Below, piece after piece: positions 1 to 37,745 of a stretch of DNA of 37,745 nt. This DNA comes from a virus. How positions within the stretch are numbered: the stretch's first letter is position 1; each line of letters starts with the position of its first letter. A program made the position numbers and the translations under genes. The notes beneath the pieces are model-generated. The model was not told the origin of the DNA. It worked only from the letters and a program-made list of their open reading frames with translations, and searched no databases. The stretch covers positions 1 to 37,745 of IMG/VR virus record IMGVR_UViG_3300017770_000047. One strand, written 5' to 3'.

Positions 1-123
1 AGCCAAGTAATTCCGAACCCATGCGGATTCACTAGCTTAGCTCTATTGATAATCTCTTGGGGTATTTTTTTACCCTTTGGTTTGTGTATGATTAAACACA
101 TTTTGTTCCTTTCGTTTTGGTTG
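1..123. repeat. Terminal direct repeat, left copy (circular overlap)
   Basis: These 123 bases are identical to 37623-37745. Bases 1-101 are the first codons, on the minus strand, of the amidotransferase/cyclotransferase gene that is complete at 36866-37723. A repeat ending inside a gene, with no flanking structure, is what an assembler leaves on a circular or circularly permuted molecule. A true short terminal repeat cannot be excluded from sequence alone. Confidence 0.95.
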
Positions 124-125
124 TT
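102..125 (-). promoter_or_regulatory. Conserved early leader, copy 1
   Basis: On the minus strand this reads ACAACCAAAACGAAAGGAAC followed by AAAATG. The AAGGAA is a Shine-Dalgarno-like element about 5 nt before the start codon. Nearly the same leader precedes the genes starting at 700, 991 and 1246. Confidence 0.6.
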
Positions 126-152
126 GTCCTCCTCTTTTGAGGATTGTTTATA

Positions 153-180
153 ATAATAAACATAAATAATTAAATGTCAA
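153..180 (-). promoter_or_regulatory. Sigma70-type promoter for the amidotransferase/cyclotransferase gene
   Basis: On the minus strand there is a perfect -35 TTGACA (175-180), a 16-bp spacer and a -10 TATTAT (153-158). The predicted transcript starts near 146, giving a leader of about 45 nt to the start codon at 101 (37723 in the right copy). Confidence 0.65.
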
Positions 181-202
181 TATTTTTTTGAAGTTTTTTT
201 CT

Positions 203-220
203 GCAAAAAACAGGGTACCC
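203..220. repeat. GGTACC palindrome motif, spacer copy
   Basis: GCAAAAAACAGGGTACCC: a six-A tract followed by the palindrome GGGTACCC. It lies between the terminator at 323-352 and the promoter at 153-180. It is one of about ten spacer copies in the early and accessory regions. Confidence 0.7.
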
Positions 221-277
221 TTATCATACTCTTCCATGTATCCATTTTTGGAAATGAATACATAAACCAAGATTAAC

Positions 278-295
278 GAAAAAATAGGGTACCCC
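278..295. repeat. GGTACC palindrome motif, spacer copy
   Basis: GAAAAAATAGGGTACCCC, with the same orientation and layout as the copy at 203-220, 75 bp away. The two flank the upstream region of the amidotransferase/cyclotransferase promoter. Confidence 0.7.
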
Positions 296-322
296 TTGCC
301 GTTGTTCCTGAACCTGAGACAC

Positions 323-352
323 AAAAAAACCCCCACCCCTAAAAGGTGAGGG
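323..352 (-). terminator. Intrinsic terminator after the small-gene operon 368-1246
   Basis: On the minus strand CCCTCACC pairs with GGTGGGGG (8 bp with one G-U pair, 7-nt loop), followed by seven T. It lies just past the stop codon at 368. Confidence 0.85.
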
Positions 353-367
353 CTTGAACTTTATTGA

Positions 368-700
368 TTAGCTCGCCATTAAATCGTTGTAACTTTGCAT
401 TTCTCTTCGCTGATTTAGCTCTGCGTCATTGTATCCGCTGAGGTAAGCCCTAATCATGAGCACTAGCTGAGCTTTCGGATAGTATCCTTCGCCTAATGGG
501 CAGGAACAGCCACCGCCCTTTGACATGCGCTGTATCTGATAGCCACCATATCCGCCTGCTAAAAAATAACAGCCGACATTTGGCGTAAGCTTAATGCGTC
601 CGTTCTCGTCCTTAGTTTGCGTGTATGGCTCATCATGCGAGCCAGTAACATAATTTAAATTGTTAATAATGCCTTTTAGTTTTTCTTTTGTTATTTTCAT
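368..700 (-). CDS. Small Gly/Cys/Tyr-rich protein, unknown function
   Basis: A 110-residue protein I do not recognise. Its middle is unusual: a glycine/tyrosine stretch (AGGYGGYQIQ, about residues 48-57) followed by a compact SKGGGCSCPLGEGYY segment with two cysteines, and there is one further cysteine shortly before. The ends look helical and charged. It is the last gene of a three-gene minus-strand operon (1246 to 368), ending at a strong terminator. It sits between the amidoligase and the amidotransferase/cyclotransferase fusion, so a role as partner or substrate of those enzymes is possible but purely inferred. The start is supported by the leader repeat shared with three neighbouring genes. 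Confidence 0.75.
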   Translation of the reverse strand: MKITKEKLKGIINNLNYVTGSHDEPYTQTKDENGRIKLTPNVGCYFLAGGYGGYQIQRMSKGGGCSCPLGEGYYPKAQLVLMIRAYLSGYNDAELNQRREMQSYNDLMAS

Positions 701-724
701 TTTTTTTACCTTTTGTTTTGGTTG
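701..724 (-). promoter_or_regulatory. Conserved early leader, copy 2
   Basis: On the minus strand this reads ACAACCAAAACAAAAGGTAA followed by A-rich sequence and ATG. It matches the leaders at 102-125, 992-1016 and 1247-1271. It fixes the start of the gene at 700. Confidence 0.55.
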
Positions 725-991
725 TTATTTTCCTGTGACGATATTGTGAACTTCGTAACCAAGCAAGTAAGCTTTTCTTTCTAATACCTCTGCTCGTGCT
801 AACTCAAATCTTTCATAATGGGTCTTGATCCATTCATGATCATCCCTGCGATATATAATTTCTTGCCCCTCCATTTCTTTTCTAATTATCTTTTTATAAT
901 CATCAATGGAATTTTTCATAAAGGTAAGCTCTTGATTCATTGTTTCAAGCGAATCGTTTTTGTCTCTTTTTATATAGTCTATGTCTGTCAT
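725..991 (-). CDS. Small charged helical protein, unknown function
   Basis: An 88-residue protein of unknown family, rich in Lys, Glu, Asp and Arg and probably mostly alpha-helical with a short coiled coil (NSIDDYKKIIRKEMEG, then HEWIKTHYERFELARAEVLE). No membrane segment or cysteine is visible. It is the middle gene of the 1246-368 operon. The start is chosen because the shared leader with AAAGGA lies directly upstream. It could be an early host-takeover protein; nothing in the sequence proves this. Confidence 0.7.
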   Translation of the reverse strand: MTDIDYIKRDKNDSLETMNQELTFMKNSIDDYKKIIRKEMEGQEIIYRRDDHEWIKTHYERFELARAEVLERKAYLLGYEVHNIVTGK

Positions 992-1016
992 TTTATTTCC
1001 TTTTGTTTTGGTTATT
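992..1016 (-). promoter_or_regulatory. Conserved early leader, copy 3
   Basis: On the minus strand this reads AATAACCAAAACAAAAGGAA then ATAAAATG. It is almost identical to the leader at 1247-1271 and contains the Shine-Dalgarno-like AAAGGA. Confidence 0.6.
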
Positions 1017-1021
1017 ATGTT

Positions 1022-1246
1022 TTATATGGTTTCAACTTGGAAGCAGTCACTTGATATGTGGGTCTTAACCCAAGACCAGTAACCATTATTAGGGTCTTGC
1101 TCGTAAAGATCAAACTGCACATTTGGACAGCCGTTGCTTATTTTCTCTAGCTTGCGGGTTGCTTGCGTGTCGGTTGCTTTAATCTCCAAATCAAATAAGT
1201 CCGATTTAATGGCGTAATTGCGCTTGGTTTTTCTGTTTTCTTTCAT
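1022..1246 (-). CDS. Small basic/acidic protein, unknown function
   Basis: A 74-residue protein of unknown family. The N-terminus is basic (MKENRKTKRNYAIKS). The C-terminal half is more polar, with two cysteines and an aromatic NNGYWSWVKTH segment (about residues 53-63). It is the first gene of the 1246-368 minus-strand operon, about 50 nt downstream of a good promoter (1303-1330). The conserved leader at 1247-1271 supports the start. Confidence 0.7.
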   Translation of the reverse strand: MKENRKTKRNYAIKSDLFDLEIKATDTQATRKLEKISNGCPNVQFDLYEQDPNNGYWSWVKTHISSDCFQVETI

Positions 1247-1271
1247 TTTATTTCCTTTTGTTTTGGTTATT
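1247..1271 (-). promoter_or_regulatory. Conserved early leader, copy 4
   Basis: On the minus strand this reads AATAACCAAAACAAAAGGAA then ATAAAATG. It is the best match to the copy at 992-1016 and supplies the ribosome binding site for the gene starting at 1246. Confidence 0.6.
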
Positions 1272-1302
1272 GTTTCTTAATCTTTTTGATTAATTACAAC
1301 CT

Positions 1303-1330
1303 ATTATTCGGCTTTTTACTTATATGTCAA
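1303..1330 (-). promoter_or_regulatory. Sigma70-type promoter for the 1246-368 operon
   Basis: On the minus strand there is a -35 TTGACA (1325-1330), a 16-bp spacer and a -10 AATAAT (1303-1308). Spacing and the TATTGACAT context match the promoter at 153-180. Predicted start is near 1296, about 50 nt before the first gene. Confidence 0.6.
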
Positions 1331-1410
1331 TAGTATTTTTGCACTTTTTTATCCCATTATTTAAAAGCCTTTATTCCTTACCTATTTGGAATCATTCTAA
1401 ATAAGAAAAC

Positions 1411-1664
1411 CAGACCAATATAAAAAAGATAGTACCCCCCCTTAATGATCCAGACAGGAAAGCCAGACCAATATAAAAACAGGTGTACCCCTGTAAGCCC
1501 CTGTAAGCCGTCCAATATAAAAAAAGGGGTACCACTATCAATTGAAAAACGAAACGCCATACAGACGAAAATAAATCAAAAAGCTTGTGCATATACGGGT
1601 AAAAACAGCGGTACCCATGCAAGCCGCTGTAAGCCCCTGTACGACATAAAAACAGGGGTACCTA
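1411..1664. repeat. Array of five A-tract/GTACC repeats
   Basis: The 500-bp spacer 1247-1746 has no convincing gene. Its centre holds five irregular direct copies of a unit resembling CCAATATAAAAACAGGGGTA then CC. The GTACC cores are at about 1432, 1485, 1529, 1611 and 1658. Three copies begin with CCAATATAAAAA. Short CTGTAAGCCC repeats lie between them. On the minus strand some units form a small hairpin followed by T5, for example ACAGG/CCTGT around GGTACA at 1478-1493. The spacing (44-82 bp) is too irregular for CRISPR. Iteron, operator cluster or promoter/terminator array are all possible. Confidence 0.75.
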
Positions 1665-1705
1665 TACTGTACCACTCGCAACTGATCAAAGCCCTAAATA
1701 AGCAC

Positions 1706-1730
1706 AAAAAAAGCCCCCAATTAAGGGGGC
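1706..1730 (-). terminator. Intrinsic terminator after the amidoligase gene
   Basis: On the minus strand GCCCCC pairs with GGGGGC around TTAATT, followed by seven T. It lies 16 nt past the stop codon at 1747. A second hairpin (GCCTGT/ACAGGC, 1742-1759) overlaps the stop codon itself. Confidence 0.9.
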
Positions 1731-1746
1731 TTGAAATGTAAGCCTG

Positions 1747-2760
1747 TCAACTTACAGGCAAGTTTGAAAGCTTAGGGGCTTTGTCAGCAAATCCAAAGCT
1801 TGCCATGCGACCAATCAAGAATTTGATCAAATATTCATGCCCCTTAGAGCATGGAATCAATTTGCCGAACTCATCATCAACCGCCCATTTCAACTGCTTG
1901 AGTGTATTTTGCATAGGTTGCTGATAGAAATTACGAGTCTTTTTGACTGATTCAAGCCCCCTTAATACTTGAGCCTGTGTAAAAGCTAACCAAAACACAG
2001 CTTTAGAATAATCAAGTGTACCTTGGTGCTGTCTATATTCAATCGTTCCATGCTTAGCAAAGGCTGTTAAGTTGAGATTCCTGTACCTGTAATGGGTGTC
2101 TTGATTCACAGCAACATCTCGCGTATTTTTGATACCTTTCTTTTCCATGAATTTACGGGTTTGCTTTTGGGTGATCCAGTAAGCAGTATCTAATACATTA
2201 CGATTTGATTTACTGTAAAAACAATCACCCCGTCTTGATTCGGATACTAAGCAGTCAATAGCTTCCTCATTAGCTACTGTGAAATTGGATAGATTCTGTA
2301 ATCGTTTAGCTGTGAATCTTGTTCCTACATGGTGTACATGCATGCCACATGTTTTGTTCACCTTGCAATTATACTCATTAAGAATAAATAACACCTGTTG
2401 CAATTGCACAATCAATTGATCAAATGTAAGGTTACAAGGGCTTGTAATTTCAAAGCCTGTATAATTATGCCATGAACGAAAAGAGGAACGCCTAAGGCTT
2501 CCGTCTGTCTTAAATACCCATAATGGAAAAGCCCTGCCATTGGCATCAATCCAGTTGAGATTTTGCAACATAACTGCTTGTGATAGCCTGTTGCGTATTT
2601 CGTCAGCCTTATCAGTAGGGGCAAAGAATTCCAATTCTATTGCCATTGTACGACTGTTGTCAGTTACTTCTTGTGCTATTGTGCGGCTCATGCCGCCATC
2701 TATATTTGTGATCATTTCTTTTATTTGGTTTAGGTTAATTTGACGGTACATAGGTACCAT
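1747..2760 (-). CDS. Amidoligase (Amidoligase_2 / COOH-NH2 ligase family)
   Basis: A 337-residue member of the glutamine-synthetase-fold amidoligases, predicted to use ATP to join a carboxylate to an amine. Visible family motifs are MAIELEFF (39-46, metal-binding acidic pair), KTDGSL (84-89), GFEITSP (102-108), TCGMHVHH (137-144), YRNLNL (226-231) and GTIEYRQHQGTLD (238-250). No catalytic block appears to be missing. Family members are known to neighbour a class II amidotransferase-like thiol peptidase or an AIG2-type cyclotransferase; here both occur fused in one gene just downstream across the circular join. The substrate is unknown. The start is uncertain: ATG at 2760 overlaps a GGTACC site, and a second ATG lies three codons later. 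It is a single-gene unit with its own terminator. Confidence 0.85.
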   Translation of the reverse strand: MVPMYRQINLNQIKEMITNIDGGMSRTIAQEVTDNSRTMAIELEFFAPTDKADEIRNRLSQAVMLQNLNWIDANGRAFPLWVFKTDGSLRRSSFRSWHNYTGFEITSPCNLTFDQLIVQLQQVLFILNEYNCKVNKTCGMHVHHVGTRFTAKRLQNLSNFTVANEEAIDCLVSESRRGDCFYSKSNRNVLDTAYWITQKQTRKFMEKKGIKNTRDVAVNQDTHYRYRNLNLTAFAKHGTIEYRQHQGTLDYSKAVFWLAFTQAQVLRGLESVKKTRNFYQQPMQNTLKQLKWAVDDEFGKLIPCSKGHEYLIKFLIGRMASFGFADKAPKLSNLPVS

Positions 2761-2875
2761 CTATTCTACATATTGATAGGTAATAACGATAATGCAACTA
2801 TATTTGTAAGAAAAAAGCCCCTAAAATATCCCCCTTAATATATCAAATAAATCTTAGAAATTTTACTTACTCATG

Positions 2876-2893
2876 TAAAAAATGCGGTACCCA
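2876..2893. repeat. GGTACC palindrome motif, spacer copy
   Basis: GTAAAAAATGCGGTACCCAT, bracketed by two CATGTAAAA direct repeats (from 2872 and 2892). It lies about 125 bp upstream of the amidoligase start, in the same orientation as the other spacer copies. Confidence 0.65.
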
Positions 2894-2914
2894 TGTAAAA
2901 TACACATTACAAAT

Positions 2915-2937
2915 GGGCAGGGGGGGCGGAGGGGGGG
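2915..2937 (+). other. G-quadruplex-type motif
   Basis: G-runs GGG, GGGGGGG and GGGGGGG are separated by CA and CGGA; the long runs can be split to give four or more G-tracts with short loops. Such a run is striking in this AT-rich genome. It directly borders the AT-only stretch at 2938-2964. Confidence 0.7.
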
Positions 2938-2964
2938 CTATATATTTATATTTATATATATTAA
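2938..2964. other. AT-only stretch, candidate unwinding element
   Basis: About 25 bases made almost entirely of TATATTTATA-type sequence, enclosed by an inverted repeat GGGCAG (2915-2920) / CTGCCC (2965-2970). The position between divergent transcription units, next to a G-rich block, fits a melting region of an origin or promoter switch. This is inference only. Confidence 0.4.
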
Positions 2965-3004
2965 CTGCCCCTAAAAAAAATTTACATCTCATAGAAGGGT
3001 TGCC

Positions 3005-3019
3005 CATACCTTAAGGTTA
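3005..3019. repeat. TACCTTAAGGTA-type palindrome, copy 1
   Basis: CATACCTTAAGGTTA contains the perfect 10-bp palindrome ACCTTAAGGT. It matches 14 of 15 positions of the copy at 35764-35778 in the opposite orientation. A partial copy (CTTAAGGTATAG) follows at 3097-3108. Confidence 0.6.
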
Positions 3020-3061
3020 CCTAATTATATATTCATAAGCTCGCTGTTGGCTCGCTCTTAT

Positions 3062-3092
3062 CCAAGCTAGAATCAAGTATTCTACCGCTTGG
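3062..3092. other. Long interrupted inverted repeat
   Basis: CCAAGC (3062-3067) pairs with GCTTGG (3087-3092) and AGAAT (3069-3073) with ATTCT (3079-3083), leaving a 5-nt loop and small bulges. No T-run follows, so it is not a standard terminator. Two direct copies of GCTCGCT lie just upstream (about 3039 and 3050). It may be an operator or part of an origin. Confidence 0.55.
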
Positions 3093-3120
3093 TATTCTTA
3101 AGGTATAGATATATCCTATC

Positions 3121-3136
3121 TAGGCTGTCAAGCCTA
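3121..3136. other. Small hairpin upstream of the late promoter
   Basis: TAGGCT and AGCCTA are perfectly complementary around a GTCA loop. It ends 10 bp before the -35 element of the late promoter, where an activator or repressor could bind. Confidence 0.5.
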
Positions 3137-3146
3137 AAATTAGGTA

Positions 3147-3172
3147 TTGACATAAATATATTATATTCTAAT
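3147..3172 (+). promoter_or_regulatory. Candidate late promoter upstream of the terminase genes
   Basis: A perfect -35 TTGACA (3147-3152) precedes the gene at 3181. The best -10 is TCTAAT (3167-3172), but at a short 14-bp spacing; TAATTT at 16 bp is an alternative. Either choice puts the transcript start at or within 2 nt of the ATG at 3181. The weak -10 and nearby palindromes suggest a regulated promoter. Confidence 0.5.
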
Positions 3173-3180
3173 TTGCAGAA

Positions 3181-3741
3181 ATGACTGACAATGTTGTTAG
3201 AGAAGAACTAATGAAACAAATCTCAGAAGAGATTCAGAGGGTATCTGCCAGCAAGGAACTTAGTAAGGTAAAGAGTCTAAGTAGGCATGACCCCAAAAAA
3301 GTAGCTGAGGTACTGTATTTATTTAGTACAGGGACATCTCAAACTAAACTTGTAAAGAAGTACGGTCACTCTAGGCAAACCATTATTAGCATTATAACTG
3401 ATTACGCAGATGTTCTGGGCAAGTTCAGGGAGCTAAGTGGTAAGATAGCGGCTCAGAACTACCTTAGCCTAAGTTCCCTTGAGGAGGATCTCATTGAGAA
3501 GGTTAGAGATAGAATGGATAATGACCCAGAAATGGAGGTTAACTTTCGAGATCTCAAGGAGCTATCAATAGCCAAGGCTAACGCTAGTAGAGAGGCTTTG
3601 ACAGCTAGGGGTGAGACTACGAGCATTACAACCGATAGGAAGGTGTATACTCAAGAGGATTATGACAAAACGATTGAAGAAGCTAAGAAGAGGATCAAGA
3701 TAGCAAAGGATGCTCAAGTAATAGAAAACGATGAATCATAA
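3181..3741 (+). CDS. terS: Terminase small subunit
   Basis: A 186-residue protein predicted to recognise the phage DNA and load it onto the terminase motor. A helix-turn-helix covers about residues 42-75 (KKVAEVLYLF through SRQTIISII), as expected for the DNA-binding domain. The rest is charged and helical, suited to oligomerisation. It is the first gene of the late block and its TAATG stop/start overlap couples it to the large terminase. No Shine-Dalgarno is visible, and the promoter may give a leaderless message. The family assignment rests on the HTH and position rather than a diagnostic motif. Confidence 0.8.
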   Translation: MTDNVVREELMKQISEEIQRVSASKELSKVKSLSRHDPKKVAEVLYLFSTGTSQTKLVKKYGHSRQTIISIITDYADVLGKFRELSGKIAAQNYLSLSSLEEDLIEKVRDRMDNDPEMEVNFRDLKELSIAKANASREALTARGETTSITTDRKVYTQEDYDKTIEEAKKRIKIAKDAQVIENDES

Positions 3742-5393
3742 TGCAATTTACAAATCATCCTATACTAAAGGCTCCAACTGACGAAGAGATTGTTCTGCTT
3801 GCTGAGAGTGACCCAAAAATACTAAGGGATCTTCACGAGGCTCACGAGGGAAGAATAAAGGCTAGTATAGAGGATCCGCTTAGGTACGGATTCAATTTGG
3901 ACGGATGGGAGAGAATGAAGGACTCCCTTGAATCATACAATGAGTGCTTAACCCTTGGGGGTAATAGAAGCGGCAAGACTACTGGTTGTGCTAAGATATT
4001 AATGGAGTCCGTAATTAATAATACCGACGGTCATATAGTATGCTTCAGTCAAAACGCTGATACATCTGTTAAAGTACAACAAGCTGCTGTATGGTCTATG
4101 ATGCCAAAAGAGTTCAGAAAGAAAACAAAAAGTATAGAGGGATATATAAATTATTCTATGCAAAATGGTTTTACTGGTAGTAGTTTTATTTTTCCAGATA
4201 CTAGAACTAGGGTAGACTTTAAAACTTACACTCAGTTCAGTAATAACCAAACCATCTTAGAGGGATTTGAGTTCGGCTTCCCAAACCCAGAATATGTAAA
4301 CATAGGTGCTTGGCTGGATGAATACCTTGGTGATGCATCATTAGTAAATACTTTGAGGTTTAGGTTAGCTACCAGAAACTCAAAGCTTATAGTAGGTTTT
4401 ACACCTATTGATGGCTTTACCCCTTTTATAAGTGACTACCTAAAAAATGTAGAAACTACGGAGACAAGACCAGCTAAGCTGTTGAATAACAGGCAGTTAC
4501 CAATTAAACAATACTCACCTGATCGTGATGCTGGTGTAGTGTATCTGCATACTGACGAAAACCCATTCGGTGGTTACGACCGTATTGCCAAGGACTTAGA
4601 GAATAGTAATGAGGACGATATACTTGTAAGAGCATATGGAGTACCAGTAAAATCAACAACAACGCTTCTTCCGCTTTTTAATACTGAAGTTAATGTACTT
4701 TCTGATGAACCCAACAAATACGATATGTCGTTTCCAGACATAAGTGAAAAGGATAAGTTCACCTGTTACATGGTAGTTGACCCAGCAGGCGCAAGGAACT
4801 ATTCAGCTATATGGGCTGGTGTAGATGAAGATGGATCCGTATACATAAGAAAAGAGTTCCCTGATAAGGATAGTTACGGTGAGTGGGCTATTTTTGGGGA
4901 GCCCAAGTGGAGATACGGTCCAGCATCTAAGAAGTTGGGATTCGATGTTGAATCCTATGCCAATATGTTCAATGAAATAGAGGCTGATCTGGGTATTGAT
5001 GTGTACGAAAGAATAGGTGACTCAAGATACTTTGCTAGGGAAGATGAAAATAATGATGACCTGTTTAGGTTATTTGAGCAAAGAGGAATGTACTTCCTTG
5101 CCAGCAATGGTACTATAGAAGATGTAGGCATCAATGCTCTTGACGAGTGGTTTAGCTACAATCCAAATTTACCAGTAGATAAAGCCAACTGCCCACAATG
5201 TTTCATACACAGAGAATGCGGAAATTTAATTGAGTCATTAATTAACTACGGAAGCAGGGGAAAATCAGACGAAGCTCTAAAGGACTTTTTTGACACTATA
5301 AGATATTTAAGAATGCATAACAGCGGAGATGGTCCAGATCACATTAAAAACGCAAGCTTACGATCTACCCTTAAAAGTAAAGGTGGTTACTAA
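3741..5393 (+). CDS. terL: Terminase large subunit (packaging ATPase-nuclease)
   Basis: A 550-residue motor that pumps DNA into the prohead and cuts it. The ATPase half has a Walker A loop GGNRSGKT (73-80) and a Walker B-like WLDE (191-194). The C-terminal RNase H-like nuclease half shows VVDPAG (acidic D347), GDSR (D428) and DFFDTIRYL (D517 near the end), the expected three acidic positions. Length is typical for phage large terminases. It overlaps the small subunit by 1 bp and the next gene by 1 bp (TAATG). The packaging mode (cos, pac or terminal repeat) cannot be told from the sequence. Confidence 0.95.
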   Translation: MQFTNHPILKAPTDEEIVLLAESDPKILRDLHEAHEGRIKASIEDPLRYGFNLDGWERMKDSLESYNECLTLGGNRSGKTTGCAKILMESVINNTDGHIVCFSQNADTSVKVQQAAVWSMMPKEFRKKTKSIEGYINYSMQNGFTGSSFIFPDTRTRVDFKTYTQFSNNQTILEGFEFGFPNPEYVNIGAWLDEYLGDASLVNTLRFRLATRNSKLIVGFTPIDGFTPFISDYLKNVETTETRPAKLLNNRQLPIKQYSPDRDAGVVYLHTDENPFGGYDRIAKDLENSNEDDILVRAYGVPVKSTTTLLPLFNTEVNVLSDEPNKYDMSFPDISEKDKFTCYMVVDPAGARNYSAIWAGVDEDGSVYIRKEFPDKDSYGEWAIFGEPKWRYGPASKKLGFDVESYANMFNEIEADLGIDVYERIGDSRYFAREDENNDDLFRLFEQRGMYFLASNGTIEDVGINALDEWFSYNPNLPVDKANCPQCFIHRECGNLIESLINYGSRGKSDEALKDFFDTIRYLRMHNSGDGPDHIKNASLRSTLKSKGGY

Positions 5394-5773
5394 TGCCTAA
5401 AAAAAGATTGACAAAGTTAGCTGAGGAGTACAATTTGCCATTTGATCAAATTGTGGAAATAGCATCAAACAACTTAGAGGAATCCTCACTCAGCGGAAAA
5501 GGTAGAAATACTTGGGTTGATGAAACTGGTCAAGATGTGCTTGATTCAAGTATTCCAATAGAGGAGCCCAAGCCTAACAAATACAGGGGCAGGGTAAGGA
5601 ACAAATGCCCAAACCCAAGGTTTATGATGGTTCATGTTAAGGAAAAAATGAGGGTAGTAAAAACAAAAATACCAAGAAAATTTTCTCATGTTGACTGGAC
5701 TAACAGAATAGTAACCGTAGAAGAAGTAGAGGAAGATGAACTATATGAATTATTTGTTCCATCAGTTTATTGA
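5393..5773 (+). CDS. Unknown protein with IF2 N-terminal-like start
   Basis: A 126-residue protein between the large terminase and the portal. Its first 40 residues (KRLTKLAEEYNLPFDQIVEI onward) resemble the small IF2_N helical fold, which binds nucleic acid or protein. Then come a short acidic linker, a basic patch (KYRGRVRNK, about 62-70) and an acidic C-terminus. Position suggests a packaging or head-completion accessory, but I cannot name it. Coupled to terL by TAATG. The IF2_N resemblance is my reading of the pattern and is weak. Confidence 0.75.
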   Translation: MPKKRLTKLAEEYNLPFDQIVEIASNNLEESSLSGKGRNTWVDETGQDVLDSSIPIEEPKPNKYRGRVRNKCPNPRFMMVHVKEKMRVVKTKIPRKFSHVDWTNRIVTVEEVEEDELYELFVPSVY

Positions 5774-5796
5774 TCTAAATGATAAAATATTAAATA

Positions 5797-7878
5797 ATGG
5801 AAACAAATAGCCTTTCAGAATCATTAACATATGTTGGAAAAGAACCAAATGTAGATCATTTGAGGACAGCGTATGAACAAACAGTTTTAGAACTTGAGCC
5901 TTATTTTGACCTTTGTCGTGATTCATATGACAACAGGCGTAATTACTGGGCTGGTAAAAGCCGTGACCACAGAAAGCACGGAGCTGATGCGTTCCCTTGG
6001 GAAGGTGCATCTGACATGGAGGCTCATGTTATTGACGAAAGGATAAGCAGGTTAGTTGCTTTATTTATGTCCTCAATGAGCAGAGCAAATGTAAGAGCAT
6101 TTCCAGTTGAGGTTAGCGATATAGCTAGATCAAAAGTAGTTTCTAGTTTTTTAAAGTGGATGATATCTTCTGGGTATATTCCAAGGCTTAATAAAGAAAT
6201 AGAACTAGGAGCTAACTATCTTCTAGAAAGAGGGTTATTAATTACTCATGTTGGGTGGCAGAGAGAAGACAGAAGGTTTTTGCAAGAATTAACCCTTGAA
6301 CAAATAGCTAGTGTAAGCCCAGAAATATTGCAGTTAATCGAATCTGAAGTTGGCAACAATCAGGTTATAAATCTGCTAATGAGTTCTTTTGATGGATTAA
6401 CAAAATCAAAGGCAAAAAAATCATTAAAAGAACTTAAGAAAAAAGGAAAAACAAAAATTCCAGTAATTAAAAGACAGATAAATTGTCCTGATGTAAGAAC
6501 ACTAGCTCCTGATTTTGATTTCTTTTTTCCATCATATGTTACAGATCCTCAAAGGGCACCTTATTGTTTCTGGAGGAACTATTACACTCCCCAAGAGCTA
6601 GAACAAAAAGTTATTACAGATGGTTGGGACGCTGATTTTGTATCAACAATGATAGAAAAATACAGGGGTGTTGATATCTCGGATATAGAGAAACGGCAAG
6701 AGGGCAATAGAAATAACTCAATATCTGATTACGGATATCAGGCTGAAGATTTAATTGAATTAATATATGGATACCAAAGGTTAATTGATCCAGATGATGG
6801 TTCAGAGGGAATTTACTATACAGTATTTCACAAGGACTTTAGTGGTGATAGTGACGCACCAGCATTTGCGGTATTTGAATTACTTAATGGTTACGAGGAT
6901 TATCCTATAGTAGTAACAAAACTTTCCGAAGATTCAAAGCGTTTGTATGATACTACAACAGCACCAGATCTACTGCGAGGAATACAAAATCAAGTAAAAG
7001 TAGAGAGAGATTGTAGGGTGGACAGAAACAGTCTAGCTACCCTGCCTCCTATTATGCACCCTGTTGGTCAAGCACCAACTGATTATGGACCAGCTAGGTA
7101 CATTCCATATCGAAGAAAAGGAGAAATAGATTTTGGACCTACTCCACCATTGCCGCAAGGTTCCATAGAAATAGAAAAAACTTTGCAGGATCAAGCTGAT
7201 CGCTTGATGGGATTAGATGATAGTAGGATTAGCCAGTTAAAGAAGCAGTTCTTAGTAAATAAATTTTTAGAACACAATGCAGAGGTACTAAAATTAGCTT
7301 ATCGTTGTTATCAACGATTTGGACCAGATAGCACATTCTTCAGAGTAACTGGATCACCAGATCCACAAATGTTTAATAAAGGAGATCCTAATGAGAACTT
7401 TGATATTATGATATCTTACGATGTACTTAACTCTGACCCAGAATCGCAAGAAGCTAAATTACAGCAAATTACAGCACTTACTCAACTTGACCGTAGCGGA
7501 AGAATTAATATTGATAATCTACTAACAGCTATGGCTAATGCTGTTGACCCAGTACTAGCTGATTCGATTCTACAGCCCGCACAAGATGCTCAGGAAGAAA
7601 TAGTCAAGCAAGTTACTGATGATTTGTCTAAAATATATGCTGGAATTGAAATGCCAGCTCGTCCTAATGGTGCTCAGATTGCTATGGGAGTTATACAACA
7701 ATATACTCAACAGCCAGATATCATGCAAAGAGCTGAACAAGACGAAGCATTTAGGGGAAGATTAGAAAAATATGCTGGACAATATACTTTCCAGTTGCAA
7801 CAAACACAAAATGCTCAAATTGGTAAAGTTGGAACAGCACCTGCACAAATGGGTTCTATAAGTACCCAATCAATGTAA
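5797..7878 (+). CDS. Portal protein
   Basis: A 693-residue protein that would form the dodecameric ring at the head vertex, through which DNA is packaged and ejected. Supporting features are position right after the terminase, the large size typical of podovirus portals, the tryptophan/aromatic-rich N-terminal region (DNRRNYWAG, AFPWEGASDMEAHVIDER), a central mixed region with YGYQRLIDPDDG, and a glutamine-rich C-terminal tail (about 620-693) like the barrel end of long portals. It follows a 23-bp gap with no clear Shine-Dalgarno. The assignment is by pattern and context; no catalytic motif exists to check. Confidence 0.85.
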   Translation: METNSLSESLTYVGKEPNVDHLRTAYEQTVLELEPYFDLCRDSYDNRRNYWAGKSRDHRKHGADAFPWEGASDMEAHVIDERISRLVALFMSSMSRANVRAFPVEVSDIARSKVVSSFLKWMISSGYIPRLNKEIELGANYLLERGLLITHVGWQREDRRFLQELTLEQIASVSPEILQLIESEVGNNQVINLLMSSFDGLTKSKAKKSLKELKKKGKTKIPVIKRQINCPDVRTLAPDFDFFFPSYVTDPQRAPYCFWRNYYTPQELEQKVITDGWDADFVSTMIEKYRGVDISDIEKRQEGNRNNSISDYGYQAEDLIELIYGYQRLIDPDDGSEGIYYTVFHKDFSGDSDAPAFAVFELLNGYEDYPIVVTKLSEDSKRLYDTTTAPDLLRGIQNQVKVERDCRVDRNSLATLPPIMHPVGQAPTDYGPARYIPYRRKGEIDFGPTPPLPQGSIEIEKTLQDQADRLMGLDDSRISQLKKQFLVNKFLEHNAEVLKLAYRCYQRFGPDSTFFRVTGSPDPQMFNKGDPNENFDIMISYDVLNSDPESQEAKLQQITALTQLDRSGRINIDNLLTAMANAVDPVLADSILQPAQDAQEEIVKQVTDDLSKIYAGIEMPARPNGAQIAMGVIQQYTQQPDIMQRAEQDEAFRGRLEKYAGQYTFQLQQTQNAQIGKVGTAPAQMGSISTQSM

Positions 7879-7881
7879 CAT

Positions 7882-8103
7882 ATGACCCTACAAGAAGCAC
7901 TAGACTCATTAAGTCATCACGAAAGTTTTGGTTTGTTTATGCAGACTATATCAGATTTAAGAGAGGAGTCCATTGAGGCTCTTCATGACGCTGATTCAAA
8001 TAAAATTCAGCAAATAAGTGGTCAAATACTTAGCTATGACCAGATTTTACAAATGGCAGACTGGCGTTCATTACAGCGACGCTTTGGTTCTAATTTAAAT
8101 TAA
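7882..8103 (+). CDS. Small helical protein after the portal, unknown
   Basis: A 73-residue acidic, probably all-helical protein starting 3 bp after the portal stop. No motif is recognised. Small genes here in related podoviruses are often head accessory proteins. It ends just before the promoter for the capsid genes. Confidence 0.7.
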   Translation: MTLQEALDSLSHHESFGLFMQTISDLREESIEALHDADSNKIQQISGQILSYDQILQMADWRSLQRRFGSNLN

Positions 8104-8115
8104 ATTTGGACAGTA

Positions 8116-8124
8116 TGCTATAAT
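8116..8124 (+). promoter_or_regulatory. Extended -10 promoter for the capsid genes
   Basis: TGCTATAAT is a perfect extended -10 (TGnTATAAT). No good -35 is seen at the normal distance, which extended -10 promoters tolerate. Predicted start is near 8131, about 30 nt before the scaffold gene. It gives the scaffold, capsid and decoration genes their own transcription unit ending at the terminator 10787-10820. Confidence 0.65.
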
Positions 8125-8162
8125 ATACAAATCGCTATCGCTTGGCGTAAAAAGTGGATATT

Positions 8163-9245
8163 ATGACAGATGAAATCAAAAGTGCGGTCGCTCAAGCACT
8201 TCAAGAAAACATGAGTGGTAATAACATGTCCCCTGAAGCATTTGCTAACAGGAGACTAAAACAACTTCAACCAGAAGTTTCAGAGGCTCAAGAGCCACAA
8301 GAAACGGAGGAAGAGGTTATCGACACAGTACAGGAAGAAGTGCCAGAAGAACCAGTTCAAGAGCCAGAGGCTGTTGAATCTGAGGAAGCTGATACAACTG
8401 AAAGTACTGATGAAGTTCTTTCACAGTACAACTTAGACGAAATGTCTGAGCAAGATTTAAAAGAACTTGCTGAAAAGCTTGGATCCAGAGCTGTTGCTCG
8501 TTTTGGGGAATTAACCGCAAAGCGTAAACAGGCTGAAGAAGAGCTTATGAGAATTAAGCAATCAATGCAACAAACCAATCCGTTAACTGTAAAGGAATCA
8601 ATAAAAGATAATCCATACAGCAATTTAAATACGATTGAAGAGTTGCAGGAAAAAGCTGAAGAAATTAATAACATCGTAGAATGGGCTGAGGACACATTAT
8701 TTAATTCTGATGGATACGGTCCAGATGATGTAGTAACTGAAGTAGAGGGCAAAGAAGTAACTAAAGCAGAAGTAAGAAATGCTTTAAAGAATGCCAGAAA
8801 GGGTAAAGCAAAATACTTACCTGATCAGTTAAATAAAATTAATAATATAGCCCAATCAAAAGAAGTTAAATCTCAGTTTCAGCAAAAAGCTACGGAAGAA
8901 TTGCCTTGGCTTTCTGGGGAGGACAACGATGTTCGCCAAAGATACGAGGCAATGATTAATGATAAGCGTTTTCAAGATTTAGAAAACGAAGTATCACCAG
9001 ACATATCAGCTCAACTACCATATATTATTGCTCATGCTGCAAATAGTATATATGGTCGAAGAACAATAGAAGATACAAAGTCTGGCGTAAAATTAAATCC
9101 GCCCTCAACTGGTGCAAATTCAGCACCTTCGTCTAATCGTGCTAAAAAAGGAGCTAAGGCTTTGGCTGATCTCAACAGTCGTTTTAAAGAATCAGGAGAT
9201 AAAAATGATTTCATCAAACTCCGTACACTTCAACTCACAAAATAA
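8163..9245 (+). CDS. Scaffolding protein (putative)
   Basis: About 360 residues, strongly acidic at the N-terminus with a Glu/Val/Pro-rich stretch (roughly residues 35-85) followed by helical, charged sequence and a small basic C-terminal segment (NRAKKGAKAL). This composition, and the place directly before the capsid gene, fit an internal scaffold that directs capsid assembly through a basic tail. The ATG at 8163 is preferred over an in-frame GTG at 8154; neither has a clear ribosome site. No protease motif is seen. Confidence 0.8.
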   Translation: MTDEIKSAVAQALQENMSGNNMSPEAFANRRLKQLQPEVSEAQEPQETEEEVIDTVQEEVPEEPVQEPEAVESEEADTTESTDEVLSQYNLDEMSEQDLKELAEKLGSRAVARFGELTAKRKQAEEELMRIKQSMQQTNPLTVKESIKDNPYSNLNTIEELQEKAEEINNIVEWAEDTLFNSDGYGPDDVVTEVEGKEVTKAEVRNALKNARKGKAKYLPDQLNKINNIAQSKEVKSQFQQKATEELPWLSGEDNDVRQRYEAMINDKRFQDLENEVSPDISAQLPYIIAHAANSIYGRRTIEDTKSGVKLNPPSTGANSAPSSNRAKKGAKALADLNSRFKESGDKNDFIKLRTLQLTK

Positions 9246-9256
9246 CCCATTAAATT

Positions 9257-10273
9257 ATGGCTATTACAGATACATTCAATCCAGCGTTACAACCAGTAAC
9301 GACTCAGGGTCCGAGTGCTTCTAATCGTGAGGACTTGACTGATGTCTTGACTATCCTCGCACCTGAAGAAACTCCAGCCCTTTCATCCGCTAACCGACAA
9401 GGAGCTAATGCTACTTTCGTTGAGTGGACCGTTGATTCCTTGTCTTCACCATCTACTGCTGGTGTAAGCGAAGGAGCAGATATAACCTCATTCACCGACC
9501 AGTTCGCAAGCCGTGCTCGTCTTGGTAACTATGTCCAGAAGTTCCGCAGGGACTTCATGGTATCCGATCTGCAAGAAGCAGTCGAATCCGTTGGACCAGC
9601 TAAAGTTGCTCAAGCAGAAGCTAAAGCTATCCGTGAACTTAAGCGTGACATTGAAGCAACTATACTTTCTGACAATGATCGTCAGGCTGAAAATGGTGCA
9701 GTTGCATACAAAATGCGTGGTCTTGGCGATTGGCTGGACTCAGCAGGTCCTTCAGATGTTCCTGCTGACTATCGTACTCCTGCCGCATCTATTGATGCAA
9801 ATGGTAGCAGTATCACAGAGTCCCAGTTCAACACCGTTATTCGTTCGATTTATCGTGCAAATGGTGAAGCTAACAACCTTGTTCTTATTGCTGACACTAG
9901 CCTTCGTCGTCAAATTGCTGACTTCGCTCGCTTTGGTGTTGATGTTGCTAATGGAACAAATGCTGGCGTTCGTTCAGTTAACTACGATGGCAATAGCTCA
10001 ACAATTAAGTTATCAGTAGAAGTTTACCAATCTGACTTTGGTATTGTTTCTATTATTAACATGAACCCAGAAACTAACCCAGAGACAGTTACTGGTGCTA
10101 GTGCTAATCACGATAGAGGTTATATGATTAACCCTGATTACTACGGCATTCACGAGCTAATCCCTATGGGTGCAAGTCGTCTACCTAACATGGGTGGTGG
10201 CGAGCGTGGTTTTGTTGACTGTGCATTGACACTTGGTGTTTATGCTCCAGCCGCACATGGTAAAATCTCATAA
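9257..10273 (+). CDS. Major capsid protein (SU10-like HK97 fold)
   Basis: A 338-residue shell protein. It resembles the SU10-type capsid family: RLGNYVQKFRRDFMVS (about 88-103), then AKAIRELKRDIEATILS (about 122-138) and a late NPDYYGIHELIPMG region. It sits between scaffold and decoration genes with its own promoter and terminator. Codon use differs from its neighbours: arginine is mostly CGT rather than AGA/AGG, as expected for the most highly expressed phage gene. No delta domain or leader cleavage signal is obvious. Confidence 0.88.
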   Translation: MAITDTFNPALQPVTTQGPSASNREDLTDVLTILAPEETPALSSANRQGANATFVEWTVDSLSSPSTAGVSEGADITSFTDQFASRARLGNYVQKFRRDFMVSDLQEAVESVGPAKVAQAEAKAIRELKRDIEATILSDNDRQAENGAVAYKMRGLGDWLDSAGPSDVPADYRTPAASIDANGSSITESQFNTVIRSIYRANGEANNLVLIADTSLRRQIADFARFGVDVANGTNAGVRSVNYDGNSSTIKLSVEVYQSDFGIVSIINMNPETNPETVTGASANHDRGYMINPDYYGIHELIPMGASRLPNMGGGERGFVDCALTLGVYAPAAHGKIS

Positions 10274-10293
10274 TTAAATAGGAGGAAAATATT

Positions 10294-10764
10294 ATGGCTA
10301 TTCAACTTAAAAAAGTTTCTAATTTAGAAACACTCGCTCTTGGATTTAACTACGAAGGCAGTATTGACATCGCAAATGATGTTCCTACTGGTGGAGCAGT
10401 TGACATTCAGTTTAACTCAGCAGAACTTGCAGGAACAGTAGGAAAAGTGGCTCTGGTCGTTGACCAACATGTTCCTGCCGATAATAGTGGTTCAACTGAT
10501 TACACAAGCTACAAAGTACAAGTAGGCGATACTGCAGACCCTAATGGTCAAATCGCTGATGTAGAGCTTTGCCCTGCAGGTACCGAAGCAGCAATAAACA
10601 CAATCTTCACCAGCACAGGTGATGATGCTTTTGGAACTGTTGTTAGCAATGTAGGTGCTACATTTGTTTCATTAAATGAAACTGATGAAGCATTAGCTAC
10701 TGCTGGTAAAGTTTCATTATTCTTCGAATATTATCCCACCGCAGGTGATAATTTTTCTGGATAA
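10294..10764 (+). CDS. Head decoration or minor head protein (putative)
   Basis: A 156-residue, acidic, beta-rich protein (GGAVDIQFNS, GKVALVVDQH, GKVSLFFEYY). It follows the capsid gene with one of the few strong ribosome sites in the window (AGGAGG, 8 nt before ATG) and is the last gene before a terminator, so it is probably made in large amounts. This fits a capsid-stabilising decoration protein. The family is not recognised with certainty. Confidence 0.7.
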   Translation: MAIQLKKVSNLETLALGFNYEGSIDIANDVPTGGAVDIQFNSAELAGTVGKVALVVDQHVPADNSGSTDYTSYKVQVGDTADPNGQIADVELCPAGTEAAINTIFTSTGDDAFGTVVSNVGATFVSLNETDEALATAGKVSLFFEYYPTAGDNFSG

Positions 10765-10786
10765 TTAGCATTATTGTTTATACTAT

Positions 10787-10820
10787 GGGGTGGTTGGGCT
10801 GATCTCAGCCACCCCTTTTT
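10787..10820 (+). terminator. Intrinsic terminator after the capsid genes
   Basis: GGGGTGG pairs with CCACCCC, enclosing a further CTG/CAG stem, and is followed by five T. It ends only 3 bp before the next start codon. Later genes must be reached by read-through. Confidence 0.85.
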
Positions 10821-10822
10821 AT

Positions 10823-11131
10823 ATGAATATATTACACTTCAAAGACACAACTCCTGACGAAGGAGCCACAAATAAAGCAACTGCCGCATTTATTAATAAA
10901 GCAATTATTAATGAAGCTTCTACGCAGAAAAGCAGAGAAGATATAGCCAGAAAAGAAGCTAGGCAAAACATTGGGAGGACTCACCCAACACTTGGTAAGT
11001 GCGTTGCAAACATACCAGCAAGAGAATACTTTAGATTAGTAGAAAAATATGGAAAAGATGTAGTTCTATCTAAAGAATTTTTACAATATTTTAATAAAAA
11101 ACATAGTGACCTTTCACCGAACAAGGCATGA
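10823..11131 (+). CDS. Small head-tail region protein, unknown
   Basis: A 102-residue basic protein, helical, with no motif I recognise. An earlier in-frame start at 10790 would lie inside the terminator stem, so the ATG at 10823 is chosen. It overlaps the next gene by 4 bp (ATGA). Position before the adaptor suggests a head-completion protein. Confidence 0.7.
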   Translation: MNILHFKDTTPDEGATNKATAAFINKAIINEASTQKSREDIARKEARQNIGRTHPTLGKCVANIPAREYFRLVEKYGKDVVLSKEFLQYFNKKHSDLSPNKA

Positions 11132-12138
11132 TATTAAGAAAAAACCAAGATTTATTTAACCTTGTAAGATCACTTGCTGGAGTAAATCAGTTTACATCTA
11201 ACGAAGTAACTAGCTTGGTTAATTTTACAAACAGGCGTTTAACTACCGCTTACAATACTAGCCAAATGTGGACTAGATATATAGTTCCAAGTGAAGAAAG
11301 AAAAGTTTCATCTTTTATTATTTCTGGGATAACAGATAGCAATGAATACAATATTCCATATACAAAATATGGAGATTTTACACATACTGGCACTCAAATA
11401 AGTAATGTTTTTGTTCCAAATAATCAAAGTGCATCTTCACAAACAACAACAATATTTTACAAAAATTCATCTTCTAAGTGGGTTTGGGGTTTAGCTACTT
11501 ATAGCAAAACAACAGCAGATGTAGTTACAATAGCTCCTAGCACCGTTTTTGCTACTCAACAAGACGCAGATGAATTTGAAAGCCCATCAAAAGTTCTTGA
11601 CTGGGGTTTACTCTCAACAAGAACTGGAAACTTAGTTATAACTAATTCAAGCATTATTACTTATGACGAAACATTTGATGTATTAAGTTCTGGTACTACA
11701 AGAGTTTCTAAAACAAGTATAGCTGGTTTTATAAGAGTACATAGAAAACAGGCATTTTTAAATAACTCCAGCACGGAATATGATTTTTTTGTAGATGAAA
11801 ATGGCGCAAATATTCTTAATAGTTCTATAACAAGTGGCACCGCATTTGTTACATATAAAAAACACATTATAGATACTTCAACGGGAGAAATAATTACATC
11901 TCTTGATATAAATGGATCTTCTGGTTCCCAACAAATACCACTTGAGTTTTTTAATTATACTGCTCATTCTGTTTTTGCTGACTTTTTAAGATTAGATGGT
12001 CAAACAGATAAAGCATTTGCGGAAGAGCAAATAGCACAAAACTTTTTAACAGAAGAGCTTGAAAAGGTTGATATAATAAATAACAGAAACTCGTTGAATC
12101 AAAAATTCTCAACATACATAAACACTTCATCACGATAA
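11128..12138 (+). CDS. Tail adaptor protein (T7 gp11-like, putative)
   Basis: A 336-residue protein likely to connect the portal to the tail nozzle. The N-terminal helical part (VNFTNRRLTTAYNTSQMWTR, about 32-51) and C-terminal helix (TAHSVFADFLRLDGQTDKAF) frame a beta-rich middle. That layout is typical of podovirus adaptor or tail tubular A proteins. Coupled by ATGA to the previous gene. The identification is by layout and gene order. Confidence 0.7.
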   Translation: MILRKNQDLFNLVRSLAGVNQFTSNEVTSLVNFTNRRLTTAYNTSQMWTRYIVPSEERKVSSFIISGITDSNEYNIPYTKYGDFTHTGTQISNVFVPNNQSASSQTTTIFYKNSSSKWVWGLATYSKTTADVVTIAPSTVFATQQDADEFESPSKVLDWGLLSTRTGNLVITNSSIITYDETFDVLSSGTTRVSKTSIAGFIRVHRKQAFLNNSSTEYDFFVDENGANILNSSITSGTAFVTYKKHIIDTSTGEIITSLDINGSSGSQQIPLEFFNYTAHSVFADFLRLDGQTDKAFAEEQIAQNFLTEELEKVDIINNRNSLNQKFSTYINTSSR

Positions 12139-12142
12139 TAAA

Positions 12143-12451
12143 ATGGCAAACTCAAATGTAGTAAACTTATACCCTGTTCCCACAAAAGGGGTCAATGACC
12201 AAACACTTACTGTATCGAACAGCGTAGTCCAATTATCTTCTTTTGATGAACTAACACGGTACATTGTTTTAGATGTTCAAGTAGCGGATGTAAGGGTAAC
12301 TTACGACGATTCTGCACCAACAGCCTCCAACGGACATATATTGTTTGCTGGTCGTTCTTATACTTGGGCTAAAGAAACAGCAGAAGCCGCTAAGTTCTTC
12401 AGAGACGGTAGTGCAGATGCTACAATTCATGCTTCTGAATTTACCCAGTAA
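12143..12451 (+). CDS. Small beta-rich structural protein, unknown
   Basis: A 102-residue protein with regular beta patterning (TLTVSNSVVQLSSF, RYIVLDVQVADVRVTYDD) and a GRSYTWAKETAEAAKF segment. It looks like the small jelly-roll proteins found among phage tail genes. It overlaps the adhesin gene by 1 bp (TAATG). No firm family. Confidence 0.7.
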   Translation: MANSNVVNLYPVPTKGVNDQTLTVSNSVVQLSSFDELTRYIVLDVQVADVRVTYDDSAPTASNGHILFAGRSYTWAKETAEAAKFFRDGSADATIHASEFTQ

Positions 12452-14697
12452 TGTCCTCAGAAATACTAGGCGGTGCACAGGATGTACTAAAAGGTAATCT
12501 AGGCGGTGCTTGGGATGTAAAGCATGGTTATGCTGATGCGTATACTGATTTAGGTATAGCTCGTAAATTTGGTGGAGCTGCGGCAGCTTATTCTCTTAGG
12601 GATATAGGAGCTATGAACGGACCAGTAGTTCGTGTTCGTAGAGAAAGCGACAATGCTGAAGCTGACTTTTCTGCATCAGGTGTTCCCTTTATAGCTGATT
12701 GGGTAAATAGGCAAACTGTAAAACCCCTAGATATTCAGGCGTTGAACTCTGGCGGTTCTGGTGTTCGTGATGGTGACTTCCAGATAGCAAGTGCGGCTTA
12801 TTCCTTAAGAAGTCTAGGTACAAGGCAGGCTACAGTATCGGCAACAGGAGATACAATTACTGCCGCTGACGGCAAGTATGTAGTACAGGTTCGTCGCTCT
12901 AGGGACAACACCATTAAGTCCTTTACCGCTGATGAGGTATCAGATGGTACTCTAGTGAGCTTTGTAACAGAGCCAAGTACTGGGTGGAATACACAACCAA
13001 CTTGGAATACTATAGCCCCATCAGGAACTATAAGGTCACAATCAAGTACCTCAAGCACTTCTACATTAACATTTTTTGCTTACGGAACAAGTCACACAAT
13101 ATCTGATAGCAGTAGACCAAGTCATATTCTTGTTAATGAAGGAGATGTTGTTGATATTAACTTAACAGTATCAAATATTCAAGGTGCTGCTAGTGTTGAA
13201 ATAAGAGACGCTGGTACGGATACTGCACTTGATAGTTCTTCAACTATAGCAAACGGAACTGTAGGTGCGTCCTTTACTGTTAATAGTAGCACAAGTGGCG
13301 GAGCGCACATTGTTTTTTCTTCCCTTGAGACTCCTTCAGATTTTAGCGATGGTACAATAACAATTAACTCAGTAACAGTAACTGGAAAGACTGGCTTTGT
13401 CCGCACTTGGTACGACCAAAGTGTAACTGACCAAGGTGGAGGTACAGCAACTGGTAATCACGCTATTCAGGCTACTGCCGCAGAACAACCCAAGATTGTA
13501 AGTTCTGGGGCTTTAATATTGCAGGACAGTAAGCCAACAATAAATTTTGATACATCTTCAAAGACTTTTGGATTTAGCTCATCCCTTGCACTTAGTACAA
13601 CATTTTCTTATTTTAATGTATTTAATCCAGAAGCAGATGCAAAAGTTCTTCACGCAGGTAGCTCACCACGGATTGATTTTGAAAATAGTAACCCAGATGA
13701 AGTAGAAATTGTTAGCAATAGTTTTGGTGGTAGCACCAAAATGAATTTATCAAAAAATGGATTCCTTAGTACTCAAAATTTATTTTCATTAATTAATGTC
13801 AGTACGGCTGTATCTGTATTTGATGGAGGCACAGCTTCTAGCGAAAACCCTAATACTGTTTCTGGTTCTTTTACTTTTACAACATTGGGAGGTGGTGCTG
13901 TTCAAAATCACCAAGAACTTATAGTATACGCCACCGACCAAACAGACAACAGGGGTGCATACGAAGGCAATATGGCGGACCACTACGGCATAACTGGTGT
14001 ACCTACTGGTGCTAATACTGTAAATGGTTTTGTTGAAACTTGGTATGACCAATCAGGTAATGGTAGGGATTCAACTCAAACTACTGCGGCAAGACAACCT
14101 ATTATTGTTGAATCAGGAACTTTTCAGGATGGGTTAAAGTTTACTCATACTGATACTACAAACGGAAAAAGGATGTATGTGCCTCGCAATACATCAGAGC
14201 TAGGAACTGAGTTTGCTCTTGTTTGGGTAGGCAAAATAACTCAGTCCGAAAGTGGAAATAGAACCTTACTCGGAGGAATTAGAAATGTTCAAGGTTATAA
14301 TGTTGGGTCGGTGGGAATAACAAATATTGCTAGTTCGCAATCTATAAGATTTACTAACGAAAAAACAACTACTTCACAACAAAATACAGATATTATAAGC
14401 TCTTCTTACACTATAAATGAAGATTTTGTTGCTTTTGCTAATTACGATGATGATGCAGTAACAGTTTCAGTTGATGATACTGTTCAAACATCGACATTTT
14501 CTAGTACAGTCCTAACTTCTACGGCTGACCTAAGAATAATGGCGGGTCAATTTGCATCTGGGGCAACAGGCGGTATTTATAGAACGCAAGAAAGTCCAAC
14601 TGGAATATGTAAAGAAGTATTGGTATATGATACTAATCAATCAGATAATCGTCCAGCCATAGTAACTAACATTAACAATAAATACTCACTATTCTAA
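12451..14697 (+). CDS. Adhesin/receptor-binding protein with arabinofuranosidase-B-like lectin modules
   Basis: A 748-residue protein. The motif AAYSLRDIGAMNG...VRVRRESDNAE (about 46-70) and a second AAYSLRSLGT...VQVRRSRDN, together with GFVRTWYDQS (about 312) and GFVETWYDQSGNGRDSTQ (about 526), are the hallmarks of the concanavalin-like fold seen at the start of GH54 arabinofuranosidases and reused in phage adhesins. The repeated WYDQS units imply two sugar-binding jelly rolls. I see no proven catalytic pair, so binding rather than cleavage is likelier. It probably recognises surface polysaccharide. Coupled by TAATG on both sides. Confidence 0.75.
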   Translation: MSSEILGGAQDVLKGNLGGAWDVKHGYADAYTDLGIARKFGGAAAAYSLRDIGAMNGPVVRVRRESDNAEADFSASGVPFIADWVNRQTVKPLDIQALNSGGSGVRDGDFQIASAAYSLRSLGTRQATVSATGDTITAADGKYVVQVRRSRDNTIKSFTADEVSDGTLVSFVTEPSTGWNTQPTWNTIAPSGTIRSQSSTSSTSTLTFFAYGTSHTISDSSRPSHILVNEGDVVDINLTVSNIQGAASVEIRDAGTDTALDSSSTIANGTVGASFTVNSSTSGGAHIVFSSLETPSDFSDGTITINSVTVTGKTGFVRTWYDQSVTDQGGGTATGNHAIQATAAEQPKIVSSGALILQDSKPTINFDTSSKTFGFSSSLALSTTFSYFNVFNPEADAKVLHAGSSPRIDFENSNPDEVEIVSNSFGGSTKMNLSKNGFLSTQNLFSLINVSTAVSVFDGGTASSENPNTVSGSFTFTTLGGGAVQNHQELIVYATDQTDNRGAYEGNMADHYGITGVPTGANTVNGFVETWYDQSGNGRDSTQTTAARQPIIVESGTFQDGLKFTHTDTTNGKRMYVPRNTSELGTEFALVWVGKITQSESGNRTLLGGIRNVQGYNVGSVGITNIASSQSIRFTNEKTTTSQQNTDIISSSYTINEDFVAFANYDDDAVTVSVDDTVQTSTFSSTVLTSTADLRIMAGQFASGATGGIYRTQESPTGICKEVLVYDTNQSDNRPAIVTNINNKYSLF

Positions 14698-14927
14698 TGC
14701 TGTACTTAATATACACAAATGAAGAGGATGCTAATGCTCGTGCTGACGAAGAGGGCAAGGAGCTTAACTTTGACTACTGGCGTGAAGACAACGGCATAGG
14801 CACACGATGGCTCACAGCACCTGTTCCTACAGCCGAAGGTGAGTGGGCATTAGATGTTACTGACTACGACTTAGACGAGCAAGAGCAAGCCTCTACAGTT
14901 AGTTCTTATAATCCTGTAACTGAATAA
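14697..14927 (+). CDS. Small acidic protein after the adhesin, unknown
   Basis: A 76-residue, very acidic protein rich in Glu, Asp and Trp. Its place right after an adhesin gene is where tail-fibre assembly chaperones often lie, but no motif supports that. Overlaps neighbours by 1 bp on each side. Confidence 0.7.
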   Translation: MLYLIYTNEEDANARADEEGKELNFDYWREDNGIGTRWLTAPVPTAEGEWALDVTDYDLDEQEQASTVSSYNPVTE

Positions 14928-15085
14928 TGATGGATAGTGTAATTAGAGGAACAGTAGGATCAACAGGGTTTTTTGCCTGTATGGAGCTACAAAGCGTTAA
15001 CACAGCAGTCAGCCTAGTTGTTGGGGTAGCTACCCTAATATTTCTAGGTCTTTCTATTTTTAAACTAATTAAGGAACTTAAATGA
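14927..15085 (+). CDS. Small single-span membrane protein
   Basis: A 52-residue protein (start MMDSVIRGTVGST). It has one clear membrane helix (SLVVGVATLIFLGLSIF, about 29-45) followed by a basic tail KLIKELK. It is coupled to both neighbours: TAATG with the gene before and ATGA with the holin after. Position suggests a holin partner, antiholin or pinholin-like protein. This is inferred from topology and context only. Confidence 0.7.
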   Translation: MMDSVIRGTVGSTGFFACMELQSVNTAVSLVVGVATLIFLGLSIFKLIKELK

Positions 15086-15486
15086 CCACAGAACTTATAG
15101 CTATGCTAGGTGGAGGAGCTTCTGGGTTCTTGTTCAAGTTGATTGGTACGATGGTTACTGCTCAACAGAACAATGTCTCTAACCTACTAAAGAAGCAGAA
15201 AGCCTCCGATGATAGTGCTGATGCTGCGGCTAAACGCACAGGGGACGGTGGTGCAATAGTAAGACGCATAATAGTAGTAACAGTTCTATTTGGTGTAATC
15301 ATAGCTCCCTTCATCCTAGCTCACAGCGATGAGGGAGTAACAGTAGCTAATGAATACAGCAAGTGGTTTGGCTTTGTTAAGGGCACAACTTACCAGACCT
15401 TGCATGGGTATGTTATACTACCAGAGATACGCCAAACAGTTCTAGCCATAGTAGGCTTCTACTTTGGTTCTTCCTCAGTCAAATAA
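15082..15486 (+). CDS. Holin, three-transmembrane type
   Basis: A 134-residue membrane protein. Three hydrophobic stretches are seen: about 5-24 (IAMLGGGASGFLFKLIGTM), about 60-80 (RIIVVTVLFGVIIAPFILA) and about 118-132 (TVLAIVGFYFG). They are separated by a charged KKQKASDD loop. Length and layout match the 3TM holin family of gene transfer agents and marine phages. It would form membrane lesions that let the cell-wall hydrolase (35020-35436) reach its target. It lies inside the structural operon, far from that hydrolase. Confidence 0.8.
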   Translation: MTTELIAMLGGGASGFLFKLIGTMVTAQQNNVSNLLKKQKASDDSADAAAKRTGDGGAIVRRIIVVTVLFGVIIAPFILAHSDEGVTVANEYSKWFGFVKGTTYQTLHGYVILPEIRQTVLAIVGFYFGSSSVK

Positions 15487-15487
15487 T

Positions 15488-15706
15488 ATGGATAAATGTA
15501 CTATATGTAAAAAAGCAAAGGATGTTTGTTCTTTTTGCTTACCGATTCAATGGATTACAAAAATGCTAAAGAAAAGCTCTCTGAGCTCCGTGACAGCCTT
15601 AATGAGGTCTTGGGTAGTAAAAGTGAAGGACCAAGCAGGAAAGACGCTGAGGAGGCTCTCAAGGCGGCTAAAGACGGTTCTAGGCGGGCTAAAAAAACAC
15701 TTCTAG
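15488..15706 (+). CDS. Small CxxC-CxxC protein overlapping the next gene
   Basis: A possible 72-residue protein starting 1 bp after the holin stop. The N-terminus, MDKCTICKKAKDVCSFC, has two CxxC pairs able to bind zinc. The remaining 48 residues are very basic and share DNA, in another frame, with the gene at 15550. The last codons before its stop include seven A (15691-15697) in the frame of a classic -1 slippery site, so ribosomes could shift into the longer frame and make a fusion. Both the stand-alone and frameshifted products are inference. Confidence 0.45.
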   Translation: MDKCTICKKAKDVCSFCLPIQWITKMLKKSSLSSVTALMRSWVVKVKDQAGKTLRRLSRRLKTVLGGLKKHF

Positions 15707-16341
15707 GTAAAATTAAAGATTTACCTGTAGTTGACAAAATAGCTCAACTTGGAACAGCTGGAACAGTTGCTGTAAGTACTGCGGCTGTTACTCAGACCAA
15801 TATAGCAGTAGATGAAACTGAAGTATTTGTAGCAAGTGTAGCTAACGATGTAGTACACGAAAGACTAAGATTTCCTGAAGTAATAGACAATTTTATTGAT
15901 TTTAGTGCCTTAGATTCTTGGGGAAGAGAGGTAATGAAAGAAAAGGTAGCTCAAGTAAAAGAAGAAGTAGCTAAAGTAGAGTCCAAGGTAGCACCTGCTG
16001 AAGAAAAAGAAATTAAGAAGGAATCACAACCCTCCAATAAAACCAAGAGTAAGGAACCACAAGCCCAAGAAGAAAGTGCTGATAACACCGATAAAAACGC
16101 AGGAAGTACAGAGGAAACTAAACAAGAGGTAGAGGAGGTTGAGGGCGAAGAGGTAGAAAATGAAGAAGTAAAAGAGTCACAGGTAGAAGAAATAGCAGAA
16201 CCCGTACCAGAGGAGGATATTATTGAAGAAGTTGATGAAATCAAGCCGCACTCAGATTTAAAAAGTAATGAGCCAGAACAGCCATCAATATTACCAGACG
16301 AATCAATGGTAGTTTCTCCATCTGGACCAAGACAGGTATGA
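15550..16341 (+). CDS. Acidic-tailed protein of the lysis-like group, unknown
   Basis: About 263 residues. The N-terminal 60 residues are charged and helical. About 64-85 (IAQLGTAGTVAVSTAAVTQT) is mildly hydrophobic and may be a membrane or hairpin helix. The second half is extremely rich in Glu, Lys, Gln and Ser (KEKVAQVKEEVAKVESKV, then EEVEGEEVENEEVKE) and is likely extended or coiled. No known domain. ATG at 15550 is preferred over a TTG at 15526. It overlaps the CxxC reading frame by 157 bp and the following gene by ATGA. A spanin-like role is possible but there is no lipobox. Confidence 0.75.
   Translation: MDYKNAKEKLSELRDSLNEVLGSKSEGPSRKDAEEALKAAKDGSRRAKKTLLGKIKDLPVVDKIAQLGTAGTVAVSTAAVTQTNIAVDETEVFVASVANDVVHERLRFPEVIDNFIDFSALDSWGREVMKEKVAQVKEEVAKVESKVAPAEEKEIKKESQPSNKTKSKEPQAQEESADNTDKNAGSTEETKQEVEEVEGEEVENEEVKESQVEEIAEPVPEEDIIEEVDEIKPHSDLKSNEPEQPSILPDESMVVSPSGPRQV
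15691..15697 (+). promoter_or_regulatory. Candidate -1 frameshift site
   Basis: A AAA AAA in the frame of the 15488 gene, three codons before that frame's stop (15704-15706). A -1 shift here enters exactly the frame of the 15550 gene. No downstream pseudoknot was checked. Confidence 0.35.
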
Positions 16342-16502
16342 TACAATATATAATAGATAATTACAAAGAAAATTTGCTGGGTATGTTATTTGCATACATA
16401 GGAATATTTTCTATTGTGGTTATGTTCTTACCAAAGAATAATATAATATCCAGAGCCTTTAAGGAGTTCGCATCAATATGTACATCTATTTTCAAAAAAT
16501 AA
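16338..16502 (+). CDS. Small single-span membrane protein
   Basis: A 54-residue protein starting MIQYIIDNYKENLL. It has one membrane helix (MLFAYIGIFSIVVMFL, about 16-31) and a basic C-terminus ending FKK. It overlaps the previous gene by 4 bp (ATGA) and the PEP-CTERM gene by 25 bp, so it is tightly packed between them. Role unknown. It may belong with the holin group or assist the exported protein that follows. Confidence 0.7.
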   Translation: MIQYIIDNYKENLLGMLFAYIGIFSIVVMFLPKNNIISRAFKEFASICTSIFKK

Positions 16503-17095
16503 AATTTTTATTAGCACCATTGCTATTCGCATCTATTGCATGGAGTGCTGTGCAGTTAAATAGCGTAGTATATGACTTAGAGGTAGAAATTGATAATACT
16601 TATAGTGTACCTAATTTTAACCCAGAAGGTGGAGTAACTTACTATAATCCAATGATATTTACTACTTCGGTTGGTGGACAATATATATTTGATAATTATG
16701 CAAGCGAACTAACAGGCGGAACACAGGATACATCCCTTCTTATATACGATAACCTAGAGGCTAATTTTATAGTTGATCAACCGTTAATATTTAATGATGG
16801 TCCTAGCATAGGCTTCGGAGGAGGACAGTTAAGTACCTTTGACGGCTTTGAGAGGCACGAAGAGCCATTTAACGGAACAATAAGCCTATCTGCTAATACT
16901 ACTTATGCGGCTGTATTTTCTTCTTTTTCACCAGATGCTATAGGAGTTATGCAAGTAAAGTTAACTGCACCAGCACAAATATACAGCACGGATTTAGTTG
17001 CAATACCAGAACCAAGGGACACGGGTTTACTAATAGCAATAATCATAGCATTTTTTGTAGCATTCAGCTATATGAAAATAAGGAGCGAAATGTAG
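16478..17095 (+). CDS. Exported protein with PEP-CTERM-type sorting signal
   Basis: A 205-residue protein with both ends marked for the cell envelope. The N-terminus is a standard signal peptide: basic QKIK, hydrophobic LLAPLLFASIAWS, likely cleavage near A23. The middle is a beta-rich domain with GGQYIFDNYASEL and DTSLLIYDN, like host surface proteins. The C-terminus has IPEP (176-179), a hydrophobic helix GLLIAIIIAFFVAF, then K and R: the three-part PEP-CTERM signal read by exosortase. Phage copies of this signal are unexpected. It could be a surface-altering or exclusion factor, or a virion part matured by the host. It sits between small membrane genes and a basic-protein cluster. Confidence 0.7.
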   Translation: MYIYFQKIKFLLAPLLFASIAWSAVQLNSVVYDLEVEIDNTYSVPNFNPEGGVTYYNPMIFTTSVGGQYIFDNYASELTGGTQDTSLLIYDNLEANFIVDQPLIFNDGPSIGFGGGQLSTFDGFERHEEPFNGTISLSANTTYAAVFSSFSPDAIGVMQVKLTAPAQIYSTDLVAIPEPRDTGLLIAIIIAFFVAFSYMKIRSEM

Positions 17096-17338
17096 ATGCC
17101 AGAATTTAAAGGAAGTCAAATGAGTTTTAATTTATTGCCTGCAGGCAGAGTAGCAAAGGGCATTGCAAAAGGTGCATCCAGCGTTATTGGAGCTGTATCA
17201 AAAAGAAAAGCCGCTGATACTACAAGAAAAGTAGATGTAGAAAAATTACTAAAGGAAGCTTTTAGTGGTCCAGACAAAAGAACTGCGGCTCAAAAGAAAG
17301 CTGCTGATTCTTATTTTAAAAAAACTTTTAAACCCTAA
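17096..17338 (+). CDS. Small basic protein, unknown
   Basis: An 80-residue lysine/alanine-rich protein starting directly after the previous stop. A short hydrophobic/amphipathic region (LLPAGRVAKGIAKGASSVIG) precedes charged helices. It is the first of five consecutive small basic genes (17096-18096). No family known to me. Confidence 0.7.
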   Translation: MPEFKGSQMSFNLLPAGRVAKGIAKGASSVIGAVSKRKAADTTRKVDVEKLLKEAFSGPDKRTAAQKKAADSYFKKTFKP

Positions 17339-17364
17339 ATAATAACTAATAACCCAACAATATT

Positions 17365-17451
17365 ATGCCAAAAGGTAAAGGTACATACGGAACAACTAGA
17401 GGTCGCCCACCCAAAAAAAATAAAATGGGTAAACGAGGAAAGTGTAAATAA
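17365..17451 (+). CDS. Very small Gly/Lys/Arg-rich protein
   Basis: A 28-residue peptide beginning MPKGKGTYGTTRGRPPKKNK, with no acidic residue. Its RGRPPKK segment is like an AT-hook, a minor-groove DNA binding motif. It is coupled to the next gene by TAATG. Short proteins starting MPKGKGTYG are, from memory, recurrent in marine phages. It may bind packaged DNA. Confidence 0.6.
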   Translation: MPKGKGTYGTTRGRPPKKNKMGKRGKCK

Positions 17452-17621
17452 TGCCAAAGAAAGCAAAAAGCGGAGGTAAGATATGCCCAGAAGGTAAAGC
17501 TTGGGCTAGGCGTACATTTGATACTTACCCAAGTGCATATGCTAACATGGCGGCATCTAAGTACTGCAAAAACCCTAACTATGCAAAGAAGTCAAAAGGT
17601 GGTAAACGCAAGGGCAGATAA
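17451..17621 (+). CDS. Small basic two-cysteine protein
   Basis: A 56-residue protein with core GGKICPEGKAWARRTFDTYP and SAYANMAASKYCKNPNY between lysine-rich ends. The two cysteines and the pattern are, from memory, shared by small proteins of marine phages. Coupled by TAATG on both sides in the basic-protein cluster. Function unknown; nucleic-acid binding is likely from charge. Confidence 0.65.
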   Translation: MPKKAKSGGKICPEGKAWARRTFDTYPSAYANMAASKYCKNPNYAKKSKGGKRKGR

Positions 17622-17860
17622 TGGGACAACTCAAACAATGGAGAGAGCAGAACTGGGTACGCATAGGAACTGATGGGAAGATCAAAGGACCTTGCGGAAC
17701 TTCTAAAGATAAAAAGAATCCTGACCGATGTCTGCCTAAAAGAAAGGCTCTTAGCCTATCGCAAGCAGAAAGAGCAAAAACTGCTAGAAAAAAGAAAAAA
17801 GCAGGATCCAAGGGAAAAACAGTTGTAGCAAATACTAAAAAAGCAAAAGTAAGAAGTTAA
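17621..17860 (+). CDS. Small basic protein, phage/large-virus type
   Basis: A 79-residue protein with WVRIGTDGKIKGPCGTSKD (about 12-30), then NPDRCLPKRKALSLSQAERA and a lysine-rich tail. It looks like a small domain found in aquatic phages and large DNA viruses, whose role is unknown. The two cysteines may bind metal. Coupled by TAATG before and after. Confidence 0.7.
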   Translation: MGQLKQWREQNWVRIGTDGKIKGPCGTSKDKKNPDRCLPKRKALSLSQAERAKTARKKKKAGSKGKTVVANTKKAKVRS

Positions 17861-18096
17861 TGAGAAAAGAACACAAAAGTAAAAAAGGTGGTCTTACTGC
17901 GGCTGGCAGAGCTTACTTCAAGCGTAAAACTGGTGCTAACCTAAAGCCTCCAGTTACAGAAAATAATCCCAAAGGTAAAAACAAAGCTCGTAAAAAATCT
18001 TTTTGTGCTCGTATGTCAGGAGTTAAAGGTCCAATGAAGGACAAAAAAGGTAGACCAACTAGAAAAGCTTTAGCGTTACGACGCTGGAAATGTTAA
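17860..18096 (+). CDS. Small basic protein (DUF6321-like)
   Basis: A 78-residue protein, strongly basic, with KKGGLTAAGRAYFKRKTGAN (9-28), KSFCARMSGVKGPMKDKKG and an ARG/LYS-rich end finishing RRWKC. The pattern matches, from memory, a domain of unknown function (DUF6321) shared by phages and large viruses. It is last of the basic cluster, 3 bp before the nozzle gene. DNA condensation in the virion is a reasonable guess. Confidence 0.7.
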   Translation: MRKEHKSKKGGLTAAGRAYFKRKTGANLKPPVTENNPKGKNKARKKSFCARMSGVKGPMKDKKGRPTRKALALRRWKC

Positions 18097-18099
18097 TTA

Positions 18100-20322
18100 A
18101 TGTCAAGGTACTCAACATATGGTCGCTTAGATAATCGCATTGAAAAAGAAGGCGATGTGGGTTTTGTTGGATTTAATAATCGCTTGCGTCCTGATCAATT
18201 ACAATCTGGTTTACTTGCTGATGCTCAAAATATTAGAATAGATAGAAATGGGCAAGCACAAGTAAGAAAAGGCATTGATCTAATAACTAACCCATTAGTT
18301 GCTGGTTCTTCCGCATTAATTCTTCCATTTTATTTAGTTGCTAATGATACATCAGTTACTGTAAATAGAAATAATAGCGGAGAAGTAGTTATTACTAATG
18401 TTAATGCCGCTAATTTTTCTACAAATGGAACAGTTAATATAACTGATGTTACGGGTCTTAACCCAGTAGTAAATGGAGATAGACCGTTTACCAAGAATAG
18501 TGATACACAAATTACTATTTCTGATCAATCATATAGTGGAACTGCTGGTGGAACAGCTACAGTTAAATTTGGTATTATTAATAATGATGCAGTAGAATCT
18601 ATATATGGATCATGCTCATTTTCAGACCCAAATTCTGCTGGTAGTCAATATATAATTTTTGCTTCAAATGGAAAAGCAATAGCTATAAATATTGAAACAC
18701 TTGTTTCAACAGATATTGTATATCCAACTGGATTTAATATTTCTGAAGAAGCTTCAATGATTCAAGCTTTTAACAAAGTATTTATATTTAGAAATGGTAA
18801 AGAAGCATTAGAATGGAATGGTTCATTTAGTGGTACTCCAGCTTTTACAAAAGTACAAAGTGGCACATATTCACAACCAGCTTTACTTACAACCCCATCT
18901 AGTGGTTTCTCTATAGCTAATAACATTGCAACCGTTGATTTAGGATCAACCGCACATAATTTATTAGAAGGAGATATAATTAAAATATTATCATCTAGTA
19001 ATAGTACTTTGACGGAAGGAGATACTTTTGTTGTAGCAACAATTGTTGACGCAAATGAATTTAAGTTTTTTGTTACTGCCGATAATTTAAGTGCTGCTAG
19101 TAACATAACTCCAAGGTTTTCAAGAAGTGCATCAGTAGGAATGGGGTTTACCCATATGCCAGCACCACCATTTGCTGTGTACCACCAAAGAAGGCTATTT
19201 ATGCCTTTTAATTTTACTGTAGATTCTGGTTTAGCAAATCAAGGAACATTTACATCAAGAGGAATACTAGATGAAGTTATTGGTTCAAGAGTACTTGATA
19301 CTAATACATACGATCAATTTGCTTCTCAATTTAGATTTAATGCAGGTACATCTGATTTTGTTGTAGGAATGCACTCATTTACTGATGATAGCTTAATTGT
19401 ATTTAATAGAAATAGTATACATTTAATTCAAAATACTACAAGTCTTGGATCATCTAGCAATAAATTACTGACTGACGAAATTGGATGCGTAGCAAGAGAA
19501 TCAATAGAGCAAGTAGGAAATAGGATTCTTTTTCTTTCGGACAATGGAGTATATGGAACTGAGTTCTTGGATGAGTACAACCTTAGGGGAACTCAAATTC
19601 CACTAAGTGAGCCAATAAATTCAACAATTGAAAGAATTAATAAAAATGCTAAATCTAAATCTGTTTCTGTTTATTTTGACAATAGATATTATTTAGCAGT
19701 ACCATTAGATACCTCAAGTAAAAATAATGCTATATTAATTTATAATTTTCTTAACAATCAATGGGAAAGTATTGACTCAGTCAAAAGCACAAATTTTAAT
19801 ATTAGTAATATGTTTGTTGTTGGCGAAGGAGATTCAAGGGGAATATATATAATAAATGACTTAGGTGGTATTTTTAGATTAGATGCTCGTAATGATGATA
19901 AAGATACTATTGTTTCTCAAATTGGCGGAGCACAAGAAAATATTATTATTCCAGCATCAATAACAACAAGACAATATACTGTAAAAAGTCTTGATAGAAA
20001 AAAATGGAGGGATTTTGACTTTCATGTTCAATCAAGTGATGTTAATGTATCTGACTTTGATATTGTGGTTGAAACAGAAAATCCAGATTCTAGTGATGTT
20101 TTAGGAAAACTTTCTGATTACAATACCCCAAAAGAAACAGAAGAAATCTCTACTGACGGAAAACTAGATATTGGAGAGGATGTATCCATCCGTGGTAGAA
20201 TAGGTAATAGGAGAGGTTACGGAATACAATTTACAATTAATAATACAATAGGCAGACCCATGATACGAGCAATAGAAGTAGAGGGTTCAACGGCTATGAG
20301 ATCAACAGATAAAGCAATATAA
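18100..20322 (+). CDS. Tail nozzle protein (beta-propeller, T7 gp12-like)
   Basis: A 740-residue protein expected to form the lower tail channel. It starts with a conserved-looking segment (FVGFNNRLRPDQLQSGLLAD, then NIRIDRNGQAQVRKGI) and has repeated beta-strand patterns with propeller-like blades such as FTDDSLIVFNRNSIHLIQN and FLSDNGVYGTEF. Gene order (adaptor, nozzle, fibre, ejection proteins) and size agree with the tail tubular B/nozzle family. Overlaps the fibre gene by TAATG. Confidence 0.78.
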   Translation: MSRYSTYGRLDNRIEKEGDVGFVGFNNRLRPDQLQSGLLADAQNIRIDRNGQAQVRKGIDLITNPLVAGSSALILPFYLVANDTSVTVNRNNSGEVVITNVNAANFSTNGTVNITDVTGLNPVVNGDRPFTKNSDTQITISDQSYSGTAGGTATVKFGIINNDAVESIYGSCSFSDPNSAGSQYIIFASNGKAIAINIETLVSTDIVYPTGFNISEEASMIQAFNKVFIFRNGKEALEWNGSFSGTPAFTKVQSGTYSQPALLTTPSSGFSIANNIATVDLGSTAHNLLEGDIIKILSSSNSTLTEGDTFVVATIVDANEFKFFVTADNLSAASNITPRFSRSASVGMGFTHMPAPPFAVYHQRRLFMPFNFTVDSGLANQGTFTSRGILDEVIGSRVLDTNTYDQFASQFRFNAGTSDFVVGMHSFTDDSLIVFNRNSIHLIQNTTSLGSSSNKLLTDEIGCVARESIEQVGNRILFLSDNGVYGTEFLDEYNLRGTQIPLSEPINSTIERINKNAKSKSVSVYFDNRYYLAVPLDTSSKNNAILIYNFLNNQWESIDSVKSTNFNISNMFVVGEGDSRGIYIINDLGGIFRLDARNDDKDTIVSQIGGAQENIIIPASITTRQYTVKSLDRKKWRDFDFHVQSSDVNVSDFDIVVETENPDSSDVLGKLSDYNTPKETEEISTDGKLDIGEDVSIRGRIGNRRGYGIQFTINNTIGRPMIRAIEVEGSTAMRSTDKAI

Positions 20323-22415
20323 TGGCTATAATTACAACAACTCAACAATTTGCTGAAGGTAATCAAGTTACTGCGGCAACATTAAATAATATTACTAATA
20401 ATGCTACGTTTGTTAGTACGGTAGTAGATGGTGTTACGACTGCATTGGATTCTGTTAGTGGTGTAGCAAATTCAAAAATTATAGTTAGAGATGGAGGTAT
20501 AACAAAAGAAAAACTTAATTTAACTGCAACTGGTGTTTCTCAAAACATAGCTGTTTTCAAAGCAGTACAAACAATTTCAGGTACTGAAACTGACCGATCA
20601 CTAAATATAAGGACTCCAGCCAGTACAACCGACGCTAACTCCCCCTTTGAAATTGAGACAGGCAATGCATTTAAATTTATAGTTGATGATCATACAGTTA
20701 CCATTAATTCCGATGGTAAAACAATATTTGGAAATGGCAGTATAGCTACTCCTTCATCTCAAGTAAATATAAATACTGACGATAATTTAGGAAGCACATC
20801 AGGAGACACGCAATCAATACTTGCATTATCTGAAACAGCAGGAAGTAATCTTGATAATTTACTTTTTACCTCACAAAGAACTGCTAATGGTTCTGATTTT
20901 TCAACAGCTGCCCATAGAATCCAAAGAAAAGTTGATAGCACCAAAATGGGTTACATTCAATTTGGGCATCATAGTGCAACAAATGGTAACACTATAACTT
21001 TTGGAGAAGATGAAACTGAGCGTATGCGTATTGACGCAGAGGGTCAAGTAGGCATTGGAACTACTAGCCCAAGTCACAAACTAGAGGTTAATGGAGACAT
21101 ACTTATAGACAATGGCGGTGCTGATGGAGGGCAGTTAGTACTTGCTTCTCAAGGATTTGATAGTATGCAGATTGACAACGAGCGTGGTAGTTTTAGAGTT
21201 GTTAATCAAGCTGGAGTTGGAACTGAATTGTTTACAGTTTCAGCGAGCGGTAACGTAGGCATTGGAAGTGTTGACCCAAGTTGTGCCTTAGATGTTACTG
21301 GGGAAATAAAATCATCAGACGACATAAGGTCTGGGTCTAGTGGAAAATTTATTAGCACACATTCTTCGGGCAAAGAAGTTAATTTATATCACGGTGCTGA
21401 TTACGGAGTAGTGGGTACTACGGGTGATACTAAAATGGCTGTCAGAACAAATGGTTCTGATAAACTTACTGTTTTAAGTGATGGCAACGTAGGTATTGGA
21501 ATTATTGATCCAGATGAATTATTAACAGTTCATGGTTCTTCTAATCCAAAAATACACATTAGAAATAGTGAAGAAGATGATGCTGGAATTAAGTTTTCTG
21601 ATGATGAAGATGTATCTGGTCAACATTTTGAGATATTACATAATTCTAATAATACTCATGATTTACGCATTAAAAGTAATAGTACGAACAACATACTGTT
21701 CTTAAAAGCAGACGGTAATGTAGGAATTGGAACTGATAATCCTTCTAATAAACTTCAGGTTGCTGGAACTTTAAGAGCAACTGGCAATGTTGACTTTGAC
21801 TCAAACCTAAATGTTGATGGCAATGCACAAATTGATGGCAATGCACAAATTGATGGTAATGCACAAATTGATGGCAATGTTACGATTAATGGCACTTTTG
21901 GTTTTAATTCAGGTACATCAGTAACTGCAATTGAAACAGATGGTACATTAGGCGGTAATAGTGACAACGTTTTACCAACAGAAAAAGCAATAAAAACTTA
22001 TGTTGATGCTGAAGCAGCAACCGCTAGATCTGAAGCAATCGCCTATGCCGCTTACTATTCTGCTTTTACTCCTTCGTCTGGAGCTACTGGGACTATTAAC
22101 TTTACACAAAGTTATCAAGACCTTGATTTGTCTACTGCTATAGGGGACACCGTAAAGGCTATAGTGCATATGGAAATAAGTGATGGTCACGACAATCGTG
22201 ATGTATTTTTTAGAACTAAAGGCTCTAGCGTAATACCTTATTTTGGTGGTAATGATTCAGGATGGGGTTCTGCTGGGGGTGTTGTAGGAACGAGCAATAA
22301 AGGAATTAGTATTTGTATTGTTACTGACTCCAATGGAGTAGTTGAACACAGGGCAGCACAAAATATTAATAATGCTAGTTATACAATAAGAAGCGTTCAA
22401 AGAATGGTGCCATAA
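20322..22415 (+). CDS. Tail fibre protein with GIGT repeats
   Basis: A 697-residue trimeric-fibre-like protein. At least four copies of a NVGIGTxxPSxKLxVxG repeat occur (about residues 240-495), a stalk motif common in phage fibres. A triple GNAQID repeat (about 500-520) follows, then LGGNSDNVLPTEKAIKTYVD (about 544-563), the usual hinge before a C-terminal tip. The last 130 residues, aromatic and glycine-rich, are probably the receptor-contact tip. No intramolecular chaperone motif was recognised. Confidence 0.82.
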   Translation: MAIITTTQQFAEGNQVTAATLNNITNNATFVSTVVDGVTTALDSVSGVANSKIIVRDGGITKEKLNLTATGVSQNIAVFKAVQTISGTETDRSLNIRTPASTTDANSPFEIETGNAFKFIVDDHTVTINSDGKTIFGNGSIATPSSQVNINTDDNLGSTSGDTQSILALSETAGSNLDNLLFTSQRTANGSDFSTAAHRIQRKVDSTKMGYIQFGHHSATNGNTITFGEDETERMRIDAEGQVGIGTTSPSHKLEVNGDILIDNGGADGGQLVLASQGFDSMQIDNERGSFRVVNQAGVGTELFTVSASGNVGIGSVDPSCALDVTGEIKSSDDIRSGSSGKFISTHSSGKEVNLYHGADYGVVGTTGDTKMAVRTNGSDKLTVLSDGNVGIGIIDPDELLTVHGSSNPKIHIRNSEEDDAGIKFSDDEDVSGQHFEILHNSNNTHDLRIKSNSTNNILFLKADGNVGIGTDNPSNKLQVAGTLRATGNVDFDSNLNVDGNAQIDGNAQIDGNAQIDGNVTINGTFGFNSGTSVTAIETDGTLGGNSDNVLPTEKAIKTYVDAEAATARSEAIAYAAYYSAFTPSSGATGTINFTQSYQDLDLSTAIGDTVKAIVHMEISDGHDNRDVFFRTKGSSVIPYFGGNDSGWGSAGGVVGTSNKGISICIVTDSNGVVEHRAAQNINNASYTIRSVQRMVP
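21816..21887 (+). repeat. 18-bp tandem repeat inside the tail fibre gene
   Basis: GATGGCAATGCACAAATT occurs three times head to tail (one copy with one substitution), followed by a diverged fourth. It encodes the repeating hexapeptide DGNAQI. Copy number could vary by slippage and change stalk length. Confidence 0.9.
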
Positions 22416-22903
22416 TGTATACAAATCGTTTACTTCAATCAGTACAAGTAGCCCTTGAGAATAAAACTCAAAGAAGTGCTATATTGGCTATGGATGAGGT
22501 TGCGGATTACTGCATAAAAAATGTAAACGAAAAATTATTTAAAGATTGGAGCCAAGAAATGATACGCCTTATGGTAGCTTACCATTGGGCAAAAAAAACA
22601 TTAATTGTTAGTTACGATGAAGGTAACCATGTTAATGGTTTATTTATGTGGTATAATTGTAATGAGGACGATGGATGGGATTTTATAACTAATTGGGAAG
22701 AAGATAAAGAAGATGGAGACGCTATATTCCTAGCATTTATATCTGCTGATAGTATGGACATTGTAAAAGAAAATATGAATCGTTTTGTTTCTATGCAACC
22801 TGATCTATTGTCAAAAAAATTAATTGCTTTTCGTTTAAAAAATGGAATTCATACTAAAATGAACTACAATAACAGAATATTTAAAAAAATACTAAAAAGT
22901 TAA
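22415..22903 (+). CDS. Protein between fibre and ejection genes, unknown
   Basis: A 162-residue protein with mixed alpha/beta character. MWYNCNEDDGWDFITNWEED (about 77-96) and FISADS (107-112), then SKKLIAFRLKNGIH near the C-terminus, look like an enzyme or assembly fold. An acyltransferase (GNAT or HlyC-like) is one possibility because such genes occur next to podovirus ejection proteins, but no diagnostic motif is visible. Coupled to the fibre gene by TAATG. Confidence 0.65.
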   Translation: MYTNRLLQSVQVALENKTQRSAILAMDEVADYCIKNVNEKLFKDWSQEMIRLMVAYHWAKKTLIVSYDEGNHVNGLFMWYNCNEDDGWDFITNWEEDKEDGDAIFLAFISADSMDIVKENMNRFVSMQPDLLSKKLIAFRLKNGIHTKMNYNNRIFKKILKS

Positions 22904-22906
22904 ATT

Positions 22907-24772
22907 ATGGGATCACCATCAACACCTCCACCCCCTGAACCATTTGATGCGGCAAAAGCCACAGGAGAATATTTCTTTGGACAAGACTTTAGTGATTTTG
23001 ATGGTATTCTTGATGACAGGTTACAGCAAAGATTTATTGATGCTGAAAGAAAGTATGGACCTGAATATGCAGACATTCAGTTAAATAATATCCGCACTAT
23101 GGCGGAAGGAACTGATGGAGACGGTGGAATATTTGGTATTTTAAGAGATGAAGCAGTAAAATCAGGAGATTTACAGAGGTCAGAATTAGGTAAACAAAGA
23201 GCAGATGATTTAACTGCTGTTCAACAGTTAGCTCCTCAAATTGTTGATGCTTTTAGGGGTGCTGACGAAGAAAGCACAGCTATAGCTGAAACCGCTGACA
23301 AAAGAATTGGTCAAGGTACTGGTATTGGGGCATTAGGACAAAATTTAATTGGAAGTCAGTTAGGTGCGGCAGGAGCAGAAGAACAAGCAATAAGGCAAAG
23401 AGGATTAGCAGATATTACTGCTGGTCGTGAGGCGGCTAGTGCAACTGAACAAGCATTACAATCACAAGGTTTTTCTAATTTAAATGCTCAACGAGAAGGT
23501 GCCAGCACAGGAGAACAAGCATTACAAGCTCAAGGATTAGCTGGTTTAGGTTCTCAGGTAGCAGGTGCTAGTTCAGCAGAACAACAACTACAAGCTTTGG
23601 CAATGAGCCAAAGTGCTCTTGGTTCAACACCACAAGAAGCACTTCTTGCACAACAAGGCATGGAAGGCTTACAATCAACTGGTGAGCTTTCAGCACTAGA
23701 AAACATAAGACTTACTGATTCAATAAGAGAAGGTTCTTTAGCGAGAGGTAGGGAAATGGATACTAGCTCTATAGCCGCTGAAGCTAGGGGTCGCTTTTCT
23801 GAAGAGTTAAATAAAAAAGAAAGAGAAAGAGCAATTGGTTCTCAGTTACTTGGTCAGAGTGATCAAATGCGTCAACAAAGGTTATCTCAAGGTGCTAGTG
23901 CTCTTACTGGCGTAGATGCTCTTTCTGCACAACGCAGAGCCGAACAAATGCAAAGGCAACAATTTGGTGCACAGAATATAGGCGCAACAGAAGCTTTTGC
24001 GGCTCAACGAAGGGCTGAACAAATGCAAAGGCAAGGATTCGGTGCACAAAGTTTAGGTCAAGTTAGCAGTATAGAAGCTCAACGAAGAGCAGAAGAAATG
24101 GCAAGACAAGGTATGGGTACTCAAACATTGGGTGCATCCGCTGGTCTTTCAGCACAGAGAAGGGCTGAACTAATTCGTCAACAACAACTAGGAGCAGGAT
24201 TAGTAGGAGCTGAAGATAGCATACAGTCAGGTCGTTTAGGTCAGGCTTTTCAGATGAATAGAAACCTAGCAGGGGATCTTGGTTCTACTATACTTGGAAG
24301 ACCTTCTCAATCTATACCACTAGGTCAAAGTATTTTGGGTTCTGCTACACAGGGAGCAAATAATCTTGGAGGTCAACTATTTGATCAAAATGCAGGAATT
24401 AATATAGGTCTTCAACAAAGAGGACAAGATTTAAATTATCAATCAGCTGTATACGAAGGACAATCTGGAGCATTTGGAGGATTGATGAGTGGATTAGGAA
24501 CTGCAGTTGGAGGTGCAATGGGAGGTCCATTTGGAGCTGCTTTAGGAGGACAACTATTTGGGGGAGGTTCTCCCACTTGTTGGGTAGCTCGTGAAGTTTA
24601 TGGTGAAGATAATCCAAAATGGTTACTATTTAGAAACTGGATGTTATGCGATGCTCCTACTTGGTTTAGAAATATATATATTAAATATGGAGAACGCTTT
24701 GCTAAATTTATATCTAATAAACCTTTATTAAAAAATATTATTCGTTCATGGATGAATAAAAAAATTAAATAA
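22907..24772 (+). CDS. Internal virion/ejection protein A, Gln/Ala-rich
   Basis: A 621-residue protein starting with a proline stretch (MGSPSTPPPPEPFD). The centre is rich in Gln, Ala, Gly and Arg, with imperfect repeats of about 24 residues carrying AQRRAEQMQRQ (about 340-430). A glycine-zipper region (GTAVGGAMGGPFGAALGG, about 530-548) could insert in membranes. The C-terminus (CWVAREVYGEDNPKWLLFRN, then WMLCDAPTWFRN) is a compact aromatic cap, like the end domain on other phage virion proteins. Likely ejected into the host to extend the tail channel. Confidence 0.72.
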   Translation: MGSPSTPPPPEPFDAAKATGEYFFGQDFSDFDGILDDRLQQRFIDAERKYGPEYADIQLNNIRTMAEGTDGDGGIFGILRDEAVKSGDLQRSELGKQRADDLTAVQQLAPQIVDAFRGADEESTAIAETADKRIGQGTGIGALGQNLIGSQLGAAGAEEQAIRQRGLADITAGREAASATEQALQSQGFSNLNAQREGASTGEQALQAQGLAGLGSQVAGASSAEQQLQALAMSQSALGSTPQEALLAQQGMEGLQSTGELSALENIRLTDSIREGSLARGREMDTSSIAAEARGRFSEELNKKERERAIGSQLLGQSDQMRQQRLSQGASALTGVDALSAQRRAEQMQRQQFGAQNIGATEAFAAQRRAEQMQRQGFGAQSLGQVSSIEAQRRAEEMARQGMGTQTLGASAGLSAQRRAELIRQQQLGAGLVGAEDSIQSGRLGQAFQMNRNLAGDLGSTILGRPSQSIPLGQSILGSATQGANNLGGQLFDQNAGINIGLQQRGQDLNYQSAVYEGQSGAFGGLMSGLGTAVGGAMGGPFGAALGGQLFGGGSPTCWVAREVYGEDNPKWLLFRNWMLCDAPTWFRNIYIKYGERFAKFISNKPLLKNIIRSWMNKKIK

Positions 24773-24773
24773 T

Positions 24774-26579
24774 ATGGCAACTTTAAGAGGATCAAGAATT
24801 AGACCAGAACTAGCTAATGCTGACTTTAGCGGAATAGCTAGGGGTGGTCGTATACAAGGACAAGCCCTTGCTAATTTAGGAGAAGATATTGCTGGTGGTA
24901 TAAAAAAATACAGAATTAAAAAAGAAGAGCTTGGAAAAAATATAGCAAAAAATGATGCTATAATAGCTTCTAATCAAGATATACTAGCTTCTATAGAACA
25001 ATCTGGTGAAGAAAATACTCCAAATGGAGTAGCCAAAGCTATTAAGGCTCGCCAAAACGGAACATTTACTAATCAAAATGAGGCAATACTTGCGTCTTAT
25101 CTTGAAACTCTTCAAGCACAAAAACAAGCAGAGACTAAGGCAGAAAATGTTCGCCTAAATCAAGAAATACTTCAATCACAAGTTGATGAAGTTAAAAGAC
25201 AAGAAACATTAAGAGATCAGCGTAAAAAGTTTGATAAATTAATTCTTGATGAAGTTAAAAATAGAGCAGAGGGTGACGAAAAAATTAATTTAGATATGTT
25301 AAATGGAGTAATGTTAAATGCTATTGATGCAGGCATTCCTTCAAGTGTTATTAGCGAAGGAAGAAAATTCTACACAGAAGGTGTTCTTAATGAAATGTCC
25401 GTTAGAGAAAAGCAGGCAGATATAAATCAGACAGAAGCACAAACTAATTTAACAGTAGAACAAATTGATAAAGCAACTGCAGAAACAAATAAATTAGAAG
25501 CAGAACTTACAGCGTTAAATCAATCCAACGCAGACATTAGTGGAAATCAAATACTTCTTAATGGTGCTCTTCAAGTAGCGGCTGAAAGACGAGCTGCTGG
25601 AAATCCATTTACAACTGCTCAATTTATTTCAGCTCTAAGAGGCAATGGATATATATTTAGGTCATCGGAAGACATTGAAAATCTTCTAAAGGGGTTTGGA
25701 ACAGAATTATTAATTACTGAAGAAGATAAAAAAGTTATTGATGATAGCATTATTCAAGAACAAAAAGACCTAAAGCAATCATTTGATGACTTTGGCATTA
25801 TAAATAATGCTGCCAAAAACATTATAACTAAAATGGGTAGTTCGGGATTCTTTGGAAATATTGGAGACAGCTTTACTGGAAATCAAGCTGGATTGTTTGG
25901 TACAGGTTGGATTAGATTTGGAAATGATGCAAATGAACTAGAAGCACAACTAGAGACAATTCAAGCTACTATCGGATTTAAAAAATTGCATAAAATGCGT
26001 CAAGATTCTCCAACTGGAGGAGCACTAGGAAATGTTTCTAACATTGAAAATAGGTTGTTGCAATCTACATCAGGTGCTCTTGCAGGAATTTTACAAATGG
26101 GAGAAGCACAAGGTAAAAAAGCTTTAGTTGATTTTATGTACAATCAAGCTAGAGTTGTAAATAGACAATACGAATACTTTGTAAAAAAATATGGTCAAGA
26201 AGAAGCTACTAGAATGTCAGGATTCACACCTGATTCAATCAAAGCAGTTCAAGACCAACTAGATGAATTTGAAAAATTGCCAGACAATCAATCCACTATA
26301 AGAATATTGGGTGGGGGTTGGAGAAGTGTTTCTGCACTAATCAACGAAAAATATGGAGAACCAACGCCCCAACCACCAACACCCCAACCACCAACGCCAC
26401 CACCACCTGTTGCTAGGGCAGTTGAAGCTACACAATTAAACCCAGATGAATTGCAATCTTTTCAAGCATCTCAAAATTTACCTGATTTTACACCTACTGG
26501 TGCTTCTAAAAATCTAGCAAGTCAACCATCTGTTACTGTTGGTAATAACTATACTATTTTGAGTGTGGAGGGAGATTAA
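24774..26579 (+). CDS. Internal virion/ejection protein B, coiled coil
   Basis: A 601-residue, largely helical protein. Long charged heptad-like stretches lie at about 40-70, 110-170 and 215-245 (INQTEAQTNLTVEQIDKATA). A proline-rich linker (PTPQPPTPQPPTPPPP, about 525-541) precedes a short polar C-terminus. It begins 1 bp after the previous stop. Position and composition fit the middle ejection protein of podoviruses. Confidence 0.7.
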   Translation: MATLRGSRIRPELANADFSGIARGGRIQGQALANLGEDIAGGIKKYRIKKEELGKNIAKNDAIIASNQDILASIEQSGEENTPNGVAKAIKARQNGTFTNQNEAILASYLETLQAQKQAETKAENVRLNQEILQSQVDEVKRQETLRDQRKKFDKLILDEVKNRAEGDEKINLDMLNGVMLNAIDAGIPSSVISEGRKFYTEGVLNEMSVREKQADINQTEAQTNLTVEQIDKATAETNKLEAELTALNQSNADISGNQILLNGALQVAAERRAAGNPFTTAQFISALRGNGYIFRSSEDIENLLKGFGTELLITEEDKKVIDDSIIQEQKDLKQSFDDFGIINNAAKNIITKMGSSGFFGNIGDSFTGNQAGLFGTGWIRFGNDANELEAQLETIQATIGFKKLHKMRQDSPTGGALGNVSNIENRLLQSTSGALAGILQMGEAQGKKALVDFMYNQARVVNRQYEYFVKKYGQEEATRMSGFTPDSIKAVQDQLDEFEKLPDNQSTIRILGGGWRSVSALINEKYGEPTPQPPTPQPPTPPPPVARAVEATQLNPDELQSFQASQNLPDFTPTGASKNLASQPSVTVGNNYTILSVEGD

Positions 26580-26580
26580 A

Positions 26581-29580
26581 GTGGCAATATACAAAGTAAA
26601 AGACAATGAAACAGGAAATATATTCCGTATAAATAAACAAGGTGAGTTTACGGAATTTGATTTTTTAGATGCTAAAAAAAGAGAAACTGAAAGAGCTTAT
26701 TCAGATGTTGTAACTTCTGATAATTATCGCAAGCAGGGAATGTACGATGAAATATCGTTGCCTACAGAAGAAGCTCAAAAACAATTACAAAGAGGTTTAG
26801 CATTATTGTTAAATACAAATGTAAACAATGTTAATGTGTCAGAAAGCCCTTTAGGGCATTTTGAAAGATTGGGATTAGGCTTGCGATCTGATGCCGATGA
26901 AAAAGTTCAAGCCCTAAAACAAGAATACGCTACTAGAACAAATCCAGACCCTGTTAAGATAGTAGTAATTGATAATCAGCCTCGTCTAATGCTTGAGCAA
27001 AGAGATGAAAATGATCAACCTATTTATAATTTAATTGATGAAGAGGGATTTAGCTTTGGGGATTTGTCAGATTTTAGCAGAGAAATTATACCAACTATCG
27101 CTAGTGTTATTGCTTCTGTAGGAGCTGCAAAATTTACTGGTGGCACTTCTCTTGCTCTTGGGTATGCACAAATAGGAAAATTAGCTTTAGCAGGAGGCAT
27201 AGGTTATGGCTTAAGTAAGCAAGCTCAGGACATGGCAGTTAAAGGATTTGATGATATTTTAAAACAAAATGACTTTAATTTAAAAGAATACGCCAAATAC
27301 TCTGGTAGACAAGCTGTTCAAAATGCAAAAGAATCAGCCCTAGTAACTGCTGTTGATGCAGTAACTATGAAAACCCTTGGGTTAGTAACTTCAAGATTTG
27401 GAAAAGGCGGTAGCCCTGCATCTCAAAATTTAAGAGAAGCAGGAGAAAGACTAATGCTAAAGTATTCTGATAGTATGTCAGAAGGTTCAAATATTAATAT
27501 TTTAAGACCTACTGCTACTGGTGGGGAAAGGGTAGCAAAGAAAGAAAGAACAGCATTGTTATCATCAAAGTTAATACAAAATGCTTATGCTAGAAATGCT
27601 GACTCAGTAAACGAAATATTAAATATTTTAAAAACTGGTGATCCTAACTTGCTTGAACAAGCAATACAAAATGCTGCAAAAAATTTAGATACAGAAAAGG
27701 TTTTAGCAAAAGAAGCAATTGATAATGTTGATAATCAATTACACCAAGCTATTGATTTAGCTTATCAAGACTTAGCTAGAAGAAACGGAGTAAATGGTTT
27801 GTTTGATGGAAATACAGCATTTGAACCAGTAAGATTATCCTTTCTTAAAAATCAAAGACTTGCTACCAATTCTAAAAATAAAGCATATAGAGAATTTCAT
27901 AGACTTGCACGAGAACAAGGTACTGCATTTGATGGAGCTGACATAATCACAAGCATGAAAAGAACTCTTGCTAAATTTAAAGGGGGTACTACTGAAAATT
28001 TTCAAAATGATTTTGTTGCTATTCTTAATTCAAATATAAAAACAAATTTAAGAAAGGTTGATGACCTTAGTGAAGGAGTTGTTAACAGAGGAACAGTTAA
28101 ATTAAATACTAGACAGCTCCAAAAAATGATTGAATCCTTTGATCAAAAAGCTGGATACGGATTAAAAAGCAATCAAAAATCCCCTGATCAAGTTCTGGCT
28201 GAAATGTTAGCAAGCACTTTGAGAAAAACAAGGGACAAGTCCTTTATATCAAAAAATAGACCAATAAATGATGCAGGAAAAGCTTTGGTGGAAGCTAACT
28301 CAATTTATAATGACCTTTATTTACCTTACTTAAGGGTTGCAAAAGGACATGTACAACAAACAAAACTAGGAAGTACAGTTGCCAATAAGCAATATTTGTA
28401 TCAAGGAAATCAAGTGTTGGACGATGTGTTGTCTCTAGGGGACGATGGGATAACGGACTTCTTGTCTAGGTTCGGTGCAGGTGCTGAAAGGGATTCAGCA
28501 TTGCAGGTTCTTAGAAGCAGGTTTCTTCAAAGAAATGGATTTGATGGCAATATTCATATAGGTGCAGGTAAAAAGCTTAGATTTGATACTGAGAGCGTAA
28601 GAGCACTATATGGAGAAAGATTGCCTAATGGTAAATTAATTAGATCAAGTAAAAATGAGGAATTGCTTAAGTCCAAACTTTTTGCTTTTGAAAGATTAAA
28701 TAAAATAAGCGGAACAAAAATAATTGAATTAGATGAATTAGCTGTAGAAAAACTCTTTCTTGGATCTGATAAAGCTCAAGTTAAAGGGGTTTCCGATGAG
28801 TTAGCTAATTTGGTTAATGTTAAAAAACAGAATGCTGATATATTAGAAAACAACATTTTAGAAATTACCCAAAAAGGTGAGCTTGCTAAAAGTCCAGACG
28901 CTTATGTAAAGGTACTTCTTGGGTCGAAGAATACCGCACAAGTAAAAGAAGTTATGAGAATTGTTAAAGAGCTCCCAGAGGAGCTACAGGACTCAATAAG
29001 AACATCTTACATTGACGAGTTACTAAGACTCTCTAGCCCAGAGGGAAAAGGTGCCATTACTTCAACTTCTGGCGATTTACCAATAGCTGACGGAAACAAA
29101 TTATTAGAGTACCTTTCAAAAAACACTACGACTGGCACAAACTCAAGGATAGTTCTGGGAAACGACATAGTAAGTGATTTAACTGACTCAGCCAGAATAC
29201 TTAGATATTCTTTTGATCCAAAGGGTGCTCCTTCACCACTAACATCTGGGGGCGTTATAACTACAAATGGAATTACTTGGGTCGCAGGTGGAGTAGCTCA
29301 GTCCTTGGGAAGAAAGCTATATGGAGTTTCAGCAACTCAAGGTTGGCTAAGACCATTGCTTACAAAGTCTTCAACAGAGGAGATGATCTACAGGCAAAAA
29401 AGCCTTTTTCCATATGTAATGACAACTTCTAAAACTCTTCATAACTTTGCCGCTAATTACAGCACTAACCCAATGCTTGCGAAGGAATGGGGTATGGAAA
29501 TGATTAAGATAAAAAACAGCGTGGACAAGGAGCAACAAGAAATAGCTCAAGAACAAAATCAACCAGTTCCAATGCAATAA
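26581..29580 (+). CDS. Large internal ejection protein C
   Basis: A 999-residue protein, the largest in the window. The GTG at 26581 follows a good ribosome site (GGAGGGAG) and the previous stop by 1 bp, so it is preferred over a GTG six codons upstream. A hydrophobic glycine-rich segment (IPTIASVIASVGAAKFTGG, then ALAGGIGYGL; about 175-215) may cross the membrane. The rest is helical and charged. No lytic transglycosylase motif is recognised. Last gene of the late block, ending at the convergent terminator. Confidence 0.72.
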   Translation: MAIYKVKDNETGNIFRINKQGEFTEFDFLDAKKRETERAYSDVVTSDNYRKQGMYDEISLPTEEAQKQLQRGLALLLNTNVNNVNVSESPLGHFERLGLGLRSDADEKVQALKQEYATRTNPDPVKIVVIDNQPRLMLEQRDENDQPIYNLIDEEGFSFGDLSDFSREIIPTIASVIASVGAAKFTGGTSLALGYAQIGKLALAGGIGYGLSKQAQDMAVKGFDDILKQNDFNLKEYAKYSGRQAVQNAKESALVTAVDAVTMKTLGLVTSRFGKGGSPASQNLREAGERLMLKYSDSMSEGSNINILRPTATGGERVAKKERTALLSSKLIQNAYARNADSVNEILNILKTGDPNLLEQAIQNAAKNLDTEKVLAKEAIDNVDNQLHQAIDLAYQDLARRNGVNGLFDGNTAFEPVRLSFLKNQRLATNSKNKAYREFHRLAREQGTAFDGADIITSMKRTLAKFKGGTTENFQNDFVAILNSNIKTNLRKVDDLSEGVVNRGTVKLNTRQLQKMIESFDQKAGYGLKSNQKSPDQVLAEMLASTLRKTRDKSFISKNRPINDAGKALVEANSIYNDLYLPYLRVAKGHVQQTKLGSTVANKQYLYQGNQVLDDVLSLGDDGITDFLSRFGAGAERDSALQVLRSRFLQRNGFDGNIHIGAGKKLRFDTESVRALYGERLPNGKLIRSSKNEELLKSKLFAFERLNKISGTKIIELDELAVEKLFLGSDKAQVKGVSDELANLVNVKKQNADILENNILEITQKGELAKSPDAYVKVLLGSKNTAQVKEVMRIVKELPEELQDSIRTSYIDELLRLSSPEGKGAITSTSGDLPIADGNKLLEYLSKNTTTGTNSRIVLGNDIVSDLTDSARILRYSFDPKGAPSPLTSGGVITTNGITWVAGGVAQSLGRKLYGVSATQGWLRPLLTKSSTEEMIYRQKSLFPYVMTTSKTLHNFAANYSTNPMLAKEWGMEMIKIKNSVDKEQQEIAQEQNQPVPMQ

Positions 29581-29677
29581 AAAACCCTACCCCCTAAAGG
29601 GTAGGGCTAACAAGGGATCAAACGGAGAGTAAGAAACAACTCTCTGCCATGGATTACTCCTACAGCTTACCTTGTTA
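29577..29677 (-). ncRNA. Candidate ~100-nt structured phage RNA
   Basis: A minus-strand transcript here would have its own promoter and terminator. The closing stem is UAACAAGG (29670-29677) with CCUUGUUA (29608-29615), 8 bp. Inside are a hairpin with a GUAA (GNRA) tetraloop (29646-29666, 8 bp with one bulge, two G-U pairs) and a 6-bp hairpin GAGAGU/ACUCUC (29625-29644). Nine bases (CGUUUGAUC) stay unpaired before the closing strand, and the terminator hairpin follows directly. The promoter's predicted start falls at the first base of the closing stem. It is not a tRNA: no T-arm and too short. It overlaps the last codons of the gene ending at 29667. Confidence 0.55.
29579..29606 (-). terminator. 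Intrinsic terminator at the convergent junction
   Basis: On the minus strand CCCTACCC pairs with GGGTAGGG (8 bp, 6-nt loop), followed by TTTTTT. It serves the early operon and the candidate RNA. The plus strand has the stem but no T-run after it, so late-operon termination is less certain. Confidence 0.88.
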
Positions 29678-30011
29678 AATTTATAGTAGTAATTGTATTG
29701 CGTTTGTCAATAGGGGGGTACCCCTTTTTTTTGACCTTTTTCCATCCTTTTGCTCTTTGGGAATGTTTCCATCCATTTTTATCTATTCCCCATCCAGATA
29801 TACTACCTATCTTGTGATACTGGCATAACTCTTTTCGTATTATTTTTCCAAGCTTTGATGCTTCTCTAATCTGTATTGAAACGGAGCAATTATATTTGTC
29901 GTTGAGTAATTCTATAAACCCTTTGGGGGTTATGTTCATAATCTCTCTAAGATTTTTAGTAATACTTTTAAAATGCTTAGATGGTCTTCTTCCTTTTCCT
30001 TTGTTAGACAT
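29667..30011 (-). CDS. Basic protein at the end of the early operon, unknown
   Basis: A 114-residue, very basic protein. The start MSNKGKGRRPS at 30011 is chosen over an ATG seven codons upstream because AGGGAGG lies 8 nt before it and the TAATG overlap couples it to the helicase. A helix-turn-helix-like middle (MNITPKGFIELLNDKYNC) and lysine-rich end (RAKGWKKVKKKG) suggest nucleic-acid binding. A GGTACC site lies within its codons. The promoter for the candidate RNA lies inside its 3' end. Confidence 0.75.
   Translation of the reverse strand: MSNKGKGRRPSKHFKSITKNLREIMNITPKGFIELLNDKYNCSVSIQIREASKLGKIIRKELCQYHKIGSISGWGIDKNGWKHSQRAKGWKKVKKKGYPPIDKRNTITTINLTR
29683..29710 (-). promoter_or_regulatory. 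Promoter for the candidate structured RNA
   Basis: On the minus strand there is a -35 TTGACA (29705-29710), a 16-bp spacer and a -10 TACTAT (29683-29688). The -35, its TATTGACA context and its spacing match the promoters at 153-180 and 1303-1330. The start falls at about 29677. Confidence 0.5.
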
Positions 30012-31345
30012 TATTCGAACCTCCCTATGCAATGATAAAACCTAAACAGAGAACCAATGTCCCTTTCCCCTTCTCTATTCTTGGCAATCTTGTAGACCAT
30101 CTCAGTATAGTCACCTTTATGATCCCTGCTCTTTGATGACTCAAAGTCCCCTTGAGAGGGGTATATAAGTACAACTACATCCGCATCATTCTCAATGTCC
30201 CCAGAATCCTTTAAATCGTACAGGCTAAGACCAGTATCCCTTTTAGCTCCCTCACGGTTGACTTGGGCTAGAAGAATTATCCCTACATCCAGTTCAAGGG
30301 CTAGTTGTTTGATTCGGTGAGATATATTTGATATACCCTCAGTCTTACTCATTCTCTTGGAATCAAATGGTATCAGTTGCAGGTAATCTATAACCAGTAG
30401 CTTAACGCCAAAGTTCTTGACCATCTTCCTAGCTTGTGACGCTAGATCATCTGAACTCTTTACATGGTGAGATGTAAATATAGGTAGATCAGATAGCTTG
30501 CTAGTAAACTCCTTGAACAGTACAGCCCTTTGCTGACCATCTTCTGTAGCGTCAATGGTGGTATAATTAATTCCAGATAAAGTCTGTGCCATACGCTTTG
30601 TAAGCTGTTTCTTGGGCATCTCAAGCGAAAATATACCTACCCCCTTCTTTTGCCTGTAAGAGGCACTCAGAGCTATGTTAAGGGCTAAAGCTGACTTGCC
30701 GCAAGAGGTTGGGGCGGCTACTGTGACCACTTCCCCACTAGCTATACCCCCACTACCCAACATATCGTCTAATCTGCCTATATTAGTGGTTATCACATCC
30801 AATAGGCACTCTCCCCTTAGTTTAGCCTCAATCTCCGCATCTAGCTCATCTGAGGCTGAAGAAAGGCATAACTCTTCGGAGTTGTACTTTGACCTTTCTT
30901 CTAAGTCACTCTGAATCTGCAAAGATATATCGCTTGATTCAATTGATTCTGATTCAGCTCTCTCCCTAGCTAATCTACATATCCGTATAATCTTTCTTAG
31001 ATTTGATTTTTCCGCAATTGTATTAGCACAGTACAGAAAGTCTAGTGGAGTTGTAATGTTGTCCATTACATACATTAGACCAGTTGCTCCACCTATTTCA
31101 TCAACTCCATTAACAGTCTTTAACTGCTCCATCATTGATGTTTCGTTTAACGGTCTTTCGTCCGAAGAAATCTTTTTTATGCAATCAAACAGTATCTTGT
31201 TCTTGTGAACATAGAAATCGTCCGAGTCCAGAATTTGGCTGATGCTATCGTAGTGAGTAGAATCACCTGCATCTATACAAGTGGCTATAACCTTTTGTTC
31301 AGCCTCTTCATTGCTTGGTATCTTTGCTTCCCTTGTCTCTATCAT
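30011..31345 (-). CDS. dnaB: Replicative DNA helicase, DnaB type
   Basis: A 444-residue helicase of the RecA-like SF4 family that would unwind DNA 5' to 3' at the phage fork. The N-terminal 100 residues are the DnaB-N helical domain. The ATPase core has Walker A APTSCGKS (211-218), Walker B LLVIDYLQLI (D320), the QVNREGAKR segment and the DSGDIENDADVV region near the end. Length is normal. It is the only replication enzyme here with a full catalytic core; the polymerase and primase must come from the host. Start overlaps a small upstream gene; no strong ribosome site is seen. Confidence 0.95.
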   Translation of the reverse strand: MIETREAKIPSNEEAEQKVIATCIDAGDSTHYDSISQILDSDDFYVHKNKILFDCIKKISSDERPLNETSMMEQLKTVNGVDEIGGATGLMYVMDNITTPLDFLYCANTIAEKSNLRKIIRICRLARERAESESIESSDISLQIQSDLEERSKYNSEELCLSSASDELDAEIEAKLRGECLLDVITTNIGRLDDMLGSGGIASGEVVTVAAPTSCGKSALALNIALSASYRQKKGVGIFSLEMPKKQLTKRMAQTLSGINYTTIDATEDGQQRAVLFKEFTSKLSDLPIFTSHHVKSSDDLASQARKMVKNFGVKLLVIDYLQLIPFDSKRMSKTEGISNISHRIKQLALELDVGIILLAQVNREGAKRDTGLSLYDLKDSGDIENDADVVVLIYPSQGDFESSKSRDHKGDYTEMVYKIAKNREGERDIGSLFRFYHCIGRFE

Positions 31346-31490
31346 TTTCGTTTTGTGTTTCTTTTATTTGTTTAATAATCTGTTCAAGAGATTTTAAGTA
31401 TATCTTTATTTCCCTTTTGTCGGCTGATTCGTTAGCCTTGGACAAAATCCTTAAAGCCATACTAGTTAACTCTTCTATTATATATTTCAT
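31308..31490 (-). CDS. Small charged protein upstream of the helicase, unknown
   Basis: A 60-residue lysine/glutamate-rich helical protein overlapping the helicase start by 38 bp. It begins shortly after the terminator at 31497-31534 and has no clear ribosome site. A helicase-loader-like role is conceivable from position but no motif supports it. It may also be non-coding. Confidence 0.5.
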   Translation of the reverse strand: MKYIIEELTSMALRILSKANESADKREIKIYLKSLEQIIKQIKETQNENDRDKGSKDTKQ

Positions 31491-31496
31491 TTTAAG

Positions 31497-31534
31497 AAAA
31501 AAAAGGACGCACCAGATTTACTGGATACGCCCTT
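31497..31534 (-). terminator. Intrinsic terminator between the annealing and helicase genes
   Basis: On the minus strand a stem with core CCAG/CTGG (loop TAAAT), extended with mismatches by GGGCGT/GCGTCC, is followed by eight T. It separates the recombination genes from the helicase unit. It is imperfect, so partial read-through is likely. Confidence 0.65.
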
Positions 31535-31551
31535 GTCCCTATACTATAAAT

Positions 31552-31818
31552 TTAAAACGGTTCGCTATCGTTAACTGGAACGCTTGGCTCCTTTATCGTT
31601 ATCGAAGATGATAAGCTTGGTTGCTTTTCATCTGGGGCATAGTTCAAAGCTAGACTTAGCATGGGCTGACCATTCTTTGTTTGCTTCTTCCATCCGTTTA
31701 TGTAGTACAGACCTGCTTTATCGACAGTAATTTTGCCGTTGTAGTCTGGGTGGGTTTCCTTCTCTTTGCGGTCGTTAATAAACAATCCGCCACTATTTAT
31801 GTATGTTGTATCACTCAT
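31552..31818 (-). CDS. Small ssDNA-binding-like protein beside the annealing protein
   Basis: An 88-residue protein with SGGLFINDRKEKETHPDYNG (9-28), then ITVDKAGLYYINGWKKQTKNG and LSLALNYAP. This beta-strand pattern occurs in small phage proteins next to Erf/RecT genes and suggests an OB-like or SSB-accessory fold. The C-terminus is acidic (NDSEPF), as in SSB tails. It starts 2 bp after the Erf stop and ends before a terminator. Function inferred. Confidence 0.7.
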   Translation of the reverse strand: MSDTTYINSGGLFINDRKEKETHPDYNGKITVDKAGLYYINGWKKQTKNGQPMLSLALNYAPDEKQPSLSSSITIKEPSVPVNDSEPF

Positions 31819-31820
31819 AA

Positions 31821-32279
31821 TTAAAAATCTAATTGTGGTTTTGCTTTAGGGGAAGCCTCCTTGCCATGCGTATTAGTAGCATCTGGATCCTTTGTATCGT
31901 CAATAGCAAACAACCCATTAAGAGCATATTTCCTAGCGTATGAACTAGCTGAACCAGTTATTTGGGCATCGTCCATTCCTTTTTTAGTCTCAGCTTCCCT
32001 AGCGAATCCTTGTACTTGTATAGAGTAATCTGATTCTGATTCAGCTAGTACTGCTGTGGCTTTTACATATACTCTTCCCTCTACCCCAACAATGTCGTCA
32101 GAGATTACTAGAGTACATCCGTTGGAACTAAGCAATGGTTTTACTGCTGTTAATATGTCTTCAGCGGATCGGTAACTGTACCCTCCGAACTTGTTTGTCT
32201 GCCCCTTTGGAGCCTTAAGAGATGCTTGTATCCCTTGGAGTTTTGTATGTATGGTTTTGTTTTTTGTTTCGTTATTCAT
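31821..32279 (-). CDS. erf: ERF-family single-strand annealing protein
   Basis: A 152-residue recombinase of the ERF family, predicted to anneal complementary single strands during phage recombination or genome circularisation. Family signs are the N-terminal LQGIQASLKAPKGQTNKFGG...YRSAEDI segment and the DAQITGSASSYARKYALNGLF stretch (about 105-125) with conserved YARKYAL. The C-terminus is a short polar tail. Upstream of it (minus strand) are two nucleases and a DnaA-like gene; together they form a recombination/replication cluster. Confidence 0.88.
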   Translation of the reverse strand: MNNETKNKTIHTKLQGIQASLKAPKGQTNKFGGYSYRSAEDILTAVKPLLSSNGCTLVISDDIVGVEGRVYVKATAVLAESESDYSIQVQGFAREAETKKGMDDAQITGSASSYARKYALNGLFAIDDTKDPDATNTHGKEASPKAKPQLDF

Positions 32280-32721
32280 ATTTGGTTTTTGTTAGTTTAC
32301 GAAAAAGTTTTGAACGGTGGTTGGAGTTACTGCACTCGTTTAGTTCCTCTTTAGTCGCCCCTATGTCAACCAAAGTGTCAACTTGCTCTTCACTTGTCAA
32401 TCTATTTTTAAATCTTTTTGTTAATTGGTTGAGCCCAACATGATGTAACTGGTTGGTATTAGAATGCTTTAGATAAAATGAAATGCACTCCAACGAAGTA
32501 GGGAGTTTTCTTTTTTCTCCCTTACACATTCCGAGATAAAAATTCTCTATCTTACCTATTAAGCTGTTTGCTTGCCTAGATATTACGCCCCTTACAAATC
32601 CAGTTTGGTGGTCGTGATCAACCACCCAATCATCCGTCTTTATGTTTAGTATAGGACAACGGGAGGGCTTATTCTCCTCCCTATATTCTTTAATCTTTCT
32701 CTGCGACAGATAAGGCATCAC
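32272..32721 (-). CDS. Endonuclease VII-like HNH nuclease (zinc ligands altered)
   Basis: A 149-residue protein with the core WVVDHDHQTGFVRGVI (about 32-47) followed by SRQANSLIGKIENF. This is the His-Me signature of recombination endonuclease VII (T4 gp49), which resolves branched DNA before packaging. In the usual family a CxxCN pair follows RGVL; here it reads SRQAN, and only one of the upstream cysteines (RCPI) remains, so the structural zinc site seems lost while the catalytic DHDH is kept. It overlaps the gene upstream by 32 bp and Erf by 8 bp. Confidence 0.75.
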   Translation of the reverse strand: MMPYLSQRKIKEYREENKPSRCPILNIKTDDWVVDHDHQTGFVRGVISRQANSLIGKIENFYLGMCKGEKRKLPTSLECISFYLKHSNTNQLHHVGLNQLTKRFKNRLTSEEQVDTLVDIGATKEELNECSNSNHRSKLFRKLTKTKYE

Positions 32722-32872
32722 TAAGTAGTTGTTTTAAGTTACGCTTCTCTTCTGACAAGCTTTTTCTCTGCTCATTGTAACGCTCAATTTTATGCGAAAG
32801 AACTCTGGATTCTGTTCGGATCATTTCTATCCTAGTTTGGATACGCTCTATGTCTGATGTTATATTACTCAT
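32690..32872 (-). CDS. Short coiled-coil protein, unknown
   Basis: A 60-residue protein that is almost entirely one coiled coil (IERIQTRIEMIRTESRVLSH, then KSLSEEKRNLKQLL), with no other domain. It overlaps neighbours by 32 bp and 8 bp inside the recombination cluster. Possibly a subunit or adaptor for one of the adjacent nucleases. Confidence 0.65.
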   Translation of the reverse strand: MSNITSDIERIQTRIEMIRTESRVLSHKIERYNEQRKSLSEEKRNLKQLLSDALSVAEKD

Positions 32873-33062
32873 TGTCTATTTTTGTTATTGATAAAATTTT
32901 GCCAGTACCCCCTCTTTTAAAAACACATAGTCCATCTTTCTCTGGTCTTTTTTTTAGTATTGTTGCAAGAGCCTTGTTTTGATCCTTAGCCCACTTTGAT
33001 GTTGAGCCGACATAACCATCGTCCATGTCATCTCTGCTGTAACTTATTATGTATTTGTTCAC
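32865..33062 (-). CDS. Small protein after the DnaA-like gene, unknown
   Basis: A 65-residue protein with a GTG start that overlaps the previous stop as TAGTG, typical of coupled genes here. It has a GYVGSTSKWAKDQNKALAT core and a basic middle. No family recognised. Confidence 0.6.
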   Translation of the reverse strand: MNKYIISYSRDDMDDGYVGSTSKWAKDQNKALATILKKRPEKDGLCVFKRGGTGKILSITKIDNE

Positions 33063-33352
33063 TACGCATATCCTGCTGTATCCATTATGGTTCCGTAAAA
33101 ATTCTCATAAAGTCTATTTGCAGTCATCCTTTTCTTGTGCCTAGCTTTGGCTCTGTGAACGGCTTCTCTTGTGATTGTTAGGGTTTTACTAATTTCGTCC
33201 TCTGTTTTAAGCAAGCCCCTATACAAAATATTTATGTATAAGTCCCTAGCCATTACGATTCCCTTTTTTCGGCAATGCCCTTGAATCATTTTTAGTGGTA
33301 CCCCTGTTTCTTCTGATACTAGTTTTAGTATTCCGTAATTATATCTTATCAT
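33062..33352 (-). CDS. DnaA domain IV-like protein (putative origin binder)
   Basis: A 96-residue protein made almost wholly of the DNA-binding domain IV of DnaA. It runs from LVSEETGVPLKMIQGHCRKK through GIVMARDLYINILYRGLLKT to ISKTLTITREAVHRAKARHKKR, matching the basic loop, VxAR-type helix and final HTH of that domain. The DnaA AAA+ module is absent. It could bind phage origin sites and attract the DnaB helicase, or interfere with host DnaA. The start at 33352 is preferred because of a TAATG overlap with the nuclease gene; an ATG at 33385 is also possible. Confidence 0.7.
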   Translation of the reverse strand: MIRYNYGILKLVSEETGVPLKMIQGHCRKKGIVMARDLYINILYRGLLKTEDEISKTLTITREAVHRAKARHKKRMTANRLYENFYGTIMDTAGYA

Positions 33353-34134
33353 TATTTTACTTTTGGTTGCATTCTTTTGTTCCAATAAATTTTACTAGCG
33401 TATTTAGCATTCTGTATACCCCACTCCATCTCTTCTTGAGTCCATACCCTGTGGTGATGCCCCATTGTATCGCAATCAATTATTACTGACCTACAAGAAG
33501 GCAAGTAATCAAGCTTGTGGTTCTTCATAATCATGTAGCTTTCAATGGCTAACTGCTCGCAGTCCTTTGCGTAGGTCTTAGCCTTTCCCTTAGTGTTTGT
33601 TCTGCACTTGTAATCAGCTAAGAAAAGCTTCTCCTCTTCATCGTACCCAATAAAATCAATTGACCCTGCAATCTTGATTCTGTTATTGCATACAAGTTTC
33701 TCACAGGCAATTGGCTTTATGTTGTTTTCAATGACCCAATTATAAAAAGGGGTACCCCATTCGTCGTAGTCATAGTTATGTGGAAGATCTCTGGGCTGAT
33801 CATATATCAGCGAGTTAATCATGTCTTCAATTGTTTCGTGAACAGATGTTCCGAACTCCGAAGAAGATATTGTGTCACCAGTTTCTGGGTGAGTCCTAGT
33901 CCCATATGTTAGCCTCTCTATCTCCTGCCAACAGCTCCCCTTGCCCTGCAGGGTTAACTCATACATCATTCTTGGCTTATATATTGAGTCCAAAAATTCA
34001 TCTTTGACTATCCCCAAAACTGTGGTGACGCTTGGGTATATCTTTTTGCTTTTCTTTTTGGCTTGAAAGGGGGTACCCACATTTTCGTCAAATTCTGGGT
34101 TTATTAGATCTTCGCAGTTGTAAAAATGAGCCAT
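33352..34134 (-). CDS. PD-(D/E)XK nuclease, RecB/Cas4-like
   Basis: A 260-residue nuclease. The core is GSIDFIGYDEEEKLFLADYK (about 151-170), giving the D and DxK catalytic residues, followed by the QLAIESYM motif typical of RecB/exonuclease-type enzymes. Upstream lies EFGTSVHETIEDMI with H and E, as in motif I of the family. No Cas4-type cysteine cluster is seen. It likely produces single strands for the Erf protein. Two GGTACC sites lie in its codons (33751 and 34072). Confidence 0.8.
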   Translation of the reverse strand: MAHFYNCEDLINPEFDENVGTPFQAKKKSKKIYPSVTTVLGIVKDEFLDSIYKPRMMYELTLQGKGSCWQEIERLTYGTRTHPETGDTISSSEFGTSVHETIEDMINSLIYDQPRDLPHNYDYDEWGTPFYNWVIENNIKPIACEKLVCNNRIKIAGSIDFIGYDEEEKLFLADYKCRTNTKGKAKTYAKDCEQLAIESYMIMKNHKLDYLPSCRSVIIDCDTMGHHHRVWTQEEMEWGIQNAKYASKIYWNKRMQPKVK

Positions 34135-34136
34135 AG

Positions 34137-34628
34137 TTATGTTTTGCTTATGAATAAGTGTTGTATTGATTTTAAATCGGTGGGTTTAATTTTGGTGAGC
34201 AAGTCCTTTCTGCCGAACTTAGTCCTTGAGTAGAGCTTATACAGACAATCCTTTGGGCTATCTACCATTGTTTTCTCCGTGAGCCTCTCTACTAGCTCAA
34301 TTAAATCTTCCTTCTTCACGAGTATGTAATAGTTCTCTCGCTCAAAAGCAAAGTGAGTTGACTTACCGTATAGCCACCCTTCGTAGCCGCCAACATTCTT
34401 TAGTTCAATCCATATGGTTTCTGAGTCCTTTACACTCTTTACATCTACATTGAATTTTACCCTGCACTCGTAGTCAATGTGATCTAGCTCTTCATCTATG
34501 TCAGTCTTCCTAACAAAACCATTGAAGAAAAGTTTTATGCAGTCCTTGAATCCAACTTCCGCCCTTTCTCCGTTCTTGCGGTTTTTGCCGCTTTTGTCGA
34601 ACTTATTCTGATAGCCGTTGACTGGCAT
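34137..34628 (-). CDS. Putative PD-(D/E)XK endonuclease/resolvase-like protein
   Basis: A 163-residue protein. GERAEVGFKD (about 19-28), VDVKSVKD (about 56-63) and IWIELKNV (about 67-74) resemble the E, D and ExK residues of small PD-(D/E)XK nucleases such as Holliday junction or T7-type resolvases. The C-terminal half is helical and basic. It lies 2 bp upstream of the larger nuclease and is coupled by TAATG to the gene before it. Nuclease assignment is tentative. Confidence 0.55.
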   Translation of the reverse strand: MPVNGYQNKFDKSGKNRKNGERAEVGFKDCIKLFFNGFVRKTDIDEELDHIDYECRVKFNVDVKSVKDSETIWIELKNVGGYEGWLYGKSTHFAFERENYYILVKKEDLIELVERLTEKTMVDSPKDCLYKLYSRTKFGRKDLLTKIKPTDLKSIQHLFISKT

Positions 34629-34975
34629 TATAGCTCTTCCATATCCATCACATACTCAATTGCTTGTCTTAATACGGTAGCACTAATTCCGTCGCAGGGC
34701 ATGGACACTAATGGATCCCATCTACCCTCTGAATGAATCTCGCACTTGTTTATCTTGCCATCAATGTTACTTGACCAAGCATGGGTAAGCCCCTCTTTAG
34801 CAAAGTAATTAAAAACATCTTCGTCCTTTCTTGATAGTGTTTTGTTGTTTTCAACTACTTGTATAGCTGAAACTATTTCTTCCTGTAGGTAGTCAGTACC
34901 ATCAAGGGCAAGCTCACTCGCTTGGTGTTCTAGTTCCTTCATTACGCTGTAAGCGTTATCTTTTGTTATGTCCAT
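34628..34975 (-). CDS. Unknown protein, first of the nuclease/recombination operon
   Basis: A 115-residue acidic protein with helical N-terminal half and a HAWSSNIDGKINKCEIHSEG segment (about 71-90) that looks like small beta strands. No family known. The promoter 34982-35010 lies so close that the message may begin at or near the ATG. Confidence 0.65.
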   Translation of the reverse strand: MDITKDNAYSVMKELEHQASELALDGTDYLQEEIVSAIQVVENNKTLSRKDEDVFNYFAKEGLTHAWSSNIDGKINKCEIHSEGRWDPLVSMPCDGISATVLRQAIEYVMDMEEL

Positions 34976-34981
34976 GATTTA

Positions 34982-35010
34982 GTTATTCCCAGATTTCTCA
35001 CACTTGTCAA
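34982..35010 (-). promoter_or_regulatory. Promoter of the nuclease/recombination operon
   Basis: On the minus strand there is a -35 TTGACA (35005-35010), a 17-bp spacer and a -10 AATAAC (34982-34987). The start codon at 34975 begins only 7 bases past the -10, so transcripts would be leaderless or nearly so. Confidence 0.5.
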
Positions 35011-35019
35011 CAAAAATAT

Positions 35020-35436
35020 TTATTTATAAAAAATATGCTGACCTATCTTAATTGTTATTGTCATTGATTCAGCCCAATAAGGGTTAACATAATCAGCGTG
35101 ATAATGATCAGCACCATTTGTTAAGTTAGTCCTTTCGCCCTTAACTATTTTCAAAGCCTTTTCATAGCGTGGGTGAGATTGTGCTTTGATTATAAGACCC
35201 TCCATGTTTCCGTTATTCCAACAGCTAAACTGCCAAGGCTGTAAGCATACCTCTGTTGGCGTTATACTGCGTTTAATGGATCGGTTGTGAATAACCTCAT
35301 TAACCGCCTCCATAGCCCCTTCAGCGTACTCTCCACCTGCTTCTAGTATCAATGTACTAGCAACGATTGCGTAGTCCTCTGCAAGGAGTCCTAGAGGAGC
35401 CATGACCAACAATAATATTTTTATTCTTTTATCCAT
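35020..35436 (-). CDS. SleB-type cell wall hydrolase (endolysin)
   Basis: A 138-residue enzyme of the SleB/CwlJ family that would cut peptidoglycan at lysis. The core is ILEAGGEYAEGAMEAVNEVI (about 30-49) with the conserved catalytic-type glutamate, followed by HNRS, QFSCWN (about 69-74) and GADHYHADYV (about 108-117). An N-terminal hydrophobic segment (ILLLVMAPLGLLAE) is a signal peptide or anchor, so export by the host Sec system is likely (SAR-like or secreted). It is far from the holin gene and transcribed with early genes; its activity may depend on holin timing. Confidence 0.85.
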   Translation of the reverse strand: MDKRIKILLLVMAPLGLLAEDYAIVASTLILEAGGEYAEGAMEAVNEVIHNRSIKRSITPTEVCLQPWQFSCWNNGNMEGLIIKAQSHPRYEKALKIVKGERTNLTNGADHYHADYVNPYWAESMTITIKIGQHIFYK

Positions 35437-35638
35437 TTTGCTTCTCCTCCTTTTCCCTGTATGTAACTAAGTCCTGTATAGCCCATTCAATGTTATCCCA
35501 ACTAATGCCATGACAGGCATCGTGATTGTGTTCAACTGTAAGCAAAACATCATCGGCTTCTTCGGTTGTTAATTTAACTCCCATTTCTTTGGCGGTTTCA
35601 AGCACATCTTCCGTGCACCATGTTATATGTATTTCCAT
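35429..35638 (-). CDS. Small acidic protein upstream of the endolysin, unknown
   Basis: A 69-residue acidic protein (MEIHITWCTEDVLETAKEMG) with two cysteines and several histidines. It overlaps the endolysin by 8 bp, so it is co-translated. A lysis regulator is possible by position only. It follows an 18-codon reading frame with a strong ribosome site. Confidence 0.65.
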   Translation of the reverse strand: MEIHITWCTEDVLETAKEMGVKLTTEEADDVLLTVEHNHDACHGISWDNIEWAIQDLVTYREKEEKQNG

Positions 35639-35639
35639 T

Positions 35640-35696
35640 TTATTTCTTTCTATTTGGTTTTTTTTCTTGACTTGCGTTTTTGGGGTACCTATTCAT
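35640..35696 (-). CDS. Possible 18-residue leader peptide
   Basis: MNRYPKNASQEKKPNRKK, stopping 1 bp before the next gene's ATG. It has one of the strongest ribosome sites in the window (AAAGGAGG, 8 nt upstream). The same region can fold as AAGGA/TCCTT, which would hide that site. A GGTACC palindrome (35684) lies in codons 3-5. It may couple or attenuate translation of the downstream pair that includes the endolysin. Confidence 0.4.
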   Translation of the reverse strand: MNRYPKNASQEKKPNRKK

Positions 35697-35719
35697 TAAG
35701 GAACCCTCCTTTAAGTTAT

Positions 35720-35778
35720 CAATACCATAAGGTTCTTCTTTCTTTTCTAAAAAAAAGAAAGGGTTACCTTAAGGTATG
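35720..35778. repeat. TACCTTAAGGTA-type palindromes, two copies
   Basis: ATACCATAAGGTT (35722-35734) and the 12-bp perfect palindrome TACCTTAAGGTA (35765-35776) lie 43 bp apart, on either side of an A/T-rich inverted repeat (CTTTCTTTT/AAAAGAAAG). Counterparts lie at 3005-3019 and 3097-3108, upstream of the late genes. Confidence 0.55.
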
Positions 35779-36083
35779 TATTCTGGAATCATTGATTTAA
35801 TCAATTTCAAATCTTCCATAGTTAGTTTTAGTGGATCAACTTCAATTGGATCTTCTTCGCTATTAACCCAACTTGGTGTGTGGATATTTAAAATGGAGAA
35901 GTCCAACAATGGGTGTTCTTTCCATTTTTCCGTTACCGTTTGATCTCCCATTTCGCTCGTGCACTCGCAGTCCTCTTCACCATAGATCACCTCTAATTCA
36001 ATGTCCATATCCGTGTAATGGGGCTGTAGCTTCACAGCGAATAGTTCAACTATCTCAACATAAACTTCATCGTCGCTAAACAT
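35769..36083 (-). CDS. Acidic early protein, unknown
   Basis: A 104-residue, strongly acidic protein (many Asp and Glu, with DCECTSEMG carrying two cysteines). No family recognised. It overlaps the upstream gene by 8 bp. Such acidic early proteins sometimes mimic DNA to block host enzymes, but that is speculation. Its last codons run into a TACCTTAAGGTA palindrome. Confidence 0.65.
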   Translation of the reverse strand: MFSDDEVYVEIVELFAVKLQPHYTDMDIELEVIYGEEDCECTSEMGDQTVTEKWKEHPLLDFSILNIHTPSWVNSEEDPIEVDPLKLTMEDLKLIKSMIPEYIP

Positions 36084-36330
36084 CTAACTTTTCCCTTTCG
36101 AGTTCTTGATGTTTGTTCGTTGCGTACTCAATGGTACAAAGCAAGTTAATCTCCTGCTGTACCATCTCCGTATTGATTTGCTTAGTAGATATCAAGTGAT
36201 CAAACACTTGCTGTCTTTCTTCATCGGTGGGCTCTGGAACATCTCCAAACGCCTTTAACAAGGTATCGCATCTCTTGATGTAATCCTTGGTGTATTGCTT
36301 GTACTGTTTTATTGTTTCTTGGTATTTCAT
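36076..36330 (-). CDS. Small helical protein, unknown
   Basis: An 84-residue, helical, charged protein (MKYQETIKQYKQYTKDYIKR start). No family recognised. It is the first gene of its unit, with an extended -10 promoter 10 bp upstream (36340-36367) and a GGTACC palindrome further up. Confidence 0.65.
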   Translation of the reverse strand: MKYQETIKQYKQYTKDYIKRCDTLLKAFGDVPEPTDEERQQVFDHLISTKQINTEMVQQEINLLCTIEYATNKHQELEREKLDV

Positions 36331-36339
36331 ATGACCCTT

Positions 36340-36367
36340 GTTATACCAGAAAACCAGAGCATTGCAA
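36340..36367 (-). promoter_or_regulatory. Extended -10 promoter for 36330-35769
   Basis: On the minus strand TGGTATAAC (extended -10; TATAAC at 36340-36345) has TTGCAA 16 bp upstream (36362-36367). The start codon at 36330 is about 9 bases past the -10, giving almost no leader. Confidence 0.5.
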
Positions 36368-36398
36368 GTCTTTTGTTATCATTTGTTTATAAAAGATT

Positions 36399-36701
36399 TT
36401 ATGGGGTACCCCCATCTCTGGTTTCGCACTTGCGTTGCAGGTTTGCCATCGCTCGCCATGCCACCCTCGCCCAGTCCTCTGTTGCGTCCGTCTCCATAGC
36501 TTCAAGCAGGTGACGCATAAGCGAGTTTAGCTCCTCTTTTGACTTGTCCTTATCCCAATGCAGTTCTTGGTTAGGGTGATGTTGGTCGCTCCCCTTACAG
36601 CTTACTTTTGTGACCTCTACAATAGCGTTGGGGAAGTACTTCATGAAGCCATCATAAATTCTAATTTGTTTTCTCTCTTTGTCGTCTTGTGGTAGTATCA
36701 T
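36399..36701 (-). CDS. dATP/dGTP diphosphohydrolase N-terminal-like protein (DUF5664-type)
   Basis: A 100-residue protein with YDGFMKYFPNAIVEVTKVS (about 16-34), HHPNQELHWDKDKSKEE (about 41-57), MRHLLEAM and a closing WARVAWRAMANLQ. This pattern resembles small MazG-like/DUF5664 proteins of phages, thought to hydrolyse deoxypurine triphosphates. Full catalytic competence cannot be judged. The stop codon overlaps a GGTACC palindrome. It is a single-gene unit after the terminator at 36807-36844. Confidence 0.6.
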   Translation of the reverse strand: MILPQDDKERKQIRIYDGFMKYFPNAIVEVTKVSCKGSDQHHPNQELHWDKDKSKEELNSLMRHLLEAMETDATEDWARVAWRAMANLQRKCETRDGGTP

Positions 36702-36721
36702 AATTTTTTTCGCTGCGTGAC

Positions 36722-36739
36722 AATAAAAAACAGGGTACC
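36722..36739. repeat. GGTACC palindrome motif, spacer copy
   Basis: AATAAAAAACAGGGTACCCC, the same layout as the copy at 203-220, about 30 bp upstream of the gene starting at 36701. Confidence 0.7.
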
Positions 36740-36767
36740 CCTCTAAAATTGTTGATGCAGCACGGAT

Positions 36768-36785
36768 TTAAAAAAGGGCGTACCC
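36768..36785. repeat. GTACC motif, diverged spacer copy
   Basis: TTTAAAAAAGGGCGTACCCC keeps the A-tract and GTACC, but the palindrome is imperfect. It lies 46 bp from the copy at 36722-36739, a spacing like that within the array at 1411-1664. Confidence 0.55.
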
Positions 36786-36806
36786 CCCATAAAATATTTT
36801 AGCTGC

Positions 36807-36844
36807 AAAAAAAAAGAGGGGCAATCAAAAAATGATCACCCCTC
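36807..36844 (-). terminator. Intrinsic terminator after the amidotransferase/cyclotransferase gene
   Basis: On the minus strand GAGGGG and CCCCTC pair, with an inner ATCA/TGAT stem, and nine T follow. It is 22 bp past the stop codon, making the fusion gene a separate transcription unit with the promoter at 153-180. Confidence 0.9.
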
Positions 36845-36865
36845 CCAATAACCCAAACGAAAAAC

Positions 36866-37723
36866 TTAGAATGGCAGGTAGAATTCATGGACTGGCTTTG
36901 TATCGTCAAACCATCGGTTCTGCACAAAGTAGACCCAAGCGTAAGTCTCGCTCCAATCATACATCTGAACTGGTATAACCTTGCGTTTGTAAAAATTGGG
37001 GTGACCCTCTAACTGATCCAGTCTTTGTAGGCACTCAAAATCAACATCATAGATTTCTAATTCTACATTGTGACCCACCCCCTTTTCTTCGTGCAGGTAA
37101 GGCAAGCCGTCAACCTCTAATGGGTATTGATCCTTAGTGACCGCCTCGCCAATCCGTTCTTGACCGCTTAACAGGTCGCTGTTGTGGTAACCGCTTTTAA
37201 GAGTACCATATACGCCCACCCTGTATTTTTGCGGAAAACAGTTAGTCTTTGAATAGTCAATGCCATTGAGCGTGTGCCACTTGCCCACCCTTTGAACTGT
37301 GCCAAGCTTGGTATTGACAATCGCAAAGCGTGTATCTGTAAGCTCTAAGAATGGCAACCAGTAGTGATCCTCTAGCTTACTCAGTACATCTTCTGCAATA
37401 CAGCTAATGTCGGATTGTGTCTTTGTGCCAAACCCTTGAACTGTGCCATTTGAGTAAATGACTTCATCCGTCCCATTGATTGGAAATGGGTGAACATTGT
37501 TCCTGTCAATCTTGCCTACTGTAGCGTAGCGGAAATGACAGACTAGCGGTCTTGTGGTTGTTGATAGCGTCCGTACTGTTGTACTGTTGTAATCAGTCGT
37601 ACGCTCTGTCTTGCCATCGTCAAGCCAAGTAATTCCGAACCCATGCGGATTCACTAGCTTAGCTCTATTGATAATCTCTTGGGGTATTTTTTTACCCTTT
37701 GGTTTGTGTATGATTAAACACAT
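36866..37723 (-). CDS. Class II glutamine amidotransferase-like / gamma-glutamylcyclotransferase fusion
   Basis: A 285-residue two-domain enzyme. Residues 1-165 are an Ntn-type class II glutamine amidotransferase-like domain: nucleophile C2 right after Met, NPHGFGI (25-31), CHFRYATVG (62-70), VHPF and SNGTVQG (91-97). Residues 167-285 are a GGCT/AIG2 domain: VYGTLKSGYHN (171-181) and the catalytic-type glutamate in LDQLEGHPNFYKR (E239). Expected reactions are amide-bond or glutaminyl hydrolysis and release of gamma-glutamyl groups as 5-oxoproline. Known amidoligases neighbour one or other of these enzymes; the fusion of both here suggests they act on the same product. It has its own promoter and terminator. 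The start has the shared early leader. Confidence 0.87.
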   Translation of the reverse strand: MCLIIHKPKGKKIPQEIINRAKLVNPHGFGITWLDDGKTERTTDYNSTTVRTLSTTTRPLVCHFRYATVGKIDRNNVHPFPINGTDEVIYSNGTVQGFGTKTQSDISCIAEDVLSKLEDHYWLPFLELTDTRFAIVNTKLGTVQRVGKWHTLNGIDYSKTNCFPQKYRVGVYGTLKSGYHNSDLLSGQERIGEAVTKDQYPLEVDGLPYLHEEKGVGHNVELEIYDVDFECLQRLDQLEGHPNFYKRKVIPVQMYDWSETYAWVYFVQNRWFDDTKPVHEFYLPF

Positions 37724-37745
37724 TTTGTTCCTTTCGTTTTGGTTG
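37623..37745. repeat. Terminal direct repeat, right copy (circular overlap)
   Basis: Identical to 1-123. It covers the first 34 codons of the amidotransferase/cyclotransferase gene and the 22 bases before its start. The promoter for that gene is only present in the left copy's continuation (153-180). Confidence 0.95.

Follow-up and report, generated by a model that had tools for sequence, protein, structure and literature searches.

In a 37,745-nt stretch of viral DNA (hereafter the window), the circularising genome of a marine-type phage, we found an amidoligase gene (1747..2760, minus strand; P0001, 337 aa) together with a gene (36866..37723, minus strand; P0002, 285 aa) that joins an N-terminal class II GATase (GAT-II, Ntn) domain to a C-terminal gamma-glutamylamine cyclotransferase (GGACT) domain. 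Both proteins have the folds and motifs of their families, both are conserved, and their genes occur in a near-obligate pairing that is far beyond chance. On balance, we consider it probable that the two proteins form a gamma-glutamyl-amide make-and-break module, which would be a condensed form of the cassette carried by phages of the phiEco32/RIO-1 type. This kind of system is already known; however, the conserved single-chain GAT-II–GGACT fusion, the reduction to a minimal set of two genes and their near-obligate pairing appear to be new.

A perfect 123-bp direct repeat is present at both ends of the window (left copy 1..123, right copy 37623..37745), so the genome closes to a circle of 37,622 bp; the left copy includes the opening 101 bases of the fusion gene. 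Over the circular join the ligase and fusion genes are 1.65 kb apart, in agreement with a preliminary description of this DNA, which had placed them on the same strand and close together once the genome is circularised. The neighbourhood is independent of the join, because an IMG/VR contig with a 100% identical fusion (L005) runs without a break from the end of the ligase gene to the start of the fusion gene, across a 1,645-bp gap. The amidoligase is the first leftward gene past a divergent intergenic region, and three small minus-strand ORFs with no family lie between it and the fusion, encoding 74 aa (1022..1246), 88 aa (725..991) and 110 aa (368..700). We refer to the ligase and fusion genes as early because they are placed with the replication genes.

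Same strand and proximity do not imply a single operon here, because intrinsic-terminator-like hairpins intervene between the two genes. One of these (1711..1732, minus strand) directly follows the ligase and has an 8-bp stem with 6 G-C pairs and a T-run; the other (327..355, minus strand), with a 13-bp stem and a T-run, lies after the 110-aa ORF and before the fusion. The ligase and fusion are therefore probably not on one transcript, and a simple two-gene operon is unsupported. Two minus-strand sigma-70-like matches, each 11/12, were also found, TTGACA-16-AATAAT (1303..1330) ahead of the small-ORF block and TTGACA-16-TATTAT (153..180) about 50 nt 5′ of the fusion start codon. Terminator-like sites are well above chance in the window (13 versus 2.0 expected from shuffles), whereas promoter-like sites are not (11 versus 11.8 expected), so separate transcription units are suggested only.

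The preliminary description had identified the gene at 1747..2760 as an amidoligase, and the profile searches bear this out. P0001 matched PF12224 (Amidoligase_2) with an E-value of 2.3e-23 and 83.8 bits (cut-off 22), and PHROG 2443 (amidoligase) with an E-value of 9e-24. Its AlphaFold2 model (pLDDT 87.1, pTM 0.88) has the carboxylate-amine ligase YbdK as its best PDB match (1r8g, E 2.6e-6) and also matches glutamine synthetases and a gamma-glutamyl-methylamide synthetase (9qur, E 3.3e-4); this structural homology is remote, because the TM-scores are about 0.4. Residues E42, E44, S88, E104, H141, H143, E241 and R243 are invariant across 25 ligases, and the model is consistent with a glutamine synthetase (GS)/GCS fold bearing conserved acidic and His catalytic residues. 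We predict from its sequence that P0001 is an ATP-dependent amide-bond-forming ligase of the carboxylate-amine type. Relatives of P0001 are very rare in named phages, with tblastn matches in 32 of 50,697 phage records.

Within the fusion protein, the GAT-II (Ntn hydrolase) domain comprises residues 1-163 (37235..37723, minus strand) and the GGACT/AIG2-like domain residues 166-270 (36914..37228, minus strand). Residues 171-269 matched PF06094 (GGACT) with an E-value of 1.6e-17 and 64.6 bits (cut-off 22.8), and residues 26-102 gave a marginal match to PF13230 (GATase_4; E 2.2e-5, 24 bits, cut-off 23). The weak profile call for the N-terminal domain is backed by structural matches of the AlphaFold2 model, whose pTM of 0.71 at a mean pLDDT of 93.9 is expected when both domains are modelled confidently but their relative orientation is less certain. 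The best structural match of the modelled N-terminal half is the glutaminase domain of GlmS (1xff, E 9.7e-6), and this half also matches EgtC with glutamine (4zfk, E 7.5e-4). The modelled C-terminus matches mouse and human GGACT (1vkb, E 3.7e-10; 3jud; 3juc with 5-oxoproline), which is the best PDB match of this domain by sequence as well; the human/mouse protein (A2LD1), however, consists of one domain and is not partnered by a phage ligase. The fusion gene predicted in the preliminary description is thus recognizable by profile and by fold in both of its halves.

The residues expected of each family are also in place. The N-terminal half has the M1-C2 nucleophile, the Arg of the HFRxAT motif (R65), the NG oxyanion motif and the substrate Asp (D105) of class II GATases, and the C-terminal half has the YGTLK loop and catalytic Glu, together with the profile score and fold, of GGACT/AIG2-like (PF06094) proteins. 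Across 45 fusion proteins, C2, H63, R65, H78, N92, G93 and D105 of the GAT-II domain are invariant, as are the YGTL loop (Y172-L175) and the catalytic-type Glu (E239) of the GGACT domain, so that the full motif sets claimed for both genes extend to 45 fusions and 25 ligases. The fusion gene is under purifying selection (dN/dS 0.15 in comparison with a close relative, L006). Chance or mis-annotated ORFs were rejected on the basis of the profiles, the models and the residue conservation. Three contigs have an in-frame TGA in the GAT-II half of an otherwise intact fusion gene, with the GGACT half left open: L095 at the position of W122 (5339-5341), and L013 (7391) and L014 (10118) at position 39. 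Stop-codon recoding was rejected for these contigs, since there is no general TGA signal and long ORFs are intact. These TGAs could reflect errors of assembly or a real loss; in the latter case the GAT-II half would be dispensable in some phages.

To examine the association of the two genes, viral contigs were searched with the fusion alignment, which gave the best 80 of 116 relatives. Pairing was scored by ORF calling and iterative profiles in 85 entries, and redundancy removal left 49 entries. In 77 of the 85 entries the fusion was preceded by a ligase-type gene in the same orientation; in the other eight, which had none, the sequence upstream of the fusion is always shorter than 2.65 kb. 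Hence, among the matches listed, all loci whose upstream sequence was long enough were paired (77/77), in constant order and strand and with gaps ranging from -19 to 3,930 bp. The non-redundant set gave the same picture: 45 of 49 loci were paired and the remaining four end early, that is, 45/45 with enough DNA. Co-occurrence had been named in advance, in the preliminary description, as the test on which the proposal could fail, and the proposal came through it, with no gap exceeding 3,930 bp. The upstream gene belongs to one of two ligase subfamilies. The window lineage has the Amidoligase_2 type, and the ~60-kb relatives of MW202828 have a more divergent, P0003-like type; the two are homologous (hhalign probability 99.6, E 1.7e-24). 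In MW202828 itself (L004 4964-6854), annotated GroES and GroEL genes lie a few kb from the ligase-fusion pair.

Within the viral contigs and a pattern-limited scan of 84,980 species genomes, the GAT-II–GGACT fusion was seen only in viral contigs; the genome scan returned GGCT-domain matches only, and no fusion. We set aside a cellular source of the fusion given these GGCT-only matches, which, coming from a pattern-limited scan, do not amount to proof. Contigs L128 and L130, which also bear the ligase, look viral from their remaining genes. Prophage GGCTs were caught by the narrower GGCT profile and missed by the broader one, whose tally of partners was therefore left out as a rate.

The preliminary description had further presented the pair as a candidate for an undescribed system, and in this respect it has to be corrected. 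A cassette with amidoligase, class II GATase and GGCT has already been described in phages (PMC5498523, PMC3890496, PMC10580990); it is a predicted peptidoglycan-modification set, possibly preventing superinfection (PMC5498523, PMC10580990), and its genes are listed in UFV-P2 (PMC3890496). We also saw the set in RIO-1, in phiEco32 and in the Arthrobacter phage Waltz; in Waltz, GGACT, amidoligase and GATase are separate genes in a row. As in the window, Amidoligase_2, class II GATase and AIG2/GGCT occur together in phiEco32 (phi32_77-86), RIO-1 (RIO-1_8-14), PSA-HP1 and LUZ24/tf/UFV-P2, and the cassette genes of phiEco32/RIO-1-type phages are likewise placed among early or replication-side genes. 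Profiles built from the window lineage recovered the phiEco32 and RIO-1 counterparts of the amidoligase (1e-22 and 3e-13, respectively), the GATase (3e-8 and 1e-8) and the GGCT (1e-16 and 5e-14). The window therefore has the three activities of this cassette close together, but it differs from it in two ways. First, GATase and GGCT are separate genes in the phiEco32/RIO-1-type cassette, neighbouring the amidoligase gene in phiEco32 and in RIO-1 (in RIO-1 together with COOH-NH2 ligase and RimK-like genes), whereas in the window they are one protein. Second, the cassette adds a RimK-like ATP-grasp ligase and a COOH-NH2 ligase, and the window has neither: a Pfam scan of the 48 window ORFs gave no ATP-grasp and no PF14395 (COOH-NH2 ligase) match, and phmmer searches with the phiEco32/RIO-1 proteins found neither extra ligase in the fusion loci searched. 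Thus, the larger phage amidoligase cassettes have five characteristic enzymes and the window lineage manages with two proteins, which makes the ligase and fusion a minimal system open to expression and assay. Our literature search found no laboratory test, substrate or activity for any member of the phage cassettes.

The sole named close relative of the window phage is C75C1 (OQ984151). It has the same fusion, at 59% identity, and an amidoligase, at 37% identity, with the fusion lying 0.85 kb downstream; like the window, it has the pair as its first leftward genes, and it shares the genome plan and a TerL at 72%. The small ORFs between ligase and fusion, however, are different, and its annotation gives only a separate 'amidoligase enzyme' and 'gamma-glutamyl cyclotransferase'. 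More distant arrangements are found in the Methylophilales phage MEP402 (gp06-gp07) and the Acinetobacter phage vB_AciJM_313 (CDS 27-28), in which an amidoligase-like gene adjoins or overlaps a class II GATase gene, but the ligase is larger (548 and 676 aa) and the GATase is without a GGACT fusion.

GCS/GS-fold ligases, Ntn GAT-II enzymes and GGACT all handle amides of the glutamate gamma-carboxyl or closely similar bonds: the ligases form such amides with ATP, GAT-II enzymes attack through a cysteine thioester, and GGACT turns gamma-glutamyl amines into 5-oxoproline and acts on gamma-glutamyl-lysine-type isopeptides. In the make-and-break module, the ligase would activate a carboxylate with ATP and couple it to an amine. 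With glutamate-cysteine ligase and YbdK taken as analogues, the gamma-carboxyl group of either glutamate or a glutamyl peptide would be the most likely carboxylate. The fusion would then act on gamma-glutamyl amides, breaking or editing them through two active sites: the Ntn domain would attack by forming a gamma-glutamyl thioester on its N-terminal cysteine, and the GGACT domain would cyclise the gamma-glutamyl amine to 5-oxoproline and free amine. The physical joining of GATase and GGCT suggests that they serve the same step or the same substrate. Candidate substrates would be a peptidoglycan precursor, a small amine or a protein, with a cell-wall precursor as the standing guess. The substrate is probably cytoplasmic, because neither protein, judged by eye, opens with an evident secretion signal, and the early-arm position points to an effect on the host shortly after infection. 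What we infer here is the gamma-glutamyl substrate class, the direction of flux, the cellular target and the benefit, and the 'amide tagging' of a target in the preliminary description belongs with these. Ergothioneine biosynthesis provides a chemical precedent, since EgtC, an amidohydrolase of the class II GATase fold, takes off a glutamyl group and EgtA resembles gamma-glutamyl-cysteine ligase (PMC9103826). As in the window, a GCS-like ligase is thus paired with a GATase-fold Ntn hydrolase, and EgtC structures match the P0002 model; EgtA/EgtC differ in belonging to a cellular metabolic pathway and in being without a GGACT domain, and the homology is remote only. Against the make-and-break module we count the GAT-II TGAs of L095, L013 and L014, the intervening hairpins and the ligase TM-scores of about 0.4, as well as the alternative use of the GAT-II domain that is considered below.

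The target proposed in the literature is the cell wall. According to the papers that cite Iyer et al. 2009 and Hardies et al. 2013, remodelling of peptidoglycan would block superinfection by other phages, an idea that these papers trace to Iyer et al. 2009 and apply to phiEco32, RIO-1 and PSA-HP1 (PMC5498523, PMC10580990). This reading specifies only the target, so it and the make-and-break module can both be true; we regard it as possible, short of probable. A SleB-like cell wall hydrolase (PF07486, 35020-35436), with a hydrophobic N-terminus, is encoded in the same leftward arm of the window phage, beside the replication genes, but almost all phages require an endolysin. Furthermore, a single wall linkage is not obvious, because the ligases occur in phages of Arthrobacter, Bacillus and Porphyromonas, hosts with differing wall chemistry. 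If wall precursors are the target, the pair would offer a first test of the cited superinfection-exclusion idea; if they are not, it would point to an unknown phage-host chemical modification.

Alternatively, the GAT-II domain could be an ammonia donor for the ligase, which would amidate a carboxylate in a glutamine-dependent manner (for instance on peptidoglycan stem peptides, as in MurT/GatD- or AsnB-type reactions) while GGACT clears gamma-glutamyl by-products. The complete set of canonical GAT-II residues and the GlmS glutaminase match of that half are in keeping with this scheme, and MurT-GatD is a precedent for GATase-driven wall amidation (PMC3267633). We nevertheless think it rather unlikely. 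The GAT-II domain is fused to a cyclotransferase rather than to the ligase, and such a donor needs no partner that cuts gamma-glutamyl amines; in addition, Geobacillus phage GR1 and Bacillus phage 031MP004 have a partial set in which amidoligase and GGCT are adjacent with no GATase annotated nearby. With both cutting domains in one chain, apart from the ligase, make-and-break fits better than an ammonia-donor amidotransferase.

We can further speculate, with low confidence, that the pair is a self-contained phage write/erase system that would reversibly mark a host or phage molecule with a gamma-glutamyl-type tag in early infection, with a target unlike the known ones. Still more doubtful is a role in counter-defence or host take-over, through (de-)glutamylation of a protein or small molecule that inactivates, for example, a defence protein or an amine signal. 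The early-arm position beside family-less small ORFs, the probably cytoplasmic location of the enzymes and the activity of the GGACT family on isopeptides would all suit such a role, but no defence target or association was found and the neighbourhood points to none. Amino-acid-linked base modifications exist in other phages, and the ligase might in principle couple an amino acid to a phage base; this is very improbable, given that the Pfam scan of the 48 window ORFs revealed no base-hydroxylating, base-kinase, thymidylate-synthase-like or deazaguanine genes. Finally, that two unrelated accessory genes lie close by accident, as the intervening hairpins and small ORFs might suggest, is scarcely credible and, as a general statement, is refuted by the pairing of all 77 informative loci among the matches listed, with their gaps of -19 to 3,930 bp and constant order and strand, for a ligase whose relatives are otherwise so rare in named phage records.

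The region also contains repeated elements. A GGTACC-centred palindrome, GGGGTACCCC, often with an A-run before it and a T-run after it, recurs in the window at 212-295, 1482-1662, 29715, 33749, 36403 and 36732; its RGKGTACC form has 21 matches versus 2.2 expected. The palindrome is also concentrated near the ligase and fusion genes of C75C1 and of contig L009 (L003 16417-19368; L009 959-4245); L018 and L028 lack it. A repeated ribosome-binding region, with copies at 82-129, 683-730, 973-1020 and 1228-1275, gives four early genes, the fusion among them, nearly the same leader (like AACCAAAACAAAAGGAAATAAAATG, minus strand). Elsewhere in the window, the gene at 22907-24772 contains imperfect 75-bp repeats (23914-24207) that encode a repeated motif of the A-Q-R-R-A-E type.

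Follow-up and report, generated by a model that had tools for sequence, protein, structure and literature searches.

Does a phage encode a protein with an exosortase-type sorting tail? The question is raised by one gene of the window, i.e., the whole 37,745-nucleotide stretch of viral DNA analysed here. What is known of exosortases comes mainly from host genomics, and a literature search found no description of a phage-encoded PEP-CTERM protein or exosortase. The finding of interest is a swappable PEP-CTERM tail borne by sister phages; the tail of the window protein is a diverged member of that tail family.

The 205-residue protein and its family

The ORF was confirmed from its ATG at 16478 to a stop codon ending at 17095, and its start shares 25 nt with an upstream ORF encoding a 54-residue protein, p54 (Table 1). 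A sequence-only reading had described a signal peptide, an IPEP motif, a hydrophobic helix and a basic end in the order expected of a PEP-CTERM protein. These features were found in that order, the first as a signal-peptide-like N-terminus, with two caveats: the family conserves IPE rather than the full IPEP, and the end is only weakly basic. The N-terminus, MYIYFQKIKFLLAPLLFASIAWSA, is basic and hydrophobic with a cleavage-like site (A-W-S/A-W-G), lacks Cys, and forms a helix in the AF2 model (residues 2-27); inspection showed a similar N-terminus throughout the family. The C-terminal hydrophobic stretch covers residues ~181-203 (maximum Kyte-Doolittle 19-mer mean 2.29) and ends in KIRSEM. 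A TM helix followed by a basic cluster, as expected in PEP-CTERM proteins, is thus found here with a weak cluster (KIRS; in the family KIR or KIK plus S).

Table 1 Features of the 205-residue protein gene and its upstream neighbours in the window
Feature	Coordinates	Strand	Basis or remarks
134-aa multi-TM holin-like protein	15082..15486	+	phrog_38283 (unknown function); also in cassette-less relatives, e.g. C75C1
72-aa cationic CxxC small ORF, out of frame over p271	15488..15706	+	28 distinct similar sequences
p271: N-terminus basic, followed by a weakly hydrophobic stretch and a long acidic linker; KPHS-type motif conserved at the C-terminus	15526..16341	+	
p54: 54-aa single-TM protein, cationic amphipathic C-terminus	16338..16502	+	Conserved upstream of PEP-tail gene
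205-aa membrane protein gene	16478..17095	+	Signal-peptide-like N-terminus, beta-sandwich ectodomain (low-confidence model), IPEP + TM + KIRS tail; 27-member family
Signal-peptide-like N-terminus, residues 1-24	16478..16549	+	Sequence; QK[IV]K core and W22 conserved (alignment A3)
IPEP motif codons, residues 176-179	17003..17014	+	IPE invariant in 27/27 family members
TM helix and short basic end, residues 180-205	17015..17092	+	Hydropathy; helix 182-204 in AF2 model

The ectodomain (residues 25-175) contains no Cys, has a net charge of -16 and is 24.5% S+T+N; an acidic, S/T/N-rich and Cys-free ectodomain matches what PMC1569441 reports on the composition of PEP-CTERM proteins. The AF2 model (mean pLDDT 64) presented it as a low-confidence beta-sandwich. 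Foldseek gave no match at E 0.001 with this model, and VIA gave a best Z of 8.3 with assorted beta-sandwiches, which may reflect just a common arrangement; these structural matches seem too generic for naming a ligand.

The family comprises 27 aligned members from IMG/VR contigs, the others being 59-86% identical to the window protein and sharing its architecture, and the gene appears to be conserved as a protein. No relative was found among 50,697 GenBank phages or in cellular genome contigs (pattern search), and a weak search of the candidate host order (373 genomes, E 0.01), run without a positive control, gave none either. The genome searches argue against a cellular origin of the ectodomain, the 373-genome search weakly so. 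The fourth motif residue varies: IPEP in 7 members, IPEL in 10, IPEM in 9 and IPEV in one, with at least six changes on an ectodomain tree in which only a few branches are well supported. The near-invariant Pro-Glu-Pro of PEP-CTERM proteins is therefore found in only 7 of the 27, the window protein among them, the second Pro missing from the other 20.

Judged alone, the window tail is a marginal case. The PEP-CTERM HMM comparison suggested by the sequence-only reading went against it: neither the whole protein nor its last 40 residues matched TIGR02595 or PF07589 up to E 10. With an HMM of 30 tails of PEP-CTERM proteins from the Opitutae order (host-tail HMM) it scored 8.1 bits, and it is marginal because this lies between the 95th percentile (6.6) and the maximum (16.7) of 2,700 motif-keeping shuffles; IPEL members of the family were at background. 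Profile A2, made from the window-family tails, had C-termini of host PEP-CTERM proteins as its best six matches in the same 373 genomes (best E 1.5e-4), a search run without a shuffled-profile comparison in an order where such proteins are abundant.

Tails of sister phages in the same slot

In sister phages the same two genes upstream are followed, after p54, by a gene for an unrelated protein of 89-122 residues starting with MSHE, which has no relatives among GenBank phages. MSHE proteins lack a signal peptide, are acidic in their N-part (net charge -8 to -15) and carry VPEP or IPEP, downstream of which several different sequence types were found. All but one of the 37 members retain PEP, the exception (L217) having IPEQ. 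In alignment A7, 25 of the 28 invariant columns lie upstream of PEP; a structural model was poor except for the TM helix.

The best MSHE tail, VPEPSTYALLAGFAVLIFTMIKRRNK, is canonical and lies above both curated cut-offs (TIGR02595, 21.4 bits, cut-off 16; PF07589, 21.8 bits, cut-off 20.7). Each model matched four of the five scanned members, and L194 exceeded both cut-offs. Over 50 records of the lineage, TIGR02595 matched 17 at E 0.05, one match each and 8 above the cut-off; the matches inspected were the MSHE gene, and none of 14 control genomes matched at E 0.05. With the E limit relaxed to 1 or 10, this model also matches unrelated control genomes, so we put weight only on passes of the cut-off and on matches in the same slot. 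Nine of the ten best loci in a search with the MSHE profile were C-termini of host PEP-CTERM proteins. The search among relatives gave the sequence-only reading partial support: tails at the same genomic slot exceed the curated cut-offs. About 97% of PEP-CTERM proteins have a signal peptide (PMC1569441); MSHE proteins have none, so their access to exosortase would require translocation of the N-tail independent of a signal peptide.

In two MSHE proteins, those of L233 (4151-4516) and L234 (2204-2548), a C-terminal extension was seen beyond the TM helix; that of L233 holds a CxxCK motif resembling the one in the small ORF at 15488-15706. The p54 of these two loci is the most divergent (44-46%), a hint that tail and p54 vary together.

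The MSHE ectodomain occurs with several tails. L236 and L246 are identical in 205 of 207 nt up to CCAGAGCCA, i.e., the PEP codons, followed by ~250 nt without alignment; they are the single clear swap pair, the other pairs examined being less close. Tails thus appear to have been exchanged between phage proteins precisely at the PEP codons, and such junctions are natural evidence for the tail working as a unit. One of these tails, type 3 (VPEPADAGFIGAVLVGIFVAFCYFKNKK), and the window-family tail are homologous: all 27 family tails scored 22-40 bits with the tail-type-3 HMM, against a maximum of 13.7 among 5,400 IPE-keeping shuffles. Type 3 scores low with the host-tail HMM (about 4-13 bits), which shows that this tail branch has departed from the canonical signal. 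Because the window tail is homologous to type 3, which is swapped for canonical tails at the motif, it belongs to a PEP-CTERM-derived tail family, as a diverged member in whose branch the motif has partly decayed. The earlier claim of an exosortase-type tail on a phage protein therefore stands as to origin, on the sister-phage slot and the tail homology, although the window protein fails its own HMM test and its sorting by exosortase is uncertain given the diverged motif.

Membrane cassette and candidate host

An ORF for p54 lies upstream in 27 of 27 aligned loci of the 205-residue family (BLAST) and in 36 of 37 MSHE loci; the remaining MSHE sequence ends 38 nt upstream. The overlap with the PEP-tail gene is 25 nt in the 16 family loci resolved by a pattern script, which missed the other 11, and 4 nt in 30 MSHE loci. 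Wherever the contig extends far enough, p271 precedes both genes; it matched no family and had no relative among GenBank phages. In relatives without a detected p54 (e.g. C75C1) the PEP-tail protein was not found either, some of these contigs being incomplete. In this order, p271, p54 and the PEP-tail protein form a conserved phage membrane cassette.

Several further genes were observed. ORFs similar to that at 15488-15706 (28 distinct sequences at this place) have 59-72 residues, a net charge of +10 to +18, an N-terminal CxxCK motif and a basic amphipathic end; the putative product may be a lysis peptide, or the ORF may merely follow from the p271 frame. Four small basic proteins, partly conserved in C75C1, are encoded in a run at 17096-18096 (+), after the PEP-tail gene and before p740. 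An endolysin-type hydrolase with a signal-peptide-like N-terminus (phrog_938) is located at 35020-35436 (-), far from the holin-like gene and on the opposite strand. Amidoligase_2 at 1747-2760 (-) and a GATase-GGACT fusion at 36866-37723 (-), both annotated in C75C1 too, are possibly a gamma-glutamyl modification pair.

The lineage of the window phage had at least 200 terminase matches in IMG/VR. A pattern scan of 84,980 genomes revealed a single terminase relative, 63% identical, on a contig of the metagenome-assembled genome (MAG) of an uncultured Opitutae (Verrucomicrobia). This MAG had two exosortases over the cut-off and 17 PEP-CTERM matches, and PEP-CTERM was over the cut-off in 40 of 41 genomes of its family. 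The host link is this one contig, which may be mis-binned, and a 63% relative need not share its host with the window phage; judging from it, these uncultured marine phages probably infect exosortase-bearing Verrucomicrobia (Opitutae). The only host lead thus agrees with the exosortase-bearing host expected earlier. The CRISPR check gave nothing: positions 3100-23000 of the window had no spacer match in the 373 genomes, the short matches lying outside repeat arrays.

Proposed role, alternatives and known systems

Starting from the observed architecture, operon, tail homology and swap, sister-tail models and candidate-host exosortases, we infer a mechanism in which host, topology, cleavage and function are the conditional parts. 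The 205-residue protein would cross the inner membrane N-out and C-in and remain anchored there through its C-terminal helix. With the C-terminus in the cytoplasm, as the positive-inside rule predicts, the IPE(P) motif would lie on the periplasmic side of the membrane, the proposed location of the exosortase active site (PMC1569441). The tail would descend from a PEP-CTERM module that phage proteins exchange at the PEP codons. Canonical members are likely to be processed: the host exosortase would cut the tail and the ectodomain would move towards the outer surface. In the window branch, the diverged tail would be read by a divergent exosortase or retained as a plain anchor, and we give about even odds to processing of the window protein. 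Since the gene sits among late genes beside a holin-like gene, the cassette may act on the host envelope late in infection, supporting lysis or closing the surface to superinfection; this position points to an envelope/lysis or surface-exclusion module. We favour this whole proposal, i.e., a phage cassette with a swappable PEP-CTERM-derived tail, diverged in the window, that acts late on the envelope, with moderate confidence.

A wider generalization is tentative, and we would call it conceivable rather than probable: that Verrucomicrobia phages encode their own exosortase substrates in an envelope cassette and swap tails at the PEP codons to fit the exosortase of the current host, some of these substrates crossing the membrane without a signal peptide. 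Very few phages of marine Verrucomicrobia have been isolated; the observations suggest how such phages handle a PEP-CTERM-coated envelope, and the phage tails offer a small natural set of variable substrates for testing which tail residues matter.

The failure of the PEP models on the window tail, the background scores of IPEL tails with the host-tail HMM, the loss of the second Pro in 20 of 27 members through at least six changes, the weak basic end and the holin-like and single-TM neighbours would all suit an ordinary bitopic inner-membrane protein, with a signal peptide, a beta-sandwich in the periplasm, a plain C-terminal TM anchor and no exosortase, engaged in spanin-like lysis or in a periplasmic block of superinfecting DNA. 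This reading concerns the window protein, not necessarily its sisters, and deserves serious consideration, although we think it falls short of probable: IPE is invariant in all 27 members while adjoining residues vary, the tail shares homology with a type that replaces canonical PEP-CTERM tails at the motif, and the lack of Cys leaves no u-spanin lipobox.

The retention of IPE beside a variable fourth residue, together with the short MSHE proteins, their small ectodomains and swappable tails, could also suggest an exosortase decoy or inhibitor late in infection, in which forms without the second Pro bind uncut and host PEP-CTERM proteins accumulate in the envelope. No direct evidence speaks for such a role, and the strong conservation of the MSHE ectodomain (25 invariant columns upstream of PEP) would be needless for a pure decoy; we consider it unlikely. 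A chance occurrence of IPEP ahead of an unrelated TM helix would fit the lack of an HMM match for the window tail alone, but is highly improbable given the invariant IPE; we rejected it on the tail homology to swapped PEP tails and the conservation of a slot that has curated-model matches.

Among known systems, the closest GenBank phage is C75C1 (OQ984151; terminase 72%, major head protein 64%), which has a similar gene order and a homolog of the holin-like gene, but has neither p271 nor p54, nor a PEP-tail protein of any kind. Unimolecular spanins (u-spanins), e.g. T1 gp11, combine an N-terminal lipobox Cys with a C-terminal TM segment. The window protein resembles them in its envelope-side beta-rich ectodomain, C-terminal TM helix and nearby holin-like gene; it differs in a tail family that carries PEP and in having no lipobox Cys and hence no outer-membrane lipid anchor. 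With 0 Cys in the N-terminus or residues 25-175, we rejected its identity as a u-spanin. Relative to the PEP-CTERM/EpsH-exosortase system, the gene is phage-encoded and sits in an operon of several genes instead of forming a single-gene unit, its tail fails the models, the second Pro is not conserved in the family, and the sister MSHE proteins have no signal peptide. It nevertheless shares with that system the order of motif, TM helix and basic end, the signal-peptide-like N-terminus and the Cys-free, acidic, S/T/N-rich ectodomain, and its sister phages carry tails above the curated cut-offs in a lineage whose candidate host encodes exosortases.
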